From: Acholeplasmataceae bacterium
GTDB lineage: Bacteria; Bacillota_I; Bacilli_A; Acholeplasmatales; Acholeplasmataceae
Reading direction: 5' to 3'
Assembly (NCBI GenBank): GCA_030603805.1
Contig: JAUVXD010000007.1
Location: 29,251 to 93,250, forward strand
Length of the DNA stretch: 64,000 nucleotides
In this document: positions 1 through 64,000 of the stretch, one piece after another
Layout: the number at the start of each line of letters is the position of its first letter
Numbering within the stretch: the first letter of the stretch is position 1
The notes under the pieces: generated by a model
What the model saw: only the letters and a program-made list of their open reading frames with translations
Told to the model about the DNA's origin: nothing
Database searches by the model: none
Position numbers and translations under genes: made by a program

Positions 1-465
1 TTTTGGTAGATAAAGCATTTGCAAAATGACAGGCTCATTGCGAAGATAAATCACAATCTTGGCAATATGGCAATATTCAGTCTGGTTTAAATTAAAGATA
101 TCATGGATATCTGACTGATACTTAACGGTATCAAACAGAATCAGTTTTCGACTTAATTCATATTTCGCGTTGGATGAAAATTGTTCGAGGTTATAAAAAA
201 ACTTCAAAGGGACAATATATTGTCTTCTTGTTGTTACAAAGGTGCCTTTGCCTTTAATTCTAGTAATTAAACCTTCCTTAACAAGCTCATCATAAGCATT
301 TTTTGCAACAATCACGCTGATGTGAAATGCATCACAAATTTCAGCCTCTGTTGGAAGCTGATGCATATGGGTGATGGTGCCATTCATGATTGCAATCTTG
401 ATTGCATGCTTAAGTTGTAGATAAATCGGCTCTTTAGATGTTTTATCAATTTGTATATATTCCAT
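1..465 (-). CDS. GntR-family (HutC/UTRA type) regulator, 3' end cut by the window
   Basis: Partial gene running off the left edge; 155 codons are visible. The N-terminal 70 residues form a GntR winged helix (PIYLQLKHAI..., LPTEAEICDAF, YDELVKEGLITRIKGKGTFV). The rest is the start of a UTRA-like effector domain (LEQFSSNAKYEL..., CHIAKIVIYLRNEPV). The start ATG (463-465) has a TGAGG ribosome site upstream on the minus strand, and a TATAAT box lies at 483-488 (minus). The normal recognition-helix segment is replaced by ISVIVAKNAYDEL, a small deviation from the usual VSR.T.R.AL pattern. The target and ligand are not visible; the UTRA/HutC class binds small metabolites such as sugars or urocanate, and I cannot choose between them. 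Confidence 0.85.
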   Translation of the reverse strand, partial: MEYIQIDKTSKEPIYLQLKHAIKIAIMNGTITHMHQLPTEAEICDAFHISVIVAKNAYDELVKEGLITRIKGKGTFVTTRRQYIVPLKFFYNLEQFSSNAKYELSRKLILFDTVKYQSDIHDIFNLNQTEYCHIAKIVIYLRNEPVILQMLYLPK

Positions 466-482
466 AGTATAACCTCATTTAT

Positions 483-502
483 ATTATACAATCCTAAGAT
501 TG
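483..502 (-). promoter_or_regulatory. Promoter of the GntR gene with an inverted repeat
   Basis: On the minus strand a TATAAT hexamer (483-488) lies directly next to the inverted repeat CAATC-CTAA-GATTG (489-502), between the -10 and the presumed -35. An operator in this place would suit autoregulation by the GntR protein. This is inference from position and symmetry only. Confidence 0.35.
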
Positions 503-540
503 ATTTCATATAAATAAACTTTATTTTTACGTGATGAAAC

Positions 541-560
541 AAAAAAAGCCCGAAGGCTTT
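541..560 (-). terminator. Intrinsic terminator of the FMN reductase gene
   Basis: Hairpin AAAGCC-CGAA-GGCTTT with a run of seven T on the minus strand, overlapping the stop codon of the minus-strand gene ending at 559. Confidence 0.8.
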
Positions 561-1107
561 ATGTTGATCTTGTTGATTTTAAAGCTTTACCCCAAGAGAT
601 GACTTGATCAAGTAATGTATTAAGATTTTGAGTATGTAACGATTGAGGCTTAAAAATTGACCAGTTTTCGAAATCTGTAAACATCGAGAGTGCGACGTGC
701 GATCTCACATCCGCGATCATCAGTTCTCCTAAAATACCTCTTAAATGTTCTGCAGCACGTGCACCGCCGACTGAGCCATAGGATATAATACCTGCTGATT
801 TATTGTTCCAAGGTTCTCTGGCTAAATCGAGTGCATTTTTAAGTGATGCAGGGATACTATGGTTATATTCCCCTGTGACAAAAATAAAAGCATCCAAAGA
901 TGCAAGTTTTTCTTGCCATAGCGTAATACCTTTGGTTTCTTCACTTTCACCTAAAAGTGGTAAGTGATAATCTTTAATATCTACAATTTCGTAATGAGCA
1001 TCATTTCTTGCTTCAGCAAACCCTAAAACCCATGCGCCTACCTGTGTGGATACTCTACCTGTGCGCGTACTTCCGATGATAATACCAATATTCATTTTTT
1101 GATTCAT
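559..1107 (-). CDS. NADPH-dependent FMN reductase family flavoprotein
   Basis: 182 residues with the flavodoxin-like fold of the FMN_red (SsuE/YhdA/ArsH-related) family. The phosphate-binding loop IIGSTRTGR follows the first strand, VTGEYNHSIPASLKNALD is the typical flavin-contact segment, and GGARAAEHLRGIL follows. It probably reduces FMN, quinones or azo compounds with NAD(P)H in the cytoplasm. A second in-frame ATG lies four codons in; the first has GGAGAA at a proper distance and is preferred. The gene is transcribed divergently from the his operon and ends in its own terminator. The physiological substrate cannot be told from sequence. Confidence 0.85.
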   Translation of the reverse strand: MNQKMNIGIIIGSTRTGRVSTQVGAWVLGFAEARNDAHYEIVDIKDYHLPLLGESEETKGITLWQEKLASLDAFIFVTGEYNHSIPASLKNALDLAREPWNNKSAGIISYGSVGGARAAEHLRGILGELMIADVRSHVALSMFTDFENWSIFKPQSLHTQNLNTLLDQVISWGKALKSTRST

Positions 1108-1203
1108 GATATGATTCTCCTTTTCTATCTACACCCCAATTATATTTCGAATTCGAAATAAAATCAAATAATTTGCTTGGTTAAGAAAAAGCAAGCATCG
1201 CTA

Positions 1204-1232
1204 TTGCATTGATTGTGGTGAAGTGCTATAAT
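1204..1232 (+). promoter_or_regulatory. his operon promoter
   Basis: TTGCAT (1204-1209), 17-base spacer, TATAAT (1227-1232). An inverted repeat AGTGCT (1222-1227) / AGCACT (1255-1260) spans the expected start of transcription and could be an operator. A second TATAAT at 1247-1252 has no good -35. Confidence 0.65.
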
Positions 1233-1274
1233 GTTTATGACTTTACTATAATAAAGCACTAAAGAGGTTGAACT

Positions 1275-1319
1275 ATGACTAAGAAATTTAATTTGAGACA
1301 AGGACATCATCATACATAA
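1275..1319 (+). CDS. hisL: Histidine operon leader peptide
   Basis: A 14-codon ORF reading MTKKFNLRQGHHHT, with three consecutive CAT histidine codons at 1305-1313 and a TAA stop at 1317-1319. It has a good ribosome site (AAAGAGG, 1261-1267) eight bases before the ATG and sits between the his promoter and hisZ. Its role would be to sense charged tRNA-His by ribosome stalling, as in enterobacterial his leaders. It is too short for normal gene finders. The evidence is the His run, the ribosome site and the matching downstream RNA switch; translation itself is inferred. Confidence 0.8.
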   Translation: MTKKFNLRQGHHHT

Positions 1320-1323
1320 ATAT

Positions 1324-1428
1324 GGGAAGCTTCTTTATAAGATGCAAGCCCTACTTTGTGTTATGGACTTGTATCACGACCCACGAAACATGGTTGGATA
1401 GATATAAGTCTATCTAACTTTTTATTTT
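1324..1428 (+). promoter_or_regulatory. his operon transcription attenuator (mutually exclusive hairpins and terminator)
   Basis: Four pairings can be drawn. Segment 0 (GGGAAGCTT, 1324-1332) can pair with 1346-1351. Segment A (GATGCAAG, 1341-1348) pairs with CTTGTATC (1368-1375). Segment B (GACTTGTATC, 1366-1375) pairs over ten bases, with one G-U, with GATATAAGTC (1401-1410). The terminator stem is GTTGGATAGA (1393-1402) with TCTATCTAAC (1409-1418), followed by TTTTTATTTT. B:C excludes the terminator. A ribosome held at the His codons leaves 0:A free to form, allowing B:C and read-through. A ribosome reaching the stop codon would cover segment 0, so that A:B and the terminator form. The mechanism is inferred; the pairings are seen. 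No T-box motif is present. Confidence 0.75.
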
Positions 1429-1439
1429 GGGAGGATATT

Positions 1440-2396
1440 ATGGAATTTTTACTTATGAATGAAGAACTGGCTTATTACGAACTTAAGTATCAAATGAATA
1501 AAAAACTAGAACAACTTGCTATATCTCAAGGATATCAACTAATTGAACCTTCTTTTTTTGAAGATTATGATGACTTTATTCAAAGAAATAGGCGCATTAA
1601 AAAATCATCGATGGTTAAATTGATTGACCTCGATGGTTCAGTTTTAGTCTTAAGACCAGATATCACAACATCCATTATTAAACATGTGATTCCCAAGTAT
1701 GAAAAAGGAGAACTTAAGCTCTTTTATCTTTCAACGATTTTTTCAAGAGGTAAAACAGGACGAATCGAGGAAAAGAAACAATTTGGCATTGAATACTTAG
1801 GGTGCCCAAATCCCTCATCTGACTTAGAAGTTATCACCATGGCGATTGAGCTTTTAAAGTCGTTTGACATGAATTTTGTTTTAGAAATATCAACGACGAA
1901 ATTTTTATCAAAACTCATCTCAAATTTAAAGATCACTTTGGAAGAAGAAAATCAATTAAAAAACATACTCTATACTAAAAATCAATACGAATTAGACCTA
2001 TGGCTCCATAAGGTTAATTTAAAAAATGGGAATAAAGCATTATTGAAAGACATCTTTAAACTTCAAGGTAACCCCAAAGATTTAGATCAAATTCTTAAAA
2101 ACTATCATTTAGATGAGAAGATGACTCAAGCCATTGATGAACTTAAGATGCTATTTAATACACTTGAAGAAAAATCTTTAAGTGCCTATGCTCAAATCGA
2201 TTTGACAGTGCTTTCAACTTATGACTATTATGATGGGTTTGTGTTTAAAGGATACGTTGAAAATATGTCAGAACCGATTTTAAGTGGTGGCAGATATGAT
2301 CCCTTGACATTAGAACAAGGTAAAAAAGTACCAGCCATTGGATTTACACTTAACAGCAATGATTTACTTAAGGAGGTCATACGACGTGGGAAGTAA
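1440..2396 (+). CDS. hisZ: ATP phosphoribosyltransferase regulatory subunit HisZ
   Basis: 318 residues, a class II histidyl-tRNA-synthetase-like protein without the anticodon-binding domain. Conserved parts include VLRPDITTSI (motif 2 region), FYLSTIFSRG, QFGIEYLG and the C-terminal ILSGGRYDPL. It activates the short-form HisG next door in the first step of histidine synthesis. The start at 1440 has GGGAGG just upstream; an in-frame ATG at 1356 would put translation through the attenuator and is rejected. It overlaps hisG by 11 bases. First structural gene of the operon. Confidence 0.9.
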   Translation: MEFLLMNEELAYYELKYQMNKKLEQLAISQGYQLIEPSFFEDYDDFIQRNRRIKKSSMVKLIDLDGSVLVLRPDITTSIIKHVIPKYEKGELKLFYLSTIFSRGKTGRIEEKKQFGIEYLGCPNPSSDLEVITMAIELLKSFDMNFVLEISTTKFLSKLISNLKITLEEENQLKNILYTKNQYELDLWLHKVNLKNGNKALLKDIFKLQGNPKDLDQILKNYHLDEKMTQAIDELKMLFNTLEEKSLSAYAQIDLTVLSTYDYYDGFVFKGYVENMSEPILSGGRYDPLTLEQGKKVPAIGFTLNSNDLLKEVIRRGK

Positions 2397-3018
2397 AATG
2401 TTAACCATCGCACTTCCAAAAGGAAGACTAGGCAACCAAACACTCGATGTTCTTAAGAAAATTGGTTTAGGGGATGTCGTCATTGAAAGCAGCAGAAGGC
2501 TCATTTTTGAAGATGAACAAGAGATGATACGTTATATGCTTGTTAAACCATCAGATGTCATAACCTATGTTGAAAAAGGTGTTGCAGATATCGGTGTGAT
2601 TGGTAAAGATAGTATTTTAGAAGAAAATATGGATGTTTATGAACTGATGGATTTAGGGTTTGGCAAATGTGTGTTTGCTATTGCAGGTAAAAAAGGAGAA
2701 ATCATCCATCAAAGGGACGAAGTCTTAAGGGTAGCAACCAAATATCCAAAAATTGCTTTAGAATACTTTAGTTTAAGAAATCAGCCTATTGAAATTATCA
2801 AATTAAACGGATCAGTAGAATTGGCACCTTTGGTAGGACTATCTGATGTGATTGTAGATATTGTAGAAACAGGATCAACGCTTAAGGCGAATGACTTAGA
2901 TATTTTAGAAGAGATGTATCCGATTAGTGCAAAACTGATTGCTAATCGTGTCAGCTACCGTTTTAACTATGAACGCATTAAAGAGATAACTAGAAAACTA
3001 GAAACTATGAAAGGATAA
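2386..3018 (+). CDS. hisG: ATP phosphoribosyltransferase catalytic subunit, short form
   Basis: 210 residues, matching the short HisG class that lacks the regulatory C-terminal domain and needs HisZ. Visible motifs are LTIALPKGRLG at the N-terminus, VKPSDVITYVEKGVADIGVIGKD, and DVIVDIVETGSTLKAND, the PRPP-binding loop. It condenses ATP with PRPP, committing flux to histidine. The start is taken as GTG 2386 because AGGAGG (2371-2376) is nine bases upstream; the ATG at 2398 is 21 bases away from it. Confidence 0.93.
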   Translation: MGSKMLTIALPKGRLGNQTLDVLKKIGLGDVVIESSRRLIFEDEQEMIRYMLVKPSDVITYVEKGVADIGVIGKDSILEENMDVYELMDLGFGKCVFAIAGKKGEIIHQRDEVLRVATKYPKIALEYFSLRNQPIEIIKLNGSVELAPLVGLSDVIVDIVETGSTLKANDLDILEEMYPISAKLIANRVSYRFNYERIKEITRKLETMKG

Positions 3019-3022
3019 TCAT

Positions 3023-4300
3023 ATGATTCCAATTTATGATAAAAATGAAAACTTATGGATTGAAAGACTTTTAAAAAGAAGTCAGTTTGATTTTACAGAG
3101 ATCAACAAATCTGTTGAAGAGATTATTGCGAATGTTAAAAAATATGGCGATGAAGCTGTAAACATGTATACGAAAACCTTTGATGGTATTGAAGTCAAAT
3201 CATTTAAAGTCAGTGAAGATCAAATAAACCTTGCCATGAGTGAAGCTTCACCAGATTTGATCAAATATCTGAAGCTTGCCATGCAAAATATTAAAGCTTA
3301 CCATGAACTTCAAAAAATAGAGGATTTTGAGATCAAAAAAGATGACGGGATTATTCTTGGACAACGTGTTAAACCGATTGAAACGGTTGGCATTTATGTA
3401 CCTGGTGGAACTGCAGCTTATCCTTCAACCGTTTTAATGAATGCTGTTCCTGCAAAAATTGCAGGTGTCAAAAGACTAATCATGATCACACCACCTCAAA
3501 AAGATGGAACCATTAAAGCATCTTTGATGGTTGCAGCAAGACTTGCTGGGGTTGATGAAATCTATACTGTTGGTGGTGCTCAAGGGATTGCAGCACTCAC
3601 TTTTGGAACAACTTCAATTCCTAAGGTAAATAAAATTGTTGGACCAGGCAACATCTATGTAGCGATTGCGAAAAAACAAGTATCTGGTTATGTAGGAATT
3701 GATATGATTGCTGGACCTTCTGAAGTCTTGATTATTGCAGATGAAAAAGCAAATCCAAAGTATATTGCAGCAGATTTGATGGCACAAGCCGAACATGACA
3801 AGTTATCTGCAGCAATTTTATTAACCACATCAAAAGATATTGCAGGATCTGTCAAAAATGAGATAGAAAAAGAGATACAAACATTAGAAAGAAAAAGTAT
3901 CATCGAACAATCATTAAATACATTTGGTGCCATCATGGTTTTAGATACGCTAGAAGAGGCAATCTCTATTTCAAATCAAATCGCACCTGAGCATTTAGAA
4001 ATTTTGACAGAAGATCCATTTAAAGTTTTAAAGAGCATAGAAAATGCAGGATCTATCTTTTTAGGTCTTTATACACCTGAGCCTGTAGGCGATTATTTTG
4101 CAGGTCCTAATCATACACTACCTACCAGTGGAACAGCAAAATTTTCTTCAGCACTATCAGTTTTAGATTTTGTTAAGAAGAGTTCATACACTTATTACAC
4201 AAAAGATGCTTTAAAAAGCGCTAGTCAAGCGATTGTAGGGTTAGCTGAGGAAGAAAGATTAACTGCACATAAACGATCGATTCAAATCAGATTTGAGTAA
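3023..4300 (+). CDS. hisD: Histidinol dehydrogenase
   Basis: 425 residues, the usual length. Carries VGIYVPGGTAAYPSTVLMNAVPAKIAGV, the signature GPGNIYVAIAKKQVSG, the zinc/catalytic region DLMAQAEHD and APEHLEILTEDP, and the closing GPNHTLPTSGTAKFSS. It oxidises histidinol to histidine in two NAD-dependent steps. It follows hisG by four bases. Confidence 0.96.
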   Translation: MIPIYDKNENLWIERLLKRSQFDFTEINKSVEEIIANVKKYGDEAVNMYTKTFDGIEVKSFKVSEDQINLAMSEASPDLIKYLKLAMQNIKAYHELQKIEDFEIKKDDGIILGQRVKPIETVGIYVPGGTAAYPSTVLMNAVPAKIAGVKRLIMITPPQKDGTIKASLMVAARLAGVDEIYTVGGAQGIAALTFGTTSIPKVNKIVGPGNIYVAIAKKQVSGYVGIDMIAGPSEVLIIADEKANPKYIAADLMAQAEHDKLSAAILLTTSKDIAGSVKNEIEKEIQTLERKSIIEQSLNTFGAIMVLDTLEEAISISNQIAPEHLEILTEDPFKVLKSIENAGSIFLGLYTPEPVGDYFAGPNHTLPTSGTAKFSSALSVLDFVKKSSYTYYTKDALKSASQAIVGLAEEERLTAHKRSIQIRFE

Positions 4301-4304
4301 ACTT

Positions 4305-5348
4305 ATGAAACCTAAAAAGAATATTGAAACACTGAAATCTTATCATGTCAATGAATCAAAATATCATGTGAAGTTAGACGCAAATGAATCTAATAACTTC
4401 TTGTTTGAGCACTCAAGTTTAAGTGATTTAAAAGGGATAAACCTTTATCCAGACAATGAAGCATCACAACTCAAAGATAAAATAATTCAGTTATATCCGA
4501 TTACAAAAAAGGAAGTCACTTTTGGAAACGGCTCAAGTGAACTTCTAGATTTACTGGTTAAAAGCTATGTCAATCCCAAAGAAGTCATTTTATCTTTTGA
4601 ACCTAGTTTTTCAATGTATCCCATTTATGCAGCACTCTATGATGCAACCTATATTCCAGTACCTTCAGAAAAAGATTTTTCTTTATCCATAGATTTAATG
4701 ATTTCTTATGCACATAAGTTTCATCCAAAACTGATTTTTATTTGTTCTCCAAACAATCCCACAGGATACTTAATTCCTAAAAAAGACATTGTAAAACTCA
4801 TTTCAAGTACGGAAGCGATGGTCTTAGTAGATGAAGCTTATATGGAATTTTCAAGTGTTGAAAACTCACTTGTTTCAGAGATTAATCAGTATAAAAATCT
4901 TGTCATTGTTCGAACGTTTTCAAAGGCTTTCGGGCTTGCAGGCATTCGACTGGGCTATATGATTGCATCAAAAGATATCATCGATGTGATCGAAAAAGTT
5001 AAAGCACCTTACGCGCTCAATACACTCTCACAAACCTTGGGATTAAAAGCATTAGACAACTATGAACGTGTATTAAAACATGTGAGTGAAGTTAAAAAGC
5101 GAAGAGAAACTTTAAGTCAGTCACTTAAAGATTTAGGGTTTAAAGTTTATCCTTCAGAAGGCAATTTTGTCTTTACTTATGTTACAATCCCAAACCTTGA
5201 TGAAAAACTTATTCAAAAAGGAATCTTAATAAGAGCATTTAGCAATACCTTAAATAACTACTATAGAATCACTGTAGGTACAAGTGAGGCACATGACATT
5301 TTAATTCAAGCACTTAAGGAGATTAAAGATGAGAAGTTATCAGATTAA
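4305..5348 (+). CDS. hisC: Histidinol-phosphate aminotransferase
   Basis: 347 residues, class I/II PLP aminotransferase. LDANESN at the N-terminus, GNGSSELLDLL, SPNNPTG, VDEAYMEFS and the PLP lysine motif RTFSKAFGLAGIRLGY are all present. It converts imidazole acetol phosphate to histidinol phosphate. A TTG at 4293 inside hisD is in frame, but ATG 4305 gives the normal N-terminus; neither has a strong ribosome site, so translational coupling to hisD is likely. Confidence 0.93.
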   Translation: MKPKKNIETLKSYHVNESKYHVKLDANESNNFLFEHSSLSDLKGINLYPDNEASQLKDKIIQLYPITKKEVTFGNGSSELLDLLVKSYVNPKEVILSFEPSFSMYPIYAALYDATYIPVPSEKDFSLSIDLMISYAHKFHPKLIFICSPNNPTGYLIPKKDIVKLISSTEAMVLVDEAYMEFSSVENSLVSEINQYKNLVIVRTFSKAFGLAGIRLGYMIASKDIIDVIEKVKAPYALNTLSQTLGLKALDNYERVLKHVSEVKKRRETLSQSLKDLGFKVYPSEGNFVFTYVTIPNLDEKLIQKGILIRAFSNTLNNYYRITVGTSEAHDILIQALKEIKDEKLSD

Positions 5349-5907
5349 AAGAAAAACCAAAGAAACCGATATTGAACTATCTTTAAAGATAGATGGCTCA
5401 AGAGACATTGATATTGATACAGGTGTTCCCTTTTTTGATCATATGCTGACCCTTTTTGGATTTCATGCCGGGTTCGATTTAAATATTAAATGTCTTGGAG
5501 ATTTACCTGTCGATGATCATCACACAGTAGAAGATGTCGGTATTGCTTTAGGTCAAGCTTATTATCAAGCTTTAGGTCAGTTTAAAGGGATTAATCGATA
5601 TGGGATGTGCTATGTGCCGATGGATGAAGCACTGGCTCGAGCTGTCGTCGATGTTTCAAATAGACCTTATCTTTTTTATAAAGCTACATATCAAAGAATT
5701 GAAATTGGTGGATTATCGTTAGAAAATGTCTTAGAGTTTTTTAGAGCATTTGTGAATGAAGCAAGAATCAATTTGCATCTTGAAGCACTTTATGGTCAAA
5801 ATGATCACCATAAAGTAGAGTCTTTATTTAAGGCATTTGCTCGTGCGATTAAAGAAGCGTCGATGATTGTATCAAATGACTTACCTTCAACGAAAGGAAT
5901 GTTATGA
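5329..5907 (+). CDS. hisB: Imidazoleglycerol-phosphate dehydratase (monofunctional)
   Basis: 192 residues, the monofunctional form without the histidinol phosphatase domain. Metal-binding motifs are GVPFFDHMLTLFGFHAGFD, DDHHTVEDVGIALG and NDHHKVESLFKAFARA. It overlaps hisC by 20 bases and has AAGGAG nine bases before the ATG. The missing phosphatase activity is supplied by hisK at the end of the operon. Confidence 0.96.
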   Translation: MRSYQIKRKTKETDIELSLKIDGSRDIDIDTGVPFFDHMLTLFGFHAGFDLNIKCLGDLPVDDHHTVEDVGIALGQAYYQALGQFKGINRYGMCYVPMDEALARAVVDVSNRPYLFYKATYQRIEIGGLSLENVLEFFRAFVNEARINLHLEALYGQNDHHKVESLFKAFARAIKEASMIVSNDLPSTKGML

Positions 5908-6512
5908 TGAATGTGATTTTAGACTATGATTCAGGAAATCTTGATTCGGTCTTACGTGGGTTTGAAAAGGCTGGAATTCCTTCAATCATTTCCAAAGATC
6001 CAAATATGATTAAAGAAGCGAAATCTTTAGTGCTTCCTGGTGTTGGTGCTTTTGGTGATGCCATGGCTGCACTTAAAAGATCTGGACTCATTCCATCTAT
6101 TTTAGATCACGTCAATAGAGGGAAGTATTTATTTGGCATATGTTTAGGGATGCAACTTCTTTATGAAGTAGGTTATGAGCACGGTAGACATGAGGGACTA
6201 GGCTTACTCAAGGGTGAAATCAAATACCTAGATATTTCCTTAAAGGTTCCTCAGATGGGATGGAATACGCTTAAGTTCTTTGATATCAATCATCCGATTT
6301 TAAAATATATCAAGCCAGATGATTACGTGTATTTTGTTCACTCTTATTATGTGAACTCAAGTTTAGAGGAACTGATTGCTTATACGTCGTATGAAAAACT
6401 TATTCCTGCAATCGTAGGTTCTAACCATATCATTGCAACCCAGTTCCACCCAGAAAAAAGTGGACAAACAGGAGAAAATATTCTTAAAGCCTATAAGGAG
6501 ATGATTTTGTGA
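5904..6512 (+). CDS. hisH: Imidazole glycerol phosphate synthase, glutamine amidotransferase subunit
   Basis: 202 residues, class I glutamine amidotransferase. The nucleophile loop GICLGMQLLYE holds the catalytic Cys; the His and Glu of the triad lie in TQFHPEKSG. It delivers ammonia from glutamine to HisF. It overlaps hisB by four bases (ATGA) and hisA by four. Confidence 0.96.
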   Translation: MMNVILDYDSGNLDSVLRGFEKAGIPSIISKDPNMIKEAKSLVLPGVGAFGDAMAALKRSGLIPSILDHVNRGKYLFGICLGMQLLYEVGYEHGRHEGLGLLKGEIKYLDISLKVPQMGWNTLKFFDINHPILKYIKPDDYVYFVHSYYVNSSLEELIAYTSYEKLIPAIVGSNHIIATQFHPEKSGQTGENILKAYKEMIL

Positions 6513-7240
6513 TTATACTACCCGCCATAGATTTAAAAGATAACCTATGTGTAAGGCTTACACAAGGTGACTTTTCAAATCAAAAAATATATGCATCAAA
6601 CCCGTTAGATATTGCTTATAAATTTGAAGAAGATGGCGCGACATATTTACACGTCATTGATCTTAATGGTGCTCAAGATGAAAACTTAGTCAACTTAAAA
6701 ACAATTCAAATATTCAAAGAAAAACTTAAAACGCCATTTCAAGTCGGTGGCGGTATACGCTCCTTAGAAACAGCAAAACGTGTTTTAGATGCCGGGGCGT
6801 CTCGGATCATTTTAGGTACTGTTGCAATTGAAAACAAAGCGCTTCTTCAAAGATTGATTCAAGTATACGGAAGTCAAATTGTTGTTTCAATCGATGCCAG
6901 AAAAAGAAAAGTCGCGATTAAAGGATGGACTCAAGATACAGAAGTTGATGTTGTTGAGCTTTGTAAAGAGTTAGAGTCTTTCGGTTTAGAAACGATTGTT
7001 TATACCGACATTGAAAAGGATGGCATGCTTAAAGGTCCTAATTTTGAAGATTATCAACTGCTTGTCAAAAGTACCAGGATGAAGATTATTGCATCTGGTG
7101 GTATCACCACCTATGATGATTTAATGAAGTTAAATGAAATAGGGCTTTATGGTGCCATTGTTGGGAAAGCAATCTATGAAAATAAAATTGATTTAAAGGA
7201 GGCTATCCGATGCTTGCAAAACGTATCATCCCCTGTTTAG
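6509..7240 (+). CDS. hisA: ProFAR isomerase
   Basis: 243 residues, (beta/alpha)8 barrel with the first catalytic Asp in [18 protein letters not shown] in the first phosphate half-site, [12 protein letters not shown] with the second catalytic Asp, and IIASGGITT and [10 protein letters not shown] in the second half. It starts with GTG inside the TGA stop of hisH (GTGA overlap). It isomerises ProFAR to PRFAR. Confidence 0.95.
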
Positions 7241-7968
7241 ATGTTAAAAATGGTCGTGTTGTTAAGGGAAAAAAATTTCTAGGCCTTGAGGATGTGAATG
7301 ATCCAGCAACTTTAGGAAAATACTATAGCGATGAAGGCGCAGATGAGCTTGTATTTTATGATATTACCGCATCATCAGATGAACGAAAAATATCTTTAGA
7401 GTTTGTTGAGCGTGTTGCTAAAGAAATCAATATTCCCTTTTGTGTTGGTGGAGGTATCAACTCCATTGAGGACTTCACAGCAATCTTACGAAAAGGTGCA
7501 GATAAAGTTTCAATCAACTCTGCAGCTGTACTTAACCCATCACTCATTACAGAAGCTTCTAAAAAGTTTGGTGCTCAGTGTGTTGTCTTATCTATCGATG
7601 CTAAGAAAAATGATGAGGGTTCATGGAGTGTCTATATCAAAGGTGGCAGAGAAAAGACAAATTTGGATGCCATCTTATGGGCAATCGAAGGTGTTCGACT
7701 GGGTGCTGGTGAACTTGTCATTAACTCGATAGATGAAGATGGCATGAAACAAGGCTATGACTTGGAACTACTTAAACGAATTACCCAAAGTGTGACTGTA
7801 CCTGTGATTGCATCAGGTGGTGCTGGATCAATTAAACATTTTTATCAAGCTATTGATCATGCAAATGTCGATGGTATCCTGGCAGCATCTGTTTTTCATT
7901 ATAAAGAAATACAAATCAAAGACTTAAAGAAAGCCTTGAAAAATCAAGGCATTCCCATTAGATTGTGA
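7210..7968 (+). CDS. hisF: Imidazole glycerol phosphate synthase, cyclase subunit
   Basis: 252 residues, (beta/alpha)8 barrel. [63 protein letters not shown] and [10 protein letters not shown] are the family blocks, with catalytic Asp residues near positions 11 and 130. It starts 31 bases inside hisA after AAGGAGG. Works as a heterodimer with HisH. Confidence 0.96.
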
Positions 7969-7975
7969 GGGTTTA

Positions 7976-8599
7976 ATGATGATAGAAAAGATCAAGTTTA
8001 ATCAAGAAGGGCTCATTCCAGTAGTTGTTCAAGATGATCAGTCAAATGAAGTTTTAATGCTTGCTTATATGAACGAAGAAGCATTAAAAAAAACAATTAC
8101 AGAAAAAAGAGCGTACTATTTTAGTCGCTCAAGAAATGAATTATGGAAGAAGGGGGAAACCTCAGGAAACGTTCAATTTGTGAAATCATTATTTTATGAT
8201 TGCGATGCGGATACACTGTTATTAAAAGTGGAACAAGTCGGTGTTGCATGCCACACAGGAAAGATGAGTTGTTTTCATAATCCACTCATAGAAGGGGTAA
8301 AGACTTCGTCAAATCCCTTGGTCTTAAAAGAGATTTATGCTACAATCGAAGAGAGAAAAAGAAACCCAATTGAAGGCTCGTATACCAATTATTTATTCAC
8401 AAAAGGGATTGATAAGATCCTAAAAAAAGTCGGAGAAGAAACAGCAGAAGTCATTATTGCAGCTAAAAACAATTCAAAGTCTGAACTTACTTACGAGCTA
8501 AGTGATCTTGTTTATCACAGCCTTGTCTTAATGGTTAACCAAGGTGTTTCTCTTTCAGAAATATATGAAGAACTCTCAAGGAGACAGCAAAAGAAATGA
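7976..8599 (+). CDS. hisIE: Bifunctional phosphoribosyl-AMP cyclohydrolase / phosphoribosyl-ATP pyrophosphatase
   Basis: 207 residues, a HisI-HisE fusion. The N-terminal half (about 1-110) is the cyclohydrolase with [39 protein letters not shown] and the zinc-binding [12 protein letters not shown]. The C-terminal half (about 113-207) is the pyrophosphohydrolase with [19 protein letters not shown] and [14 protein letters not shown]. It catalyses steps two and three of the pathway. Confidence 0.95.
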
Positions 8600-9405
8600 A
8601 TCCCAAAATCATTGATTCCCACATGCATTCCAACTATTCACCGGATGCAGATCCAAAAGCAACATTTGAAGCCTATATCGAAAAAGCGAAACGTCTGGGT
8701 ATCATGAGTCTCGTTTTTACCGATCATGTCGATTTTGACAGTCCTGCAGACATATTTACAGAAATGATTGATTATGATGTTTATGTCAAGCATTTAAATG
8801 AAGTTAAAAAGACATCAAATGTCGAACTCCTTTTGGGTGTTGAGATGGGTTATCAGCCACATTTGCACCAACGAATCGATGAATTTTTAAGCACATACCC
8901 TTTTGATTTTGTCCTCCTGTCAATGCATATTGGAGATGGATTAGATTTTTATAATGGAGATTTCTTTAAGGGCAAAACTCAAGTTGAAGCTTATCAAAGA
9001 TATTTCGAAATTGTTTTGGATTCTGTTAGAAATTATCAAAATTATGATGTCTATGGTCATATCGACTATATCATCAGATATGGCGGATACGAAAATAGAC
9101 GCTACCTTTATGACACTCATAAAGAAACCATTCATGCAATCTTAAAAGAAATCATCAAACATGGAAAAGGTATTGAAATTAATACGTCTGGTTTAAGATA
9201 TGGATTAGGATTAGTTCATCCTTATTTAGAACTATTAAAAGATTATAAAGCACTGGGTGGAAAGATTGTTACCTTTGGTTCAGATGCTCATTTTGTGAAA
9301 GATTATTATGCAGGATTTAATGAAAGCATAGAGCTTCTTAAAGATGCTGGATTTGAGTATGTTACGGTTTATCGCAATCGGAAACCTGAGTTTATTAAGA
9401 TATAA
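8596..9405 (+). CDS. hisK: Histidinol-phosphatase, PHP family
   Basis: 269 residues. PHP motifs [12 protein letters not shown] (I), TDHVDF (II), [25 protein letters not shown] and FGSDAHF are present, giving the metal-binding His/Asp set. It dephosphorylates histidinol phosphate, completing the pathway since hisB here has no phosphatase domain. It overlaps hisIE by four bases and closes the operon. Confidence 0.92.
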
Positions 9406-9427
9406 GCCCGCTTGGGCTTTTTTCTTT
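9404..9427 (+). terminator. his operon terminator
   Basis: AAGCCC-GCTT-GGGCTT hairpin (9404-9419) followed by a T-rich tail, directly after the hisK stop codon. Confidence 0.85.
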
Positions 9428-9479
9428 AAGATGCTTCGTGTACAATAAAACTAAAGACAAAACCCTAGGAGACAAATAC

Positions 9480-10145
9480 ATGAAAATTAAAGATTTCATT
9501 TGGATTTTAGTAATCATAATTTTTACATCTTTGATCATATTCCCACAAACACGCACTTATTTTGAATATGCCACAGAAGAGGCACCTTATTTGATGGGTT
9601 TTCTTAAAACAGGATTACTTGCAACCATGGGGGAACTCCTAGTTAAAAGAATAAAGACAGGCTTTTATTTTAATGATCAGGGTATTGTTTATAAATTTAT
9701 TATCTGGGGATTATTTGGGATGAGCTTTGTTTTGGTCTTTAAGCTCTTTTCATCAGGTGTGATTTCTGCTCAAGCATCGGGTTTATTACCAAAGATTTCT
9801 GAACCTATCTTTATAGGCGCAATGCTTACAGCGTTTATGACATCACTTTTTATGAATTTAATCTTCGCACCCACCTTTATGATGTTGCATCGAATCACGG
9901 ATGGCTATATCGAATTATCTGAAGGCAAAATCAAACATATCAAACATGTTCAACTTAAACAAGTCATTGAAAAAATTGACTTACACCAGTTTACATCATT
10001 TGTTGTCCTAAGGACCATTCCATTTTTTTGGATACCTGCACACACCATCACATTCCTCTTACCAGAAAACTATAGAGTGCTCATGGCAAGTTATTTATCG
10101 ATTGCTTTAGGGATGATTTTAACACTTGCAAAAAGAAAAAAGTAA
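9480..10145 (+). CDS. Integral membrane protein, possibly Mpv17/PMP22-like
   Basis: 221 residues with about five hydrophobic segments. The C-terminal part (FFWIPAHTITFLLPENYRVLMASYLSIALGMIL) recalls the Mpv17/PMP22 pattern of an aromatic-Pro-x-His-x-x-x-Phe segment followed by a charged turn and a last helix; NLIFAPTFMMLHRITDGYIE also fits. The start at 9480 has AGGAGA upstream; an in-frame ATG at 9438 lacks one. The function of bacterial members is not known to me. The family call is from memory and uncertain. Confidence 0.55.
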   Translation: MKIKDFIWILVIIIFTSLIIFPQTRTYFEYATEEAPYLMGFLKTGLLATMGELLVKRIKTGFYFNDQGIVYKFIIWGLFGMSFVLVFKLFSSGVISAQASGLLPKISEPIFIGAMLTAFMTSLFMNLIFAPTFMMLHRITDGYIELSEGKIKHIKHVQLKQVIEKIDLHQFTSFVVLRTIPFFWIPAHTITFLLPENYRVLMASYLSIALGMILTLAKRKK

Positions 10146-10181
10146 AGCATTATTGTAAATCATGTGAAAGATGCGATTTTG

Positions 10182-10237
10182 TTGAATCTAGATGAACCCA
10201 TTGGTATAATAGAAATACCGACCGACCGTTCGGTCGG
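10182..10237 (+). promoter_or_regulatory. Promoter and TetR-type operator of the RND exporter operon
   Basis: TTGAAT (10182-10187), 17-base spacer, TATAAT (10205-10210). A palindrome with arms CCGACCG (10222-10228) and CGGTCGG (10231-10237) around TT follows directly, over the start of transcription. It is GC-rich in an AT-rich genome and has the size of a TetR-family operator. The TetR gene is the second gene of this operon, so autoregulated repression is the likely design. Confidence 0.75.
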
Positions 10238-10261
10238 CTATTTTTTTAACTGGAGGATCAT

Positions 10262-13200
10262 ATGAGTTCATATAGCGTTAAACGTCCCATTACGGTTTTA
10301 ATGGGGATATTAATTATTATTGTCTTAGGACTTTTTTCAGTCACTAGACTGCCTTTAACACTGTTTCCGGAGGTGAATTTACCCTTTGTTGTGACAATCA
10401 CCGATTATCAAGGTGCATCACCTGAAGTTGTTGAACAAGAAGTTTCAAGAAAGATTGAAGCCACTGTTGCAACCATAGGTAACTTCAGTGAAATTACTTC
10501 AATGTCTAATGAGCATTTTGCCATTCAGATTATTACATTTGCTGAAGGCTCAAACATGGACTCTATTGTTATTGAAATGAGAGAACTCATCAATAATATC
10601 CGTTTTGCAGATGGCGTAGGCTCAACAAGAATTCTAAGAATTAGTCCTGATATGCTTCCTGTCATGACAGTGACTTTGTTTAGAGACTATGATGAATCTT
10701 TAACCGATGAAGAAGCACTCATAAGAAATACAGAATGGATTAATCGAGACATTCTTTTAGACTTATTAAGTATTCCTGGGGTTGCTGATGTCAGTTTATC
10801 TGGTGATGCCAATATTGTCCTTCAAGTCAATTTAGATAACACCATCATTTCATCCTATGGACTAACCCATCAAGCAATACTTACCATTATCGAAGAACAA
10901 AATGTTGGTGGACTTGTAGGTGTTGCACTAGATAATGGCGAACTTAGAATGCTTTATTTAGGTGATCGTCCTTCTCGCTTAGATGAAATTTCGAGTCTTC
11001 CTATTTATAACGATAATGGCACCATTATTTATCTTTCTGATTTGATTATCGAAGATGGTATTAAATACATCAACGCCAATACAAACACCTATTCAAAGAT
11101 TAACGGGACACAAGGTATCCAAGTTTCATTCACAAAACAATCTGATTACGGCATCACTGAAGCAACCGCAAATATTGTTTCAAAGCTTGACCAAATTATG
11201 GAAAGAGAAGGAGAGACCGCACATTACACCATCCTTTTAGACCAAGGTGAATATATCAACCAATCGATTGGTTCAGTTTTACAAAACCTTATCTTTGGTG
11301 GGATATTAGCGATTATCGTCCTCTTCATCTTCTTAAAAGATATAAAACCAACACTGATTGTAGGGTTAGCAATTCCTATATCTGTTGTTGCAGCATTCAT
11401 GCTGATGTATTTTACCAATGTGACCTTAAACTTAATTTCAATGGGTGGACTTGCTCTAGGTATTGGGATGCTTGTTGATAATTCAGTTGTCGTCATTGAA
11501 AATATATTTAGAATGATTGGTGAAGGCAAATCTAAAAAAGAAGCAGCTATTGAGGGCTCTAAACAAGTTGCAGGTGCAATTACGGCATCAACACTAACCA
11601 CCATGGCAGTCTTTTTACCGATTGTTTTTGTTGAAGGTTTGATTGCAGATGTCTTTATCAGTATGGCACTTACGATTGCTTATTCTTTAGGTGCATCACT
11701 CTTTATTGCCTTAACCATGGTTCCTGCTATGTCTGCAAACATGCTAAATGATGAAATCAAACAAAAAGAAAGCAAGTTCATTCATAGACTTAAGGTTTGG
11801 TATAAATCTTCTGTCTTATTTACACTCAAACATAAAGCATTAACACTTGTAGTTGTCTTAATATTATTGCTTGCATCCGGATGGGCAGTGGTTGCTAAGG
11901 GCTTTATCTTATTACCAACATCAGATGAAGGTGTCGTTGAAATCACGATTGAAACGACTTCACAAACATCTTTCCAATCTAAAGCACTTTTAACAGATGC
12001 ACTCACAGAAATATTTATGGAAATTGATGAGATTGAAACAGTTTCTGCACGTATAGGTAGTAGTGGATTCGGTGGCTTTGGTATGATGGGTGGCGGTGCA
12101 CAAATAGGTGCGAATATAAGAATCACCATCAACTTAGCATCCAATCGATCGAAATCAACGGAGTATTATCGTGATTTAATTGAAAATGAAATCTTAAGTT
12201 TTGATTTATCCTCAATTTCTGGACTCAATGAAGACAGCATTGTTGAAGTTGGCGTTTCCTCACAAAATAGCACCAGAGGCTTTGGAGGAGGACAAGGAAT
12301 CAATATTAAGGTCAGTGGTTATGATTTAGAAACCCTAGAAGTGATTGCTAATGATTTAGTCGCTATCCTAGATCAATCTGAGGGTGTGATCAAATCTGAT
12401 AATGGTATATCGCAAGGTGCTGATAATGTTAAAATTACCATTAACCGCGATCAAGCGATGCTTTACAATCTCACCAGTCAAGCTGTGATGGATAATATTA
12501 ATTTCTTTTATGCCAATTTAGGCGGTCTAGGTGCTCAACAATCCTTAACTGTCACCATTGAAGGGATTGATTATCAACTCGATTTACCTAATGAATCTTT
12601 AGGTGGCATCACCTTTGATATCTTTGGTGATTACTTAAATTTCTTATCAGGTATTATGTTATTTGATGCACCTACTAGAGCCATGATTCAAACTTATATG
12701 GATCAATCTGGACAAAGCATCTACACCATCGATCCTTCAGGACTTTCCCTAGGGCAACCTATTAAATTCGTGATCAACCCATTCCTTAGAGTCAATAATG
12801 GAACCATCGTTTTAGATTTTAATCCAATGAGTCCAGATCCCACATTAGCATCTCTTGCTGTTGCACCACTTTATGATACTGATCCTTTACAGAGTGTAAC
12901 AACCATCGATTACATCACTGGGTTTGCGACCATAAGAACCGATGGAACAAACCGCTTCTTAAATGTAACTGCCCAAGTTGAAAGAGGTAGAAATGTGACT
13001 TTGGTTTCAACGAATGTCATTACACGCGTGAATCAATATTTAGAATCTGAAGCTTTCACACAACATGGTAGTGGCTATTCTGTAGTTTTTGAAGGTGAAA
13101 ACGAAGAAATTATGAGCGCTGTTTCAGATTTAGCTTTAGCAGCAGTTGTTGCAATCCTACTCGTTTACATGGTGATGGCTATCCAGTTCCAATCCTTACT

Positions 13201-13654
13201 CTATCCATTCATCATTTTAGGCACTATTCCTCTAGCTTTCACGGGTGGTATGCTTGCACTCCTTGTGACCAATTCTTACCTAAGCTTAGTTTCTATTATG
13301 GGTTTAATCATCTTAATTGGTATCGTTGTGAATAACGGTATTGTCTTAATCGACTATATCAATAAGCTTAGAGAACAAGGCAGAACCATTAAAGATGCAA
13401 TTGTTGAAGCTGGTGAAACAAGACTTAGACCTATTTTAATGACTGCATTAACAACGATTTTAGCGTTACTCACTTTAGCGATTGGCTTTGGTGAAGGTTC
13501 TGAATTATTACAACCGATGGCAATCACTGCGATTGGTGGTTTGATTTATGCAACCATTTTAACCTTAGTGGTTGTCCCAGCTATTTATGCCCTATTCAAC
13601 CGTAAAAAGATGAAGCAAGAAGAGGAATCCAAAAATGCTCACAACGAAGGATAG
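10262..13654 (+). CDS. RND-family efflux transporter (AcrB/SwrC-like)
   Basis: 1130 residues. The N-terminus MSSYSVKRPITVLMGILIIIVLGLFSVTRLPLTLFPEVNLP is typical of HAE-RND pumps, followed by a large external loop, a first helix bundle with GMLVDNSVVVIENIFR (the TM4 proton-relay Asp, about residue 405; only one Asp of the usual pair), a second external loop and a second helix bundle ending near 1110. In Gram-positive relatives SwrC exports surfactin or fatty-acid-like compounds; the substrate here is unknown. No periplasmic adaptor or outer-membrane partner is present. The second loop is longer than in SwrC (about 1065 residues) and holds a Gly/Met-rich stretch near 605-620. Confidence 0.9.
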   Translation: MSSYSVKRPITVLMGILIIIVLGLFSVTRLPLTLFPEVNLPFVVTITDYQGASPEVVEQEVSRKIEATVATIGNFSEITSMSNEHFAIQIITFAEGSNMDSIVIEMRELINNIRFADGVGSTRILRISPDMLPVMTVTLFRDYDESLTDEEALIRNTEWINRDILLDLLSIPGVADVSLSGDANIVLQVNLDNTIISSYGLTHQAILTIIEEQNVGGLVGVALDNGELRMLYLGDRPSRLDEISSLPIYNDNGTIIYLSDLIIEDGIKYINANTNTYSKINGTQGIQVSFTKQSDYGITEATANIVSKLDQIMEREGETAHYTILLDQGEYINQSIGSVLQNLIFGGILAIIVLFIFLKDIKPTLIVGLAIPISVVAAFMLMYFTNVTLNLISMGGLALGIGMLVDNSVVVIENIFRMIGEGKSKKEAAIEGSKQVAGAITASTLTTMAVFLPIVFVEGLIADVFISMALTIAYSLGASLFIALTMVPAMSANMLNDEIKQKESKFIHRLKVWYKSSVLFTLKHKALTLVVVLILLLASGWAVVAKGFILLPTSDEGVVEITIETTSQTSFQSKALLTDALTEIFMEIDEIETVSARIGSSGFGGFGMMGGGAQIGANIRITINLASNRSKSTEYYRDLIENEILSFDLSSISGLNEDSIVEVGVSSQNSTRGFGGGQGINIKVSGYDLETLEVIANDLVAILDQSEGVIKSDNGISQGADNVKITINRDQAMLYNLTSQAVMDNINFFYANLGGLGAQQSLTVTIEGIDYQLDLPNESLGGITFDIFGDYLNFLSGIMLFDAPTRAMIQTYMDQSGQSIYTIDPSGLSLGQPIKFVINPFLRVNNGTIVLDFNPMSPDPTLASLAVAPLYDTDPLQSVTTIDYITGFATIRTDGTNRFLNVTAQVERGRNVTLVSTNVITRVNQYLESEAFTQHGSGYSVVFEGENEEIMSAVSDLALAAVVAILLVYMVMAIQFQSLLYPFIILGTIPLAFTGGMLALLVTNSYLSLVSIMGLIILIGIVVNNGIVLIDYINKLREQGRTIKDAIVEAGETRLRPILMTALTTILALLTLAIGFGEGSELLQPMAITAIGGLIYATILTLVVVPAIYALFNRKKMKQEEESKNAHNEG

Positions 13655-14222
13655 AATCTTAAGCGTTTTGGTCGATCATATTAAGACAGGTACAAACCTT
13701 TCCAATCTTTCGTTATCTCAAATTGCAGCTGAAGCTGAAATCGGAAAAAGTACAGTTTATGAATATTTTTCAAGTAAGGATGAGATGATTTTAGCCACAT
13801 ATACATATTTACTTGATACATATCACCAAATTTTGTTATCAGATCTGACCCATAGTGATTTTAAAAATGCATTTATTGAACAAATTTCACGTATCCTGAC
13901 TGTCATGAAAGATGCCAAGAATATTATGGATGCAATCATGAACAACAACAAAACCCCATTTCCCATTTTTAGCAATCATCTTGATGCGTGTATGAAAGAC
14001 ATTCAATCAAAAATGGATGGTAGGTTTAAATACATCATGGAAACTGGTGTTATGGAAGGAATTCTGCCCAATAGAGAACCCCATCCGTTTGCTAAAAATG
14101 TTATTCAAGCAATTATTTCGGGGTTATTATTTCAATTTGTTAACCAAGAAATCAAATGCACCGAAGATCAGTTAATGACACTCATCTATCAACAAACGAT
14201 TCATCATCTTAAACAACATTAA
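13635..14222 (+). CDS. TetR/AcrR-family transcriptional regulator
   Basis: 195 residues. An N-terminal helix-turn-helix (LSLSQIAAEAEIGKSTVYEYFSSKDEMILATYTYLL) is followed by a divergent all-helical ligand domain. It overlaps the RND gene by 20 bases, so the two are translated together. The probable operator is the palindrome at 10222-10237. The inducer is likely a pump substrate, which is inference. Confidence 0.9.
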   Translation: MLTTKDRILSVLVDHIKTGTNLSNLSLSQIAAEAEIGKSTVYEYFSSKDEMILATYTYLLDTYHQILLSDLTHSDFKNAFIEQISRILTVMKDAKNIMDAIMNNNKTPFPIFSNHLDACMKDIQSKMDGRFKYIMETGVMEGILPNREPHPFAKNVIQAIISGLLFQFVNQEIKCTEDQLMTLIYQQTIHHLKQH

Positions 14223-14241
14223 AGCGCAGCGATGCGCTTTT
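14221..14241 (+). terminator. Terminator of the RND-TetR operon
   Basis: AAAGCGCA-GCGA-TGCGCTTT hairpin (14221-14240) running into TT; it includes part of the TetR stop codon. Confidence 0.8.
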
Positions 14242-14242
14242 C

Positions 14243-14274
14243 TTCATATTTGATTCATATTTTTTGTGTAAAGT
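14243..14274 (+). promoter_or_regulatory. Direct-repeat promoter element, copy 1
   Basis: TTCATATTTGATTCATATT (14243-14261) holds two TTCAT half-sites 11 bases apart, in the place of a -35 box, seven bases before a weak -10 (TAAAGT, 14269-14274). The same element, with 17 of 19 bases identical and at the same distance from the start codon, lies at 18301-18319. An 11-base half-site period is typical of OmpR/PhoB-type regulators. Confidence 0.6.
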
Positions 14275-14294
14275 TGATATAAGGAGGGATCTCA

Positions 14295-15218
14295 ATGAGA
14301 AAAGGCTATCTCTTGAATTCAATTGTTATTTCATTCATTAAGATGATTGTTGTTTCGGCTTATATTGTATTTATCAGTGTTGCCAATCAAAACTTAAATA
14401 TTCAAAGTTTGGTTCATGATTTTATATCAAGAGCAGAGTTTGAAGAAGAAATAACAGTTTATTTTCCAAATGGGACAAAAGAAGTTCGTCGTTACTATCG
14501 AATTACCCCAATCAAAGACTATGAACTTTTTGAGCAAAGGTCCATATTCTATGAAACCAAAAACGATCCATTCTTAGGTCAAGCCGGAGATATATTTGTC
14601 ACTCAAGAATCACCTTTTCCTGAAACACCAGTCGTTCATGAAATGATGACTTTTTTTGTTGGTGGACATGCTGCTTTAAATAATGGAGAAAATCGCTTGA
14701 TAGAAGCTGTAGGTTTTCCACAACCCAATGAAAGCATCATGGACATTATTAAAGATAAATCTATAGGTGATCACTCATTTACTGTAGGGGTTAAGGTTTC
14801 CTCTTCAAACTATTGGTTTCAGCCTGATTATAGATCATCAAATGAAGTAGGTTTTTCCAGATATGGGAATTACTACAGACAAAAATTTCTAATCTTGAGA
14901 GTTAAATATGCTGATCAAGAAATGATTGATGAGACATTATCTTATGCGAACCATCATGCCCAAAACCGTTCACTTTATAATTTTCTATTTGTTTTTGATA
15001 CGAAAAATAAATTCTACTGCACGGATCTAATCAGTCGATCATATCGAAGTGGTTATCATCAAAGTGAGGGTGTTTATAATCGTCGCTTTCTTAATGATAA
15101 TGGTTTTGTCACGACAGTCAATGATCTCATATTATCTCGAGATACGTATATAGCAGCATATATTATTAACGAAAATGGCATCAGAAATATATATTATCTA
15201 GATTATATAAACGCTTGA
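14295..15218 (+). CDS. Membrane-anchored YiiX-like permuted NlpC/P60 (papain-like) hydrolase
   Basis: 307 residues with an N-terminal membrane segment (about 8-30), so probably extracellular and anchored. The order GQAGDIFVT, then GGHAAL (His near 124), then FYCTDLISRSYR (Cys near 242) is that of circularly permuted NlpC/P60 enzymes such as YiiX, in which the catalytic His precedes the Cys. These cleave amide or ester bonds in cell-wall or lipid substrates; the substrate here is unknown. It stands alone behind a promoter element shared with the SHOCT/CueP operon, suggesting an envelope-stress role. The family call rests on motif order only. Confidence 0.6.
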   Translation: MRKGYLLNSIVISFIKMIVVSAYIVFISVANQNLNIQSLVHDFISRAEFEEEITVYFPNGTKEVRRYYRITPIKDYELFEQRSIFYETKNDPFLGQAGDIFVTQESPFPETPVVHEMMTFFVGGHAALNNGENRLIEAVGFPQPNESIMDIIKDKSIGDHSFTVGVKVSSSNYWFQPDYRSSNEVGFSRYGNYYRQKFLILRVKYADQEMIDETLSYANHHAQNRSLYNFLFVFDTKNKFYCTDLISRSYRSGYHQSEGVYNRRFLNDNGFVTTVNDLILSRDTYIAAYIINENGIRNIYYLDYINA

Positions 15219-15277
15219 CATCAGCTTCGTGATGTGTTATTCTTATAGTGTACACCCCCCACATAGGGGAGGGGTAA
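15215..15277 (+). promoter_or_regulatory. csoR-copA promoter with CsoR-type operator
   Basis: TTGACA (15215-15220, overlapping the upstream stop codon) and TTATTC (15238-15243) at 17 bases. Just downstream is TACACCCCCC (15251-15260) facing GGGGAGGGG (15266-15274). Facing C and G runs with flanking TA are the form of known CsoR operators. Copper-dependent derepression is the expected behaviour. Confidence 0.7.
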
Positions 15278-15303
15278 AATATTCTTATAAGAGGAGAAAT
15301 TCA

Positions 15304-15567
15304 ATGAAACATCACAATCTCGAAGCCTTAAACTTAATCAAAACTGCTAAAGGTCAAATGGATGCAGTCATTCGCATGACAGAAGATGAAAGATACTGTA
15401 TTGACATTTCAAATCAAATACAAGCGATAACGGCACTTCTTAAAAAAGCAAATATGGTAATCTTAAAAAACCATATTGAAACCTGTGTTGTAGAATCATT
15501 TCAAGTAGGACAATCGGATGAAAAGATTAAAGAAGTTATTGATGTGCTTGAAAAGTACTTAAAGTAG
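15304..15567 (+). CDS. csoR: Copper-sensing repressor CsoR
   Basis: 87 residues of the CsoR/RcnR (DUF156) all-helical family. The Cu(I) ligands are Cys32, His57 and Cys61, with the spacing of CsoR itself rather than of the nickel, formaldehyde or persulfide sensors. The start at 15304 follows GAGGAGA; an in-frame ATG at 15229 would read through the operator and is rejected. It heads the operon with a chaperone and CopA. Confidence 0.92.
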   Translation: MKHHNLEALNLIKTAKGQMDAVIRMTEDERYCIDISNQIQAITALLKKANMVILKNHIETCVVESFQVGQSDEKIKEVIDVLEKYLK

Positions 15568-15577
15568 GTGATATATC

Positions 15578-15814
15578 ATGATTAAACTCATCTTTAAATT
15601 AGAGAACATTCATTGTGTTGGTTGTGCAAACAGAGTTAAAAATGCACTGATTTCAGCTGGCGCACTTCACGTAGATGTGGATTTTAGCAGTAAAACAGCT
15701 CACGCTTTGGTTCATCATTTTGAGCATGGAGACACGACATATACTTCTGCTATAGAAAAATCAGGCTATGAAACTCAATTGATTGCTGTTTTAGATGAAG
15801 TAGCGGAGGATTAA
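15578..15814 (+). CDS. copZ: Small copper chaperone, HMA domain (CopZ-like)
   Basis: 78 residues with a ferredoxin-like heavy-metal-associated domain. The metal site is the CxxC in HCVGC; the usual Met two residues before the first Cys is replaced (NIHCVGC), with a His next to the Cys. It would carry Cu(I) to CopA, encoded two bases downstream. It ends in an unusual acidic tail. Confidence 0.8.
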   Translation: MIKLIFKLENIHCVGCANRVKNALISAGALHVDVDFSSKTAHALVHHFEHGDTTYTSAIEKSGYETQLIAVLDEVAED

Positions 15815-15815
15815 A

Positions 15816-18251
15816 ATGGAAAAAACAAAGTTAAACATAATTGGAATGACATGTGCATCGTGTGTCAACCATGTCGATAAAGCATTAAGAAATACTCAAG
15901 GTGTTCTTGATGTTTCAGTCAATCTAACGACTGAAACAGCAACCATTACCTATGAAGATTCAAGTTTTAATCAAGAACAAGCATTACATGCTGTTAGAGA
16001 TGCAGGCTATGATGCTGTGATTGAAAATGAAGAAATTAAATCAGCAACATTACGCGTTGAAGGAATGACATGTGCATCATGTGCTAGTCGTGTTGAGCAA
16101 GCAGTAACAAAACTCAATGGCATCAAATTCGCCAATGTTAACATCGCTAATGATAAGATCAATATCTCATTTGACTCTACTATGCTTAAAATTAGTCAAA
16201 TCAAAAAAGCGGTTCAGGATGTTGGCTACGATCTTATTTTAGAAGAAGAACTTGATGAAGAAATTGATCCTACTGCGCAAAAAATGAATAAAGCAAAAAA
16301 AACAATGATTCAATCGATGTCGATTACCATAACAATGATGACCTTAATGATTGTTCATATGTTTATAATCAAAATTCCTTTTTATACATGGATTGTTGCA
16401 TTTATGGCGATACCTGTTATTTTTATCTTTGGTTTTCATGTTCATAAAGGAAGCTTTAAATCAATAAAAGCAAAATCACCAAATATGGATGTCTTAGTTT
16501 CATTAGGATCTATACCACCATACTTAATTGGTTTGTTAGGTCTTTTTATGCCGATTACAACTTTTGTTGAAATGGCAACAACCATTATGACATTTCATCT
16601 CTTAGGAAAATATCTTGAAGCAAGAGCAAAAGGTAAAGCATCACAAGCTATTAAAAAACTGATGGACCTTGGTGCTAAAACAGCGAGAATCATCGTTGAT
16701 GGAACAGAAATTCAAGTTTTGACAAGCGAACTGTCTGTTGGAGATTTAATGATTGTAAAACCAGGCGAAAAAATACCCACTGATGGCATTATTGTTTGGG
16801 GTGAGAGTCTCATTGATGAATCGCTAGCTACAGGTGAATCGATGCCAGTACAAAAAGGCGTTGGTGATCAAGTCATTGGTGCAACAATCAACAAACAAGG
16901 CTTATTGAAAGTTGAAGTCAAAAAAGTTGGGAATGAAACATTTTTAGCACAAGTTATCGAGATGGTTGAGGCTTGTCAAGGTTCAAAAGTACCCATACAG
17001 GAATATGCAGATCGTATAACATCTTATTTTGTACCTGGAATTCTTGTGATTACACTCCTAACGTTTGTTTCATTTCTTGTATTTACTCCGTTTCATTTGA
17101 ATATATTAAGATTTATGGAGCCAATATTACCTTGGATTAATACCAGTCAAAGTCCGTTAACATTAGCATTTATTACTGCAACAGCAGTACTTGTTATTGC
17201 GTGTCCATGTGCCTTAGGTCTAGGGACTCCAACTGCCTTAATGGTAGGAAGCGGTATAGGTGCAGAAAAAGGCATATTAATTAGAAATGGTGAAGCAGTT
17301 CAAACACTTAAAGATGTTTCTGTCATTGCTTTCGATAAAACAGGGACGCTAACTTATGGGAAGCCTGTTGTTACAGATATGTTTTCAAAAACCTTAGAAT
17401 CTAATCACTTTTTAGCATTACTCGCTTCTATAGAAAAAAGTTCTGAACATCCCCTAGCTAGCGCTATTGTAGAACATGCACATCAATTAAATCTGACATT
17501 AAGTGATGTAGAAAGCTTTGAAGCTGTAACAGGAAAAGGTGTAATAGGCGTAATCGAAAGCCAAAGATATTATGTGGGCAATCGAAAACTCATGGATGAT
17601 CAAAACTTAAGTTATCTGGATTGGGAATCAAAAATGGTAGAACTTGAAGATCAAGCAAAAACAGTCATGATATTTGCAAATGACTTAGAGGTTTTAGGAA
17701 TCATTGCAGTTGCAGATGCCATAAAACCTCAAGCACGAAGTGTGATAGCGCAGATTGAAGCTATGGGTATATCCACAGCGATGATAACTGGTGACAATGC
17801 AAGAACTGCAAAGGCAATTGCATTGAGTGCAGGCATCTCGCATGTCATCTCTGATGTTTTACCCGAAGGTAAAGTCAAAGAAATCAAGAATTTACAAGAT
17901 GCTTATGGTTTAGTTGCTATGGTAGGCGATGGTATAAATGATGCCCCTGCGTTAAAACAAGCAAATATCGGCATCGCGATAGGTACTGGTACAGATGTTG
18001 CCATTGAAGCATCTGATGTGACACTCGTTAGAGGCGATTTAAACTCCATCGTCTCAGCAATCTTACTCTCAAAAGCAATCTTTAGAAAGATTAAAGAAAA
18101 CTATTTTTGGGCATGGTTCTATAATGCTCTCGCCATTCCTTTTGCAATGCTTGGATTGCTCCATCCTATGATTGGAGCTGCAGCCATGTCATTAAGTTCA
18201 CTCAATGTGATTTATAACTCCCTTCGATTAAAGAAGATTAATTTATCATAA
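15816..18251 (+). CDS. copA: Cu(I)-exporting P-type ATPase
   Basis: 811 residues, P1B-1 ATPase. Two N-terminal HMA domains each carry GMTCASC (near 10 and 84). The membrane CPC motif (IACPCALG) is near 463-465, the phosphorylated Asp (DKTGT) near 507, the HP motif in SSEHPLA, and GDGINDAP in the P domain, with the C-terminal SSLNVIYNSLRL helix. It pumps Cu(I) out of the cytoplasm. Regulated by CsoR in the same operon. Confidence 0.96.
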   Translation: MEKTKLNIIGMTCASCVNHVDKALRNTQGVLDVSVNLTTETATITYEDSSFNQEQALHAVRDAGYDAVIENEEIKSATLRVEGMTCASCASRVEQAVTKLNGIKFANVNIANDKINISFDSTMLKISQIKKAVQDVGYDLILEEELDEEIDPTAQKMNKAKKTMIQSMSITITMMTLMIVHMFIIKIPFYTWIVAFMAIPVIFIFGFHVHKGSFKSIKAKSPNMDVLVSLGSIPPYLIGLLGLFMPITTFVEMATTIMTFHLLGKYLEARAKGKASQAIKKLMDLGAKTARIIVDGTEIQVLTSELSVGDLMIVKPGEKIPTDGIIVWGESLIDESLATGESMPVQKGVGDQVIGATINKQGLLKVEVKKVGNETFLAQVIEMVEACQGSKVPIQEYADRITSYFVPGILVITLLTFVSFLVFTPFHLNILRFMEPILPWINTSQSPLTLAFITATAVLVIACPCALGLGTPTALMVGSGIGAEKGILIRNGEAVQTLKDVSVIAFDKTGTLTYGKPVVTDMFSKTLESNHFLALLASIEKSSEHPLASAIVEHAHQLNLTLSDVESFEAVTGKGVIGVIESQRYYVGNRKLMDDQNLSYLDWESKMVELEDQAKTVMIFANDLEVLGIIAVADAIKPQARSVIAQIEAMGISTAMITGDNARTAKAIALSAGISHVISDVLPEGKVKEIKNLQDAYGLVAMVGDGINDAPALKQANIGIAIGTGTDVAIEASDVTLVRGDLNSIVSAILLSKAIFRKIKENYFWAWFYNALAIPFAMLGLLHPMIGAAAMSLSSLNVIYNSLRLKKINLS

Positions 18252-18266
18252 ATATTAGATGATTAG

Positions 18267-18286
18267 AAAGGACGAAAGTCCTTTTT
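18267..18286 (+). terminator. Terminator after copA
   Basis: AAAGGAC-GAAA-GTCCTTT hairpin followed by TT, 15 bases after the copA stop. Confidence 0.8.
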
Positions 18287-18300
18287 AAATTATCAAATGA

Positions 18301-18332
18301 TTCATGATTGATTCATATTCGATTGTTATAAT
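18301..18332 (+). promoter_or_regulatory. Direct-repeat promoter element, copy 2
   Basis: TTCATGATTGATTCATATT (18301-18319), with two TTCAT half-sites 11 bases apart, then TATAAT at 18327-18332, seven bases on. No -35 hexamer lies at the right place, as at activator-dependent promoters. The Shine-Dalgarno and start region (GGAGG, GATCTCA, ATGAGAAA) also resembles copy 1 at 14243-14302. Confidence 0.6.
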
Positions 18333-18352
18333 GATGATGGAGGCGATCTCAT

Positions 18353-18676
18353 ATGAGAAATAAGCGTGTTCAAATTGCGATTTTAATCTTACTTTCCATC
18401 ATTTTGATTGTATGGATTGGTAGGCTTGTTGGGATTTTTGTTTTCAACTGGTCTTGGTATCCTGTCTATGGACACATGAGTGGTATGATGCCCTTTGGTA
18501 TGATTTTGATGGTTTTCTTCTGGCTATGCATTACCTACATCGTTTTGACATTATTCGAAAAAAAAGATGAAAAATTACATCATCACGATCGTGAAATTTT
18601 GAAAGAAAGACTAGCACATGGAGAAATATCCATTGAAGAATATGAAAAGCTACTTAAAAAAATAAAGGAGGAGTAA
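18353..18676 (+). CDS. Two-TM protein with C-terminal SHOCT domain
   Basis: 107 residues. Two membrane helices (about 8-30 and 42-65) are followed by a charged linker and a C-terminal SHOCT motif, LKERLAHGEISIEEYEKLLKKI. A His- and Met-rich external loop (YPVYGHMSGMMPFGM) between the helices could bind copper. First gene of a four-gene operon with cueP. SHOCT proteins are often next to envelope and metal-stress genes; the molecular role is unknown. Confidence 0.75.
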   Translation: MRNKRVQIAILILLSIILIVWIGRLVGIFVFNWSWYPVYGHMSGMMPFGMILMVFFWLCITYIVLTLFEKKDEKLHHHDREILKERLAHGEISIEEYEKLLKKIKEE

Positions 18677-18679
18677 ACA

Positions 18680-19024
18680 ATGAAAAAATTAGTGATATTT
18701 ACAGGTGTTTTAATGGTTGTTGCAATCGCACTAACAACGATGACTTACGCAATACCAAATTTTAATTATTGGCAAAATGATGAAGCAGAATCCTATGTAA
18801 GACCTTGTCATCAAAATAGAAGACAAACGTCTTATGCTTGGTACTACTTACACTTAAGCTCAGAAAATCAAGAAATCATCGACTTATTATATATCGAATA
18901 TTTAAGTGCATATGATTTTGACGCTATGACAGCAGAAGAAAAAATTGAAACTATTAAGGAGATTAAATCATTATTAATCGATTATATGATCGAAGAAGAG
19001 ATGATTACAAACAGGCAACCATGA
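18680..19024 (+). CDS. Small exported protein of unknown function
   Basis: 114 residues with a signal peptide or N-terminal anchor (KKLVIFTGVLMVVAIALTTMTYA, cleavage possible near 23-25). The mature part is helical and acidic, with an EEKIETIKEIKSLLIDYMIEEEM helix. AAGGAGG precedes the start. It overlaps cueP by four bases and lies three bases after the SHOCT gene, so it belongs to the copper/envelope operon. I do not recognise the family. Confidence 0.65.
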   Translation: MKKLVIFTGVLMVVAIALTTMTYAIPNFNYWQNDEAESYVRPCHQNRRQTSYAWYYLHLSSENQEIIDLLYIEYLSAYDFDAMTAEEKIETIKEIKSLLIDYMIEEEMITNRQP

Positions 19025-19572
19025 AACAAACCATCATCGTTTTAAGTATATTGATTACTATTATTGCTGGGATTATCATTTTAAGAACAAATCAATCAAC
19101 AGATTTTTTAAAGCAAGAAGGACTAGATGGGTTAGATACCGTCGAAATGGTTGAACTCTTAGAAGCGCGCACTATCGATCCAAACCACTATATTGCAAGC
19201 ATTTCTGGCACTGAACTTAAAATCATTACAGCTAAAGAGACCTATTCATTTTTAGTTCCTCATGATTTGTTTTATCTTTCAATTGCTCCCTATATTCAGT
19301 CAACACATGCATGTTCTATTCACAATCTAACAACCTGTAGGGGAGAACTCAAAAATAAAGTCTTTGATGTTGAAATTAGAGACTTAGCTAATAATCTAGT
19401 CATCAGTCGCTCAGTTGTGTCAGAAGATAATGGATTTGCAGGTATTTGGTTACCAAGAAATATGGAGGGAAGCATCACCGTCTATTATCAGGGACTCATA
19501 TCTACAAGACCTATAAGTACTTTTGATGATTCATTCACCTGCCTTACAACCTTAGAGCTTAGAAATCCATAA
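19021..19572 (+). CDS. cueP: Extracytoplasmic copper-binding protein CueP
   Basis: 183 residues with an N-terminal signal/anchor (about 4-21). The CueP core is clear: LFYLSIAPYIQSTHACSIHNLTTCRGELKNK and later DNGFAGIWLPRNMEG and FTCLTTLEL. The three conserved cysteines (98, 106, 174) correspond to those of Salmonella CueP, which binds periplasmic copper. Here it would be lipid- or TM-anchored outside the cell. It overlaps the previous gene by four bases. Confidence 0.85.
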   Translation: MKQTIIVLSILITIIAGIIILRTNQSTDFLKQEGLDGLDTVEMVELLEARTIDPNHYIASISGTELKIITAKETYSFLVPHDLFYLSIAPYIQSTHACSIHNLTTCRGELKNKVFDVEIRDLANNLVISRSVVSEDNGFAGIWLPRNMEGSITVYYQGLISTRPISTFDDSFTCLTTLELRNP

Positions 19573-19584
19573 GGAGGAAAAAAA

Positions 19585-19785
19585 ATGAAAATTCAAATGA
19601 AACAAGTGTGTTGTTGCGGGTTTAAGACCTTAAAAACAAAGTTGATTGAGCTTGGTGCAAAAAAAGTTTTGATTCATCTCGATGAACTTCAAATAGATGT
19701 TGAATTAAGTGATGATCCAGAGCTTAAATCAAAAATTTTGTTCTTACTCAATCAAAAACAACTCAATTATGAAATTTTAGAATAG
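19585..19785 (+). CDS. 66-residue Cys-Cys-Cys protein, HMA-like fold predicted
   Basis: The first strand leads into QVCCCGF, then KTLKTKLIELGAKKVLIHLDELQIDVELSDD and a second helix, giving the beta-alpha-beta-beta-alpha-beta order of HMA domains. The metal loop has three adjacent cysteines and no CxxC. GGAGG precedes it and it lies 12 bases after cueP, last in the operon. A cytoplasmic metal chaperone is plausible but unproved. Confidence 0.6.
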   Translation: MKIQMKQVCCCGFKTLKTKLIELGAKKVLIHLDELQIDVELSDDPELKSKILFLLNQKQLNYEILE

Positions 19786-19796
19786 ATCACAAAAGG

Positions 19797-19819
19797 GCAT
19801 GATTAATTTCATGCTTTTT
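19797..19819 (+). terminator. Terminator of the SHOCT-cueP operon
   Basis: GCATGA-TTAATT-TCATGC (19797-19814) followed by TTTTT. Confidence 0.75.
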
Positions 19820-19852
19820 ATATTTACTGTATAATAAATGTGTGGTGATACC

Positions 19853-20542
19853 ATGAAAATTCTTATCATTGAAGATCATAAAAAAATTAATGATCTCTTA
19901 AGTCTTTATTTAAAACAAGAACATCACGATGTTTTACAAGCCTTTAATGGAAAAGAGGCACTTTTACTGTTTGATTCTCATAAAATTGATTTAGTCATTA
20001 CCGATTTAATGCTTCCAGATATCCAAGGTGAAGACTTAATCAAACATATGAGAACCACTGGAAACACCTATATTATTTGTCTTTCAGCTAAAACAGATGT
20101 CACTCATAAAATTGATGTTTTTTCTCTTGGTGCTGATGATTACATGACCAAACCATTTTCAGTTGATGAAGTCATTGCCAAACTGAAAAATATAGAGAAA
20201 AGACTGAAACAATACCTGCAAAAACCGTTATCCTATAATCAACAAAAACTCATCATTTACCCAGCTGAACTCAAAGTTCTATATAACCTTAAACCAATTG
20301 AATTGACGCATTATGAACTTAAAATCCTCATTCACCTTTCATCAAATCCACACCGTATCTACTCAAGAGATGATTTGATGATGAGTCTTTTTGATCAAAG
20401 TGAAGCATATGATCGGGTCATCGATGCATTTATAAAAAATATTCGAAAAAAATTAAACGATCATGCTAGAAATCCACTTTTTATTAAGACACATTACGGC
20501 TTAGGGTATCAATTTATAGGAGTCAAAGATGACGAACTTTAA
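19853..20542 (+). CDS. OmpR/PhoB-family response regulator
   Basis: 229 residues. The receiver domain has the acidic pair near 8-9 (IIEDH), the phospho-Asp near 50 in VITDLMLPD, and the conserved Lys in TKPF. A winged-helix DNA-binding domain follows (about 125-225; LTHYELKILIHLSSNP..., IRKKLND, GLGYQFIG). The start at 19853 is preferred over an in-frame ATG at 19838, which overlaps the promoter end (TATAAT 19830-19835). Overlaps its kinase by 14 bases. Candidate targets are the direct repeats at 14243 and 18301. Confidence 0.9.
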   Translation: MKILIIEDHKKINDLLSLYLKQEHHDVLQAFNGKEALLLFDSHKIDLVITDLMLPDIQGEDLIKHMRTTGNTYIICLSAKTDVTHKIDVFSLGADDYMTKPFSVDEVIAKLKNIEKRLKQYLQKPLSYNQQKLIIYPAELKVLYNLKPIELTHYELKILIHLSSNPHRIYSRDDLMMSLFDQSEAYDRVIDAFIKNIRKKLNDHARNPLFIKTHYGLGYQFIGVKDDEL

Positions 20543-21770
20543 TCACTTTTTTAAACAAAACATGACACGATTTTTTGCCTTACTATTTGCAGGCTTAATG
20601 ATTATCGCAAATATCGGTTTATATGTTTTGCTTACCATACAATATAATCGGGAAATCAATAGACAAACTGAATCACTCATTGAGATGATTGAGCATTTGA
20701 TTCTTCAAGAAGATATGGAGACCTCTATCATTTATCTCGAACATTATGATCATACACATGGTGTATCTATGATTTTTAGTGATGAACAGGATGTCATTCG
20801 TTATCAAAGCTTGAAAATATCTGATCAAAGTAAAACTTATTTTATCATGTATCAAGATACATACTTAGGCAAAATTGAACTTGACTTTCAGTCTGCACGC
20901 TTTGGTAAAGAGTTAACCCTTGGATTGATTATTTTTAATGTGTTTTCTTTTTCACTTTTCGTACTTAGTTTATCTATTCTTTATCGCTATATCAATAAAC
21001 AATACCAAAAAGTCAATCAAGACTTAATCAAAGTTGGAAGTGAAGAAAAAGAGTTTGTATTTAAAGATATATCCTTAATTAATGATCGGTATCTTGAAGC
21101 ACTACAGGCTGAAAAACAGACAAAAGAACTTCAAGCGCACTATGTAAATGTGCTTGCTCACGATATTAAAACACCACTCACTGTGATGAAAGCTTATTTA
21201 GAAGGTGTTCACTTGGGTAGAATTGAGTACTCAAAAACGTTAGCTTTAGAATTACTTGATGAAATTAAAGCAATCGAATCTTTAATTCCAAAACTACTCG
21301 TCAAAGATCTAAAAGAAATTATCAAGCTCCAAAATGTGAGTTTAATTTTGAAAGAGTTATTAGAAAACATTAAGGAAGTAATGTTATCAAAAAAAATCAC
21401 TTTACATGCATCAATTGAAGATGTAGATTTAAATATCTCTAGAAATGACTTTCAAAGGCTTGCAGAACATTTGATATTTAACGCCTTTTATTATTCTAAT
21501 GAGAAAAGTCACATTTGGATTACATTAAGCAACCAAGACATGCTATTCAGTGTCAAAGACGAAGGTATCGGTATGTCTTATGAGGATATTCAATCGATTA
21601 AGAAGGGGTCATTCCGCTCACAAGATGCACAAAAAATGCATCCAAAAGGTAGTGGTATTGGTCTAAAAATCGTCGATGAAATCATCAAAAAGTATCACTT
21701 TGATTTAGATATATCTAGTCAAGTGAATCAAGGTTCTACGTTTACTATAAAATTTAAACCAAAACAATAA
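20529..21770 (+). CDS. Sensor histidine kinase
   Basis: 413 residues. Two membrane helices (about 14-34 and 136-158) bracket an extracellular sensor of about 100 residues. The H box is NVLAHDIKTPLTVMKAYLEG (His near 210). The catalytic domain has the N box HLIFNAFYYSNE, the G1 box DEGIGMS and the G2 box GSGIGLKIVDEI. It pairs with the overlapping response regulator. The neighbouring copper and envelope genes suggest metal or envelope stress as the signal; the sensor domain has no recognised motif. Confidence 0.9.
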   Translation: MTNFNHFFKQNMTRFFALLFAGLMIIANIGLYVLLTIQYNREINRQTESLIEMIEHLILQEDMETSIIYLEHYDHTHGVSMIFSDEQDVIRYQSLKISDQSKTYFIMYQDTYLGKIELDFQSARFGKELTLGLIIFNVFSFSLFVLSLSILYRYINKQYQKVNQDLIKVGSEEKEFVFKDISLINDRYLEALQAEKQTKELQAHYVNVLAHDIKTPLTVMKAYLEGVHLGRIEYSKTLALELLDEIKAIESLIPKLLVKDLKEIIKLQNVSLILKELLENIKEVMLSKKITLHASIEDVDLNISRNDFQRLAEHLIFNAFYYSNEKSHIWITLSNQDMLFSVKDEGIGMSYEDIQSIKKGSFRSQDAQKMHPKGSGIGLKIVDEIIKKYHFDLDISSQVNQGSTFTIKFKPKQ

Positions 21771-21795
21771 CATTTGATAAACCATGGAGAGAACA

Positions 21796-22587
21796 ATGAA
21801 AGAAATAGACGCAAATAAAAATGCTTGGAATACATTATCCAAAGACCATTATCATCACTTTAAAGAAAGACTAAAAAAAGAAGATACACTCTTAAATGAA
21901 CATATCTTAAAAGAACTTGGAGATATCTCATCAAAGACACTTTTGCATCTTCAATGCAATACTGGAGCAGATACCTTATCTCTTGCTAGATTAGGGTTAT
22001 CTTTTGTTACAGGTGTTGATTTATCTGATCAAAACATCTATTATGCAAACCAATTAAAAGATGATTTTCAAATGAATCAAGTTCAGTTTATCGAATCTAA
22101 TGTTTTAACTCTAAGTGATATCCATCAAGAAACATATGACATCGTTTTTACATCTGAAGGTGTCCTTGGTTGGCTTCCAGATTTAAAAGCATGGGCTAAA
22201 GTCATTTTTGAACACTTAAATAAAGGTGGTTTTTTCTATATTTATGATAGTCACCCCTTTTTTCACATGCTAGATCAAGAAGCCTTGATTCAAAGAAGAT
22301 TTCAACACAAATATGATTATTTCGACCAAAATGCAGATTATGATGAAGCGATTGGTGGTTATGCGTCTGAAACCAAATATGCAGGAAACTATTGGTGGAA
22401 TCATAAAATCTCAGATATTTTAAATGCCTTAATCGAAGCAGGATTAACGATTGAATATATGCATGAGTTTGATACATTATTTTGGAATAATGGCGGTATG
22501 ACAGAAGTCAAAAAAGGACTTTATCAATATCCTGAGTTTAAAAATAAAATGCCATTCTCATATTCGATTAAAGCTATAAAAAAATAA
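21796..22587 (+). CDS. Class I SAM-dependent methyltransferase
   Basis: 263 residues. Rossmann-type motif I is LLHLQCNTGADTLSLARLG, followed by TGVDLSDQNIYYANQL and the motif IV region YDIVFTSEGVLGWLPDL. The start at 21796 has GGAGAG upstream; ATG 21784 overlaps that ribosome site. It resembles the small-molecule methyltransferases common in Firmicutes; the substrate is not predictable. Convergent with the next gene. Confidence 0.8.
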   Translation: MKEIDANKNAWNTLSKDHYHHFKERLKKEDTLLNEHILKELGDISSKTLLHLQCNTGADTLSLARLGLSFVTGVDLSDQNIYYANQLKDDFQMNQVQFIESNVLTLSDIHQETYDIVFTSEGVLGWLPDLKAWAKVIFEHLNKGGFFYIYDSHPFFHMLDQEALIQRRFQHKYDYFDQNADYDEAIGGYASETKYAGNYWWNHKISDILNALIEAGLTIEYMHEFDTLFWNNGGMTEVKKGLYQYPEFKNKMPFSYSIKAIKK

Positions 22588-22612
22588 GAAATAGACAAAA
22601 CTTCTATTTCTT
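22586..22612 (-). terminator. Terminator between convergent genes
   Basis: AAGAAATAGA (22586-22595) pairs with TCTATTTCTT (22603-22612). The T-run is on the minus strand, so it ends the helicase gene; it also overlaps the stop of the methyltransferase gene. Confidence 0.75.
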
Positions 22613-24955
22613 ATCTTCATAAGTTTCCCAAAACTGAGATAGTTCTTTACTCAAATGCTCATGATCTTTGATGATTGTGGGCTTTTTCCATTCTAAGGGA
22701 TAAAGCTTTTGATAGGTTTGTGTGGTAAACCGATCATCAATTAAAACAGCAATCCCGTAATCTTCTTTTCTTCGAATCACACGACCGACCGCTTGAATAA
22801 CCTTATTCATTCCTGGATAGGTATATGCATAATTAAAGCCTTGATCAAACTTTTGTTGATAATAATCTTTAAGTTCATTGTTTTGTTCGGAAAGCATGGG
22901 TAGTCCCACCCCAACAACAATAACGCCATGAAGCATATCTCCAACATAATCAATGCCTTCAGCAAACATACCACCCATCACAAATAGACCCAGTTGGGAT
23001 CTTTGATTTTCAGTCTTAAATCGGTCTAAAGTCACATCTCTTAAGTCTTGTGACATATCTCTTTCTTGAATGAAGTAGTCACAAGATATATTTTTTGGTA
23101 GTGCATCAAGCACTTGATTTAAATAGTGATACGAAGGAAAAAATGCGATATAATTACCTTTTTTGGATTCAACGACTCGTTTAATCGTTTGCGAAACTAA
23201 GGATATAGAAGAACTTCGGTCTTGAAATCTTGTCGATATTTGATTTAATATCATCAGTTTTAAACGATTAGGATCAAAAGGAGATTTGATTTTTAAAGTC
23301 TCACCCTTCGATTCAGTCAGTAATGTTTGATAGTATTCGATAGGATAGAGGGTTGCACTAAAAAACACAGTCCCATAGGCTTTATGTTTGATCGTATCAT
23401 GAATGAAGGCACTCGCATCAAGACATTGAAGTGTGATGGTGATATCGCCATCTTCAAGTTTTTGGATATGTGTGACATAAGCATCATTATAGTACTCAAA
23501 TATTCTTATAAACCCTAAGATGGATAGATAACCTTCCATGACATCCGCTTTCTTAGGATACTTAGGATTTTCTTTTATAGCATTTTCTATTTTCTTCATT
23601 AAATGTCTTAAAACATCAATGAGTTCATCGCCTGGATATTCTATGGACAAAAAGGGTTTGGTGGCTAATCTTTCCTCATAAAGAGCAAAGTGATCTAAGA
23701 CCTTTTTGACAGCGTTTCGAATCGTAGGCTTCATTTGATTGGCAAGTCTTCTAATTTTAATAAAATCAGAACGTATAATTGTTGATGAATACATATCTCT
23801 AGACCTTGAAATCATGTTATGGGCTTCATCAATTAAAAGGAGGGGTTTATAGTTTTCTTCATCAAAGTATCTAATCAAATGAGCTCTTGGATCAAAAACA
23901 TAATTATAATCACAAATAATGACATCTACAAAATAAGAAACATATAATGAAAATTCAAATGGACAAACCATGTGTTTTCTTGCATAGCGTTCAACAACGC
24001 TTCGAGTCATTAAGGTTTCATGATCAAAAATATCTTCCATAGCTTCTTGTAGACGGTCAAAGAATCCTTTAGCAAACGGACATTTTTCAGGATCACACTC
24101 TCTTTTTTCTAAAAAACAAATCGAATCTTTAGAGGTTAATTCTAAGGTTTTCGTCTCAAGTCCTGATTCATGAAGCATATCCATGGTATCTAGTGCAACT
24201 TTCTTACCTTGAGTCTTAGCCGTTAAGTAAAATATCTTTTGATTGTCTTCATGAAGCGATTTTAAGGTTGAAAATAAGGAAGCCATGGTTTTGCCAATTC
24301 CTGTAGGTGCTATCGCATAAAGCAGATCATCATCCATCATCGTCTGATAGACAGCTGTCATCATCTCTCTTTGACCTCTACGGTACGTATCAAAGGGAAA
24401 GTATAGATTCTTGATTGTCTCTTTTTTTCTTTCATAATGAAGATAAAGCTTTTCAAGCCATTTAAGATATCTTTCAATGGATTCTGTGAAAAAGGATTCG
24501 AGTAAATCAACATCAAAATAGGATTCAAAATGTCTCACCTGATAATCACTTAACTGAATATAAGTCACACGACCTAAGATATCGGTTAAGTTTTTATTTT
24601 TCATCATCATATAAGCATACATCTTAAGTTGTGATAGATGCTCAAGATTTAAGGCAAAATCATCAGAGAATATGTTTTTGCGAGTCGATTTAATTTCTTC
24701 AATCATCACCTCATCATTTCGATTGAGTAAACCATCAATTCGACCTGAAAGTGTGATTAAGATGTCATCTGAATAAGAAAAACTATACTGAATAAAAACT
24801 TCAGCATCATCTGTTGATTGATATTTACTTTGTAGATACTGGTGTGCTTTAGTCCCTTCGAGTAGAGATACATTTTGAAATGTCTCAGAGGAGAGATCCC
24901 CGCTTGCATATAAGAAGGATATTAGTTCACCAACGCCAATTTTAAACTCTTTCAT
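22604..24955 (-). CDS. PD-(D/E)XK nuclease - DinG/Rad3-type helicase fusion
   Basis: 783 residues. The N-terminal about 150 residues carry a RecB/Cas4-like nuclease core (GRIDGL with Asp74, then EEIKST with Glu87-x-Lys89). The rest is a superfamily 2 XPD/DinG helicase: Walker A APTGIGKTMAS (216-222), an iron-sulfur cluster region with cysteines in SICFLEKRECDPEKCPF and MVCPF, LLIDEAHN (Walker B, DEAH), VFFSATL, and VIQAVGRVIRRKEDYG (motif VI). It probably unwinds and trims DNA or R-loop substrates in repair. Fusions of this type are known in Firmicutes. Confidence 0.85.
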   Translation of the reverse strand: MKEFKIGVGELISFLYASGDLSSETFQNVSLLEGTKAHQYLQSKYQSTDDAEVFIQYSFSYSDDILITLSGRIDGLLNRNDEVMIEEIKSTRKNIFSDDFALNLEHLSQLKMYAYMMMKNKNLTDILGRVTYIQLSDYQVRHFESYFDVDLLESFFTESIERYLKWLEKLYLHYERKKETIKNLYFPFDTYRRGQREMMTAVYQTMMDDDLLYAIAPTGIGKTMASLFSTLKSLHEDNQKIFYLTAKTQGKKVALDTMDMLHESGLETKTLELTSKDSICFLEKRECDPEKCPFAKGFFDRLQEAMEDIFDHETLMTRSVVERYARKHMVCPFEFSLYVSYFVDVIICDYNYVFDPRAHLIRYFDEENYKPLLLIDEAHNMISRSRDMYSSTIIRSDFIKIRRLANQMKPTIRNAVKKVLDHFALYEERLATKPFLSIEYPGDELIDVLRHLMKKIENAIKENPKYPKKADVMEGYLSILGFIRIFEYYNDAYVTHIQKLEDGDITITLQCLDASAFIHDTIKHKAYGTVFFSATLYPIEYYQTLLTESKGETLKIKSPFDPNRLKLMILNQISTRFQDRSSSISLVSQTIKRVVESKKGNYIAFFPSYHYLNQVLDALPKNISCDYFIQERDMSQDLRDVTLDRFKTENQRSQLGLFVMGGMFAEGIDYVGDMLHGVIVVGVGLPMLSEQNNELKDYYQQKFDQGFNYAYTYPGMNKVIQAVGRVIRRKEDYGIAVLIDDRFTTQTYQKLYPLEWKKPTIIKDHEHLSKELSQFWETYEDKK

Positions 24956-25053
24956 AGTGCCCTCGCTATCTTATATTATACACGTAAATCAATGTTCATC
25001 TTTTTTTTTAAGTTGATGTAAAATAGAGTTAATGATTGAAGAGGTGATTAAAA

Positions 25054-26073
25054 ATGCAACACAAATTAACCAAAGGTCCTTTATTAAATGATCAGGGGGA
25101 ACTGATTGAAGCAGGATATCATACATCTTTAGTAAAGAGTTATGACCGTTCTAAGATTAAGGTCAAAGGCATGCGTATTAAAGAATGGGATTATTATTAT
25201 GTGGGTCATGATCATATAGGTTTCGCTTTAACGGTTGCAGATAATGATTACTTGTGGCTAACATCCATCACTTTTTTTGATTTTATCGAAAAGAAGGAAC
25301 ATACCTATACCAAACTAGGCTGGTTTCCAAGAGGGAAGTTTAAAATGCCACCAACGTCAACCAAAGGAGATATCAGACTAAAATCATCGAAACAAACCAT
25401 TGAAATCATCATTGAAGGTAAGAAAAGACATCTTAAGGTTTATGTGAAGGATTTTAAAAAGGGTATAGATCTCAATGTAAACCTTATCTTAGAGCCCACC
25501 ATCAAAGATAGCATGGTGATTGCAACCCCTTTTCATAAGAAAGGACATTTCTATTACAATCAAAAAATAAATCTCTTAAAATCCAAAGGCAGTCTCATTT
25601 TAGGTCATCATGCTTTTGAATTAAACGATGCTTATGGTGTGCTAGATTGGGGTAGAGGTGTTTGGACTTATCAAAATACGTGGTACTGGTCATCCTTATC
25701 AGGCGTAGAAGAGGGTCATTTGATTGGGTTTAATCTAGGCTATGGATTTGGAGATACATCTCAAGCTTCTGAAAATATGGTTTTCTATGATCAAGAAACA
25801 TTTAAGCTTGATGATGTCACATTCAATATCCCCATTAAAGAGGGTAAAGAATCCTATTTAGAACCTTGGACAATTACTTCAAGCAAGCAAGATATCTCAT
25901 TAATATTTACACCGATATTAGATCGGCACTCTCATTCCAATGTTATTTTCATCAGTTCACTCCAACACCAAGTCTTTGGAAAATTCAGTGGAACCATAAA
26001 AGTATCTGATGACCGTATCATTGAAATTAAAAATTTGATGGGATTTGCAGAAAAAGTGAAGAACCGCTGGTGA
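25054..26073 (+). CDS. DUF2804 family protein
   Basis: 339 residues. The N-terminus LTKGPLLNDQGELIEAGYHTSLVKSYDRSKIK and the segment IKEWDYYYVGHDHIGFALTVADN, together with YGVLDWGRGVWTYQNTWYWSSLSG, are characteristic of DUF2804. The family is all-beta and of unknown function, related in outline to lipocalin-like hydratases. Monocistronic, with AGAGGTGA before the start and a terminator after it. Confidence 0.85.
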   Translation: MQHKLTKGPLLNDQGELIEAGYHTSLVKSYDRSKIKVKGMRIKEWDYYYVGHDHIGFALTVADNDYLWLTSITFFDFIEKKEHTYTKLGWFPRGKFKMPPTSTKGDIRLKSSKQTIEIIIEGKKRHLKVYVKDFKKGIDLNVNLILEPTIKDSMVIATPFHKKGHFYYNQKINLLKSKGSLILGHHAFELNDAYGVLDWGRGVWTYQNTWYWSSLSGVEEGHLIGFNLGYGFGDTSQASENMVFYDQETFKLDDVTFNIPIKEGKESYLEPWTITSSKQDISLIFTPILDRHSHSNVIFISSLQHQVFGKFSGTIKVSDDRIIEIKNLMGFAEKVKNRW

Positions 26074-26105
26074 CACATAGATAAGAAATAAACTTTAAAT
26101 GATAC

Positions 26106-26147
26106 ATGGCTTACATTGGGTTATTTCCCATAAGTAAGCCATTTCTA
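26106..26147 (+). terminator. Terminator after the DUF2804 gene
   Basis: ATGGCTTAC (26106-26114) pairs with GTAAGCCAT (26134-26142), with an inner TGGG/CCCA stem, then TTCTATTTTT. Confidence 0.8.
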
Positions 26148-26224
26148 TTTTTCTATCTAAAATTGTTCTGATACTACGTATCAAGCAGATGAAAATATTT
26201 TCAAAATTATGTGAGATTTCTTTA

Positions 26225-26286
26225 TTGAAATCAGACCTTTAAAAGTTTATAATACATGTAAGCCGTTTTGTTGACGCTTGCAAAAC
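26225..26286 (+). promoter_or_regulatory. nrdJ promoter and leader hairpin
   Basis: TTGAAA (26225-26230), 17 bases, TATAAT (26248-26253). The short leader holds GTTTTG (26265-26270) pairing with CAAAAC (26281-26286). No NrdR box and no cobalamin riboswitch is visible, although the enzyme needs B12. Confidence 0.65.
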
Positions 26287-26323
26287 AGGTTTAAGGGGAT
26301 AATTTAAAAATGAGGTGGATAAG

Positions 26324-28510
26324 ATGTATGTCATCAAGCGAAACGGTATCAAAGAACCGTTTGATTTAAACAAAATCGCCAATGCGATGCAAAAAGCTTA
26401 TCGAAGTGTGGGGCTCTCTTTTACAGATGAGGAATGCTTGAAGCAAGCAACCGAAATCACGAAGGCGTATCCAAAATATCAAGAAGTCAACATCGAAATG
26501 ATTCAAGATGATGTTGAGCTCTATCTAATGAAGAAGAAGCATTATGATGCTGCACGTTCTTATATTAAGTATAGAGAAAAACAAAAGACTGACCGTGATA
26601 ATCCATGGGCAGACAATGATGAAAGACAAGATTTAATTTTAAAGAAGTATTTAATTAATGGGGAAGATAAAAAAGACTTCATCAAACGTATTGCCTTTGG
26701 TAAATCTTCTTTAGAAAAGATTTTTAGAAGAAAAGAAGCCATTTTTGGTGGTAGAAACCTTTATGCGATTGGTAGAGAAGGTAATATTACCGGTAGTAAC
26801 TGTTATGTTGTACAAGATCCAGAAGATAGCTTAGAAAGCATTTATCGTGTGGACTACCAAATTGCTAGAACCTATAGCTATGGTGGCGGACAAGGGATGA
26901 ACCTATCTAAGATTCGTCCAAAAGGTGCGAAGGTCAATAACTCATCAAACACCACACCAGGTGTTATGGTGTTTGCAGAAAAGTATTCTCACACGACTTT
27001 AAATACACAACAAGATAATAGACGTGGTGCATTGATGCTTGTTTTAAACATCGATCATCCAGATATTATCGACTTTATTACGACCAAGCTTGACTTATCT
27101 AAAGTTAATGGTGCCAATATCTCGATTGCCATTACAGATCCTTTCATGAAGGCTGTTGAAAATGATGAACAGTGGGTCATGAATTTTGAAACGCCTTATG
27201 AAGTGATCCAAAAGAAGATGAAAGCCAGAGATTTATTAAAACTTGTGGGTTATGCAGCGCATACGATGGGTGATCCTGGGGTCATTTTCATCGACAACAT
27301 GAATAATTATCATTTCTTATCCGAATATGATGATGTTAGATTTACAGCAACCAACCCATGTGGTGAACAACCACTCATGCCTCATGGATCATGTAATTTA
27401 GGCTCTATCAACTTAAATGCATTTGTTAAAAATCCATTTACAGAAGAAGCAGTCTATGATTGGGACCGATTTGATTTTGTTGTTGGAGAAATGATTGTTG
27501 CATTAGATGATTTACTCACCATGCTTGGTGATCGTCATGCGCTTCCAGAACAAATAGAGCACGTGATTCAATACCGTGAAGTTGGACTTGGCGTGATGGG
27601 CTTAGCTGACCTAGCTTTATCACTAAGACTGAGATACGGTTCAGAAGAGTTCTTAAAATTCTTAGATCAACTGATGAGACGTATGTTAAACTCTGCAACC
27701 AAAGCTTCAGCACTTCGTGCTAAAGATTTAGGTGCATTCCCAAGATTTGATTATGGTAAAGTCTCTAAATCGAGATTCTATCAAGTCGGTATTGACCCAG
27801 ATACAGATGAACTCGTCAAAAAATATGGCATGAGAAACTCAAGACTCTTATCGATAGCACCTACAGGATCTATCTCTAACATATTAGGTGTAAGTGGCGG
27901 TGTAGAGCCATTCTTCCAAATTAATTATACACGCCGTATTGTCTCTATGTTTGATGAAGAAAAAACGATTACTATTTGGGAAAAGACACCACTTGCGCTT
28001 GCAAAGACAATGAATGTCAAACCAGAACAACTTCCAGAATGGGCTTTAGTCACCTCACAAAACATTTCATTTATGGAACGCGCACACGTGCAAGCAACCA
28101 TTCAAAAATATGTAGATACTGCGATTAGTTCTACATTCAACTTACATAATAGTGCATCTGTTGACGATGTCATGGATATTTATAAAACTGCTTGGAAGCT
28201 TGGATTTAAAGGTGCAACCGTCTTTAGAGACAGATGTGCGAAAATTGGTATTTTAGCAGGTATCAATGAAAATACCGAAGATTTAAATCCTGCAGTTCCA
28301 CCACATGTTCACGTTGAAGAAAAATGGTTCAACAAGAAAACATTAGAAACCAAAGAATATATTACACACATTTCTGTATCTTCTAGTGGACACACACCAG
28401 AGAAGATTGAAAAAGAACTTTGCCCATTATGTGGCGATGTCTTAGTTAAAAAACAAGGCTGTATTAAATGTAATAATCCAGACTGTGTTTACGAAAAATG
28501 CGCTATTTAA
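26324..28510 (+). CDS. nrdJ: Adenosylcobalamin-dependent (class II) ribonucleotide reductase
   Basis: 728 residues. An ATP-cone-like N-terminus (VIKRNGIKEPFDLNKIANAMQKA), then the reductase barrel with GREGNITGSNCYV, NSSNTTPGVM, the radical site loop ATNPCGEQPLMPHGSCNLGSINLNAF, and the phosphate-binding SIAPTGSISNILGVSGG. The C-terminus has a zinc-ribbon-like CPLCG...CIKCNNPDC. It makes deoxyribonucleotides without oxygen or a separate radical subunit, and depends on the cobalamin supply encoded at 49580-52056 and 62277. ATG 26324 is chosen over GTG 26315, which lies in the ribosome site. Confidence 0.93.
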   Translation: MYVIKRNGIKEPFDLNKIANAMQKAYRSVGLSFTDEECLKQATEITKAYPKYQEVNIEMIQDDVELYLMKKKHYDAARSYIKYREKQKTDRDNPWADNDERQDLILKKYLINGEDKKDFIKRIAFGKSSLEKIFRRKEAIFGGRNLYAIGREGNITGSNCYVVQDPEDSLESIYRVDYQIARTYSYGGGQGMNLSKIRPKGAKVNNSSNTTPGVMVFAEKYSHTTLNTQQDNRRGALMLVLNIDHPDIIDFITTKLDLSKVNGANISIAITDPFMKAVENDEQWVMNFETPYEVIQKKMKARDLLKLVGYAAHTMGDPGVIFIDNMNNYHFLSEYDDVRFTATNPCGEQPLMPHGSCNLGSINLNAFVKNPFTEEAVYDWDRFDFVVGEMIVALDDLLTMLGDRHALPEQIEHVIQYREVGLGVMGLADLALSLRLRYGSEEFLKFLDQLMRRMLNSATKASALRAKDLGAFPRFDYGKVSKSRFYQVGIDPDTDELVKKYGMRNSRLLSIAPTGSISNILGVSGGVEPFFQINYTRRIVSMFDEEKTITIWEKTPLALAKTMNVKPEQLPEWALVTSQNISFMERAHVQATIQKYVDTAISSTFNLHNSASVDDVMDIYKTAWKLGFKGATVFRDRCAKIGILAGINENTEDLNPAVPPHVHVEEKWFNKKTLETKEYITHISVSSSGHTPEKIEKELCPLCGDVLVKKQGCIKCNNPDCVYEKCAI

Positions 28511-28519
28511 TGATGATGA

Positions 28520-28547
28520 AACACTCTACTCACCTAGAGTGTTTTTT
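28520..28547 (+). terminator. nrdJ terminator
   Basis: ACACTCTA-CTCACC-TAGAGTGT hairpin (28521-28542) followed by TTTTT. Confidence 0.85.
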
Positions 28548-28586
28548 CTTAAGAGTGATATACTAAACTTGAATCAGGTGATTATA

Positions 28587-29369
28587 ATGAAAAGAAAAAA
28601 GATTCACTTAACCGTGATGCCTAAAGAAATACTCACGCATCTTCATTCAAGGGGATATAAAACCAATGACATGGGTATGTCATCTGCTTTGGTCTACGAT
28701 TATGGGGACATGATTTTAAAAGTGGATTATCAATCAGAGGAGACCATCAATGAAGTGAGGATGTGTGGGTGGTTGGCACCTTATGGGTTAGCACCAAGAA
28801 TTATTGCTGAACACCTTGAAAAAAACATTCATTTTATTTTGATGGAAAAAGTTCAAGGAATGGAACTTTGTGGTGATTCTTATTTAAAGAACCCAGGTCT
28901 TTTAATTGATTGCTTAATAACAGCACTTAAACTCCTTTGGAAAATACCCATTGAAGGTTGTCCTTCTCATATGACAATTGAAAATAAACTAAAACTTGCT
29001 AAAAAACGTGTGATGAACAAAGAGGTTGATTTAAGCGATTGGGATGATGAGATTATCAATCAAAGATTTAAGACACCTGAAGAACTCTATGACTATTTAG
29101 AAAGACATAAGCATCACGAACATTTAGTGATGTCCCATGGAGATTTTTGTTTACCCAATATTTTCTTTAAGGGTAAAGACTTTGAAAGATTCATTGATCT
29201 AGGTAGAGCAGGGCTTTCCTCCAAATGGCAAGATATTGCCTTATGTGTGAGATCCCTTAAGTATAACTTAGGAACTGATCAATATATACCAAAATTTTTT
29301 GCAAAGCTTGGTATTGAACCTAATCACGACTTAATTGATTATTATCTCTTGATGGACGAACTTTTCTAA
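28587..29369 (+). CDS. APH(3')-like aminoglycoside phosphotransferase family protein
   Basis: 260 residues, the length of APH(3') enzymes (about 264). The catalytic loop SHGDFCLPNIFFKG, then RFIDLGRAGLSSKWQDIALCVRSLKYNLG and the C-terminal YYLLMDELF, closely follow the APH(3') pattern, including the C-terminal acidic end. It would phosphorylate an aminoglycoside or a related amino-sugar with ATP. No mobile element surrounds it and its base composition is like its neighbours, so it looks like a resident gene. Whether it gives resistance cannot be told. An in-frame ATG at 28485 lies inside nrdJ and is rejected. Confidence 0.8.
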   Translation: MKRKKIHLTVMPKEILTHLHSRGYKTNDMGMSSALVYDYGDMILKVDYQSEETINEVRMCGWLAPYGLAPRIIAEHLEKNIHFILMEKVQGMELCGDSYLKNPGLLIDCLITALKLLWKIPIEGCPSHMTIENKLKLAKKRVMNKEVDLSDWDDEIINQRFKTPEELYDYLERHKHHEHLVMSHGDFCLPNIFFKGKDFERFIDLGRAGLSSKWQDIALCVRSLKYNLGTDQYIPKFFAKLGIEPNHDLIDYYLLMDELF

Positions 29370-29392
29370 ATCCTTTCTATAAAATAGAAACC

Positions 29393-29421
29393 TTGACATC
29401 CAGCTTTAAAATGAATACAAT
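29393..29421 (+). promoter_or_regulatory. htpG promoter
   Basis: TTGACA (29393-29398), 17 bases, TACAAT (29416-29421). No CIRCE or CtsR-type repeat is visible. Confidence 0.75.
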
Positions 29422-29441
29422 TTTATATGGAGGCGAAAAAT

Positions 29442-31313
29442 ATGGCAAAAACACAACAGTTTAAAACAGAATCTCAAAAACTTTTACACTTAATGACGCA
29501 TTCAATCTATACGCAAAAGGAAATTTTTTTAAGAGAACTGATCTCTAATGCATCCGATGCCATTGATAAGCGTCACTATCTATCGTTAACAGATCGCAAG
29601 GTACCAACAGATACCTATGAAATTTGGTTAAAGCCAGATGAAGCAAATAAAACACTCGTTATTTCTGATAATGGGATTGGCTTTACTGAAGAAGAACTCA
29701 TTGAAAACTTAGGAACGATTGCACAAAGTGGATCTAAAGCTTTCTTAGAAAAGATCGAACAAAAAGATTTAGACATCATTGGCCAGTTTGGTGTCGGGTT
29801 TTACTCATCCTTCATGGTTGCAAAAGAAGTCATCGTAGAAACAAGATCACCCTATGCAGAAACGGGATATCGATGGACATCTTTAGGGGAAGACTCCTAT
29901 ACCATTGAAGAAATTGAGCGACATGAGATTGGAACAACCATCACTTTATTCCTTAGAGATGACGATACTGAAAACGAAGAAAACTTCTCACAGTACACAC
30001 AAACTTATACACTCAAGAATCTCGTTAAAAAGTATAGTGACTATGTCCGCTATCCGATTTTAATGATGGTTAAAAAGACTGAAGATAAAAAAGAGAAGTT
30101 TGAACAAGAAACACTCAATCAAATGATTCCAATTTGGAAAAGAGCAAAATCTGAAATAAAACCAGAAGATATGAATCAGTTTTATCAACATCAGTTTAAT
30201 GATTATGAAGAACCACTTCATGTGATTCATACCGATGTAGAAGGTTTATTAACCTATACAGCATTACTCTTTATTCCTAAGAAACCTGCTTATGACTTTT
30301 ACAGTGAACATTATGAAAAAGGCTTGCAGCTTTATTCAAAAGGTGTTTTTATCCAAAACAAGAATAAAGATTTAATACCAGATTACTTTAAGTTTGTTAA
30401 AGGGTTAGTCGATTCAGCAGATTTATCATTAAATATTTCAAGAGAACTCTTGCAGCATGATCGTCAACTCAAAAAGATTGCATCTCATATTGAAAAGAAG
30501 ATTAAATCAGAGTTAGAAAACTTACTTGAAAAAGATCGAGATAAGTATATTGAGTTTTATGAGGCATATAAGAACACACTCAAATATGGACTTTATGAAC
30601 ATTTTGGTGTCAATAAAGAAAAACTTCAAGACTTAATTATGTTTAAGACCTCTAAACGCGATGAATACATCACGTTTAAGGAATACATCGATCAAAAACC
30701 TGAGGAACAAAAAGCGATTTATTATGCATCAGGTAAATCTAAATCCTCTATTTTATCACTCCCACAAATGGATGTGATGAAGGAAAAAGGTTATGAAGTC
30801 CTCTTATTCACAGATGAAATCGATGAATTCATGATTCAAATCCTTCAAAGTTATCAAGAAGTTCCTTTTAAATCTGTTCAACAAGGGGAATCTGATTTAG
30901 TTGATGATACGAAGAAAGAAGAACTTAAGTCTAAGGAAAAAGAACATAAGGATATCTTAAAGGCACTGAAGAAAGCATTAAAAGATAAGGTTAAAGATGT
31001 GAAGCTTTCTGCAAGACTTAAGACATCTGCTGTATGTTTAGTATCAGGTGAAGGTTTATCTTTAGAAATGGAAAAGATTTTAAAGACCATGCCGAATCAA
31101 ACGGATGTTAAGGCAGATCGAATTCTTGAAATTAATCCAGATCATGATCTTTTTAAAGCATTAAACAAGATTTATGACCAAGATGCATCCAAAATTGATG
31201 ATTATGCATCCATTCTTTATCACCAAGCACTTTTAATTGAAGGCCTACCTATTGAAGACCCAACAGAGTTTTCGAATCAATTAGTCAAACTGATGATTGA
31301 ATCGAGCAAATAA
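29442..31313 (+). CDS. htpG: Hsp90-type chaperone HtpG
   Basis: 623 residues. The GHKL ATPase domain has ELISNASDAIDK, ISDNGIGFTEEELIENLGTIAQSGS and GQFGVGFYSSFMVA. The middle domain carries LYSKGVFIQNKNKDLIPDY and LNISRELLQHD, and the C-terminal dimerisation domain is present. ATP-dependent folding of client proteins in the cytosol. The start at 29442 follows GGAGGCG; a 5-codon longer form from 29427 is less likely. Confidence 0.96.
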   Translation: MAKTQQFKTESQKLLHLMTHSIYTQKEIFLRELISNASDAIDKRHYLSLTDRKVPTDTYEIWLKPDEANKTLVISDNGIGFTEEELIENLGTIAQSGSKAFLEKIEQKDLDIIGQFGVGFYSSFMVAKEVIVETRSPYAETGYRWTSLGEDSYTIEEIERHEIGTTITLFLRDDDTENEENFSQYTQTYTLKNLVKKYSDYVRYPILMMVKKTEDKKEKFEQETLNQMIPIWKRAKSEIKPEDMNQFYQHQFNDYEEPLHVIHTDVEGLLTYTALLFIPKKPAYDFYSEHYEKGLQLYSKGVFIQNKNKDLIPDYFKFVKGLVDSADLSLNISRELLQHDRQLKKIASHIEKKIKSELENLLEKDRDKYIEFYEAYKNTLKYGLYEHFGVNKEKLQDLIMFKTSKRDEYITFKEYIDQKPEEQKAIYYASGKSKSSILSLPQMDVMKEKGYEVLLFTDEIDEFMIQILQSYQEVPFKSVQQGESDLVDDTKKEELKSKEKEHKDILKALKKALKDKVKDVKLSARLKTSAVCLVSGEGLSLEMEKILKTMPNQTDVKADRILEINPDHDLFKALNKIYDQDASKIDDYASILYHQALLIEGLPIEDPTEFSNQLVKLMIESSK

Positions 31314-31320
31314 ATAAAAC

Positions 31321-31352
31321 GATGTCACGAGATTTTTCTTGTGGCATCTTTT
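31321..31352 (+). terminator. htpG terminator
   Basis: GATGTCACGAG (31321-31331) pairs with CTTGTGGCATC (31338-31348) with two wobble pairs, then TTTT. Confidence 0.7.
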
Positions 31353-31432
31353 GATAATCGACTGAGATATCAAGGTTAAGTTTATATTTTCAAGGTATAA
31401 TAGACATACAAACATCAAAGGAGATCATTTTA

Positions 31433-31813
31433 ATGAAAACCATTATCACAAAAGATGCACCTGCAGCTATAGGTGCTTACAGTCAAGGGGTGTGGGTAGC
31501 AAATACACTTTATGTCTCTGGACAAATCCCATTTGTTCCAGAAACGATGACTCTAGTCTCACAAGATATTAAAGATCAAACCAAACAATCACTAGACAAT
31601 GTGTACGCGATTGTAAAAGCAGCAGGACTAAAAAAAGAAGATATTGTCAAATGTACGATTTATATGACTAATCTTGGTGATTTTCAAGTCATGAATCAAG
31701 TTTATGGTGCATTTTTTGGTGAACATAAACCTGCACGAGCAGCTGTTGAGGTCAGAAGACTGCCTAGAGATGTTCAAATTGAAATTGATGCAATCGCAAT
31801 TAAATCGACTTAA
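31433..31813 (+). CDS. ridA: RidA family enamine/imine deaminase
   Basis: 126 residues. PAAIGAYSQGVWVANTLYVSGQIPF, QTKQSLDNVYAIVKAAGL, KCTIYMTNLGDF and PARAAVEVRRLPRDVQIEIDAIA are the RidA/YjgF signature, including the active-site Arg. It hydrolyses reactive 2-aminoacrylate-type enamines produced by PLP enzymes, which suits a cell rich in amino-acid breakdown. Monocistronic. Confidence 0.95.
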   Translation: MKTIITKDAPAAIGAYSQGVWVANTLYVSGQIPFVPETMTLVSQDIKDQTKQSLDNVYAIVKAAGLKKEDIVKCTIYMTNLGDFQVMNQVYGAFFGEHKPARAAVEVRRLPRDVQIEIDAIAIKST

Positions 31814-31818
31814 TAAAT

Positions 31819-31862
31819 ACTCAGCAAATTTAGGGGATGCCCTTTGGTTTGCTGAGTCTTTT
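31819..31862 (+). terminator. ridA terminator
   Basis: ACTCAGCAAA (31819-31828) pairs with TTTGCTGAGT (31848-31857), followed by CTTTTATTT. Confidence 0.75.
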
Positions 31863-31888
31863 ATTTCATAAAAACAAGTGCTTTACTT

Positions 31889-31978
31889 TTGGAATCATTT
31901 TAATTAAGTGCTATAATGTAAGTAAATTTATGGTGGTGTATGATGCCATCTAATGCATGCAACATTGCATGGTGAATC
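31889..31978 (+). promoter_or_regulatory. nqr operon promoter and structured leader
   Basis: TTGGAA (31889-31894), 17 bases, TATAAT (31912-31917). The 5' leader can fold as TGAT/ATCA, CCAT/ATGG and AATG/CATT (31941-31978). It also holds an 11-codon frame starting at 31940 (MMPSNACNIAW, stop TGA) with a weak ribosome site. Whether leader or hairpin regulates is unknown. Confidence 0.5.
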
Positions 31979-31997
31979 ATAGAAAAAAGGTGACAAT

Positions 31998-32942
31998 ATG
32001 ACAGATATTAAATCGTCTGTAATCAAGTATGTACAGACAAATAAAAACACAGTAATTTATGCTTCTATGCTCTTAGGTTTACTCATAGTCGGAGCAATTA
32101 TCTTTTCTCCTTATGTCCTGCTTTTGGCACTGGTTGCTTTATTAGTAGCACTTCCTTTGGATTTAGCATTTTCTAAATGGAGAAAAAAGCCTTTTGATCC
32201 TGGGTTTATGGTAACACCGCTCTTGCTCACTTTACTGATGCCTCCAGCAATCCCACTTTGGGTTGTCGGTATTGGTGCATTCTTTGCGGTTCTCTTTGGT
32301 AAGAACATTTTTGGTGGATCTGGAAAATATGTTTTTACACCCGCTTTAGTTGGTGCAGTCTTTGTCTTAATCTCGTTTCCTTCTCATATGGCAACACACT
32401 GGGTAAATCCTGTGACAGATATTATTGGAGGGGCAACACCACTCATCAATCTTAACAATAATTTAAATCCTTATCCTTATACCATCACACAGTTACTTTT
32501 AGGTAATGTACCTGGATCTTTGGGTGAAACATTCAGATTAGGGATTATCGTTTTAGGTTTATTACTGATTGCACTTAAGATTGCTGACTGGAGAATCCCA
32601 CTCGCTTATCTTGGTTTCTTCTTTATCATTACGGCAATTTTCTATTACGTATTTCCAGATTACGTGAATGCACGCAATATTCCTTATGGTAAAGATCCAT
32701 TGACTTCCCTTTTTGTCGGTGGACTACTTTTCGGTGCATTTTTCATTGCAGTTGATCCTGTGATTGCACCGCTCACTTCAAAAGGAAAAATTATTTATGG
32801 TTTTGGTCTTGCACTTATTACCTTTATTATTAGAAATTATGGAACATTCCATGAAGGCGTCACATTCAGTCTTTTAATTATGGCTGCGGTATCACCTTTA
32901 ATTGATCATGCAACCCAAAAGAAAGTAGAGGAGGTTAAATGA
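31998..32942 (+). CDS. nqrB: Na+-NQR-type subunit B / RnfD-like membrane flavoprotein
   Basis: 314 residues with about nine or ten membrane helices. DPGFMVTPLLLTLLMPP, FGKNIFGGSGKYVFTPALVG, the covalent-FMN motif DIIGGAT (Thr147; the usual Ser/Thr of the motif is Gly here) and LLLGNVPGSLGET are family blocks. It is shorter than typical NqrB (about 410) and close to RnfD in length, but the downstream nqrF supports an Nqr-type complex. It carries FMN and probably forms the ion channel. First gene of the operon; no nqrA precedes it. Confidence 0.8.
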   Translation: MTDIKSSVIKYVQTNKNTVIYASMLLGLLIVGAIIFSPYVLLLALVALLVALPLDLAFSKWRKKPFDPGFMVTPLLLTLLMPPAIPLWVVGIGAFFAVLFGKNIFGGSGKYVFTPALVGAVFVLISFPSHMATHWVNPVTDIIGGATPLINLNNNLNPYPYTITQLLLGNVPGSLGETFRLGIIVLGLLLIALKIADWRIPLAYLGFFFIITAIFYYVFPDYVNARNIPYGKDPLTSLFVGGLLFGAFFIAVDPVIAPLTSKGKIIYGFGLALITFIIRNYGTFHEGVTFSLLIMAAVSPLIDHATQKKVEEVK

Positions 32943-33523
32943 TGAAAAACCAACTCAAGATTTTTATGTTCGTGATTATTTTAGGGACACTCACATCAGC
33001 TTTACTACTCGGTATGGATTTACTCACAAGAGATAGAATTGCAGCGAATGCAGAAGCACTTCTCAAATCAAGTATTTTAGACGCCAATGCAGTCTCTTAT
33101 AATTTCACCAATATCCATACCATTTTTGATGAAGAGGTTGATGTCATCGAATCTGAAGGGTTAACCTTTTATGTCCACAAGACCACAGGCAATATTTCAT
33201 ATACTTTTGCCGGTGGTGGTGTATGGGGTCCGATTGAAGGTATTATCACGTTGCAATCTGATTTTGTGACGATTGTTGCGATTAGAGTACTTCAACAAGA
33301 AGAAACCCCTGGATTAGGTGGTGTTGTTGCTGAGCCTAGATATTTATCTCAGTTTGTGGGTAAACTCATGACACCAGAACTCATTATTGCAAAAAATCCA
33401 GAACCTAATGCAGATAACGAAGTGGATTCGATTACAGGAGCAACCGCAACTTCTAATCGCTTTTCACTCATACTCAATACAAACTATACCGAACACAAAG
33501 CTGTTTGGGATCGTTTGAGTTAA
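32939..33523 (+). CDS. nqrC: Na+-NQR-type subunit C / RnfG-like flavoprotein
   Basis: 194 residues. One N-terminal membrane helix (about 7-28), then an extracytoplasmic FMN-binding domain with QEETPGLGG and the flavinylation motif DSITGAT (Thr169). FMN attachment would need an ApbE enzyme, which is not in this window. Shorter than typical NqrC (about 260). Overlaps nqrB by four bases. Confidence 0.85.
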   Translation: MMKNQLKIFMFVIILGTLTSALLLGMDLLTRDRIAANAEALLKSSILDANAVSYNFTNIHTIFDEEVDVIESEGLTFYVHKTTGNISYTFAGGGVWGPIEGIITLQSDFVTIVAIRVLQQEETPGLGGVVAEPRYLSQFVGKLMTPELIIAKNPEPNADNEVDSITGATATSNRFSLILNTNYTEHKAVWDRLS

Positions 33524-33535
33524 GGAGATAAACTT

Positions 33536-34162
33536 ATGAAACTGATACGTTTAAAATATACAAAATGGTTTAACATCTTAAAAGATGGCCTGCATAAGAA
33601 TAATCCGATTGTTGTTGCTGTTTTAGGGATTTGTTCAGCATTGGCAGTCACGAACAAAGTTGAAAATGCGATTGCGATGGGTTTAGGTGTGACCTTCGTT
33701 GTCATGGCCTCTTCTGCAACCGTCTCTTTAATAAGAAGCTTTATTCCCTCTAAAGTAAGAATGATTACCTACATGGTGATCATCTCAACCTTTGTTATCT
33801 TGGTTCAAATGTTCCTTCAAGCATTCTTTCCTAATATTGCATCCGCGTTAGGCGCGTACGTAGGACTGATTATTACCAACTGTATCGTGATGGGTAGAGC
33901 AGAAGCATTTGCAGCTAAAAATCCAGTTAGATATACACTTGTGGATGGTTTTGCAAGTGGTATGGGCTATACGTTCATTTTAATTATTGTTTCGATGGTT
34001 AGAGAAGTCTTAGCGTTTGGTACGTTTTTAAACATCCGTGTTATGCCTGAAACCTGGCCAAACTGGACAGTGATGGCGATTGCCCCAGGTGGATTCTTCG
34101 TATTAGGTCTACTCATCTGGGCGATTAGAGAAATGTCTCATTTTTATGAGACTGCAGAATAA
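33536..34162 (+). CDS. nqrD: Na+-NQR subunit D
   Basis: 208 residues, six membrane helices. The inverted Cys-bearing half-helices GICSALAVTNKVENAIAMGLG and GLIITNCIVMGRAEAFAAKNP hold the two cysteines that bind the membrane iron centre with NqrE. The wording SSATVSLIRSFIPSKVRMITYMVII matches NqrD better than RnfE. Confidence 0.85.
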   Translation: MKLIRLKYTKWFNILKDGLHKNNPIVVAVLGICSALAVTNKVENAIAMGLGVTFVVMASSATVSLIRSFIPSKVRMITYMVIISTFVILVQMFLQAFFPNIASALGAYVGLIITNCIVMGRAEAFAAKNPVRYTLVDGFASGMGYTFILIIVSMVREVLAFGTFLNIRVMPETWPNWTVMAIAPGGFFVLGLLIWAIREMSHFYETAE

Positions 34163-34173
34163 GGAGGGCAATC

Positions 34174-34752
34174 ATGGAACTGTTAGATCTATTAGTCCAA
34201 TCGATACTCAATCAAAATATAGCTTTAGTCTTTATTTTAGGGATGTGTCCTTTAATTGCGATATCAACCAATATTAAGAATGCTAAAGGTATGGGAATTG
34301 CTGTTGTCTTTGTTGTAACCATTACAGCAATGATCAATTATCCGATTTACCGTTTGCTTGTCTCAACTGGGACAACCAATCTTGCATTACTTGTATTCAT
34401 TATCACGATTGCTGCAACCGTTCAATTTTTAGAGATGTTTTTAGAAAGATTCATTCCAAAGCTTTATAATGCTTTCGGGATTTTCCTACCTTTGATTACG
34501 GTCAACTGCGTGGTTTTAGCGGTTTCCTTATTCTTTGTGAATAGAAACTATAATTTCCTTCAAACAACATCTTTTGCCTTTGGTTCATCAGTGGGTTGGC
34601 TTTTAGCCATTGTCTTACTTGCGGGTATTCGTGAAAAGATGAACAAAATCTCAGATGTTCCAAGAGGCTTAAAAGGTAAAGGTATTGTCTTTATCATTTT
34701 AGGGATTTTAGCACTTGCGTTTATTGGATTTACTGGATTTTCAATCGCATAA
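34174..34752 (+). CDS. nqrE: Na+-NQR subunit E
   Basis: 192 residues, six membrane helices. LGMCPLIAISTNIKNAKGMGIAVVFV and FGIFLPLITVNCVVLAVSLFFVNRNYNF carry the paired cysteines; the RNYNF ending of this loop is NqrE-like. It is the pseudo-symmetric partner of NqrD around the iron centre. Preceded by AAGGAGG. Confidence 0.87.
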   Translation: MELLDLLVQSILNQNIALVFILGMCPLIAISTNIKNAKGMGIAVVFVVTITAMINYPIYRLLVSTGTTNLALLVFIITIAATVQFLEMFLERFIPKLYNAFGIFLPLITVNCVVLAVSLFFVNRNYNFLQTTSFAFGSSVGWLLAIVLLAGIREKMNKISDVPRGLKGKGIVFIILGILALAFIGFTGFSIA

Positions 34753-34764
34753 GGGAGGTACTTC

Positions 34765-35847
34765 ATGAATTATTTAGTTGTTGTTATATTGGTTGGCATT
34801 TTAATTGTCATCGCAGCCATCTTAATTTTGGCGGAAAAAGCACTCGGCGGTGGTGGCGAAAAGATGCTCGTCATCAATGAGGAAAAAGTCATCCCAGTTT
34901 CAGGAGACGACACACTCCTTAATACCCTATCCGCCCATAAAATCTTTATTCCATCTGCATGTGGTGGTAAAGCAACATGTGGATATTGTAAATGTCGTGT
35001 GCTTGAAGGTGCTGGAGAGATTAAACCCACAGAATTGCCTTTTTTAAGTGCAAAAGAAAAAGAAGAAGGAGTCAGACTTTCATGTCAAGTCAAAGTTAGA
35101 GAAAACATGAAAATTGAAATTCCTAACGAACTTTTAAATGCACAAGAGTATAAAACAAGAGTTTCTTATATTGAAGATTTAACTTATGATATCAAATTGG
35201 TGCGGTTTGAACTTCTTGATCCTAAAGTGATGAAATTTAAACCAGGACAATATGCACAGCTTAAAGTACCAGGTATTGAAGTGATTCGAGCATACTCAAT
35301 TGCATCACACCCTGAAAAAAATAATGAGATTGAGTTAATTATTAGACAAGTACCTAAAGGACTTGCAACAACTTTTGTGCATAAAGCCTTAGAAGTTGGC
35401 GATAAAATCATTTTAACCGGACCTTATGGAGACTTCTATTTACAAGAAGATTCTACAAGAGATATGATTTGTATCGCTGGCGGTTCTGGTAAAGCACCCA
35501 TTCGTTCGATTCTCTCATATTTAAGAGATCAAGGTATGCCAAGAAAAGTTAAATATTTCTTTGGTGCAAAATCAAAACGGGATTTATATTACACAGAAGA
35601 ATTTTTAGAACTTTCAAAAGAATTCCCTAACTTTACTTATATTCCAGCACTCTCTGAACCACTACCTGAAGATGATTGGAAAGGCGAAGTGGGACTTATT
35701 ACCGATGTTGTCGATCGTTTAACTGGAGATTTAACTGAAGCAGAAGCCTATTTATGTGGTTCACCAGGGATGATCAATGCATGTATTAAAGTACTTAACA
35801 GGCATGAGATCAGAAAAGAAAACGTATTTTTCGATAATTTCTCTTAA
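34765..35847 (+). CDS. nqrF: NADH:quinone reductase (Na+-type) subunit F
   Basis: 360 residues. One N-terminal helix (about 3-25), a 2Fe-2S ferredoxin domain with Cys66, Cys72, Cys75 and Cys107, an FAD domain (RAYSIASHPEKNNEIELIIR) and an NADH domain (GGSGKAPIRSILSYL, LCGSPGMINACIKVL). It takes electrons from NADH and passes them to the membrane subunits. This is the NqrF architecture and differs from RnfB/RnfC, so the operon is Nqr-type although the partner subunits are small. Confidence 0.92.
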   Translation: MNYLVVVILVGILIVIAAILILAEKALGGGGEKMLVINEEKVIPVSGDDTLLNTLSAHKIFIPSACGGKATCGYCKCRVLEGAGEIKPTELPFLSAKEKEEGVRLSCQVKVRENMKIEIPNELLNAQEYKTRVSYIEDLTYDIKLVRFELLDPKVMKFKPGQYAQLKVPGIEVIRAYSIASHPEKNNEIELIIRQVPKGLATTFVHKALEVGDKIILTGPYGDFYLQEDSTRDMICIAGGSGKAPIRSILSYLRDQGMPRKVKYFFGAKSKRDLYYTEEFLELSKEFPNFTYIPALSEPLPEDDWKGEVGLITDVVDRLTGDLTEAEAYLCGSPGMINACIKVLNRHEIRKENVFFDNFS

Positions 35848-35871
35848 ATAAAAATATTAAGATAAACACCC

Positions 35872-35900
35872 AAAGACCGAGGAAACTTGGTCTTTTCTTT
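35872..35900 (+). terminator. nqr operon terminator
   Basis: AAAGACCGAG-GAAA-CTTGGTCTTT hairpin (35872-35895) followed by TCTTTTT. Confidence 0.85.
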
Positions 35901-35913
35901 TTAAATTTATCAG

Positions 35914-35990
35914 AAAATCAAAAAAATCAAAAAAATCAACATAAAAATTAAAAAAATCAACATAAAAATTAAAAAAATCAATAAAAATGA
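35914..35990. repeat. A-tract tandem repeat upstream of a consensus promoter
   Basis: Two exact 21-base copies (35929-35949 and 35950-35970), each made of A7, TCAACAT, A5, TT, with a shortened third copy to about 35990 and extra A7 tracts to the left. The 21-base unit is two helical turns, so the A-tracts are in phase and the DNA is likely curved. It fills most of the 296-base gap between nqrF and the next gene. Confidence 0.8.
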
Positions 35991-36000
35991 AACAAAAGCA

Positions 36001-36029
36001 TTGACAAAGCTTTATCATATAAATATAAT
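36001..36029 (+). promoter_or_regulatory. Perfect consensus sigma-A promoter
   Basis: TTGACA (36001-36006), 17 bases, TATAAT (36024-36029): both hexamers match the consensus exactly. The leader of about 105 bases holds ATCAAT/ATTGAT (36079-36099) and TCGGT-CAAA-ACCGA (36115-36128) hairpins, the latter just before the ribosome site. Confidence 0.85.
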
Positions 36030-36143
36030 TAAGGTGTAAGTTAAAAAAATCAATCAAATAGTAAAATAAATTAATAAAATCAATATCAAAATGATTGATA
36101 AAGAAAAAATGTTTTCGGTCAAAACCGAGGGAAGGAAAAATAT

Positions 36144-36590
36144 ATGAAAAAATTATTAACACTCTCAGTCATGATGCTCTTAGTCTTAGGTCTCTTGACA
36201 GCTTGCACACTTAACGACAATCAAAACGTCTACTATAATTCCGGCAGAATCCTAAATACAACCAGAGAACTTGAATACACCGAGTTCAATGAATCCATCA
36301 CAGAAGGACAGGCATACCTTACATTTCAGGAATTATCTGGTATTGACACACTCTTTATTTTCACAGCAGAAGAATTTGCAAGCATTACTGTATTTCAATG
36401 CATTGATGGCGGTCAAGCAAAAGTAGTTCTAATTGATCCATATGATAGAATCATTGAACTTAAAGAAACAACAGTAATCAATATGACAGAAGGATATTAC
36501 AAAATCAAAGTCGTTGGAAATGATGCATGTGGCATGATCGCAATCAGCATTTTATCACACAGCACAGTACAATTCATTCCAGTGGTCTAA
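36144..36590 (+). CDS. Small lipoprotein of unknown function
   Basis: 148 residues. A lipoprotein signal peptide ends in LLTAC (lipobox, Cys21), so the mature protein of about 128 residues sits on the outer face of the membrane. It is rich in Thr, Glu and Ile, with a beta-type pattern in its second half (ASITVFQCIDGGQAKVVLIDPYDRIIELKE...) and two further cysteines. I do not recognise a family. The consensus promoter, curved upstream DNA and own terminator suggest strong expression. Confidence 0.75.
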   Translation: MKKLLTLSVMMLLVLGLLTACTLNDNQNVYYNSGRILNTTRELEYTEFNESITEGQAYLTFQELSGIDTLFIFTAEEFASITVFQCIDGGQAKVVLIDPYDRIIELKETTVINMTEGYYKIKVVGNDACGMIAISILSHSTVQFIPVV

Positions 36591-36642
36591 TCCAACTATT
36601 GAAGCATCATAAAGAATCTCTCCTTGTCTCTTGACAACAAGA

Positions 36643-36669
36643 AAATCCCAATTCCCTAGGGATTTTTTT
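36643..36669 (+). terminator. Terminator of the lipoprotein gene
   Basis: AAATCCC (36643-36649) pairs with GGGATTT (36659-36665), followed by TTTT. Confidence 0.75.
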
Positions 36670-36815
36670 GTTATATATATGAATTCACTGAAAATAAGGA
36701 TTAATCGATTATGACAGCAAAACAAATGCCAATCGTAACAAACATGTAAGTGGATAAACAAGCACTTTTTAGACAAAAATGACATTAAAATAAGGACAAA
36801 AAATACATTATAAAT

Positions 36816-36844
36816 TTGACAAAAAGCACATTATGGAGTATAGT
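36816..36844 (+). promoter_or_regulatory. Promoter of the DUF4143 gene
   Basis: TTGACA (36816-36821), 17 bases, TATAGT (36839-36844). The expected transcript starts near 36851, which rules out the in-frame upstream ATG at 36816 as the start codon. Confidence 0.75.
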
Positions 36845-36866
36845 TAAAGCAAGAGGTGATGCGAGA

Positions 36867-38147
36867 ATGAAATCTGATACTACATATTTACCTAGATTAA
36901 TTGAACATACAATAACAGAATCAATGAAAACAAATGGTTGCGTTGTCATCGAAGGACCCAAATGGTGTGGTAAATCAACAACTTCTGAAAGATTTGCTAA
37001 AAGCGTTGTTAAACTTCAAAAACCGGCTACATTTAGGCAATATAAAATTCTTGCTGATATTGGCGATGACAATTTGCTATCTGGAGTTAAACCTCTGCTG
37101 TTTGATGAGTGGCAAAAAATACCAGAACTATGGGATTATATAAGAAATTATATTGATGAAGTTTCAGGTAAAGGCTTATTTATTTTAACAGGATCAGCTA
37201 AGCCAATCGAAGATAAAGAGCGTCACAGTGGTATAGGTCGGATAAAAAAAATCACAATGCGCACAATGAGCATGTGGGAAAGCAAAGAAAGTAGTGGGGA
37301 GGTATCACTGAGAAAACTATTTAATGAAGCTGGAAATATATCAGGAAAAAACATACATCAATTAAAGGATTTTGCCTATATGATTTGTAGAGGAGGTTTC
37401 CCAAGTGCAGTTATTGAAAAGGACAAGGGAATCGCTTTAAATTATGTAAAAGACTATCTAAACACACTTGTATCAACTGATGTTACAAGTGTTGATGATA
37501 TTAAAAGAAATCCTAAAAGAGCAAGAGCCATATTAAAATCATATGCACGTCATATATCTACTGCAGCTAAAATGACAACCATATTAAAAGATGTGGAAGC
37601 AAGTGTTGATACTCAAGATATTAGAACTGTCATTTCATATATAGATGCATTCTCAAAACTATTTGTTATTGATGAGACTGAAAGTTGGACACCTAAACTT
37701 AGGTCGAAAACAACAATCAGAACTGCTAGTACAAAACACTTTGTAGACCCATCAATTGCAACAGCAATTTTGGATGCAAATCCGAATGACCTGATGAATG
37801 ATCTAAACACTTTTGGATTGCTTTTTGAGAATTTAGTTTTAAGAGATTTAAAAATATACACAGAATCGTTAGAAGGCAAAGTCTATAATTATCGTGATAA
37901 ATCAGGGTTAGAGGCAGATGCGGTGATTCATCTAAACGATGGCAGATGGGGGTTAATTGAGGTTAAATTGGGAGGCGAATCTCTAATCAGTGAGGGAGCT
38001 GCAACTTTAAAATCATTGAACGAAAAAATCGACAAAGACAAAATGAGTAAACCGGCATTTCTCGCTGTTATCACTGCTACTGATGCATTTGCTTATAAAA
38101 GAGAAGATGGCATTTATGTTATACCGATTGCGTGTTTAAAACCATAA
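36867..38147 (+). CDS. AAA_14 / DUF4143 family ATPase
   Basis: 426 residues. Walker A is VIEGPKWCGKSTTSERFA, Walker B is LLFDEWQKIPELWDYIRNYID, sensor 1 is LFILTGSAKP. The C-terminal DUF4143 part ends in a PD-(D/E)XK-like core (DKSGLEADAVIHLNDGRWGLIEVKLGG, with Asp...Glu-x-Lys). Proteins of this family are common, patchily distributed and of uncertain role. The start at 36867 follows AGAGGTG. Single gene with no operon partner. I see no mobile-element ends around it. Confidence 0.85.
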   Translation: MKSDTTYLPRLIEHTITESMKTNGCVVIEGPKWCGKSTTSERFAKSVVKLQKPATFRQYKILADIGDDNLLSGVKPLLFDEWQKIPELWDYIRNYIDEVSGKGLFILTGSAKPIEDKERHSGIGRIKKITMRTMSMWESKESSGEVSLRKLFNEAGNISGKNIHQLKDFAYMICRGGFPSAVIEKDKGIALNYVKDYLNTLVSTDVTSVDDIKRNPKRARAILKSYARHISTAAKMTTILKDVEASVDTQDIRTVISYIDAFSKLFVIDETESWTPKLRSKTTIRTASTKHFVDPSIATAILDANPNDLMNDLNTFGLLFENLVLRDLKIYTESLEGKVYNYRDKSGLEADAVIHLNDGRWGLIEVKLGGESLISEGAATLKSLNEKIDKDKMSKPAFLAVITATDAFAYKREDGIYVIPIACLKP

Positions 38148-38178
38148 ATTTCCATTAAGTATTATATTGAGTTTTAGT

Positions 38179-38287
38179 ATGAACTATTTGGATGTGTGTA
38201 TGAAGTACAGTGGAAAAAATGCCAAGACTATGCTACAGCGATCAAAATTAATGATTCCTCAAAATATGTCTAATTAAGGCATTTTTT
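38179..38287 (+). other. Intergenic inverted repeat with a doubtful 32-codon ORF
   Basis: AAAAAATGCC (38214-38223) and GGCATTTTTT (38278-38287) are perfect ten-base arms 54 bases apart, ending in a T-run as a long-loop terminator would. A 32-codon frame (38179-38277) without a good ribosome site lies across the left arm. I see nothing else in 38148-38340. Confidence 0.4.
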
Positions 38288-38359
38288 GATTGTTGAAGAT
38301 TTTCAAATGTAGACATGACTTAGAACATTGTCTGTTTTACCCTGAAATAAAATAATAAT

Positions 38360-38409
38360 TAAAAGCGCTTTCATTAAGGGTTTATTTTTTATTGTTTATT
38401 ATGTATAAT
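38360..38409 (+). promoter_or_regulatory. tnaA promoter with cre-like CcpA site
   Basis: TAAAAGCGCTTTCA (38360-38373) fits the cre consensus TGWAARCGYTWNCW at all but one position. It lies just upstream of TTTATT (38381-38386), 17 bases, TATAAT (38404-38409). Carbon catabolite control of the tna-buk-ptb-hut operon is the natural reading. No ccpA gene is in the window. Confidence 0.65.
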
Positions 38410-38437
38410 AAAGGTAACAGACAAAAGGAGACGTTTC

Positions 38438-39823
38438 ATGAAAAAGACATATCAAGCTGAACCATTTCGTATTAAAATGGTCGAACCTATCAAACAAACC
38501 ACAAGGGCTGAGCGCATCACACTTCTGAAAAATGCAGGGTACAACCCTTTTTCTTTGAAGAGTGATGATGTTTATATTGATCTACTTACAGATTCTGGTA
38601 CTGGCGCAATGAGTCAAAACCAATGGGCAGCCATGATGATGGGTGATGAAGCTTATGCGGGCAGTAGAAGCTTTTATCGTTTAGAATCGGTTGTCAAAAA
38701 GATTACAGGTTATGCGTATTTTATTCCAGTACATCAAGGTAGAGGGGCAGAAAAAGTTTTCTTACCACAACTGGTTAAACATCCTGGCATGTACTATATT
38801 TCAAACATTCATTTTGACACGACCAGAGCACATGTTGAACTTGCAGGTGCAAGAGCGATCGACTCAGTGATTGAAGCATGTTACGACTTAGATCAAGATC
38901 ATCCCTTTAAGGGGAATTTTTGCTTAGAGACCTTAGAAAAAGTAATTTTAGAAAAAGGTCCTCAAGAGATTGCTGGCATTATCATGACCATCACGAATAA
39001 TTCAGCAGGTGGGCAACCCGTGAGTATGGAAAATTTAAGAGCAGTTAAAAAGATAGCAGATCATTACGGTATTATGACCATCATCGATGGTGCAAGATAT
39101 GCTGAAAATGCTTATTTCATCAAAGAAAGAGAGCAAGGCTATCAAGATAAAGATATCATCGATATTGCACGCGAACAATTTTCTTATGCGGATGTCTTTT
39201 TAATGAGTGCAAAAAAAGATGGTCTTGTCAATATGGGTGGACTCATCGCCATTAAAAATCGAAAAGACTTATACGATTTATGTCGAACTTATGTTGTACC
39301 CTATGAAGGTTTTCCAACCTATGGTGGTTTAAACGGTAGAGACATGGACGCGCTTGCTGTAGGCCTAGAAGAAGCACTAGATGAGCATTATTTAAGATAT
39401 CGGATTGATCAGGTGAGATATTTAGGTGATAAATTAAGGGCTGCTGGTGTTCCGATTCAATATCCAATTGGTGGGCATGCTGTCTTTGTAGATTGTAAAC
39501 GATTTGCCCCACATATTCCATTTGATCAGTTTCCAGCATTATCTGTAACCAATGCAGTTTATATTGAAGCTGGGGTTCGAGGTGTTGAAATTGGATCACT
39601 ACTTTTAGGTAGAGACCCCGATACAAAAGAAAATTTGGAAAGTAGAACTGAGTTTATGCGATTAACAATTCCAAGACGAGTCTATACGAGTAGTCATATG
39701 GATGTTGTTGCGGATGCTGTCATTGCTGTTTATCAAAACAGAAAAGAGTTAAAAGGGTATAGATTCACGTATGAATCACCGATATTAAGACATTTCACAT
39801 CAACATTTGAACCCATTTTATAG
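38438..39823 (+). CDS. tnaA: Tryptophanase
   Basis: 461 residues, PLP beta-eliminating lyase. DLLTDSGTGAMSQNQ, THQGRGAE-like VHQGRGAEK, TNNSAGGQPVSM, DGARYAENAYFIKEREQGY and the PLP lysine in MSAKKDGLVNMGG are present. VEIGSLLLGRDP and LRHFTS match tryptophanase; tyrosine phenol-lyase has different residues there (MERG, LRFFTA). It splits tryptophan to indole, pyruvate and ammonia. First gene of a long catabolic operon. Confidence 0.88.
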   Translation: MKKTYQAEPFRIKMVEPIKQTTRAERITLLKNAGYNPFSLKSDDVYIDLLTDSGTGAMSQNQWAAMMMGDEAYAGSRSFYRLESVVKKITGYAYFIPVHQGRGAEKVFLPQLVKHPGMYYISNIHFDTTRAHVELAGARAIDSVIEACYDLDQDHPFKGNFCLETLEKVILEKGPQEIAGIIMTITNNSAGGQPVSMENLRAVKKIADHYGIMTIIDGARYAENAYFIKEREQGYQDKDIIDIAREQFSYADVFLMSAKKDGLVNMGGLIAIKNRKDLYDLCRTYVVPYEGFPTYGGLNGRDMDALAVGLEEALDEHYLRYRIDQVRYLGDKLRAAGVPIQYPIGGHAVFVDCKRFAPHIPFDQFPALSVTNAVYIEAGVRGVEIGSLLLGRDPDTKENLESRTEFMRLTIPRRVYTSSHMDVVADAVIAVYQNRKELKGYRFTYESPILRHFTSTFEPIL

Positions 39824-39835
39824 GAGGAGTAACTT

Positions 39836-41077
39836 ATGGAAGGTATCGCTATAAGTCTCATCGTCTTGATGTTTTTAATCAATTTTATTGTGGATCTTAA
39901 AAACTACACCTTTAAAGACCAGCCTGTTCCAAAAAACGTTGAGGGCATTTATGATGAAAAGAAGTATGAGACATGGAAAAATTATACCATGTCTAATTTC
40001 AAGTTAAACATGTTCGAACACATCTTAAGTACGTTGGTCTTAATCTTATTACTCATGTTTAAAGTGTTTAATATCTTTGAAACATGGTCGTCTTCGATTT
40101 TCTCACATGTGATTGTGCAAAATCTTTTCTTTATGTTTTGCTACATCATATTATACTTTGTGGTGAGACTCCCGTTTAAGTATATCTCGACATTTAAAAT
40201 AGAAGAAACATACGGGTTTAACAAAACAACCAAAAAGACTTTTATCACAGATCAAATCAAGTCCTTCTTAATGATTGTCATTTTAGGTGGAGCAACATTA
40301 AGTTTGATTCATCTGTTCTATTTACGATTAGGTAGCAAAATGAGTTTCTTTGCTTTATCTGTTTGGGGCGCACTGACTTTGATTATGCTCATCATCTTTT
40401 TACTTAACACCAAAGTGTTCATTAAAATATTTTATAAGCTTCGACCACTTGAAGCAGGATCATTAAGAGATCGTATTGGTGAGCTTGCATCAAAACTAGG
40501 GTTTTCAATCCATGCTATCTCAGTGATTGATGCTTCAAGAAGATCAACAAAACTGAATGCATTTTTCAGTGGTATTGGAAAAACAAGAGAAGTTGTTTTA
40601 TTTGATACCTTAATCGAAAAGATGAGCGAAGAAGAAATTCTTGCAGTCTTAGCCCATGAACTTGGACACGCAACACATAAAGATGTTCCTAGAATGCTTG
40701 TACAGCAAATTTTGATGATTGGTATTTATGTTCTACTTTTTTCTTGGATTATGCAAAATCAATCACTTTTTGAAGCCTTTGGTTTTACAAGTGCTCATCT
40801 TGGATTTGGCTTGATTTTGTTTATGATTTTCATTGAACCCATCAGTTTTATTTTAGGAATGTTCACGAATGCATTAAGCAGAAAAGCAGAATATAAGGCA
40901 GATCATTTTGCGTGTCAACATACATCAAAAGAGTATATGAAATCGGCACTCATTAAATTGTTTCAAGAAAATCTTTCCAATCTTAATCCTCACCCACTTT
41001 ATGTGTTAGTTCATTACAGTCATCCCGAAGCATCAAAACGATTATATTCAATAGAAAATTATACACAGGAGATCTAA
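39836..41077 (+). CDS. M48 family (Ste24/CAAX-protease-like) membrane metalloprotease
   Basis: 413 residues, six or seven membrane helices. The zinc motif is LAHELGHATHKD (HExxH, about residue 273), with the third ligand Glu in NALSRKAEYKADHFACQH. Also FKIEETYGFNKTT, typical of Ste24. It degrades or processes membrane proteins. It sits tightly between tnaA and buk, an odd place for a protease, with AGGAGG before its start. Confidence 0.87.
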   Translation: MEGIAISLIVLMFLINFIVDLKNYTFKDQPVPKNVEGIYDEKKYETWKNYTMSNFKLNMFEHILSTLVLILLLMFKVFNIFETWSSSIFSHVIVQNLFFMFCYIILYFVVRLPFKYISTFKIEETYGFNKTTKKTFITDQIKSFLMIVILGGATLSLIHLFYLRLGSKMSFFALSVWGALTLIMLIIFLLNTKVFIKIFYKLRPLEAGSLRDRIGELASKLGFSIHAISVIDASRRSTKLNAFFSGIGKTREVVLFDTLIEKMSEEEILAVLAHELGHATHKDVPRMLVQQILMIGIYVLLFSWIMQNQSLFEAFGFTSAHLGFGLILFMIFIEPISFILGMFTNALSRKAEYKADHFACQHTSKEYMKSALIKLFQENLSNLNPHPLYVLVHYSHPEASKRLYSIENYTQEI

Positions 41078-41080
41078 TCT

Positions 41081-42151
41081 ATGTCATTTAAAATTTTAGC
41101 CATTAACCCAGGTTCAACATCAACAAAACTCGCGATTTACGAAAATGAAAAATGCATTTTTAAATCAAGTGTCAAACATGACTCCAAGCAAATCCTAGCA
41201 TTCGAGCATATCATTGACCAGTATGATTTTAGAATGGCATCCATTATGGAAGAACTGAAAAAAGATGGTATTGATTTATCAACACTTTCGGCTGTGGTTG
41301 GACGTGGCGGGATGCTAAAGCCTATTCCAGGCGGCACTTATTATGTGAGTGATGCGATGATTGACTATATCAAAAAAGCACCAAGAGGAGAGCATGCATC
41401 TAATTTAGGATGTATGATTGCAAAACATATCGCAGATCAATACGGTCTACCTAGTTTTATTGTCGATCCTGTTGCTGTCGATGAAATGGACGATATTGCC
41501 CGTTTTACAGGCATGCCAGAAATTAAAAGAGATTCACTTTTTCATGCACTCAATCAAAAAGCAGTCGCACTTAAAGCAAGTAAGGACTTAAAAAAACCGT
41601 ATGCATCACTTAATCTGATTGTTGCCCATTTAGGTGGTGGTATTAGTGTTGGTGTGCATCATATGGGTAAAGTCATCGATGTCAATAATGCACTTGATGG
41701 CGATGGTCCAATGTCACCTGAACGTAGCGGATCTGTTCCGATGGGACCTCTTTATAAGATGGTTTTTTCGGGAAAATATACGCTAAAAGAAATTCAAAGA
41801 AAAAATTATGGTCAAGGTGGGCTAGTTGCTTATCTTGGGACAAATGATGGATTCACCATTCAAAAGCGTATTGAACAAGGAGATAAGGAAGCTAAGTTTA
41901 TTTATGAAGTAATGTGCTACCAGATTGCTAAGGAAATTGGTTCATGTGCAACAGTTGTTAAAGGCAAAGTGGATGCCATCATTTTAACAGGTGGACTTGC
42001 TTATGATGCTAACTTGGTTAACTATATTAAAGAAAGAGTAGAATTCATCGGACCAGTGATGGTCTATCCTGGTGAAGATGAAATGGAAGCTCTTGCGCTT
42101 GGAGCACTTCGTGTCCTCAAAGGTGAGGAACAAGCGAAAATCTATACATAG
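41081..42151 (+). CDS. buk: Butyrate kinase
   Basis: 356 residues, ASKHA/acetokinase fold. ILAINPGSTSTKLAIYENE, VVGRGGMLKPIPGGTY, IVDPVAVDEMDDIARFTGMPEIKR, VAHLGGGISVGVHHMGKVIDVNNALDGDGPMSPERSG and LTGGLAYD are typical. It makes ATP from butyryl phosphate. Pairs with ptb, 11 bases downstream. Confidence 0.94.
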   Translation: MSFKILAINPGSTSTKLAIYENEKCIFKSSVKHDSKQILAFEHIIDQYDFRMASIMEELKKDGIDLSTLSAVVGRGGMLKPIPGGTYYVSDAMIDYIKKAPRGEHASNLGCMIAKHIADQYGLPSFIVDPVAVDEMDDIARFTGMPEIKRDSLFHALNQKAVALKASKDLKKPYASLNLIVAHLGGGISVGVHHMGKVIDVNNALDGDGPMSPERSGSVPMGPLYKMVFSGKYTLKEIQRKNYGQGGLVAYLGTNDGFTIQKRIEQGDKEAKFIYEVMCYQIAKEIGSCATVVKGKVDAIILTGGLAYDANLVNYIKERVEFIGPVMVYPGEDEMEALALGALRVLKGEEQAKIYT

Positions 42152-42162
42152 GAGGTATAACC

Positions 42163-43068
42163 ATGATAAAAACAATGCAAGATATCGTCAGACGCGCTCA
42201 GCTATTAAAACCTAAAAAATTAGTGGTAGCAGCAGCCAATGATCATCATGTTTTAGAGGCTGTTGAGATGGCAAGACAGGCAGGGATTATTCACCCTGTT
42301 TTGGTTGGTGATCAACATGAAATTGATCATATGCTTAAAGAACTCAAAATTGTAACCAGCGAATATGAGATTATCAATGAAACGGATCAAATGAAGGCGT
42401 GCGAACACGCTGTTAAACTTGTTTCAAGTGGTAAAGCAGATATTTTAATGAAGGGATTTGTCGATACGGCTGTGATTTTAAGAGCAGCATTAGATCGTGA
42501 ATATGGCTTAAGAACGCCAAATCGTCTTTCTCATGTGAGTGTGATGGAAATTCCTAATTACCATAAAATCATCATGATGAGTGATGGTGCTATGAATATC
42601 GATCCAGATGTCAACGTCAAGCAGGAAATCATTGAAAATGGCGTTTTGATTTTGCATGCAATCGGTGTGAAGCACCCAAAAGTTGGTATCATTTGTGCCA
42701 TTGAAAAGGTTAATCCTAAAATGCAAGCTACCCTTGATGCACAAGAACTGATTGAAAGAAATCAAAATGAACGCATCAAAGGCTGCATTATCGGTGGACC
42801 TTTTGCACTCGATAATGCAATTAACCGTGAAGCGGCATATCATAAAGGTATCACTGATCCTATGGCAGGTGATGTTGACTTTTTACTCATGCCACAAATT
42901 GAATCCGGTAATGTTTTTTATAAGAGCATGATGTTTTTAGCTAATGCGAAAAGTGCATCTGTGATTGCAGGTGCAAGACGCCCGATTGTTTTAACAAGTC
43001 GTGCTGATTCAAAAGAAAGCAAGTTTTACTCAATCGCACTTTCTGCATTAGTTGCAGAATCAAACTAA
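42163..43068 (+). CDS. ptb: Phosphate butyryltransferase
   Basis: 301 residues of the PTA/PTB family. VVAAANDHHVLEAVEMARQAGIIHPVLVGD, DILMKGFVDTAVILRAAL, SHVSVMEIPNYHKIIMMSDGAMNIDPD and MAGDVDFLLMPQIESGNVFYKSM are present. It converts butyryl-CoA and phosphate to butyryl phosphate for Buk. It could draw butyryl-CoA from lysine fermentation and so save ATP beside the CoA-transferase route. Confidence 0.93.
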   Translation: MIKTMQDIVRRAQLLKPKKLVVAAANDHHVLEAVEMARQAGIIHPVLVGDQHEIDHMLKELKIVTSEYEIINETDQMKACEHAVKLVSSGKADILMKGFVDTAVILRAALDREYGLRTPNRLSHVSVMEIPNYHKIIMMSDGAMNIDPDVNVKQEIIENGVLILHAIGVKHPKVGIICAIEKVNPKMQATLDAQELIERNQNERIKGCIIGGPFALDNAINREAAYHKGITDPMAGDVDFLLMPQIESGNVFYKSMMFLANAKSASVIAGARRPIVLTSRADSKESKFYSIALSALVAESN

Positions 43069-43087
43069 GTTTTTAAAAGGAGCCCCT

Positions 43088-44608
43088 ATGATTGTACTCA
43101 ACGGTGCATCGCTATCACTATCTACCCTCATATCCATTGCAAGAGACCATGAGTTGGTTTCCATTGATGAGGAGAGTATCAAAAAAATTAATCTTGCCAG
43201 TGAGATGGTTAAAGATATTGCCTCAAAGGATGAGGCTGTCTATGGCATCAATACAGGCTTCGGTCATCTTGCACAAGCCAAGATTAATAAGCATGCCTTA
43301 AATGAGTTACAAGAAAACCTACTCAAAAGTCATGCTTGCGGTGTCGGTGAACCTCTAGATATAGAAACGGTTCGTGCGATGATGGCTTTAAGAATTAATG
43401 CACTAATCAAAGGCTATAGTGGTCTTCGTTTAGAAACCATTTTAAAACTACTTGAATATCTAAATTTAAACATCATTCCTGTGGTTTTTGAAAAAGGGAG
43501 TTTAGGTGCGAGTGGTGATCTTGCGCTCCTTTCCCATATGAGTCTACCTTTAATTGGACTTGGAGAAGTCTATTATCAAAACAAACGCATGGAAACTATG
43601 GAAGCACTCAACCTAGCGGGACTTACCCCCTTAAAAGGATTAAAAGCCAAAGAAGGATTAAGTCTCATTAATGGTACTCAAGCAATGAGTGCCATTGGAG
43701 GGCTTGTTTTATATGATGCTTTTAAAGCGATAAGGCTTGCTAATTTATCACTTTCTATGACCATGGAAGCACTTGAAGGTATTATAGATGCCTATGATGC
43801 AAGAGTTCATGAGATTAGAAATCATCCTGGGCAAATGCATGTTGCCAAAGAAGTTAGATTGAATCTTCAAGGAAGTCAATATATAACAAAGCAAAATGAA
43901 AAGCGTGTTCAAGATGCCTATAGTCTAAGATGTGCACCTCAGGTTCATGGCGCTATTTTAGATGCGCTGTCTCATGTTGAAGATATTTTAAATCGTGAAA
44001 TGAATGCTGTAACCGATAATCCACTCATTTTTACTGAAGACAGAAGTGCAATTAGTGCAGGTAATTTTCATGGAGAACCATTAGCTTTAGGGTTTGATTA
44101 TTTAGGTATGGCGATTGCGGAACTTGCAAATATCAGTGAACGCCGGATTGAACGTATGGTTAACCCTCATTTATCCAATGGACTACCTCCTTTTTTAGCT
44201 AAATACTCAGGACTGAACTCTGGGCTCATGATTGTTCAATACACAGCTGCATCTTTAGTATCAGAAAATAAAGTCCTAGCACATCCTGCATCTGTCGACT
44301 CAATCCCCTCATCTGCGAATCAAGAAGATCATGTTTCCATGGGATCAATTTCTGCACGAAAAGCCAAATCGATTTTAGATAATACACTCAAAGTGATTGC
44401 AATGGAACTATTTGTTGCAGCTCAAGCCATGGATTTTAGAGAAAAGAAAAACATGGGACAAGTGACAAAAAGAGCGTATGAATTCATTAGAAAAGAGATA
44501 CCGATGATTGAAAACGATGAGATTTTATACCCCTATTTACATAAAATTGAAAACTTGATTCAATCAAAGTCTTTTGAACAAGAGGTATTTAAGGAGGACA
44601 TTCGATGA
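43088..44608 (+). CDS. hutH: Histidine ammonia-lyase
   Basis: 506 residues. The MIO cofactor triad Ala141-Ser-Gly is in GSLGASGDLALLSHM. YGINTGFGHLA, NGTQAMSAIGGL, QDAYSLRCAPQVHGA and NPLIF are further signatures. It turns histidine into urocanate and ammonia. The start at 43088 follows AAAGGAG; an in-frame ATG at 43052 lies inside ptb and is rejected. It overlaps hutU by four bases. Confidence 0.95.
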   Translation: MIVLNGASLSLSTLISIARDHELVSIDEESIKKINLASEMVKDIASKDEAVYGINTGFGHLAQAKINKHALNELQENLLKSHACGVGEPLDIETVRAMMALRINALIKGYSGLRLETILKLLEYLNLNIIPVVFEKGSLGASGDLALLSHMSLPLIGLGEVYYQNKRMETMEALNLAGLTPLKGLKAKEGLSLINGTQAMSAIGGLVLYDAFKAIRLANLSLSMTMEALEGIIDAYDARVHEIRNHPGQMHVAKEVRLNLQGSQYITKQNEKRVQDAYSLRCAPQVHGAILDALSHVEDILNREMNAVTDNPLIFTEDRSAISAGNFHGEPLALGFDYLGMAIAELANISERRIERMVNPHLSNGLPPFLAKYSGLNSGLMIVQYTAASLVSENKVLAHPASVDSIPSSANQEDHVSMGSISARKAKSILDNTLKVIAMELFVAAQAMDFREKKNMGQVTKRAYEFIRKEIPMIENDEILYPYLHKIENLIQSKSFEQEVFKEDIR

Positions 44609-46632
44609 CACCAATCCAGCCGATTTCACTGCTTGATATTTTCCCAACACTCCCTAAGCAACCCGAATTTATTCAAGGCATTAGAAGAGCACCCAAAAGA
44701 GATTTGAATTTAAGTGATGAGGATATTAAACTTGCACTTAAGAATGCCTTACGTTACATACCGCGTGAGTGGCATGAGACATTAGCTTTCGAGTTTTTAG
44801 ATGAACTTCTTTCAATGGGAAGAATTTATGGATACCGATTTCGTCCTCATGGGAAGATTGTTGGAAAACCGATAGAATCCTATCAAGGAAACACCCTTGA
44901 AGGTCGGGCGTTTCAAGTGATGATAGATAACAATCTCGATTTTAATGTTGCACTTTATCCATATGAACTGGTAACCTACGGTGAAACCGGTCAGGTATGT
45001 CAAAACTGGATGCAATACCAACTCATCAAAAAATACTTAGAAATCATGCAGGACGATCAAACATTGGTGGTCATGTCTGGACATCCCCTAGGTTTATATT
45101 TATCCCATAAAGAAGCACCAAGAGTGATGGTTACCAATGGTTTAATGGTTGGAGCTTTTGATACACAAGCACATTTTCAAAGAGCACAAGCTCTAGGTGT
45201 TGCAAATTATGGACAAATGACTGCTGGAGGATGGATGTATATTGGTCCTCAAGGGATTGTCCATGGTACTTACTCAACATTACTCAATGCTGGTCGTTTG
45301 AAACTGGGCTTGAAGCATGAAGAAAATCTTGCAGGAAAACTCTTTGTTTCATCTGGTTTAGGTGGCATGAGTGGTGCTCAAGGTAAAGCTTGTGAAATCG
45401 CAGGTGGTGTTGCGATTATTGCAGAAGTTGATTTCTCGAGAATTCAAACCAGATACCAGCAAGGTTGGGTTAAAGAGATTGCAACGAAAGAAAAAGAAGC
45501 TTTCGATCTTGCCCAAAAATACTTAAATAAGAAACAACCCTATGCCATTGCGTATCACGGAAACATTGTGGATTTACTTGAGTACGCCATTTTAAACAAC
45601 ATCAAGATTGATTTATTAAGCGATCAAACATCATGTCATGCAGTCTATGAAGGTGGATATTGTCCTTCAGGTATGACTTTTGAAATGCGCACCGAACTTC
45701 TAAGAAATGATTTAAACACATTTAAAATGAAGGTCAAAGAGACCTTGATTAAGCATATTTCAGCCATTGAAAAACTGGTTCAAAAGGGGACATACTTTTT
45801 TGATTATGGAAATAGCTTTTTAAAGGCTGTTTATGATGCAGGTTATGTATCAATTTGTAAAAATCAAACAAACGATTTATCTGGGTTTATCTATCCATCT
45901 TATGTAGAAGATATTATGGGACCCATGCTTTTTGATTATGGATATGGTCCCTTCAGATGGATTTGTCTATCCGGCAATCCCAAGGATTTAGAACGCACCG
46001 ATCTAGCAGCAATGAAGATGATTGAAAATTTCAAAAGAACACAAGATTTAGATAATTACAAGTGGCTCCATGATGCGAAAAAGAATCAACTTGTGGTTGG
46101 AACTCAAGCCAGAATCTTATATCAAGATGCGTATGGTAGACTTAAGATTGCACTTAAATTTAATCAAATGGTTAGAGATCGTGAAGTCGGTCCTGTGATG
46201 CTTGGAAGAGATCACCACGATACGGGTGGAACCGATAGTCCCTTTAGAGAAACAGCCAATATTAAAGATGGATCCAATGTCATGGCAGATATGGCAACTC
46301 AAGTTGCATTAGGCAATGCAGCCAGAGGCATGAGTTTAGTCGCGCTTCATAACGGTGGTGGTGTTGGTATCGGTAAATCGATTAATGGTGGATATGGTAT
46401 GGTCTTAGATGGATCCAAACGGGTTGATGATATTTTACAAGAGGCGATGCTATTTGATGTGATGGCAGGTGTCTCAAGACGTGCATGGGCAACCAATCCC
46501 AATGCCATGGAAACCGTTCAAAAATTTAATCAAATGGACAATCATTCGATTGTAACAGAACCTTATGTTGCAGATGACTTATTGCTTGATCGAATTTTAA
46601 ATTTAAAAAAGGAGCCCAAACACCATGAATAA
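44605..46632 (+). CDS. hutU: Urocanate hydratase, long form
   Basis: 675 residues, about 120 longer than the 550-residue form of Bacillus and Pseudomonas and close to the long form of animals and some anaerobes. MSGHPLG, GGWMYIGPQGIVHGT, SSGLGGMSGAQGKACEIAGG, DQTSCHAVYEGGYCPSGM, GPMLFDYGYGPFRWICLSG and HNGGGVGIGKSINGG are the NAD-binding and active-site blocks. It hydrates urocanate to imidazolonepropionate. Confidence 0.94.
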   Translation: MTPIQPISLLDIFPTLPKQPEFIQGIRRAPKRDLNLSDEDIKLALKNALRYIPREWHETLAFEFLDELLSMGRIYGYRFRPHGKIVGKPIESYQGNTLEGRAFQVMIDNNLDFNVALYPYELVTYGETGQVCQNWMQYQLIKKYLEIMQDDQTLVVMSGHPLGLYLSHKEAPRVMVTNGLMVGAFDTQAHFQRAQALGVANYGQMTAGGWMYIGPQGIVHGTYSTLLNAGRLKLGLKHEENLAGKLFVSSGLGGMSGAQGKACEIAGGVAIIAEVDFSRIQTRYQQGWVKEIATKEKEAFDLAQKYLNKKQPYAIAYHGNIVDLLEYAILNNIKIDLLSDQTSCHAVYEGGYCPSGMTFEMRTELLRNDLNTFKMKVKETLIKHISAIEKLVQKGTYFFDYGNSFLKAVYDAGYVSICKNQTNDLSGFIYPSYVEDIMGPMLFDYGYGPFRWICLSGNPKDLERTDLAAMKMIENFKRTQDLDNYKWLHDAKKNQLVVGTQARILYQDAYGRLKIALKFNQMVRDREVGPVMLGRDHHDTGGTDSPFRETANIKDGSNVMADMATQVALGNAARGMSLVALHNGGGVGIGKSINGGYGMVLDGSKRVDDILQEAMLFDVMAGVSRRAWATNPNAMETVQKFNQMDNHSIVTEPYVADDLLLDRILNLKKEPKHHE

Positions 46633-47599
46633 AATCGTACAATGTGTCCCAAATATTTCTGAAGGCAGAAATCTTCATTTGATTGAATATATTGTTGCAC
46701 CACTTAAAGATCAAGTGGGGTTTAAGTTGATTAGTGTTGAACCTGATAAGGATTATAATCGGACAGTGATTACCTTGATTGGCGATCCGCATCAGATGAT
46801 TATGCCTCTCCTTGAATTCTTTAAACGTGCGCTTGAAAAAATTGATATGAGAAATCACCAAGGGGAACATCCACGTATGGGGGCTGTTGATGTGGTCCCA
46901 TTTATTCCCATCAGTAACGTTTCGATGGATGAGTGTGTCGAGTACGCAAAATCGCTTGCTGACCACGTTTCCTTTATGTATCAGATTCCTGTATTTCTTT
47001 ATGCGAAAGCCGCTCAAATGCCCAATAGAATTAATCTCCCAGACATTAGAAAAGGCGAGTTTGAGGGTATGGCTGAAAAGATTTTAGATAACGAATGGCA
47101 TCCAGATTATGGAAAACCAGTGATGCATCCAACCTTTGGTGTCACAGCGATTGGTGCAAGAATGCCACTGATTGCCTATAATATTGATTTAATGACAAAT
47201 GATGAAAAAATTGCGTCAAATATTGCGAAAACCATCCGTCAATCTTCAGGAGGATATCAATATATTCAAGCAGGTCCAGCAATACTCCTAGACCGAGGAC
47301 ATGTTCAAGTCACAATGAATATCTTGGATTATAAAAAGAATGCAATCTATAGAATTTATGAAACTGTATTGATGGAAGCTAAACGATATCAAGTGGAGAT
47401 CACAGGCTCTGAAGTTATTGGACTCATCCCTAAAGACGCACTTCTTGAATCCTTAAAATATTACATGCAAAGAGATCAAGTACCTTATGATAAACAGATG
47501 ACTTTAGAGACAATGGTTGCTTATGGTCAAACATACTTAAAGCTGAGAGATTTTAATATCTATAAAATGATAGAAGCAAATCTGGAGGAAAATCAATGA
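46625..47599 (+). CDS. ftcD: Glutamate formimidoyltransferase
   Basis: 324 residues, the formiminotransferase part of FTCD as a separate protein. VQCVPNISEGRN, EPDKDYNRTVITLIGDP, HQGEHPRMGAVDVVPFIP and PDYGKPVMHPTFGVTAIGARMPLIAYNI are typical. It moves the formimino group of formiminoglutamate to tetrahydrofolate, giving glutamate. It works with FchA at the end of the operon. Overlaps hutU by eight bases. Confidence 0.94.
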   Translation: MNKIVQCVPNISEGRNLHLIEYIVAPLKDQVGFKLISVEPDKDYNRTVITLIGDPHQMIMPLLEFFKRALEKIDMRNHQGEHPRMGAVDVVPFIPISNVSMDECVEYAKSLADHVSFMYQIPVFLYAKAAQMPNRINLPDIRKGEFEGMAEKILDNEWHPDYGKPVMHPTFGVTAIGARMPLIAYNIDLMTNDEKIASNIAKTIRQSSGGYQYIQAGPAILLDRGHVQVTMNILDYKKNAIYRIYETVLMEAKRYQVEITGSEVIGLIPKDALLESLKYYMQRDQVPYDKQMTLETMVAYGQTYLKLRDFNIYKMIEANLEENQ

Positions 47600-48858
47600 T
47601 CGCTGATTTAGTCGTTATCCACATTAAAACCATTTACACACCGTATCTAAAACCACCTGTTAAAGGAAAACATATGGCATCCATTCATGAAATCATGGAT
47701 GCATATATCGCTGTTAAGGATGGTCGTATTATTGATATCGGTTCAGGAAGTCCCAAAGATTTTATGGGTCCAAATACTGCTGTCTATGATGCGAAAAATC
47801 ACATTGTCATACCTGGTCTAATTGATGGACACACCCACTTAGTCCATGGAGGTTCTAGAGAGCATGAGTTTAAAATGCTCCAAGAAGGCATCCCATATTT
47901 AGAGATACTTAAACAAGGCGGCGGCATATTAAGTACAGTTGAAAAAACAAGACAAGCAACTGAAAAGGAATTGTATTTTCAAGCATTGAAGTCATTAGAT
48001 GAGATGATGCTTTATGGTGTGACATCTGTTGAATCAAAAAGTGGGTACGGACTGAATTTGGAGCATGAGATTAAACAACTCAAAGTCAATCAGCGTTTAA
48101 AAGAAAATCATCCTGTTTATATCTCATCAACTTATATGGGTGCTCATGCACTACCTTTAGAGTTTAAAGAGGATAAAGAAGCTTATATCAATCAAGTCAT
48201 CAAGGATATGAAAGAGATTAAAAAATTAGGCCTTGCAGAAGCAGTCGATGTTTTTTGTGAAACAGGTGTCTTTTCAATCGAAGAATCAAAAAAGGTCTTA
48301 AGCGAAGCGAAGGTTTTAGGATTTAAGATTAAAATGCATGCGGATGAGATCGATGCTATCGGTGGCGCTGGTCTTGGCGTTGATTTAGGATGCACATCCG
48401 TTGATCATCTCATGGCGATATCAGATGAAGATATATTGAAACTTTCAGAAAGTCATACCATTGCTAATTGTTTACCAGGCACATCATTCAACTTAAAGAA
48501 AAAGTATGCACCTGCTCGAAAAATGATTGATCAAGGTGTTGCATTAGGCATTGCGGGTGATTATAACCCAGGGTCTTGTCCATCCGAAAATTTTCAGTTG
48601 ATCATGCAACTTGCATCAAAAGAGATGCAACTTCTACCCGAAGAGGTTTTAAATGCAGTTACGATGAATGCAGCTTACCATTTAGGCATCAGCCATCTCA
48701 AAGGATCTTTAGAAGTTGGTAAGGATGCAGACTTTGTAATTATGAAAGCACCCAATTTAGCTTATCTATTTTATCATTTTGGTATTAATCATACAAAGGA
48801 TGTCTTCATTAAAGGCAAGCCTGTTGTCTTAAACAGACAGATTGTGAGGTCTATATGA
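47596..48858 (+). CDS. hutI: Imidazolonepropionase
   Basis: 420 residues, amidohydrolase superfamily. The metal motif is DGHTHLVHGGSREHEF, with KMHADEIDAIGGAGLG, SVDHLMAISDED and GIAGDYNPGSCPSENFQL further on. It opens the imidazolone ring to formiminoglutamate. It overlaps ftcD and fchA by four bases each. Confidence 0.95.
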   Translation: MIADLVVIHIKTIYTPYLKPPVKGKHMASIHEIMDAYIAVKDGRIIDIGSGSPKDFMGPNTAVYDAKNHIVIPGLIDGHTHLVHGGSREHEFKMLQEGIPYLEILKQGGGILSTVEKTRQATEKELYFQALKSLDEMMLYGVTSVESKSGYGLNLEHEIKQLKVNQRLKENHPVYISSTYMGAHALPLEFKEDKEAYINQVIKDMKEIKKLGLAEAVDVFCETGVFSIEESKKVLSEAKVLGFKIKMHADEIDAIGGAGLGVDLGCTSVDHLMAISDEDILKLSESHTIANCLPGTSFNLKKKYAPARKMIDQGVALGIAGDYNPGSCPSENFQLIMQLASKEMQLLPEEVLNAVTMNAAYHLGISHLKGSLEVGKDADFVIMKAPNLAYLFYHFGINHTKDVFIKGKPVVLNRQIVRSI

Positions 48859-49508
48859 AATTAGTCGATTTAAAAGTATTAGATTTTTTAAATGAAGTGG
48901 ATTCCAAATCACCTGCTCCAGGCGGGGGTTCAGTATCAGCACTTGTTTCGTCCTTAGGCGTATCACTTACAAGAATGGTGGGTCATCTGACCACAAGTAA
49001 GAAGAAATTTGCAAGTTTAGAAGCAGAAATTCAGTTAGAATTTCAAGATGTTATGTCTGCTCTTGATATGATTAAGCAGCAATTGATCTTAAGTATTGAT
49101 GAAGATACCAAAGCATTTAATCAGATTATGGCAGCTTATCAACTTCCAAAAGATAATGAAGAAAATCAAAAGATACGATATCAAGCAATCCAATTGGCAA
49201 CTGAAGAAGCAATTATCGTACCATTGAAGGTTGCAGCACTCTCTTTTTCTGTACTTCATCACCTACCTTTTATGATACAATATGGTAATCCTCAAGCCAT
49301 TTCTGATTTAGGTGTTGCCATGCTATCGTTGGCTACAGGCATTGAAGGTGCTTGTATGAATGTCTTAATCAATCTACCAGGCTTTGATAACAAAATTGCA
49401 GCCTCACAATACAAAAAACAAGTTGACCAACTCATTGATGATACACATCGGATTCGTGATGAGGTTCTCTCGTTAATTTATCAATCACTTAAAAAGGATG
49501 AATCCTAA
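48855..49508 (+). CDS. fchA: Formimidoyltetrahydrofolate cyclodeaminase
   Basis: 217 residues, all-helical FTCD cyclodeaminase domain as a separate protein. SPAPGGGSVSALVSSLGVSLTRMVGHLT is the N-terminal signature and IDEDTKAFNQIMAAYQLPK follows. It releases ammonia and makes 5,10-methenyl-THF, so C1 units of histidine enter the folate pool. Last gene of the operon. Confidence 0.93.
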   Translation: MKLVDLKVLDFLNEVDSKSPAPGGGSVSALVSSLGVSLTRMVGHLTTSKKKFASLEAEIQLEFQDVMSALDMIKQQLILSIDEDTKAFNQIMAAYQLPKDNEENQKIRYQAIQLATEEAIIVPLKVAALSFSVLHHLPFMIQYGNPQAISDLGVAMLSLATGIEGACMNVLINLPGFDNKIAASQYKKQVDQLIDDTHRIRDEVLSLIYQSLKKDES

Positions 49509-49537
49509 GTGAAAGTATTTTCATTTTGGTTTAAGTC

Positions 49538-49566
49538 TTGATTAATTGGCATAAGTCCTCTATAAT
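49538..49566 (+). promoter_or_regulatory. Promoter of the cobalamin uptake operon
   Basis: TTGATT (49538-49543), 17 bases, TATAAT (49561-49566), just upstream of the riboswitch. Confidence 0.75.
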
Positions 49567-49579
49567 TAAAGTTAATTGA

Positions 49580-49813
49580 ATACGACACTATTGGTGCGAA
49601 AGCATAACAGGGAAGCAAGTTAAAATCTTGAGCTGTCCCAGCAACCGTGATACTGACGAAATGCAATAACCACTGCGTAAGCGGGAAGGTGCAAATTAGG
49701 ATGAAGTTAAGCCGGGAGACCTACCAAATGTCAAATCAAGTCATCTTCTGGGGTTGAGAAGGGCAAAAATCCTCTTTTTGTCTATTGCCATACCCCAAAA
49801 GGTATGGTTTTTT
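49580..49813 (+). promoter_or_regulatory. Cobalamin (adenosylcobalamin-class) riboswitch with terminator
   Basis: The B12 box AGCCGGGAGACCTACC (49710-49725) and the upstream conserved parts (TTGGTGCGAAAGC, ACAGGGAAGC, the CCCAGCAACCGTGAT segment, AACCACTGCG, GCGGGAAGG) are in order. The expression platform is the terminator CCATACC-CCAAAA-GGTATGG (49788-49807) with TTTTTT. TGGGGT (49749-49754) can pair with ACCCCA (49792-49797) as an antiterminator. Expected behaviour is shut-off when B12 is plentiful. It fills the 328-base gap before the next gene. Confidence 0.93.
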
Positions 49814-49836
49814 ATTTCAAAATAAGGAGAAAGTAC

Positions 49837-51039
49837 ATGAAAAAAGTATGGTTTACAGTTTTATTTTTCTTAAGTTTGATTCTGTTTGCTGGATGTCAGA
49901 CAGAAGATGTGGTTCCAACGGAACCAGAAGGTGATTTTAGTGTCACGGTTGAAGTGCTTTCATTAGAGGGTGAAAAGTTATTTGACCAGGTGATTCGATT
50001 CTTCTCAGATACAGAACAAAACTTTGTTGAAATTTTAGATGATGCCATCGATTTGGATTACACAAATTCACAATATGGCGCATTTATTACAGGTGTTGCA
50101 GGTATTTACCCCCCTGAAAATGGTGTGACGTGGAATTACTGGTTTTCTATATTAATTGATGGAGAACTTTCATGGACAGGGCTCGATACCGTTGAGGTTG
50201 AAGATGGGAAAACCATCACATTTCAAATTTCTACAATGCTCGATGAAACTGACCTTTGGGTAGACCAAGTCATCTATAGTTTTCTAGAAACAAGATTAGC
50301 ATCTTATATCAACCAAGATCAGATGCATTTCACGGTTGTGCTTGCGTTAAATAAACTTAAAAGCGCAGGATATGATGTCCCAAGTGTTTCATCATTAGCA
50401 GGCACATCACCTACACTTTTAAGAGACTCCATTTCTAATGCTTATAAAACAGCAGTCTTTGAAGTTGCACTCGGATTGAATACGGATGCAACCTTATCTT
50501 ATTTAGAAACAGCTTCAGCATCAAATCATTATGAAGCAATTTCTCAACTTTCAGCACTGACATTACTCAATAGTACACATGCTAAGGTTGATCAACTGAT
50601 TGCGATGCTTATATCAAGCACGCCAGAATATATGGATGCAGACTACGCAGGTATGGTGATTGCAGCATTATCTCATTATTCCGAAGTTGATGGTGTTCAA
50701 GCTTGGATTAACACCATGATTTTAGAGATTGAAGAAGTTTTAACGTTTGAAGGCATCACATCTTGGGGTAGTGCGAATGCAGCTTCAACAGCTCAAGCGA
50801 TATTAGGACTTGTTTCATTAGGATTAACTCCAAGAGAGGTAACTCAAACAGGTTTAGAAGTCGAATTTGATTTAATTGCGGCACTTCAAATATATGAAAC
50901 ATTATCAGGATTTAAATATACATCATCTGATTCAAATTTAGATCTAGCATTTTCAACGCCGCAAGGCTTTGCAGCTCTTGTTGTGTATAAGATATATCGA
51001 GATACATGGGGTAATCCCAAAGTAGATCTCCACAGATAG
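49837..51039 (+). CDS. Transcobalamin/intrinsic-factor-like B12-binding lipoprotein (DUF4430 plus alpha6/alpha6 domain)
   Basis: 400 residues. The lipobox LFAGC gives a lipid-anchored Cys20. Residues about 30-130 are a DUF4430-type beta domain (GVTWNYWFSILIDGELSWTGLDTVEVEDGKTITF). The rest looks like an alpha6/alpha6 barrel (repeated helices; DADYAGMVIAALSHYSE, NAASTAQAILGLVSLG). The same two folds in reverse order make up animal intrinsic factor and transcobalamin. With the B12 riboswitch upstream and the ECF S component downstream, a surface cobalamin-capture role is the best inference. The start at 49837 follows AAGGAGA; ATG 49804 lies in the terminator. Confidence 0.75.
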   Translation: MKKVWFTVLFFLSLILFAGCQTEDVVPTEPEGDFSVTVEVLSLEGEKLFDQVIRFFSDTEQNFVEILDDAIDLDYTNSQYGAFITGVAGIYPPENGVTWNYWFSILIDGELSWTGLDTVEVEDGKTITFQISTMLDETDLWVDQVIYSFLETRLASYINQDQMHFTVVLALNKLKSAGYDVPSVSSLAGTSPTLLRDSISNAYKTAVFEVALGLNTDATLSYLETASASNHYEAISQLSALTLLNSTHAKVDQLIAMLISSTPEYMDADYAGMVIAALSHYSEVDGVQAWINTMILEIEEVLTFEGITSWGSANAASTAQAILGLVSLGLTPREVTQTGLEVEFDLIAALQIYETLSGFKYTSSDSNLDLAFSTPQGFAALVVYKIYRDTWGNPKVDLHR

Positions 51040-51045
51040 GACCTT

Positions 51046-51513
51046 ATGAAACAAAATTTGATTAAAATCATCATCAGCTTCATCGCAATTATCACGATTG
51101 GTGTCATTGTTTACCAACTGATGAGACCTCATCAAGCTGAATCTGAAGGTGTCATTTACCTTTTGATTCAAGATGAAGACAATCAAATCCTCTATGATGG
51201 AGAAATCCCCTTTTTTGAAGGTGATACCTTTTATGACATCCTAGCAAGAGAGTTTTCACTCATCTGTGCGACTCAAACTTATCAAGCTGACGATACATGC
51301 GCCTATACCTTTAATACGTTTATCTATCAAGGGAAGGTCATTTTAGGGATATCAGGCAATGATTTTGAACTCCTCACCGACTGGAGTCACACATTTTTAG
51401 CTTTTGAAGTTTTAGTAGAAAACAATTATGTCCTTTCAACACAAGGACCAAGTCACCAGATTTATCAAGATCAAGACCATTTTAGAATTTCAGTAAGAAG
51501 AGTTTCGGGGTAA
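51046..51513 (+). CDS. Membrane-anchored stand-alone DUF4430-like protein
   Basis: 155 residues: one N-terminal helix (about 7-26), then an extracellular beta domain that looks like a single DUF4430 unit (EGVIYLLIQDEDNQILYDGEIPFFEGDTFYDILAREF..., HTFLAFEVLVENNYVLSTQGPSHQIYQDQDHFRISVRRV). It has two cysteines (in ICATQTYQADDTCAY) that could form a disulfide. Six bases after the B12-binding candidate, so it probably helps in cobalamin binding or hand-over. The family call is by pattern and moderate. Confidence 0.6.
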   Translation: MKQNLIKIIISFIAIITIGVIVYQLMRPHQAESEGVIYLLIQDEDNQILYDGEIPFFEGDTFYDILAREFSLICATQTYQADDTCAYTFNTFIYQGKVILGISGNDFELLTDWSHTFLAFEVLVENNYVLSTQGPSHQIYQDQDHFRISVRRVSG

Positions 51514-51519
51514 TTTGAG

Positions 51520-52056
51520 ATGAGCATGACAAAGACAACACTTAGAATTAAAGATACAGCACTTATTGCCATATGTGCGGCGATTCTTTTTGTGCAACAG
51601 TTGTCACTCTCGATGCTCCCTAATATTCAATTTACAACACTACTGATTGTTTTATTTACACGAGTTCTTGGGTTTAAAAGAACGACATTCATTATCATCA
51701 TTCATGTGATTGTCTCCAATTTCTTTTCACCTTATGGTCCAGTTAATCCGATGTATATGCCTTTTATGTTTATCGCTTGGATGCTTCTCCCCATATCACT
51801 GAAAACGATTTTTAAATCTCTTGATCATCCTTATGGGCTTGCAACATTTGGGTTTTTCTTTGGGTTTGTTTATGGTTGGATGTTTATACCGGTCTCTGTG
51901 TTTATTTTAGGCACACCATTTCTACCCTATTTAATTGCAGATCTCCCATTTGAGCTCATCATGGCACTCAGTAACTTTATAACGATTCTCTGGCTCTATC
52001 AGCCTTTAAAGAAACTTTTGACAGATCAAATGAACAAATTCATGCATATTGCTTAA
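51520..52056 (+). CDS. ECF transporter S component, probable cobalamin or precursor specificity
   Basis: 178 residues with five or six membrane helices; IKDTALIAICAAILFVQQ at the start and TFGFFFGFVYGWMFIPVSVFILG and LPFELIMALSNFITILWLYQPLKKLL are typical of S components. It needs the shared EcfT and EcfA subunits, which are not here. The riboswitch and the two surface proteins point to cobalamin or cobinamide as substrate. Start could also be ATG 51526. Confidence 0.7.
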   Translation: MSMTKTTLRIKDTALIAICAAILFVQQLSLSMLPNIQFTTLLIVLFTRVLGFKRTTFIIIIHVIVSNFFSPYGPVNPMYMPFMFIAWMLLPISLKTIFKSLDHPYGLATFGFFFGFVYGWMFIPVSVFILGTPFLPYLIADLPFELIMALSNFITILWLYQPLKKLLTDQMNKFMHIA

Positions 52057-52081
52057 AAAAAGACCTTGCTAAGGTCTTTTT
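52057..52081. terminator. Bidirectional terminator between convergent genes
   Basis: AAAAAGACCTT-GCT-AAGGTCTTTTT: the hairpin has A and T runs on both sides, so it can end the cobalamin operon (+) and the HMA gene (-). Confidence 0.85.
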
Positions 52082-52296
52082 GCTTGATAGCCTCTAGATC
52101 CAAGGCGTTCGATGATTTCTCTTTCAGTGATTTCTTTCTCATCATATTTGATGAATGCAAGATCTAAATCAAAATCAGTTGAAACTGATTCGATGCCATA
52201 CATAGATTTAAGCATAATGATGATGGGTCCGCCACAATGACCACAGTTACATCCTTCACAAGTAAGTTGTTCAATTTTAAGTGTTGTATCTTTCAT
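52069..52296 (-). CDS. Small HMA-like protein with a Cys-rich loop
   Basis: 75 residues with the beta-alpha-beta-beta-alpha-beta outline of heavy-metal-associated domains. The metal loop is LTCEGCNCGHCGGP, four cysteines where the family has two. The second half (GIESVSTDFDLDLAFIKYDEKEITEREIIERLGSRGY) is normal for the fold. Might bind two thiophilic metal ions or a cluster; role unknown. Ten bases downstream of the SRAP gene, in the same orientation. Confidence 0.7.
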   Translation of the reverse strand: MKDTTLKIEQLTCEGCNCGHCGGPIIIMLKSMYGIESVSTDFDLDLAFIKYDEKEITEREIIERLGSRGYQAKRP

Positions 52297-52305
52297 AGAT
52301 GCTCC

Positions 52306-53013
52306 TTAGAATAGTGTGTTTTCTTGCTTAATAGAGATTTTTTCAATACATTTTAGATTTTCATTCTTGGCATTGTTGACAAGATTGGATACAGGATAAT
52401 AAGTCATGAAGTCTTCGGGGTAAGGCTTCATGAGTTTCTCTATTTCAGTTTTTTCTTTGATGCTAGGATTCAGCCATTTGGTTTTAGACTCATCAGATAA
52501 GATGACGGGCATGCGATCATGAATGCTAGATATTAATGCATTTGCCTCAGTTGTAAGTATGGTTGCTGTATGGAGTTTGGTGCCATCTTTTCTTTCATAT
52601 GTTGACCAAAGCCCTGCCATAGGAAATATTTTCTCATCTTTCATAAGAATACGCACGGGCTGTTTCTTATCTTTATCTTTCATCCATTCATAAAAGCCAT
52701 CAGCAAGAATCACACACCGTTTGTGTATAACGGCATCTTTATAAGCTGGTTTTTCAAATAGAGTTTCACTTTTTGCATTAATCATTGAAAAACTCATCGT
52801 CTCATCTTTTGCAAACGATGGAATAAATCCCCACTTTATCAATCCAACACGATTTTTCTTTCCATCATGAATCACTGCAACAACCATTTGCCCTGGCGCA
52901 ACATTATATCTTGGCACCAAAATGTCAGATGACATGTCATGGATGTCAAAGGATTCAGATAGATATTCTCTTAAATCTTCTAGATCAACAGTAATGGTAA
53001 ATCTACCGCACAT
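52306..53013 (-). CDS. SRAP-domain (YedK/HMCES) abasic-site DNA-protein crosslink protein
   Basis: 235 residues. After removal of Met the catalytic Cys2 is exposed in MCGRFTI. VPRYNVAPGQMVVAV, RVGLIKWGFIPSFAKD, MINAKSETLFEKPAYKDA, RCVILADGFYEWMKD and SIHDRMPVILSDE complete the active site (Asn, Glu, His). It covalently caps abasic sites in single-stranded DNA. The start at 53013 is fixed by the need for Cys2 and by GAAGGTGA upstream; a longer frame from 53094 is rejected. Confidence 0.95.
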   Translation of the reverse strand: MCGRFTITVDLEDLREYLSESFDIHDMSSDILVPRYNVAPGQMVVAVIHDGKKNRVGLIKWGFIPSFAKDETMSFSMINAKSETLFEKPAYKDAVIHKRCVILADGFYEWMKDKDKKQPVRILMKDEKIFPMAGLWSTYERKDGTKLHTATILTTEANALISSIHDRMPVILSDESKTKWLNPSIKEKTEIEKLMKPYPEDFMTYYPVSNLVNNAKNENLKCIEKISIKQENTLF

Positions 53014-53043
53014 GATATCACCTTCTAAGTCTATTTTAGCATA

Positions 53044-53074
53044 CAAAAAAAGGATACTCATTAAAGAGCATCCT
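53044..53074 (-). terminator. Terminator of the 78-residue membrane protein gene
   Basis: On the minus strand AAGGATGCT pairs with the AGTATCCTT side (loop CTTTAATG), followed by a T-run at 53044-53050. Confidence 0.7.
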
Positions 53075-53086
53075 TCATCCATGCTG

Positions 53087-53323
53087 TTATGCAAAGACGG
53101 TGGGTTTCTTATTCAGTAAAATGGTAATAAAATCAATCACCCATAAAATAAAGATACCTGCAAAAATCCAGATGATGCCGACAATGAGCATGACATTGTC
53201 TTTTTTGTGCAACCCCTTGGCAACTCTATAGATTCCCCAGCAAATGCCATCTAACCCTGGTAATGCGAGAATCAACTTAACAATCCAGGGCAGTCCATCA
53301 AAAAATTTAACTAAATCTTTCAT
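53087..53323 (-). CDS. Small membrane protein of unknown function
   Basis: 78 residues, amphipathic N-terminus (MKDLVKFFDGLPWIVKLILALPGLDGICWGIYRVAKG) and a hydrophobic hairpin (VMLIVGIIWIFAGIFILWVIDFITILL). A strong GGAGGCG site precedes the start on the minus strand. I recognise the type from Firmicutes genomes but know no function. Own terminator. Confidence 0.7.
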   Translation of the reverse strand: MKDLVKFFDGLPWIVKLILALPGLDGICWGIYRVAKGLHKKDNVMLIVGIIWIFAGIFILWVIDFITILLNKKPTVFA

Positions 53324-53438
53324 TCAAACGCCTCCTTTGTCCTATATCCACAGTATACGCCTAAATTAAAGTTATGTCAAAGGCATCACCATCATTTATG
53401 GGTGTGTTCTCATAATTGATAAATCGACAAATCCACCA

Positions 53439-53468
53439 TTGACAGCGCTTTCAATAATCGATTATAAT
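53439..53468 (+). promoter_or_regulatory. Lysine fermentation operon promoter with cre-like CcpA site
   Basis: TTGACA (53439-53444), 18 bases, TATAAT (53463-53468). TGACAGCGCTTTCA (53440-53453) matches the cre consensus at 13 of 14 positions and covers the -35 box, which fits repression. It shares AGCGCTTTCA with the cre-like site before tnaA. Confidence 0.7.
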
Positions 53469-53479
53469 AAATTTAGATA

Positions 53480-53677
53480 CACGATACAGAGGCGCGATAT
53501 ACTGGTATAAAGTAATGTTAAGGTGGGACAACCATGTTACTTTAGAAGGAGTATGTCGCCGAAAGAACAATTGACGTCCACAATTTTTCTTGATGATTGA
53601 GGGTACACCTCCTTCATTGCCATTTTTGAAGAAAATGGAGAGCTGTCTTTTAAGACGGCTCTATTTTATTTATTTTA
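53480..53677 (+). promoter_or_regulatory. Lysine riboswitch (L box) with terminator
   Basis: AGAGGCGCGA (53488-53497), AAGTA, and AGAAGGAGTATGTCGCCGAA further on follow the order and wording of L-box aptamers; the last stretch resembles the GGAGCGTCGCCGAAG of Bacillus lysC. A 3' GAGGGTACACC strand ends the aptamer. CCATTTT/AAAATGG (53620-53638) and a terminator stem AGAGCTGTCTT/AAGACGGCTCT (53639-53662) with a T-rich tail form the expression platform. Whether lysine turns the operon on or off is not settled by eye. It fills most of the 363-base gap. Confidence 0.82.
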
Positions 53678-53686
53678 AGGAGTGAA

Positions 53687-54109
53687 ATGATGATTCATAC
53701 CATGAAGGTCGGAGACCAAAGAAGTTACAAACGCATTATATCCAAAGAAGATGTGCAAAAATTTGCAGAACTTACAGGGGATTTTAATGAGGCACATTTT
53801 AATGAAGAGTATTGCTCTAGAACAATGTTTAAAAAACCTATTGTACACGGCATGCTCGTGGGTTCTCTTTTTTCAAAAGTTTTTGGATGTGAGTATCCAG
53901 GCGAAGGCACCATTTACTGTTCGCAATCTTTTAAGTTTATTAAACCTGTTTATCCAGATATGGAACTGACAGTTAAAATTACGGTTAAAGAAATCGTGAT
54001 TGAAAAAAATAGAGTCTTTTTTACAACAGAAATATTTGACGATGAAAATAACCTGCTTCTCACAGGAGAAGCGATGATGATGCCAAGGAAGGATACGACA
54101 CATGAATAA
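53687..54109 (+). CDS. MaoC-like hot-dog hydratase ((R)-3-hydroxyacyl-CoA dehydratase type)
   Basis: 140 residues. KFAELTGDFNEAHFNEEYC and PIVHGMLVGSLFSKVFG form the hydratase-2 motif with the catalytic Asp and His, followed by SQSFKFIKPVYPDMEL. It would interconvert crotonyl-CoA and 3-hydroxybutyryl-CoA. It leads the lysine operon, whose Kal enzyme makes crotonyl-CoA. The step is not part of the standard lysine pathway. ATG 53690 is an alternative start. Confidence 0.82.
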   Translation: MMIHTMKVGDQRSYKRIISKEDVQKFAELTGDFNEAHFNEEYCSRTMFKKPIVHGMLVGSLFSKVFGCEYPGEGTIYCSQSFKFIKPVYPDMELTVKITVKEIVIEKNRVFFTTEIFDDENNLLLTGEAMMMPRKDTTHE

Positions 54110-54755
54110 ATGGATTGAAAAAGAACAATTTAAAGGCTTACTCAAAGATAATCAAAGCATCATGATTGGTGGGTTTTTAACATGTGGGACACCAGAACTA
54201 CTCATTGATTGGGTGGTTGAATCCAATGTTAAAGGATTAACCATCTTATGTAACGATGCTGGATATCCGGATAAAGGTGTGGGTAAACTCATTAAAAACA
54301 ACCAAGTCAAGAAATTGATTGCAACACACATAGGAACAAATCCAGAAGCTGGCAAACTGATGAGCGCTGGTTTACTTGATGTAGAACTCATTCCACAAGG
54401 CACATTTATTGAACAAATTAGGGCAAAAGGTGGTGGCCTTGGTGGCGTACTCACGCCAACAGGCATTCACACACCTGCAGAAAAAGGAAATAAAATCGTG
54501 ACGTTAAGTGATGGAAAGTCTTATATTCTTGCAGAAGCGATTGGCGCTGATCTTGCATTAATTAATGCCTATAACAGCAACCATTTAGGATCACTCACTT
54601 ATTCTGGAACTGCGAGAAACTTTAATCCCGTCATGGCAACCGCAGCTGATATGGTCATTGCTGTCGTTGAACATAAAGTTGATCGTCTAGATCCAGAAGT
54701 AGTCATCACACCTCATATCTTTATTGATTATGTGGTTTTAGGAGGGCACAAATAA
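54102..54755 (+). CDS. atoD: Butyrate-acetoacetate CoA-transferase, alpha subunit
   Basis: 217 residues, family I CoA-transferase alpha. MIGGFLTCGTPELLIDWVVES, GYPDKGVGKLIKNNQVKKLIATHIGTNPEA, IPQGTFIEQIRAKGGGLGGVLTPTG and SGTARNFNPVMATAADMVI are typical. With AtoA it moves CoA from butyryl-CoA to acetoacetate, closing the lysine pathway. Overlaps the MaoC-like gene by eight bases. Confidence 0.92.
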   Translation: MNKWIEKEQFKGLLKDNQSIMIGGFLTCGTPELLIDWVVESNVKGLTILCNDAGYPDKGVGKLIKNNQVKKLIATHIGTNPEAGKLMSAGLLDVELIPQGTFIEQIRAKGGGLGGVLTPTGIHTPAEKGNKIVTLSDGKSYILAEAIGADLALINAYNSNHLGSLTYSGTARNFNPVMATAADMVIAVVEHKVDRLDPEVVITPHIFIDYVVLGGHK

Positions 54756-55402
54756 TGGATGCTAAACACATGATTGCAAAACGCATAGCTCAAGAACTGA
54801 AACCTGGAGATTTAGTAAACTTAGGCATTGGGATTCCAACCATTGTTGCTGATTATATTCCAAGAGACCTTGAAGTATATTTACAAAGTGAAAATGGCAT
54901 TATTGGATTAGGACCTCTTGCAGATGAGGCGCATATCGACTATAACCTAACGAATCCCAGTGGACAATACGCAACTGTTTTGGAACATGGTATGTTTTTT
55001 GATACCGCACTATCGTTTATGATGATTCGTGGTGGACACTTAGACTTAACTGTATTGGGTTGTCTTGAAGTCGATCAAGAAGGATCACTTGCGTCATGGA
55101 TTATTCCTGGAAAACTAGTTCCAGGCATGGGTGGGTCCATGGATTTAGTCACAGGGGCTAAAAAAGTTATTATTGCAACGACACATACCAATAAAGAAGT
55201 TTCAAAGATTAAAAAACTTTGTACATTACCCTTAACTGCATATCGTTGTGTTGACTTAATTGTGACAGAACTTGCAGTGATGGAAGTTCGATCAGATGGA
55301 CTTTACTTAATTGAAAGACATCCTGACGTTTCGATTGAAGAAATTATCAGTAAAACAGAAGCAGAACTTAAATACGACGTCGTTAAATTAATGGAGGTAT
55401 AA
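54755..55402 (+). CDS. atoA: Butyrate-acetoacetate CoA-transferase, beta subunit
   Basis: 215 residues. [30 protein letters not shown], the catalytic Glu in [11 protein letters not shown], and [47 protein letters not shown] are the beta-subunit blocks. It overlaps atoD by one base after GGAGGG. Confidence 0.93.
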
Positions 55403-55403
55403 A

Positions 55404-55796
55404 ATGAAACAAGTCACACATCATTTAAGATTATCAATGCACGATGCTCATTATGGTGGGAATTTAGTGGATGGTGCAAGAGTATTAGCGCTATTTGGTG
55501 ATGTTGCTACAGAACTCTTAATCCATATCGATGGCGATGAAGGGCTGTTTAGAGCCTATGAAAAAGTCGATTTCTTAGCACCTCTTTATGCAGGAGATTT
55601 CATTGAAGTCACTGGAGAAATCATTGCTATGGGAAACACTTCAAGAAAGATGAAGTTTGAATGTTATAAGATTATTGCATCTAGACCTGAGATCAGTGCT
55701 TCAGCATGTGATGTTTTAAAAGAAAAAATCTTGGTGACACAAGCGATTGGAACTTGTGTGACACCCAAAGAAAAACAAAGAAATCATCATGAATAA
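55404..55796 (+). CDS. kal: 3-Aminobutyryl-CoA ammonia lyase
   Basis: 130 residues, hot-dog fold. [33 protein letters not shown] and [34 protein letters not shown] agree with Kal of lysine fermenters. It removes ammonia from 3-aminobutyryl-CoA to give crotonyl-CoA. Preceded by GGAGGT and tightly linked to atoA and kce. Confidence 0.92.
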
Positions 55797-56619
55797 GCTC
55801 ATCATTACATGCGCTATTTCTGGTGCAGAAGTTACAAAAAAAGATAACCCTTTTGTTCCTTATACCATTGAAGAAACAGTTCGAGAAGCCTATGAAGCTT
55901 ATCTTGCTGGCGCTGCCATTATTCATCTACATGTTCGACATGACGATGGGACACCCACACAAAGTAAAACGCGTTATCAAGCCGTTATCGATCAAATCAA
56001 AGCGAAGTGCCCTGATGTCATTATTCAACCTTCAACAGGTGGTGCAGTAGGCATGACTAGAGATGAGCGTTTAGAACCAACTGAACTTGATATTGAGATG
56101 GCAACCTTAGATTGTGGCACGCTTAATTTTGGTGGAGATCAAATTTTTGTGAACACTGAAAATGATATCAAGTATTTTGCGAAAATCATGAAGGAAAGAA
56201 ATATTTTTCCTGAACTTGAATGCTTTGAAAAAGGTCATATTGATTTGGTTCTTCGATTAAATAAAAAAGGATTTATTCATGAACCGATGCACTTTAGTTT
56301 TGTCTTAGGTGTCAATGGTGGTATGACTGGTGAAGCCAGAGATTTTCATTTCTTAAGAGAAAGTATTCCATCACACGCTACATTTTCTGTTGCAGGTATT
56401 GGACGATATGAGTTTCCACTTGCAGAACTTGCAATTTCCTATGGCGGACATGTTCGTGTAGGGCTTGAAGATAATATCTATATTGAAAAAGGCGTGCTTG
56501 CAGAAGGCAATCAAGCACTCGTTAAAAAAGTTGTTGAGTTGGCTAAAAAATATAACCGAGAAATCGCAACCCCAGATGAAGCAAGACAAATCCTTGGGAT
56601 TGGAGGAAGTCATGAGTAA
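55789..56619 (+). CDS. kce: 3-Keto-5-aminohexanoate cleavage enzyme
   Basis: 276 residues, BKACE (DUF849) family TIM barrel. [41 protein letters not shown] (zinc His pair), [20 protein letters not shown], the conserved Glu near [10 protein letters not shown], and [17 protein letters not shown] are present. It condenses 3-keto-5-aminohexanoate with acetyl-CoA, giving acetoacetate and 3-aminobutyryl-CoA. Overlaps kal by eight bases. Confidence 0.94.
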
Positions 56620-57658
56620 ACATACAAAATATGGTGTTCATCGCGTGATTGAACCTAAAGGCATATTACCTCAAGCTGCCTATCAGTTAGATGCAACACC
56701 AAGTATATATCCAGATGAACTTCTGATTGATGTTGACGTACTTAATATTGATTCTGCATCGTTTCATCAGATTAAAGAAGCATGTGCGCATGATGTTGAA
56801 AAGATGAAAGAGATGATTTTATCGATTGTCTCTGTTCAAGGAAAAATGCAAAACCCTGTCACTAAAAGTGGGGGCATGTTGATTGGTGAAATCTTAGAAG
56901 TTGGCAGTGAGTTTCATAATCAAAATCTTCAAAAAGGTATGAAAGTTGCAACCCTAGTGTCTTTATCGCTCACCCCGCTTAAAATAGAGGAAATCATTTC
57001 GATTAACTTATCTAATGAACAAGTCAAAATCAAGGGTAAAGCCATTCTTTTTGATTCAGGTATTTATTCAGTGATTCCCAATGACTTAGATGAAAAATTG
57101 GTGCTTGCAGCACTTGATGTGTGTGGTGCACCAGCACAAGTAAAGAAACTAGCAAAACCAGGTGATACGGTCTTTATTATTGGTGCTGCTGGAAAAAGTG
57201 GTATGCTTTGCAGCTATCAAGCGAAAAAAGAAGTAGGTCCAACGGGTAAGGTCATTGGTCTTGTCAATGAAGAAAACCAAATTGAACAACTTAAAAATTT
57301 AGAACTTTGTGATGAATTTATCCTAGAAAGTGCACTTCATAGTATGGATGTCTATGAAAAAGTTTATGAACTGACTCAAGGAAAACTCGCAGATTTAACA
57401 ATTAATGTTGTTAACGTGCAAAATACGGAAATGACATCAATCTTAGCAACTAAAGATGATGGGATAGTTTATTTCTTTAGTATGGCAACATCATTTACCA
57501 AAGCGGCACTTGGTGCAGAAGGTATTGGTAAAGATGTGACCATGATGATTGGTAATGGTTACACCAAGGGTCACGCTTTAGTGACGCTTGATATCTTAAG
57601 AGAAAATCGCAAGCTTCATGACTATTTCATGAAACGCTATGCATCGGAGGAAAACTGA
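56612..57658 (+). CDS. kdd: L-erythro-3,5-diaminohexanoate dehydrogenase
   Basis: 348 residues. The N-terminus KYGVHRVIEPKGILPQAAYQLDATPSIYPDELLIDVDVLNIDSASF and the NAD-binding region TVFIIGAAGKSGMLCSYQAKKEVGPTGKVIGL match Kdd. It oxidises 3,5-diaminohexanoate and releases ammonia. The start at 56612 follows GGAGGAAG; the longer frame from 56465 lies inside kce and is rejected. Overlaps kamA by one base. Confidence 0.93.
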   Translation: MSKHTKYGVHRVIEPKGILPQAAYQLDATPSIYPDELLIDVDVLNIDSASFHQIKEACAHDVEKMKEMILSIVSVQGKMQNPVTKSGGMLIGEILEVGSEFHNQNLQKGMKVATLVSLSLTPLKIEEIISINLSNEQVKIKGKAILFDSGIYSVIPNDLDEKLVLAALDVCGAPAQVKKLAKPGDTVFIIGAAGKSGMLCSYQAKKEVGPTGKVIGLVNEENQIEQLKNLELCDEFILESALHSMDVYEKVYELTQGKLADLTINVVNVQNTEMTSILATKDDGIVYFFSMATSFTKAALGAEGIGKDVTMMIGNGYTKGHALVTLDILRENRKLHDYFMKRYASEEN

Positions 57659-58932
57659 TGAAACTGGAACTCAACACAAGCTATTTAGAAAGAAGAATCA
57701 AATACTTTCCTAATGTGACAGATGAAGAGTGGAATAATTGGAAATGGCAAACATCCAATCGTATTAAAAATGCAGAACAACTCAAAAAATACATCAATTT
57801 AACCGTTGAAGAAGAACAAACAATCCAAAAAGTGTTAGGACATCTACGCATGGCAATCACGCCATATTATTTAACGCTCATTAATCCCGAAAATGATAAG
57901 TGTCCCATTCGCTTGCAAGCCATTCCTTTTGGTTCTGAACTCATTACAGGTAAAAACGATCTTTTAGATCCACTTCATGAGGACCATGATTCACCTGTAC
58001 CAGGGCTGACTCATCGTTATCCAGACCGTGTTTTGTTTTTAATTACCGATATGTGTAGTATGTACTGCAGACATTGTACAAGAAGAAGATTTGCTGGACA
58101 AAAGGATGCAGAACTTAAAATCGAACAAATCGATCAAGCCATCCAGTATATTAGAGAACATGAAGAAGTTAGTGACGTCCTACTATCTGGTGGCGATGCC
58201 TTTATGGCAAGTGATGAACGGATTGAATATATCTTAAAGAAATTAAGAGAAATCGATCATGTTCAAGTCATTCGTTTTGGAACAAGAACACCGGTCGTCA
58301 TGCCACAAAGAATTACAGATAATCTCGTTAAAATGCTTTCTAAATATCATCCAATTTGGGTGAACACACATTATAATCACCCCGATGAAATCACACCTGA
58401 AAGTAAAGCTTCTATTGATCGCTTAGTCAATGCGGGTATTCCTGTAGGAAATCAAAGCGTACTTCTTAAAGGTGTCAATGATTGTGTCCATATTATGAGA
58501 AAGCTTGTTAAAGGATTAATCGCAATTCGTGTGAGACCTTATTATATTTATCAATGTGATTTATCCTTTGGCATTGAACACTTTAGAACAAGTGTGAGTA
58601 AAGGCATTGAAATCATTGAAGGACTTAGAGGTCATGTCAGTGGACTCGCAGTCCCAACATTTGTGGTAGACGCACCTAATGGTGGCGGTAAAATTCCTGT
58701 CATGCCCAATTACTTGATTTCTCAAGGACCAGGAAAAGTAGTCTTAAGAAACTTTGAGGGGGTTATTTCAACCTATAGCGAGCCAGACCACTATGTGCCT
58801 GATTGTCATTGTGCGGATTGCCAAAAAGAAAAACTTGATGGTATCAGTGGGATGCTTCATGGAACACGTGTCTCTTTAGAGCCTGAATATCTCAAACGTA
58901 AGGAAAGAATTGAAAGTGAAAAGCATCATTAA
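57658..58932 (+). CDS. kamA: L-lysine 2,3-aminomutase (radical SAM)
   Basis: 424 residues, the normal length. The iron-sulfur motif CSMYCRHC (Cys133, 137, 140) binds the 4Fe-4S cluster and SAM; LSGGDAFM follows. The PLP lysine is in the C-terminal part (PNGGGKIPVMPNY). Three C-terminal cysteines (CHCADC) fit the zinc site. It makes beta-lysine, the first step of the pathway. Confidence 0.95.
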   Translation: MKLELNTSYLERRIKYFPNVTDEEWNNWKWQTSNRIKNAEQLKKYINLTVEEEQTIQKVLGHLRMAITPYYLTLINPENDKCPIRLQAIPFGSELITGKNDLLDPLHEDHDSPVPGLTHRYPDRVLFLITDMCSMYCRHCTRRRFAGQKDAELKIEQIDQAIQYIREHEEVSDVLLSGGDAFMASDERIEYILKKLREIDHVQVIRFGTRTPVVMPQRITDNLVKMLSKYHPIWVNTHYNHPDEITPESKASIDRLVNAGIPVGNQSVLLKGVNDCVHIMRKLVKGLIAIRVRPYYIYQCDLSFGIEHFRTSVSKGIEIIEGLRGHVSGLAVPTFVVDAPNGGGKIPVMPNYLISQGPGKVVLRNFEGVISTYSEPDHYVPDCHCADCQKEKLDGISGMLHGTRVSLEPEYLKRKERIESEKHH

Positions 58933-59890
58933 AGATGTCTATGTCTTAGGGATTATTGGTATTTCCAAAAACGCCGGAAAGACAACAACATTAAATTACA
59001 TCATTGATCAATTGAAAGATGAAACTATAGGATTGACCTCAATCGGTTTAGATGGAGAAGATTTAGACCAGGTTAACTTTTTACCCAAGCCCAAAATTAG
59101 GGTTCGACCCCATATGATTGTTGCAACCACAAAAAGTTGTTTAGAAAACACAAACCTCTCCTATGATGTCTTAGAAGAAACAGAGATTCATACAGCCATT
59201 GGTAAAGTCATGATTATTAGAGTTCTTAAAGCGGGAAATCTAGTCATTGCTGGACCTACAACCAATCATGAACTTCATCTTTTACTATTGAAAATGAAAC
59301 AATATGTCAGACGCATCTTAGTAGATGGCGCATTTAATCGGATGACGTTTGCGAACATCAAATCCTTAGAAGGCATCATTTTATCTTCTGGTGCGAGTTA
59401 TCATCTATCCATGGAAAAGACCATAAAGCAGACCAAATGGATTGTGGAATCTTTTAATTTGAAACAGTCTGAAACATTCCAAGAAGTACCTAAAGATCAT
59501 TTAATGATAGAGACTAAACATCAAATATTTAGATATACCGATAAAAAAATTGCGACATTTTCAGATCGTCTTTCTCAAGATAATCCCATCATCACGCTAT
59601 TTATTAAGGGTGCTGTTACTTCGAAAATGGTTGCTTTAATCATATCTAAAGGCATATCTGATTTTAAACTCATTGTTGAAGATCCAACCAAACTACTCAT
59701 TACCTATCAAGAATATGAGTTTATGAGGATGAGAAAAATCGAGATTGAGGTCATCCATCAAGCAAAGCTGCTATGTGTAACGATCAACCCCTTTTCAACC
59801 ATGGGACATCATTACGATAAAGAAGTTTTTAAACATGAATTACAAAAAGTTATAGATGTTCCAATCTATAATGTGAAAGATATGGAGTAA
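58916..59890 (+). CDS. kamB: KamB-like P-loop protein of the lysine aminomutase cluster
   Basis: 324 residues. A Walker A motif lies at the N-terminus (IIGISKNAGKTTTLNYIID). Similar proteins stand between kamA and kamD in clostridial and fusobacterial lysine clusters, beside a MutS-like KamC; a role in repair or reactivation of the B12-dependent 5,6-aminomutase has been suggested. No kamC is present here. The start is uncertain: GTG 58916 is best spaced from AAGGAAAG; TTG 58910 is the alternative. The symbol rests mainly on position. Confidence 0.7.
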   Translation: MKSIIKDVYVLGIIGISKNAGKTTTLNYIIDQLKDETIGLTSIGLDGEDLDQVNFLPKPKIRVRPHMIVATTKSCLENTNLSYDVLEETEIHTAIGKVMIIRVLKAGNLVIAGPTTNHELHLLLLKMKQYVRRILVDGAFNRMTFANIKSLEGIILSSGASYHLSMEKTIKQTKWIVESFNLKQSETFQEVPKDHLMIETKHQIFRYTDKKIATFSDRLSQDNPIITLFIKGAVTSKMVALIISKGISDFKLIVEDPTKLLITYQEYEFMRMRKIEIEVIHQAKLLCVTINPFSTMGHHYDKEVFKHELQKVIDVPIYNVKDME

Positions 59891-59893
59891 CAT

Positions 59894-61468
59894 ATGTCTA
59901 AACTAAAACTGAACAAAGAGTTAATCAAATCCTGTAGACAATCAGCTAAGCAAATTGCAGATGATGTTCAAGAGATGATCAATAATCATTCTACAGTTAC
60001 TGTTGAAAGAACATTACTGAGACTTTTAGGTATTGATGGCACAACAAAGTTTCAAGTTCCTTATGTCAATTTGGTAGTTGATCATGTGCTTGAACATGCC
60101 AATTTAGCTAAAGGGATCTTGCATTATATGTCTTATGCAGTTCATGAACATCATCAATCACCTCAAGAAATATCAGAAGGGGTAGCATTAGGAAAAATTG
60201 ATTTATCTATTTATAAAAATCAACCTAAAAGCCCTTATTTAAGCGTTTTAAAGCCTTATATCGATCAAACACTTTCTAGAATTCAAGAAATGAAGAAAGT
60301 GCGAAAAGCTTGGATCAATCAAACAGATCAAAAGACAACGCCGAGTAAATATGTCATTGTTGCTACAGGCAATATTTATGAAGATATCAAGCAAGCAATA
60401 TCAGCAGCTAAAAAAGGTGCCGATATTATCGCAGTCATAAGGAGTACAGGACAATCATTACTAGATTATGTCCCTTTTGGTGCAACCACAGAAGGTTTCG
60501 GTGGAACCTATGCGACTCAGGAAAATTTCAGATTGATGCGTGCAGCCCTCGATTTAGTATCTAAGGAAGAAAAAAGATATATCAAACTCGTGAATTATGC
60601 TTCAGGACTTTGTATGCCTGAAATTGTGGCCATGGGTGCAATTGAACGTCTTGATATGATGCTTAATGATTCTCTTTATGGCATTATTTTTAGAGATATC
60701 AACATGAAAAGAACATTTATTGATCAATATTTTTCTAGAGTATTAAGTGCCTATTCAAATATCATCATTAACACAGGTGAAGACAATTACTTAACAACAT
60801 CGGATGCTTTTGAACATGCACACACCGTGCTTGCTTCACAGTTCATCAACGAGCAGTTTGCTAAAAATGCATGCATGGATGAATCTTTGATGGGACTTGG
60901 GCATGCTTATGAAATAGATCCCAATATGGAAAATAGCTTTTTATATGAACTTGCACAAGCAGAAATGTCAAGAGAGATTTTTCCTAAGGCGCCGCTTAAA
61001 TATATGCCGCCTACAAAGCATATGACCGGAGATATCTTTAAAGGGACAGTTCAAAATGCACTCTTTAACATAACCGCAGTTACAACCCATCAATCGATTC
61101 ATTTATTAGGTATGATGACAGAAGCGATTCACACACCATTCATCAGTGATCGCGCACTTGCTTTGGATAACGCAGCCTACATTGAAAAAGCATTTAAAGA
61201 TTTTGGCGATGAAATTGAATTTAATCCAAATGGCAAGATTGTTAAGCGTGCTCATGAGGTCTTGAATCATGCACATGAACTCCTTGAAACGATTAAGGAA
61301 GAAGGACTTTTTACTTCTTTAAGTTTAGGTCGCTTTGCAGAAATCAAGAGAGAAGCACATCGTGGCAAAGGATTATCCGGTGTCTTTAAGAAAGACCAAG
61401 ACTACCAAAATCCTATTTTAGACATACTGCTTGAAGCGCTAAAGGAGGAAAATCATGACAACAAATAA
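59894..61468 (+). CDS. kamD: Lysine 5,6-aminomutase, alpha subunit
   Basis: 524 residues. The large TIM-barrel subunit that binds adenosylcobalamin's Ado group and PLP at the subunit interface; AISAAKKGADIIAVIRSTGQSLLDYVPFGATTEGFGGTYATQENFRLMRAALD and MLNDSLYGIIFRDINMKRTFIDQYFSR are highly typical. It moves the terminal amino group of beta-lysine to give 3,5-diaminohexanoate. GGAGTAA precedes it; overlaps kamE by 14 bases. Confidence 0.95.
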   Translation: MSKLKLNKELIKSCRQSAKQIADDVQEMINNHSTVTVERTLLRLLGIDGTTKFQVPYVNLVVDHVLEHANLAKGILHYMSYAVHEHHQSPQEISEGVALGKIDLSIYKNQPKSPYLSVLKPYIDQTLSRIQEMKKVRKAWINQTDQKTTPSKYVIVATGNIYEDIKQAISAAKKGADIIAVIRSTGQSLLDYVPFGATTEGFGGTYATQENFRLMRAALDLVSKEEKRYIKLVNYASGLCMPEIVAMGAIERLDMMLNDSLYGIIFRDINMKRTFIDQYFSRVLSAYSNIIINTGEDNYLTTSDAFEHAHTVLASQFINEQFAKNACMDESLMGLGHAYEIDPNMENSFLYELAQAEMSREIFPKAPLKYMPPTKHMTGDIFKGTVQNALFNITAVTTHQSIHLLGMMTEAIHTPFISDRALALDNAAYIEKAFKDFGDEIEFNPNGKIVKRAHEVLNHAHELLETIKEEGLFTSLSLGRFAEIKREAHRGKGLSGVFKKDQDYQNPILDILLEALKEENHDNK

Positions 61469-62216
61469 ACAGATGATTAGACCTTATGGCGATACGCTCA
61501 ATGACGGTAAAGTGCAACTCAGTATGAGTTTACCCATGCCTTGTGGTCCTCTTGGAGAAGAAGCTGCAAAGCAAATGGCTTTAAAAATGGGTCTACACGA
61601 TCCGCAAGTTGTTCATAGTACACCTTTATCCGATGATTTTAGCTTCTATATTATCTATGGTACTTCAGAACATCAAGTCGATATTTCTAAACTTCACGTT
61701 GTTGATGTAGGTTCAAAATCGATGAGTAAAGAAGAAGTTGAAACCTTTATTGAAACACATTTTCGTGAACCTTTGGTTTTTATTGGTGCTTCAACCGGAA
61801 CAGATGCACACACTGTAGGAATTGATGCAATCATGAATATGAAAGGCTATAACGGAAACTATGGACTAGAACGCTATAAGGGGATTGTTGCGATTAACTT
61901 AGGGGGACAAGTCGATAATGAAGCACTTCTAGAAGCGGCAATTTCTTATAAGGCAGACGTTATATTAATCAGTCAAACCGTGACACAAAAAGATGTTCAT
62001 ATTCAAAATTTAACTTCATTTATTGAACTTCTTGAAGCTGAAAACAAACGTCAAGATTTTGTCGTGATTATTGGTGGCGCGAGAATTCATCATGCACTTG
62101 CTAAAGAGCTGGGTTATGATGCAGGATTTGGACCTAAAAAGTACGCATTTGATGTGGCAAGCTTTGCTGTTGAGAAGCTTAAAGAAAAAGGTATTAAGCT
62201 CAAAGAAAAACTTTGA
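61455..62216 (+). CDS. kamE: Lysine 5,6-aminomutase, beta subunit
   Basis: 253 residues. The base-off cobalamin motif Asp-x-His-x-x-Gly is in GTDAHTVGIDAIMNMKGYNGNYGLERY (Asp117, His119), followed by the Rossmann-type B12 domain (VAINLGGQVDNEALLEAA, VILISQTVTQKDVHIQNL, VVIIGGARIHHALAKELGYDAGFGP). Works with KamD. Last gene of the lysine operon. Confidence 0.95.
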   Translation: MTTNKQMIRPYGDTLNDGKVQLSMSLPMPCGPLGEEAAKQMALKMGLHDPQVVHSTPLSDDFSFYIIYGTSEHQVDISKLHVVDVGSKSMSKEEVETFIETHFREPLVFIGASTGTDAHTVGIDAIMNMKGYNGNYGLERYKGIVAINLGGQVDNEALLEAAISYKADVILISQTVTQKDVHIQNLTSFIELLEAENKRQDFVVIIGGARIHHALAKELGYDAGFGPKKYAFDVASFAVEKLKEKGIKLKEKL

Positions 62217-62276
62217 TATGAGTCTCTGTGGTAAAATATAAGTAGATAACATATCATATTTAAGGAGATTGAAGCG

Positions 62277-62777
62277 ATGAAAATTTATACTAAAAGAGGC
62301 GACCAAGGACAAACAGATTTAATGTCAAAACGCGTTAGTAAGGCAGATTTACATATTTCAGTCAATGGTGCATTTGATGAATCCATGGCATTTATCATCA
62401 TGTCAAAACACTACATACGACTTCAAGAAATCCATCAAGAATTAGACCAAATTCATGGACATCTCTTTTCGATATGCCACGAAATCGCACTCAATCGTGA
62501 AGATAAATATATCACGCAACCTGGGGATGTTTCATGGCTTGAATCTAGATTAGACCATTATGATTCATTCTTAAAACCGTTAACTAAATTTATTAAGCTT
62601 GATCAAACGAAAGCTGCTTCATGGTTAAACCTTGCTAGAGTTACGGTAAGACGTGCAGAAAGAGAACTCATTTTACTTTCACAAGAACAACCACTTAACC
62701 CACATACATTGCAATATGTCAATAGGTTATCTGATTTTCTATTTACCCTAGCAAGATATTTCGATGAAGTTCAATAA
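62277..62777 (+). CDS. PduO-type cob(I)alamin adenosyltransferase
   Basis: 166 residues, trimeric all-helical ATR. KIYTKRGDQGQTDLM binds ATP, ARVTVRRAERELILL and LQYVNRLSDFLFTLARYFDE are the other signatures. It makes adenosylcobalamin for KamDE and NrdJ. The N-terminal region is slightly divergent (lacks the usual R-V-x-K/G-D stretch). AAGGAG lies nine bases before the ATG. A 60-base gap with a possible weak promoter separates it from kamE. Confidence 0.9.
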   Translation: MKIYTKRGDQGQTDLMSKRVSKADLHISVNGAFDESMAFIIMSKHYIRLQEIHQELDQIHGHLFSICHEIALNREDKYITQPGDVSWLESRLDHYDSFLKPLTKFIKLDQTKAASWLNLARVTVRRAERELILLSQEQPLNPHTLQYVNRLSDFLFTLARYFDEVQ

Positions 62778-62788
62778 AAGGAGAAAAT

Positions 62789-63832
62789 ATGCAAAAGATT
62801 AAAGTTATCATTTGGGGATTTGGTGCTATGGGCAGAGGGATGGCAAAAATGCTGCTCATGAAAAAAGGCGTTGAAATTACAGGGATATGTGATTTAAATC
62901 CAGCTTACAAGGATCAAAACTTTTTAGATATTTTAGAAGTGAAGTCGGATCATCCAGCAGTCAAAATTGATACCAATATTGATCAAGTGTTAGGTAAACA
63001 AGCTGCTGATGTGGTTTTACTTTGTACAGATAGTTTCGTTAAAGGCGCATTTGATAAGATTAAAAAAGTTGTATCTCACAAGATGAACTGCATTAGTACC
63101 GCTGAAGAAATGGCATACCCTTATGCAAGTGAAAGCGAACTTGCAAGTCAAATTGATCATTTAGCTAAAGCATTTGGCGTGACTGTTTTAGGCACTGGCA
63201 TCAATCCAGGATTTATTATGGATTTACTTGTGGTTGCTTTAACAGGGACCATGGTTGATGTTGAACATATTGAAGCAAAACGAGTTAATTCACTCTCTCC
63301 TTTTGGTCCTGCAGTCATGCATGAACAAGGTGTGGGTATTTCACTAGGTGAGTATCATAAACGGATTATGGACCAAAGTCTGGCAGGGCACGTGGGATTT
63401 AGAGAATCAATCACCATGATTGCAGATGCTTTAGGTGTTAAACTAGATGAATTCAAACAACAAATGGAACCGATTGTGACTACCGTGGATCGAAAAAGTC
63501 CTTATGGAGAAGCAAAAGCAGGCACACTTGCGGGAATTAACATGACAGGACAAGGCTTGGTGAATGGCAGTGTCTTTATTGACATGTATCATCCGCAACA
63601 AATTGAACCAGAAATGGAAGGCACACAGACTGGTGACTATATTAACCTCAAAGGGACACCCAATATTCATATGTCTATTACACCAGAAGTTAATGGAGGT
63701 ATTGGAACGATTGCGATGTGTGTGAATATGATTCCACATGTCATTAATGCGAAGCCAGGATTAAAAACGATGATAGATTTACCTGTTCCAAGGGCCATTT
63801 TAGGCGATATGAGAGATATGATTGAAAAGTAA
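62789..63832 (+). CDS. ord: 2,4-Diaminopentanoate dehydrogenase-like oxidoreductase
   Basis: 347 residues. An N-terminal NAD(P) fold (KVIIWGFGAMGRGMAKMLLMKKGVEITGICD), then CISTAEEMAYPY, TGINPGFIMDLLVVALTG and the catalytic region EHIEAKRVNSLSPFGPAVMHEQGVG agree with the Ord enzyme of ornithine fermentation. It suggests that ornithine aminomutase and thiolase genes (oraS, oraE, ortA, ortB) lie beyond the window. Its place after the adenosyltransferase fits a B12-dependent aminomutase pathway. Confidence 0.85.
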   Translation: MQKIKVIIWGFGAMGRGMAKMLLMKKGVEITGICDLNPAYKDQNFLDILEVKSDHPAVKIDTNIDQVLGKQAADVVLLCTDSFVKGAFDKIKKVVSHKMNCISTAEEMAYPYASESELASQIDHLAKAFGVTVLGTGINPGFIMDLLVVALTGTMVDVEHIEAKRVNSLSPFGPAVMHEQGVGISLGEYHKRIMDQSLAGHVGFRESITMIADALGVKLDEFKQQMEPIVTTVDRKSPYGEAKAGTLAGINMTGQGLVNGSVFIDMYHPQQIEPEMEGTQTGDYINLKGTPNIHMSITPEVNGGIGTIAMCVNMIPHVINAKPGLKTMIDLPVPRAILGDMRDMIEK

Positions 63833-63837
63833 AGCAT

Positions 63838-63871
63838 ATAGGAAATCTTTTTTGAGATTTCCTATTTTTTT
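63838..63871 (+). terminator. Terminator after ord
   Basis: ATAGGAAATCT (63838-63848) pairs with AGATTTCCTAT (63855-63865), followed by TTTTTT. Confidence 0.85.
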
Positions 63872-63872
63872 C

Positions 63873-64000
63873 TTTTGATAGGAAATTCTATTTATTTATC
63901 TAAAAATCACTATAGACAAAAAGCTCACTTTTGGAAGTGAGTGTATTGACATTTATCATAAATAACCTAAATCATGAGTTTGTTATAAACATCTAAAGGA
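63873..64000. other. Intergenic region before the next operon
   Basis: A hairpin GCTCACTT-TTGG-AAGTGAGT (63923-63942) and a TTGACA (63946-63951) are present. The last bases (AAAGGA) look like a ribosome site for a plus-strand gene starting just outside. Nothing else is clear. Confidence 0.4.

What the first reader, a model, noticed from the sequence alone, without database searches (positions are those of the whole stretch)
49538..52056. Riboswitch-controlled, transcobalamin-like surface system for B12 capture
A cobalamin riboswitch controls three genes only: a lipoprotein with a DUF4430 beta domain plus an alpha6/alpha6-type domain, a stand-alone anchored DUF4430 protein, and an ECF-type S component. 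The two folds of the lipoprotein are those of animal intrinsic factor and transcobalamin, in swapped order. No BtuFCD is present. This looks like an alternative cobalamin uptake route: capture by the lipoprotein, hand-over by the small protein, transport by an ECF module.
Basis: partly seen in the sequence, partly recalled or inferred. Interest (0 to 1): 0.75.

Follow-up and report, generated by a model that had tools for sequence, protein, structure and literature searches.

The report
Transcobalamin-like B12 capture-and-import cassette
An RNA element of the vitamin-B12-sensing riboswitch family precedes three genes in this bacterium: two encode proteins predicted to sit on the membrane and to share the fold of the human B12 carrier transcobalamin, and the third encodes a relative of a known B12 transporter part, so together they likely catch B12 outside the cell and pass it in.

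Summary
A cobalamin riboswitch (49575-49742, 79 bits, the only one found in the genome) precedes three genes. The lipoprotein (49837-51039) models confidently as a transcobalamin-type beta domain plus alpha/alpha barrel. The small protein (51046-51513) models as an anchored transcobalamin beta domain. The third (51520-52056) is an ECF S component whose family profile hits one solved structure: CbrT of the proven B12 transporter ECF-CbrT. The genome has one shared ECF module and no BtuC, BtuF or CbiD match above cut-off; the window holds three B12-related enzymes. The cassette is conserved: 49 of 50 named loci carry the riboswitch 0.4-2.0 kb upstream of S (the 50th locus begins inside S), and a beta-domain gene adjoins S in 78 of 78 loci of two overlapping samples and 10 of 11 odd cases. 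The concept is not new: such fusions, in both orders, were predicted to scavenge B12 in 2007, and CbrT was characterised in 2018. New here: a constant pairing of a transcobalamin beta-domain protein with a CbrT-like S component under a B12 riboswitch, and six loci where toroid and beta domain sit on separate proteins. Binding and hand-over are untested.

The parts
49538..49566 (+). Promoter-like site TTGATT-17-TATAAT in front of the riboswitch
   Evidence: Consensus scan, (10 of 12 matches; the region holds 7 such sites against 9.0 in shuffles, so a scan match only)
49575..49742 (+). Cobalamin riboswitch aptamer (RF00174)
   Evidence: 79.3 bits, model positions 1-189 of 189; only one found in the genome
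49743..49803 (+). Competing stem (AUCUU-C-UGGGGUUG with ...ACCCC...AAGGU), a likely antiterminator
   Evidence: Minimum-free-energy folds of the platform (z -1.96) and of the leader to 49800 (z 0.07, so the whole leader folds no better than shuffles); it uses bases of both terminator arms, so both stems cannot form at once
49787..49808 (+). Terminator-like hairpin followed by TTTTTATTT, upstream of the first gene
   Evidence: 4 such sites in the region, both strands, against 1.3 in shuffles
49837..51039 (+). Lipoprotein, 400 aa: signal peptide with lipobox (Cys 20), transcobalamin-type beta domain (about 34-134), alpha/alpha barrel (136-393). Start at 49837 preferred over the ATG at 49804 because AAGGAG precedes it
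   Evidence: lipobox-like pattern in 36 of 36 aligned relatives
51046..51513 (+). Small anchored protein, 155 aa: N-terminal hydrophobic helix (2-26) and one transcobalamin-type beta domain with a Cys pair (C74, C85)
51520..52056 (+). ECF transporter S component of the CbrT kind, 178 aa
52057..52081 (+). Hairpin AAAAAGACCTT-GCT-AAGGTCTTTTT directly after the S gene, likely operon end
   Evidence: Read from the sequence; not listed by the scan
26315..28510 (+). Adenosylcobalamin-dependent ribonucleotide reductase NrdJ (user of B12)
   Evidence: TIGR02504, 444.5 bits, cut-off 399.95
59894..62216 (+). Lysine 5,6-aminomutase, alpha and beta subunits (B12-dependent)
   Evidence: NF052384 836.7 bits (cut-off 600) and NF052385 358 bits (cut-off 280)
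62277..62777 (+). PduO-type cob(I)alamin adenosyltransferase
   Evidence: TIGR00636, 134.5 bits, cut-off 108.45

Best explanation
The locus is a cobalamin riboswitch followed by genes for two proteins predicted to be membrane-anchored and to have transcobalamin folds and for a CbrT-like ECF S component, and it likely works as a B12 uptake system in which the two surface proteins capture the corrinoid and would hand it to the S component for ATP-driven import. Shown directly: the riboswitch match, the gene order, the lipobox, the sequence kinship of the S component with CbrT, one shared ECF module elsewhere in the genome, and conservation of the cassette. Predicted by models: a beta domain plus alpha/alpha barrel in the lipoprotein, and an anchored beta domain in the small protein. 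Inferred: the barrel and a beta domain close over one B12 molecule as in transcobalamin; the small anchored beta protein stands next to the S component and guides hand-over; the S component then docks on the general EcfA-EcfA'-EcfT module. When internal cobalamin is high, the riboswitch would let the terminator at 49787-49808 form and switch the genes off. The imported corrinoid would be adenosylated by PduO and used by lysine 5,6-aminomutase and NrdJ.
Confidence: 0.72

Rival explanations
1. The cassette takes up a corrinoid precursor or a wider set of corrinoids (cobinamide, other cobamides) rather than B12 itself; the surface proteins set the corrinoid preference. This overlaps with the best explanation.
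For: CbrT also imports cobinamide (PMC5997447); cobalamin riboswitches respond to several corrinoids (PMC9600662, search listing only). One review lists cbrUVT as cobyrinate diamide uptake (PMC8123684, passages).
Against: No CbiD in the genome; salvage genes such as CobS, CobU or CbiP were not searched, so precursor use is open.
Confidence: 0.4
2. The S component alone does the transport; the DUF4430 proteins are scavenging reservoirs or stick to B12 carriers of other organisms, without handing the ligand over.
For: Heterologous ECF-CbrT works in E. coli without BtuF or such partners (PMC5997447). One locus has S without a beta gene (L088).
Against: A beta-domain gene directly adjoins S in 30 of 30 class loci, 48 of 48 named loci and 10 of 11 further loci, also in loci where no riboswitch is found (L087, L089, L095, L096), which argues for a working link between the two.
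Confidence: 0.25
3. The DUF4430 proteins bind cobalt or another metal, as the PDB title of the R. gnavus relative suggests ('putative metal binding protein').
For: 3u7z is the best fold match and bears that name; nickel/cobalt transporter operons can also stand behind B12 riboswitches (PMC2667541, passages).
Against: No CbiD and a single EcfT in the genome, so cobalt for corrin synthesis has no evident use; the only solved structure hit by the S component's family profile is CbrT.
Confidence: 0.05
4. The first two genes encode only co-regulated surface proteins (adhesins or wall tethers) with no part in uptake.
For: Alpha/alpha barrel folds occur in many enzymes; a DUF4430 lipoprotein behind a riboswitch can stand without an S gene nearby (L097, 3.2 kb read).
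Against: Constant adjacency to the S gene and fold match to two-domain B12 carriers.
Confidence: 0.07

Closest known systems
Transcobalamin-like SLBB proteins with alpha/alpha toroid (Burroughs et al. 2007, PMC1796856; passages and section 7 part 1 seen)
   Same: Secreted beta-grasp (DUF4430-type) plus toroid; both domain orders known, including toroid C-terminal in Bacillus; paralogous SLBB proteins in one operon; predicted B12 scavenging
   Different: That paper reports operons with CbiO/CbiQ-like genes and does not use the word riboswitch (0 occurrences); here the partner is a lone CbrT-like S component behind a cobalamin riboswitch, and in six loci toroid and beta domain are on separate proteins
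ECF-CbrT of Lactobacillus delbrueckii (Santos et al. 2018, PMC5997447; passages and Discussion seen)
   Same: S component related by profile, shared ECF module, no BtuCDF; its cluster there is nrdJ-cbrS-cbrT-pduO, and this window also holds nrdJ and pduO, though not next to the S gene
   Different: The word lipoprotein does not occur in that paper and no surface partner of CbrT appeared in what I saw of it; what cbrS encodes was not resolved here
Animal transcobalamin, haptocorrin and intrinsic factor
   Same: Toroid and beta domain; close fold match of the beta domains
   Different: Domain order reversed; membrane-anchored; delivery to an ABC-type importer instead of endocytosis (the last from general knowledge)
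Surface B12-binding lipoproteins of Bacteroides (PMC6143338, search listing only)
   Same: Surface lipoprotein that captures B12 for an importer
   Different: Other fold (recalled) and an outer-membrane system
BtuFCD
   Same: Function: high-affinity capture, then ATP-driven import
   Different: Neither the BtuC nor the BtuF family has a match above cut-off in this genome

Membership tests
CbrT-type ECF S component | Sequence kinship with CbrT | tested here: met
   Profile of 37 homologues against PDB chain sequences: only 6fnp_A at E<=10, E 1.8e-5, positions 3-166 to 7-175; moderate score
CbrT-type ECF S component | ECF_trnsprt (PF12822) kinship | tested here: inconclusive
   Window protein E 0.0031, under the cut-off; 15 of 37 family members match at E<=0.01
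CbrT-type ECF S component | Group II: no own ATPase/T genes beside it, one shared module in the genome | tested here: met
CbrT-type ECF S component | High-affinity cobalamin binding and ATP-dependent transport | not testable with these tools
   Needs purified protein
Transcobalamin-like SLBB (DUF4430) clade | DUF4430 / beta-grasp domain, lipoprotein | tested here: met
   PF14478 30.3 bits, cut-off 23.8; fold match to 5no0
Transcobalamin-like SLBB (DUF4430) clade | DUF4430 / beta-grasp domain, small protein | tested here: met
Transcobalamin-like SLBB (DUF4430) clade | Beta-hairpin insert after the core helix that touches the ligand | tested here: inconclusive
   Strands follow the helix in both models, but no coordinates were compared
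Transcobalamin / intrinsic factor (animal two-domain carriers) | Alpha/alpha barrel | tested here: met
Transcobalamin / intrinsic factor (animal two-domain carriers) | Order toroid then beta domain | tested here: not met
   Here the beta domain comes first; therefore not filed as a member
Transcobalamin / intrinsic factor (animal two-domain carriers) | Cobalamin bound between the domains | not testable with these tools
   No ligand docking or coordinates at hand
BtuFCD importer | BtuC (PF01032) and BtuF (PF01497) homologues | tested here: not met
   BtuC family: one 19.2-bit fragment in a frame with 7 stops, under cut-off; BtuF family: none; BtuD not searched
Cobalamin riboswitch RF00174 | Score over gathering threshold with full model | tested here: met
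   79.3 bits, positions 1-189 of 189

The most novel reading that the evidence does not exclude
These bacteria run an ECF transporter fed by dedicated surface binding proteins, and the feeder is a two-part transcobalamin: a lipid-anchored toroid and a membrane-anchored beta domain close around one B12 molecule and open again at the CbrT-like S component. The six loci in which the toroid protein has no beta domain of its own, so that the anchored neighbour must supply it, would be the split form of the clamp that animals carry as one chain.
Probability: 0.35. Interest if true: 0.75.

Novelty: new variant of a known kind. Interest (0 to 1): 0.57.

Why it matters
In ECF transporters the S component itself is taken to be the substrate-binding protein (as PMC5997447 puts it). 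A conserved set of surface proteins with transcobalamin folds that travels with a CbrT-like S component suggests a class of ECF systems with dedicated substrate donors. [quoted passage not shown]

Tried and rejected
Single-sequence PDB search of the lipoprotein gave only a zinc-ATPase hit at E 0.0062, residues 194-262, and the family profile gave a signal-peptide match at E 0.025 and weaker hits; set aside because the predicted fold explains the region. NCBIfam gave nothing useful for the three proteins or for the short-form small proteins. The PDB search with the long-form small-protein profile gave one hit at E 0.58; with the short-form profile 3u7z at E 0.0086 and transcobalamin-1 at 0.095, mixed with unrelated hits. 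Transcobalamin and intrinsic factor were not among the 50 rows listed for the barrel, which does not exclude them. The phylum search for DUF4430 (40 of 245 genomes) and RF00174 (60 of 245) listed only genomes of the same class or nearer, so it did not widen the survey; no co-location was computed from it. The literature search for CbrS returned 988 papers, the 20 listed being on other meanings, so the neighbour cbrS in L. delbrueckii stays unresolved. Six papers hold DUF4430, of which one, by its title, concerns B12 binders (vertebrates; passage seen). None of the titles and abstract starts listed describes DUF4430 proteins as partners of CbrT behind a riboswitch; those papers were not read through. 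Rodionov et al. 2009 was not read. A narrow pattern for the B12 box matched 21 of 49 mapped riboswitches; the pattern was too strict, since 24 of 25 loci re-scanned with the full model were confirmed at the mapped places and the 25th, L054, had not been mapped. Cobalt binding was considered and judged unlikely.

Full report
What is there. Between 49538 and 52081 the window holds a promoter-like site, a cobalamin riboswitch (RF00174, 49575-49742, 79.3 bits), a terminator-like hairpin before the first gene (49787-49808), and three genes on the + strand, followed by a hairpin with a T run read from the sequence and an ORF on the other strand. The minimum-energy fold of the expression platform pairs AUCUU-C-UGGGGUUG with the stretch ACCCC...AAGGU, which uses bases of both terminator arms (z -1.96; the longer leader folds no better than shuffles, z 0.07). 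That is the layout of a switch that works by termination; the step itself is inferred. It is the only RF00174 match found in the genome.

Third gene, 51520-52056. It encodes a 178-residue hydrophobic protein with a weak ECF_trnsprt match (E 0.0031; 15 of 37 family members match at E<=0.01). A profile of the family hits one solved structure only, 6fnp chain A, over nearly the full length at E 1.8e-5. 6FNP is ECF-CbrT, shown to transport cobalamin and cobinamide (PMC5997447; passages and Discussion seen).

The genome around it. One EcfT gene is present, beside EcfA1 (TIGR04520) and EcfA2 (TIGR04521) and next to truA: a general, shared ECF module. BtuF's family has no match; BtuC's family gives only a 19.2-bit fragment in a frame with seven stops; CbiD has no match. 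BtuD and salvage genes were not searched. B12-related enzymes lie in the window itself: NrdJ, lysine 5,6-aminomutase and a PduO-type adenosyltransferase, all above their cut-offs. So the cell likely needs B12, does not make the corrin ring by the CbiD route, and has no BtuC-BtuF system by these models.

Conservation, named loci. A scan of genome contigs (84,980 species) with one peptide pattern of the S-component alignment gave 50 confirmed loci, mainly titled Acholeplasmataceae, Tenericutes or Izimaplasma/Izemoplasma. The genomes of 49 of the 50 hold RF00174. Placed on the loci by contig position, the riboswitch lies upstream of S on the same strand in 49, at 417-2036 nt; the remaining locus, L054, begins inside S, and its genome shows no RF00174. 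A direct scan of 25 of the 50 loci, L054 included, found it at the mapped place in 24 and none in L054. Distances fall into two classes because there are two forms: a short one, riboswitch, beta-domain gene, S (13 loci), and a long one with a toroid-bearing gene in front (36 loci). A beta-domain gene adjoins S in 48 of 48 loci counted (L059 dropped because S runs into the contig end, L054 not entered). Part of this is circular, because the profiles were built in part from these same neighbours; but with profiles made before those loci were read, an adjacent gene already matched in 46 of 49 (some weakly), L064's neighbour matches Pfam DUF4430 (26.1 bits), and the neighbours in L076 and L080 match a profile that does not contain them.

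Conservation, class sample. Among 296 genomes of the class, 93 have an S match, 107 the riboswitch and 92 a match to the lipoprotein profile, some of it to the signal peptide only. The riboswitch list shown stops at 150 places, so the following are lower bounds. Of 64 S matches with E below 1e-30 (the window's own included), 55 have a listed riboswitch within 4 kb upstream on the same strand; a rough chance figure is 0.2% each. Of the nine without, one (G057) is probably a contig break, since the riboswitch and the start of a lipoprotein sit at another contig's end. For S matches of 1e-30 to 1e-10 it is 13 of 17, and for weaker ones 4 of 13. Of the 99 lipoprotein-profile matches with E up to 6.4e-6, 5 signal-peptide-only hits were dropped; 84 of the other 94 lie within 5.5 kb downstream of a listed riboswitch, and 38 of the 40 that reach into the toroid. 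The ten exceptions are in G060 (contig 50), G009 (two), G262, G145, G081, G004, G096, G089 and G072; those in G009, G004, G096 and G089 adjoin an S gene. In the 30 best class loci, the window's own among them, a beta gene adjoins S in 30 of 30; in 11 further loci chosen mostly as odd cases, in 10 of 11, the miss being L088 (G103). Some class genomes appear to be the same as named-locus genomes.

Variants. In six loci (L038, L067, L090, L091, L092, L093) the front gene encodes a lipoprotein of 280-305 residues with the toroid only, and the nearby beta domain is on the anchored neighbour. By their group labels and look these are perhaps three lineages (L090-L092 share one family label). In one locus (L098) the front lipoprotein has three beta-domain matches and no toroid match. 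In the long form the small protein shows no lipobox (0 of 41), while in the short form 10 of 11 do, so both forms appear to include a lipoprotein. The common core is beta-domain protein plus S component.

How it likely works. The lipoprotein and the anchored beta protein capture the corrinoid outside the membrane, with the toroid and a beta domain enclosing it as transcobalamin does; the anchored protein passes it to the CbrT-like S component, which docks on the shared ECF module. Capture and hand-over are inference. The split loci are the best hint that toroid and neighbouring beta domain act together.

Relation to the known. Burroughs et al. 2007 (PMC1796856; passages, and section 7 part 1; [quoted passage not shown] Santos et al. 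2018 characterised CbrT. The system is therefore a new variant of a known kind, not a new kind. The pairing of these proteins with a CbrT-like S component behind a cobalamin riboswitch did not appear in the search listings, which cover open-licence papers only.

Noticed in passing
window 53479-62777: A lysine riboswitch (RF00168, 78.1 bits) precedes genes for lysine fermentation: 3-oxoacid CoA-transferase, lysine 2,3- and 5,6-aminomutase, reactivase KamB, and PduO. A lysine riboswitch also follows the cassette in L039 and L045.
   Followed up: partly
window 43052-49508: Histidine-degradation genes lie directly upstream (FTCD_C by Pfam; the others named by eye). Relatives of the last two (FTCD_C-like and HutI-like) are found in 17 and 16 of the 50 named loci, so the neighbourhood is partly conserved.
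   Followed up: partly
L038, L067, L090, L091, L092, L093: Toroid-only lipoproteins next to an anchored beta-domain protein: a natural split of the two-domain carrier.
   Followed up: partly
L098:599-2494 and L097:658-1692: Lipoproteins with three beta-domain matches in a row and no toroid match; L097 lies behind a cobalamin riboswitch (G040 contig 61) but has no S match in the 3.2 kb held.
   Followed up: no
G196, G210 and G134: Weaker S-component matches in frames interrupted only by TGA codons, as in genomes that read TGA as Trp; G210 and G134 have a cobalamin riboswitch about 0.7 kb upstream.
   Followed up: no
L094:1563-2939: A second toroid lipoprotein in G060 without a riboswitch or S gene in the 6 kb read, between genes resembling rpsD and a cystathionine-type enzyme (by eye).
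   Followed up: no
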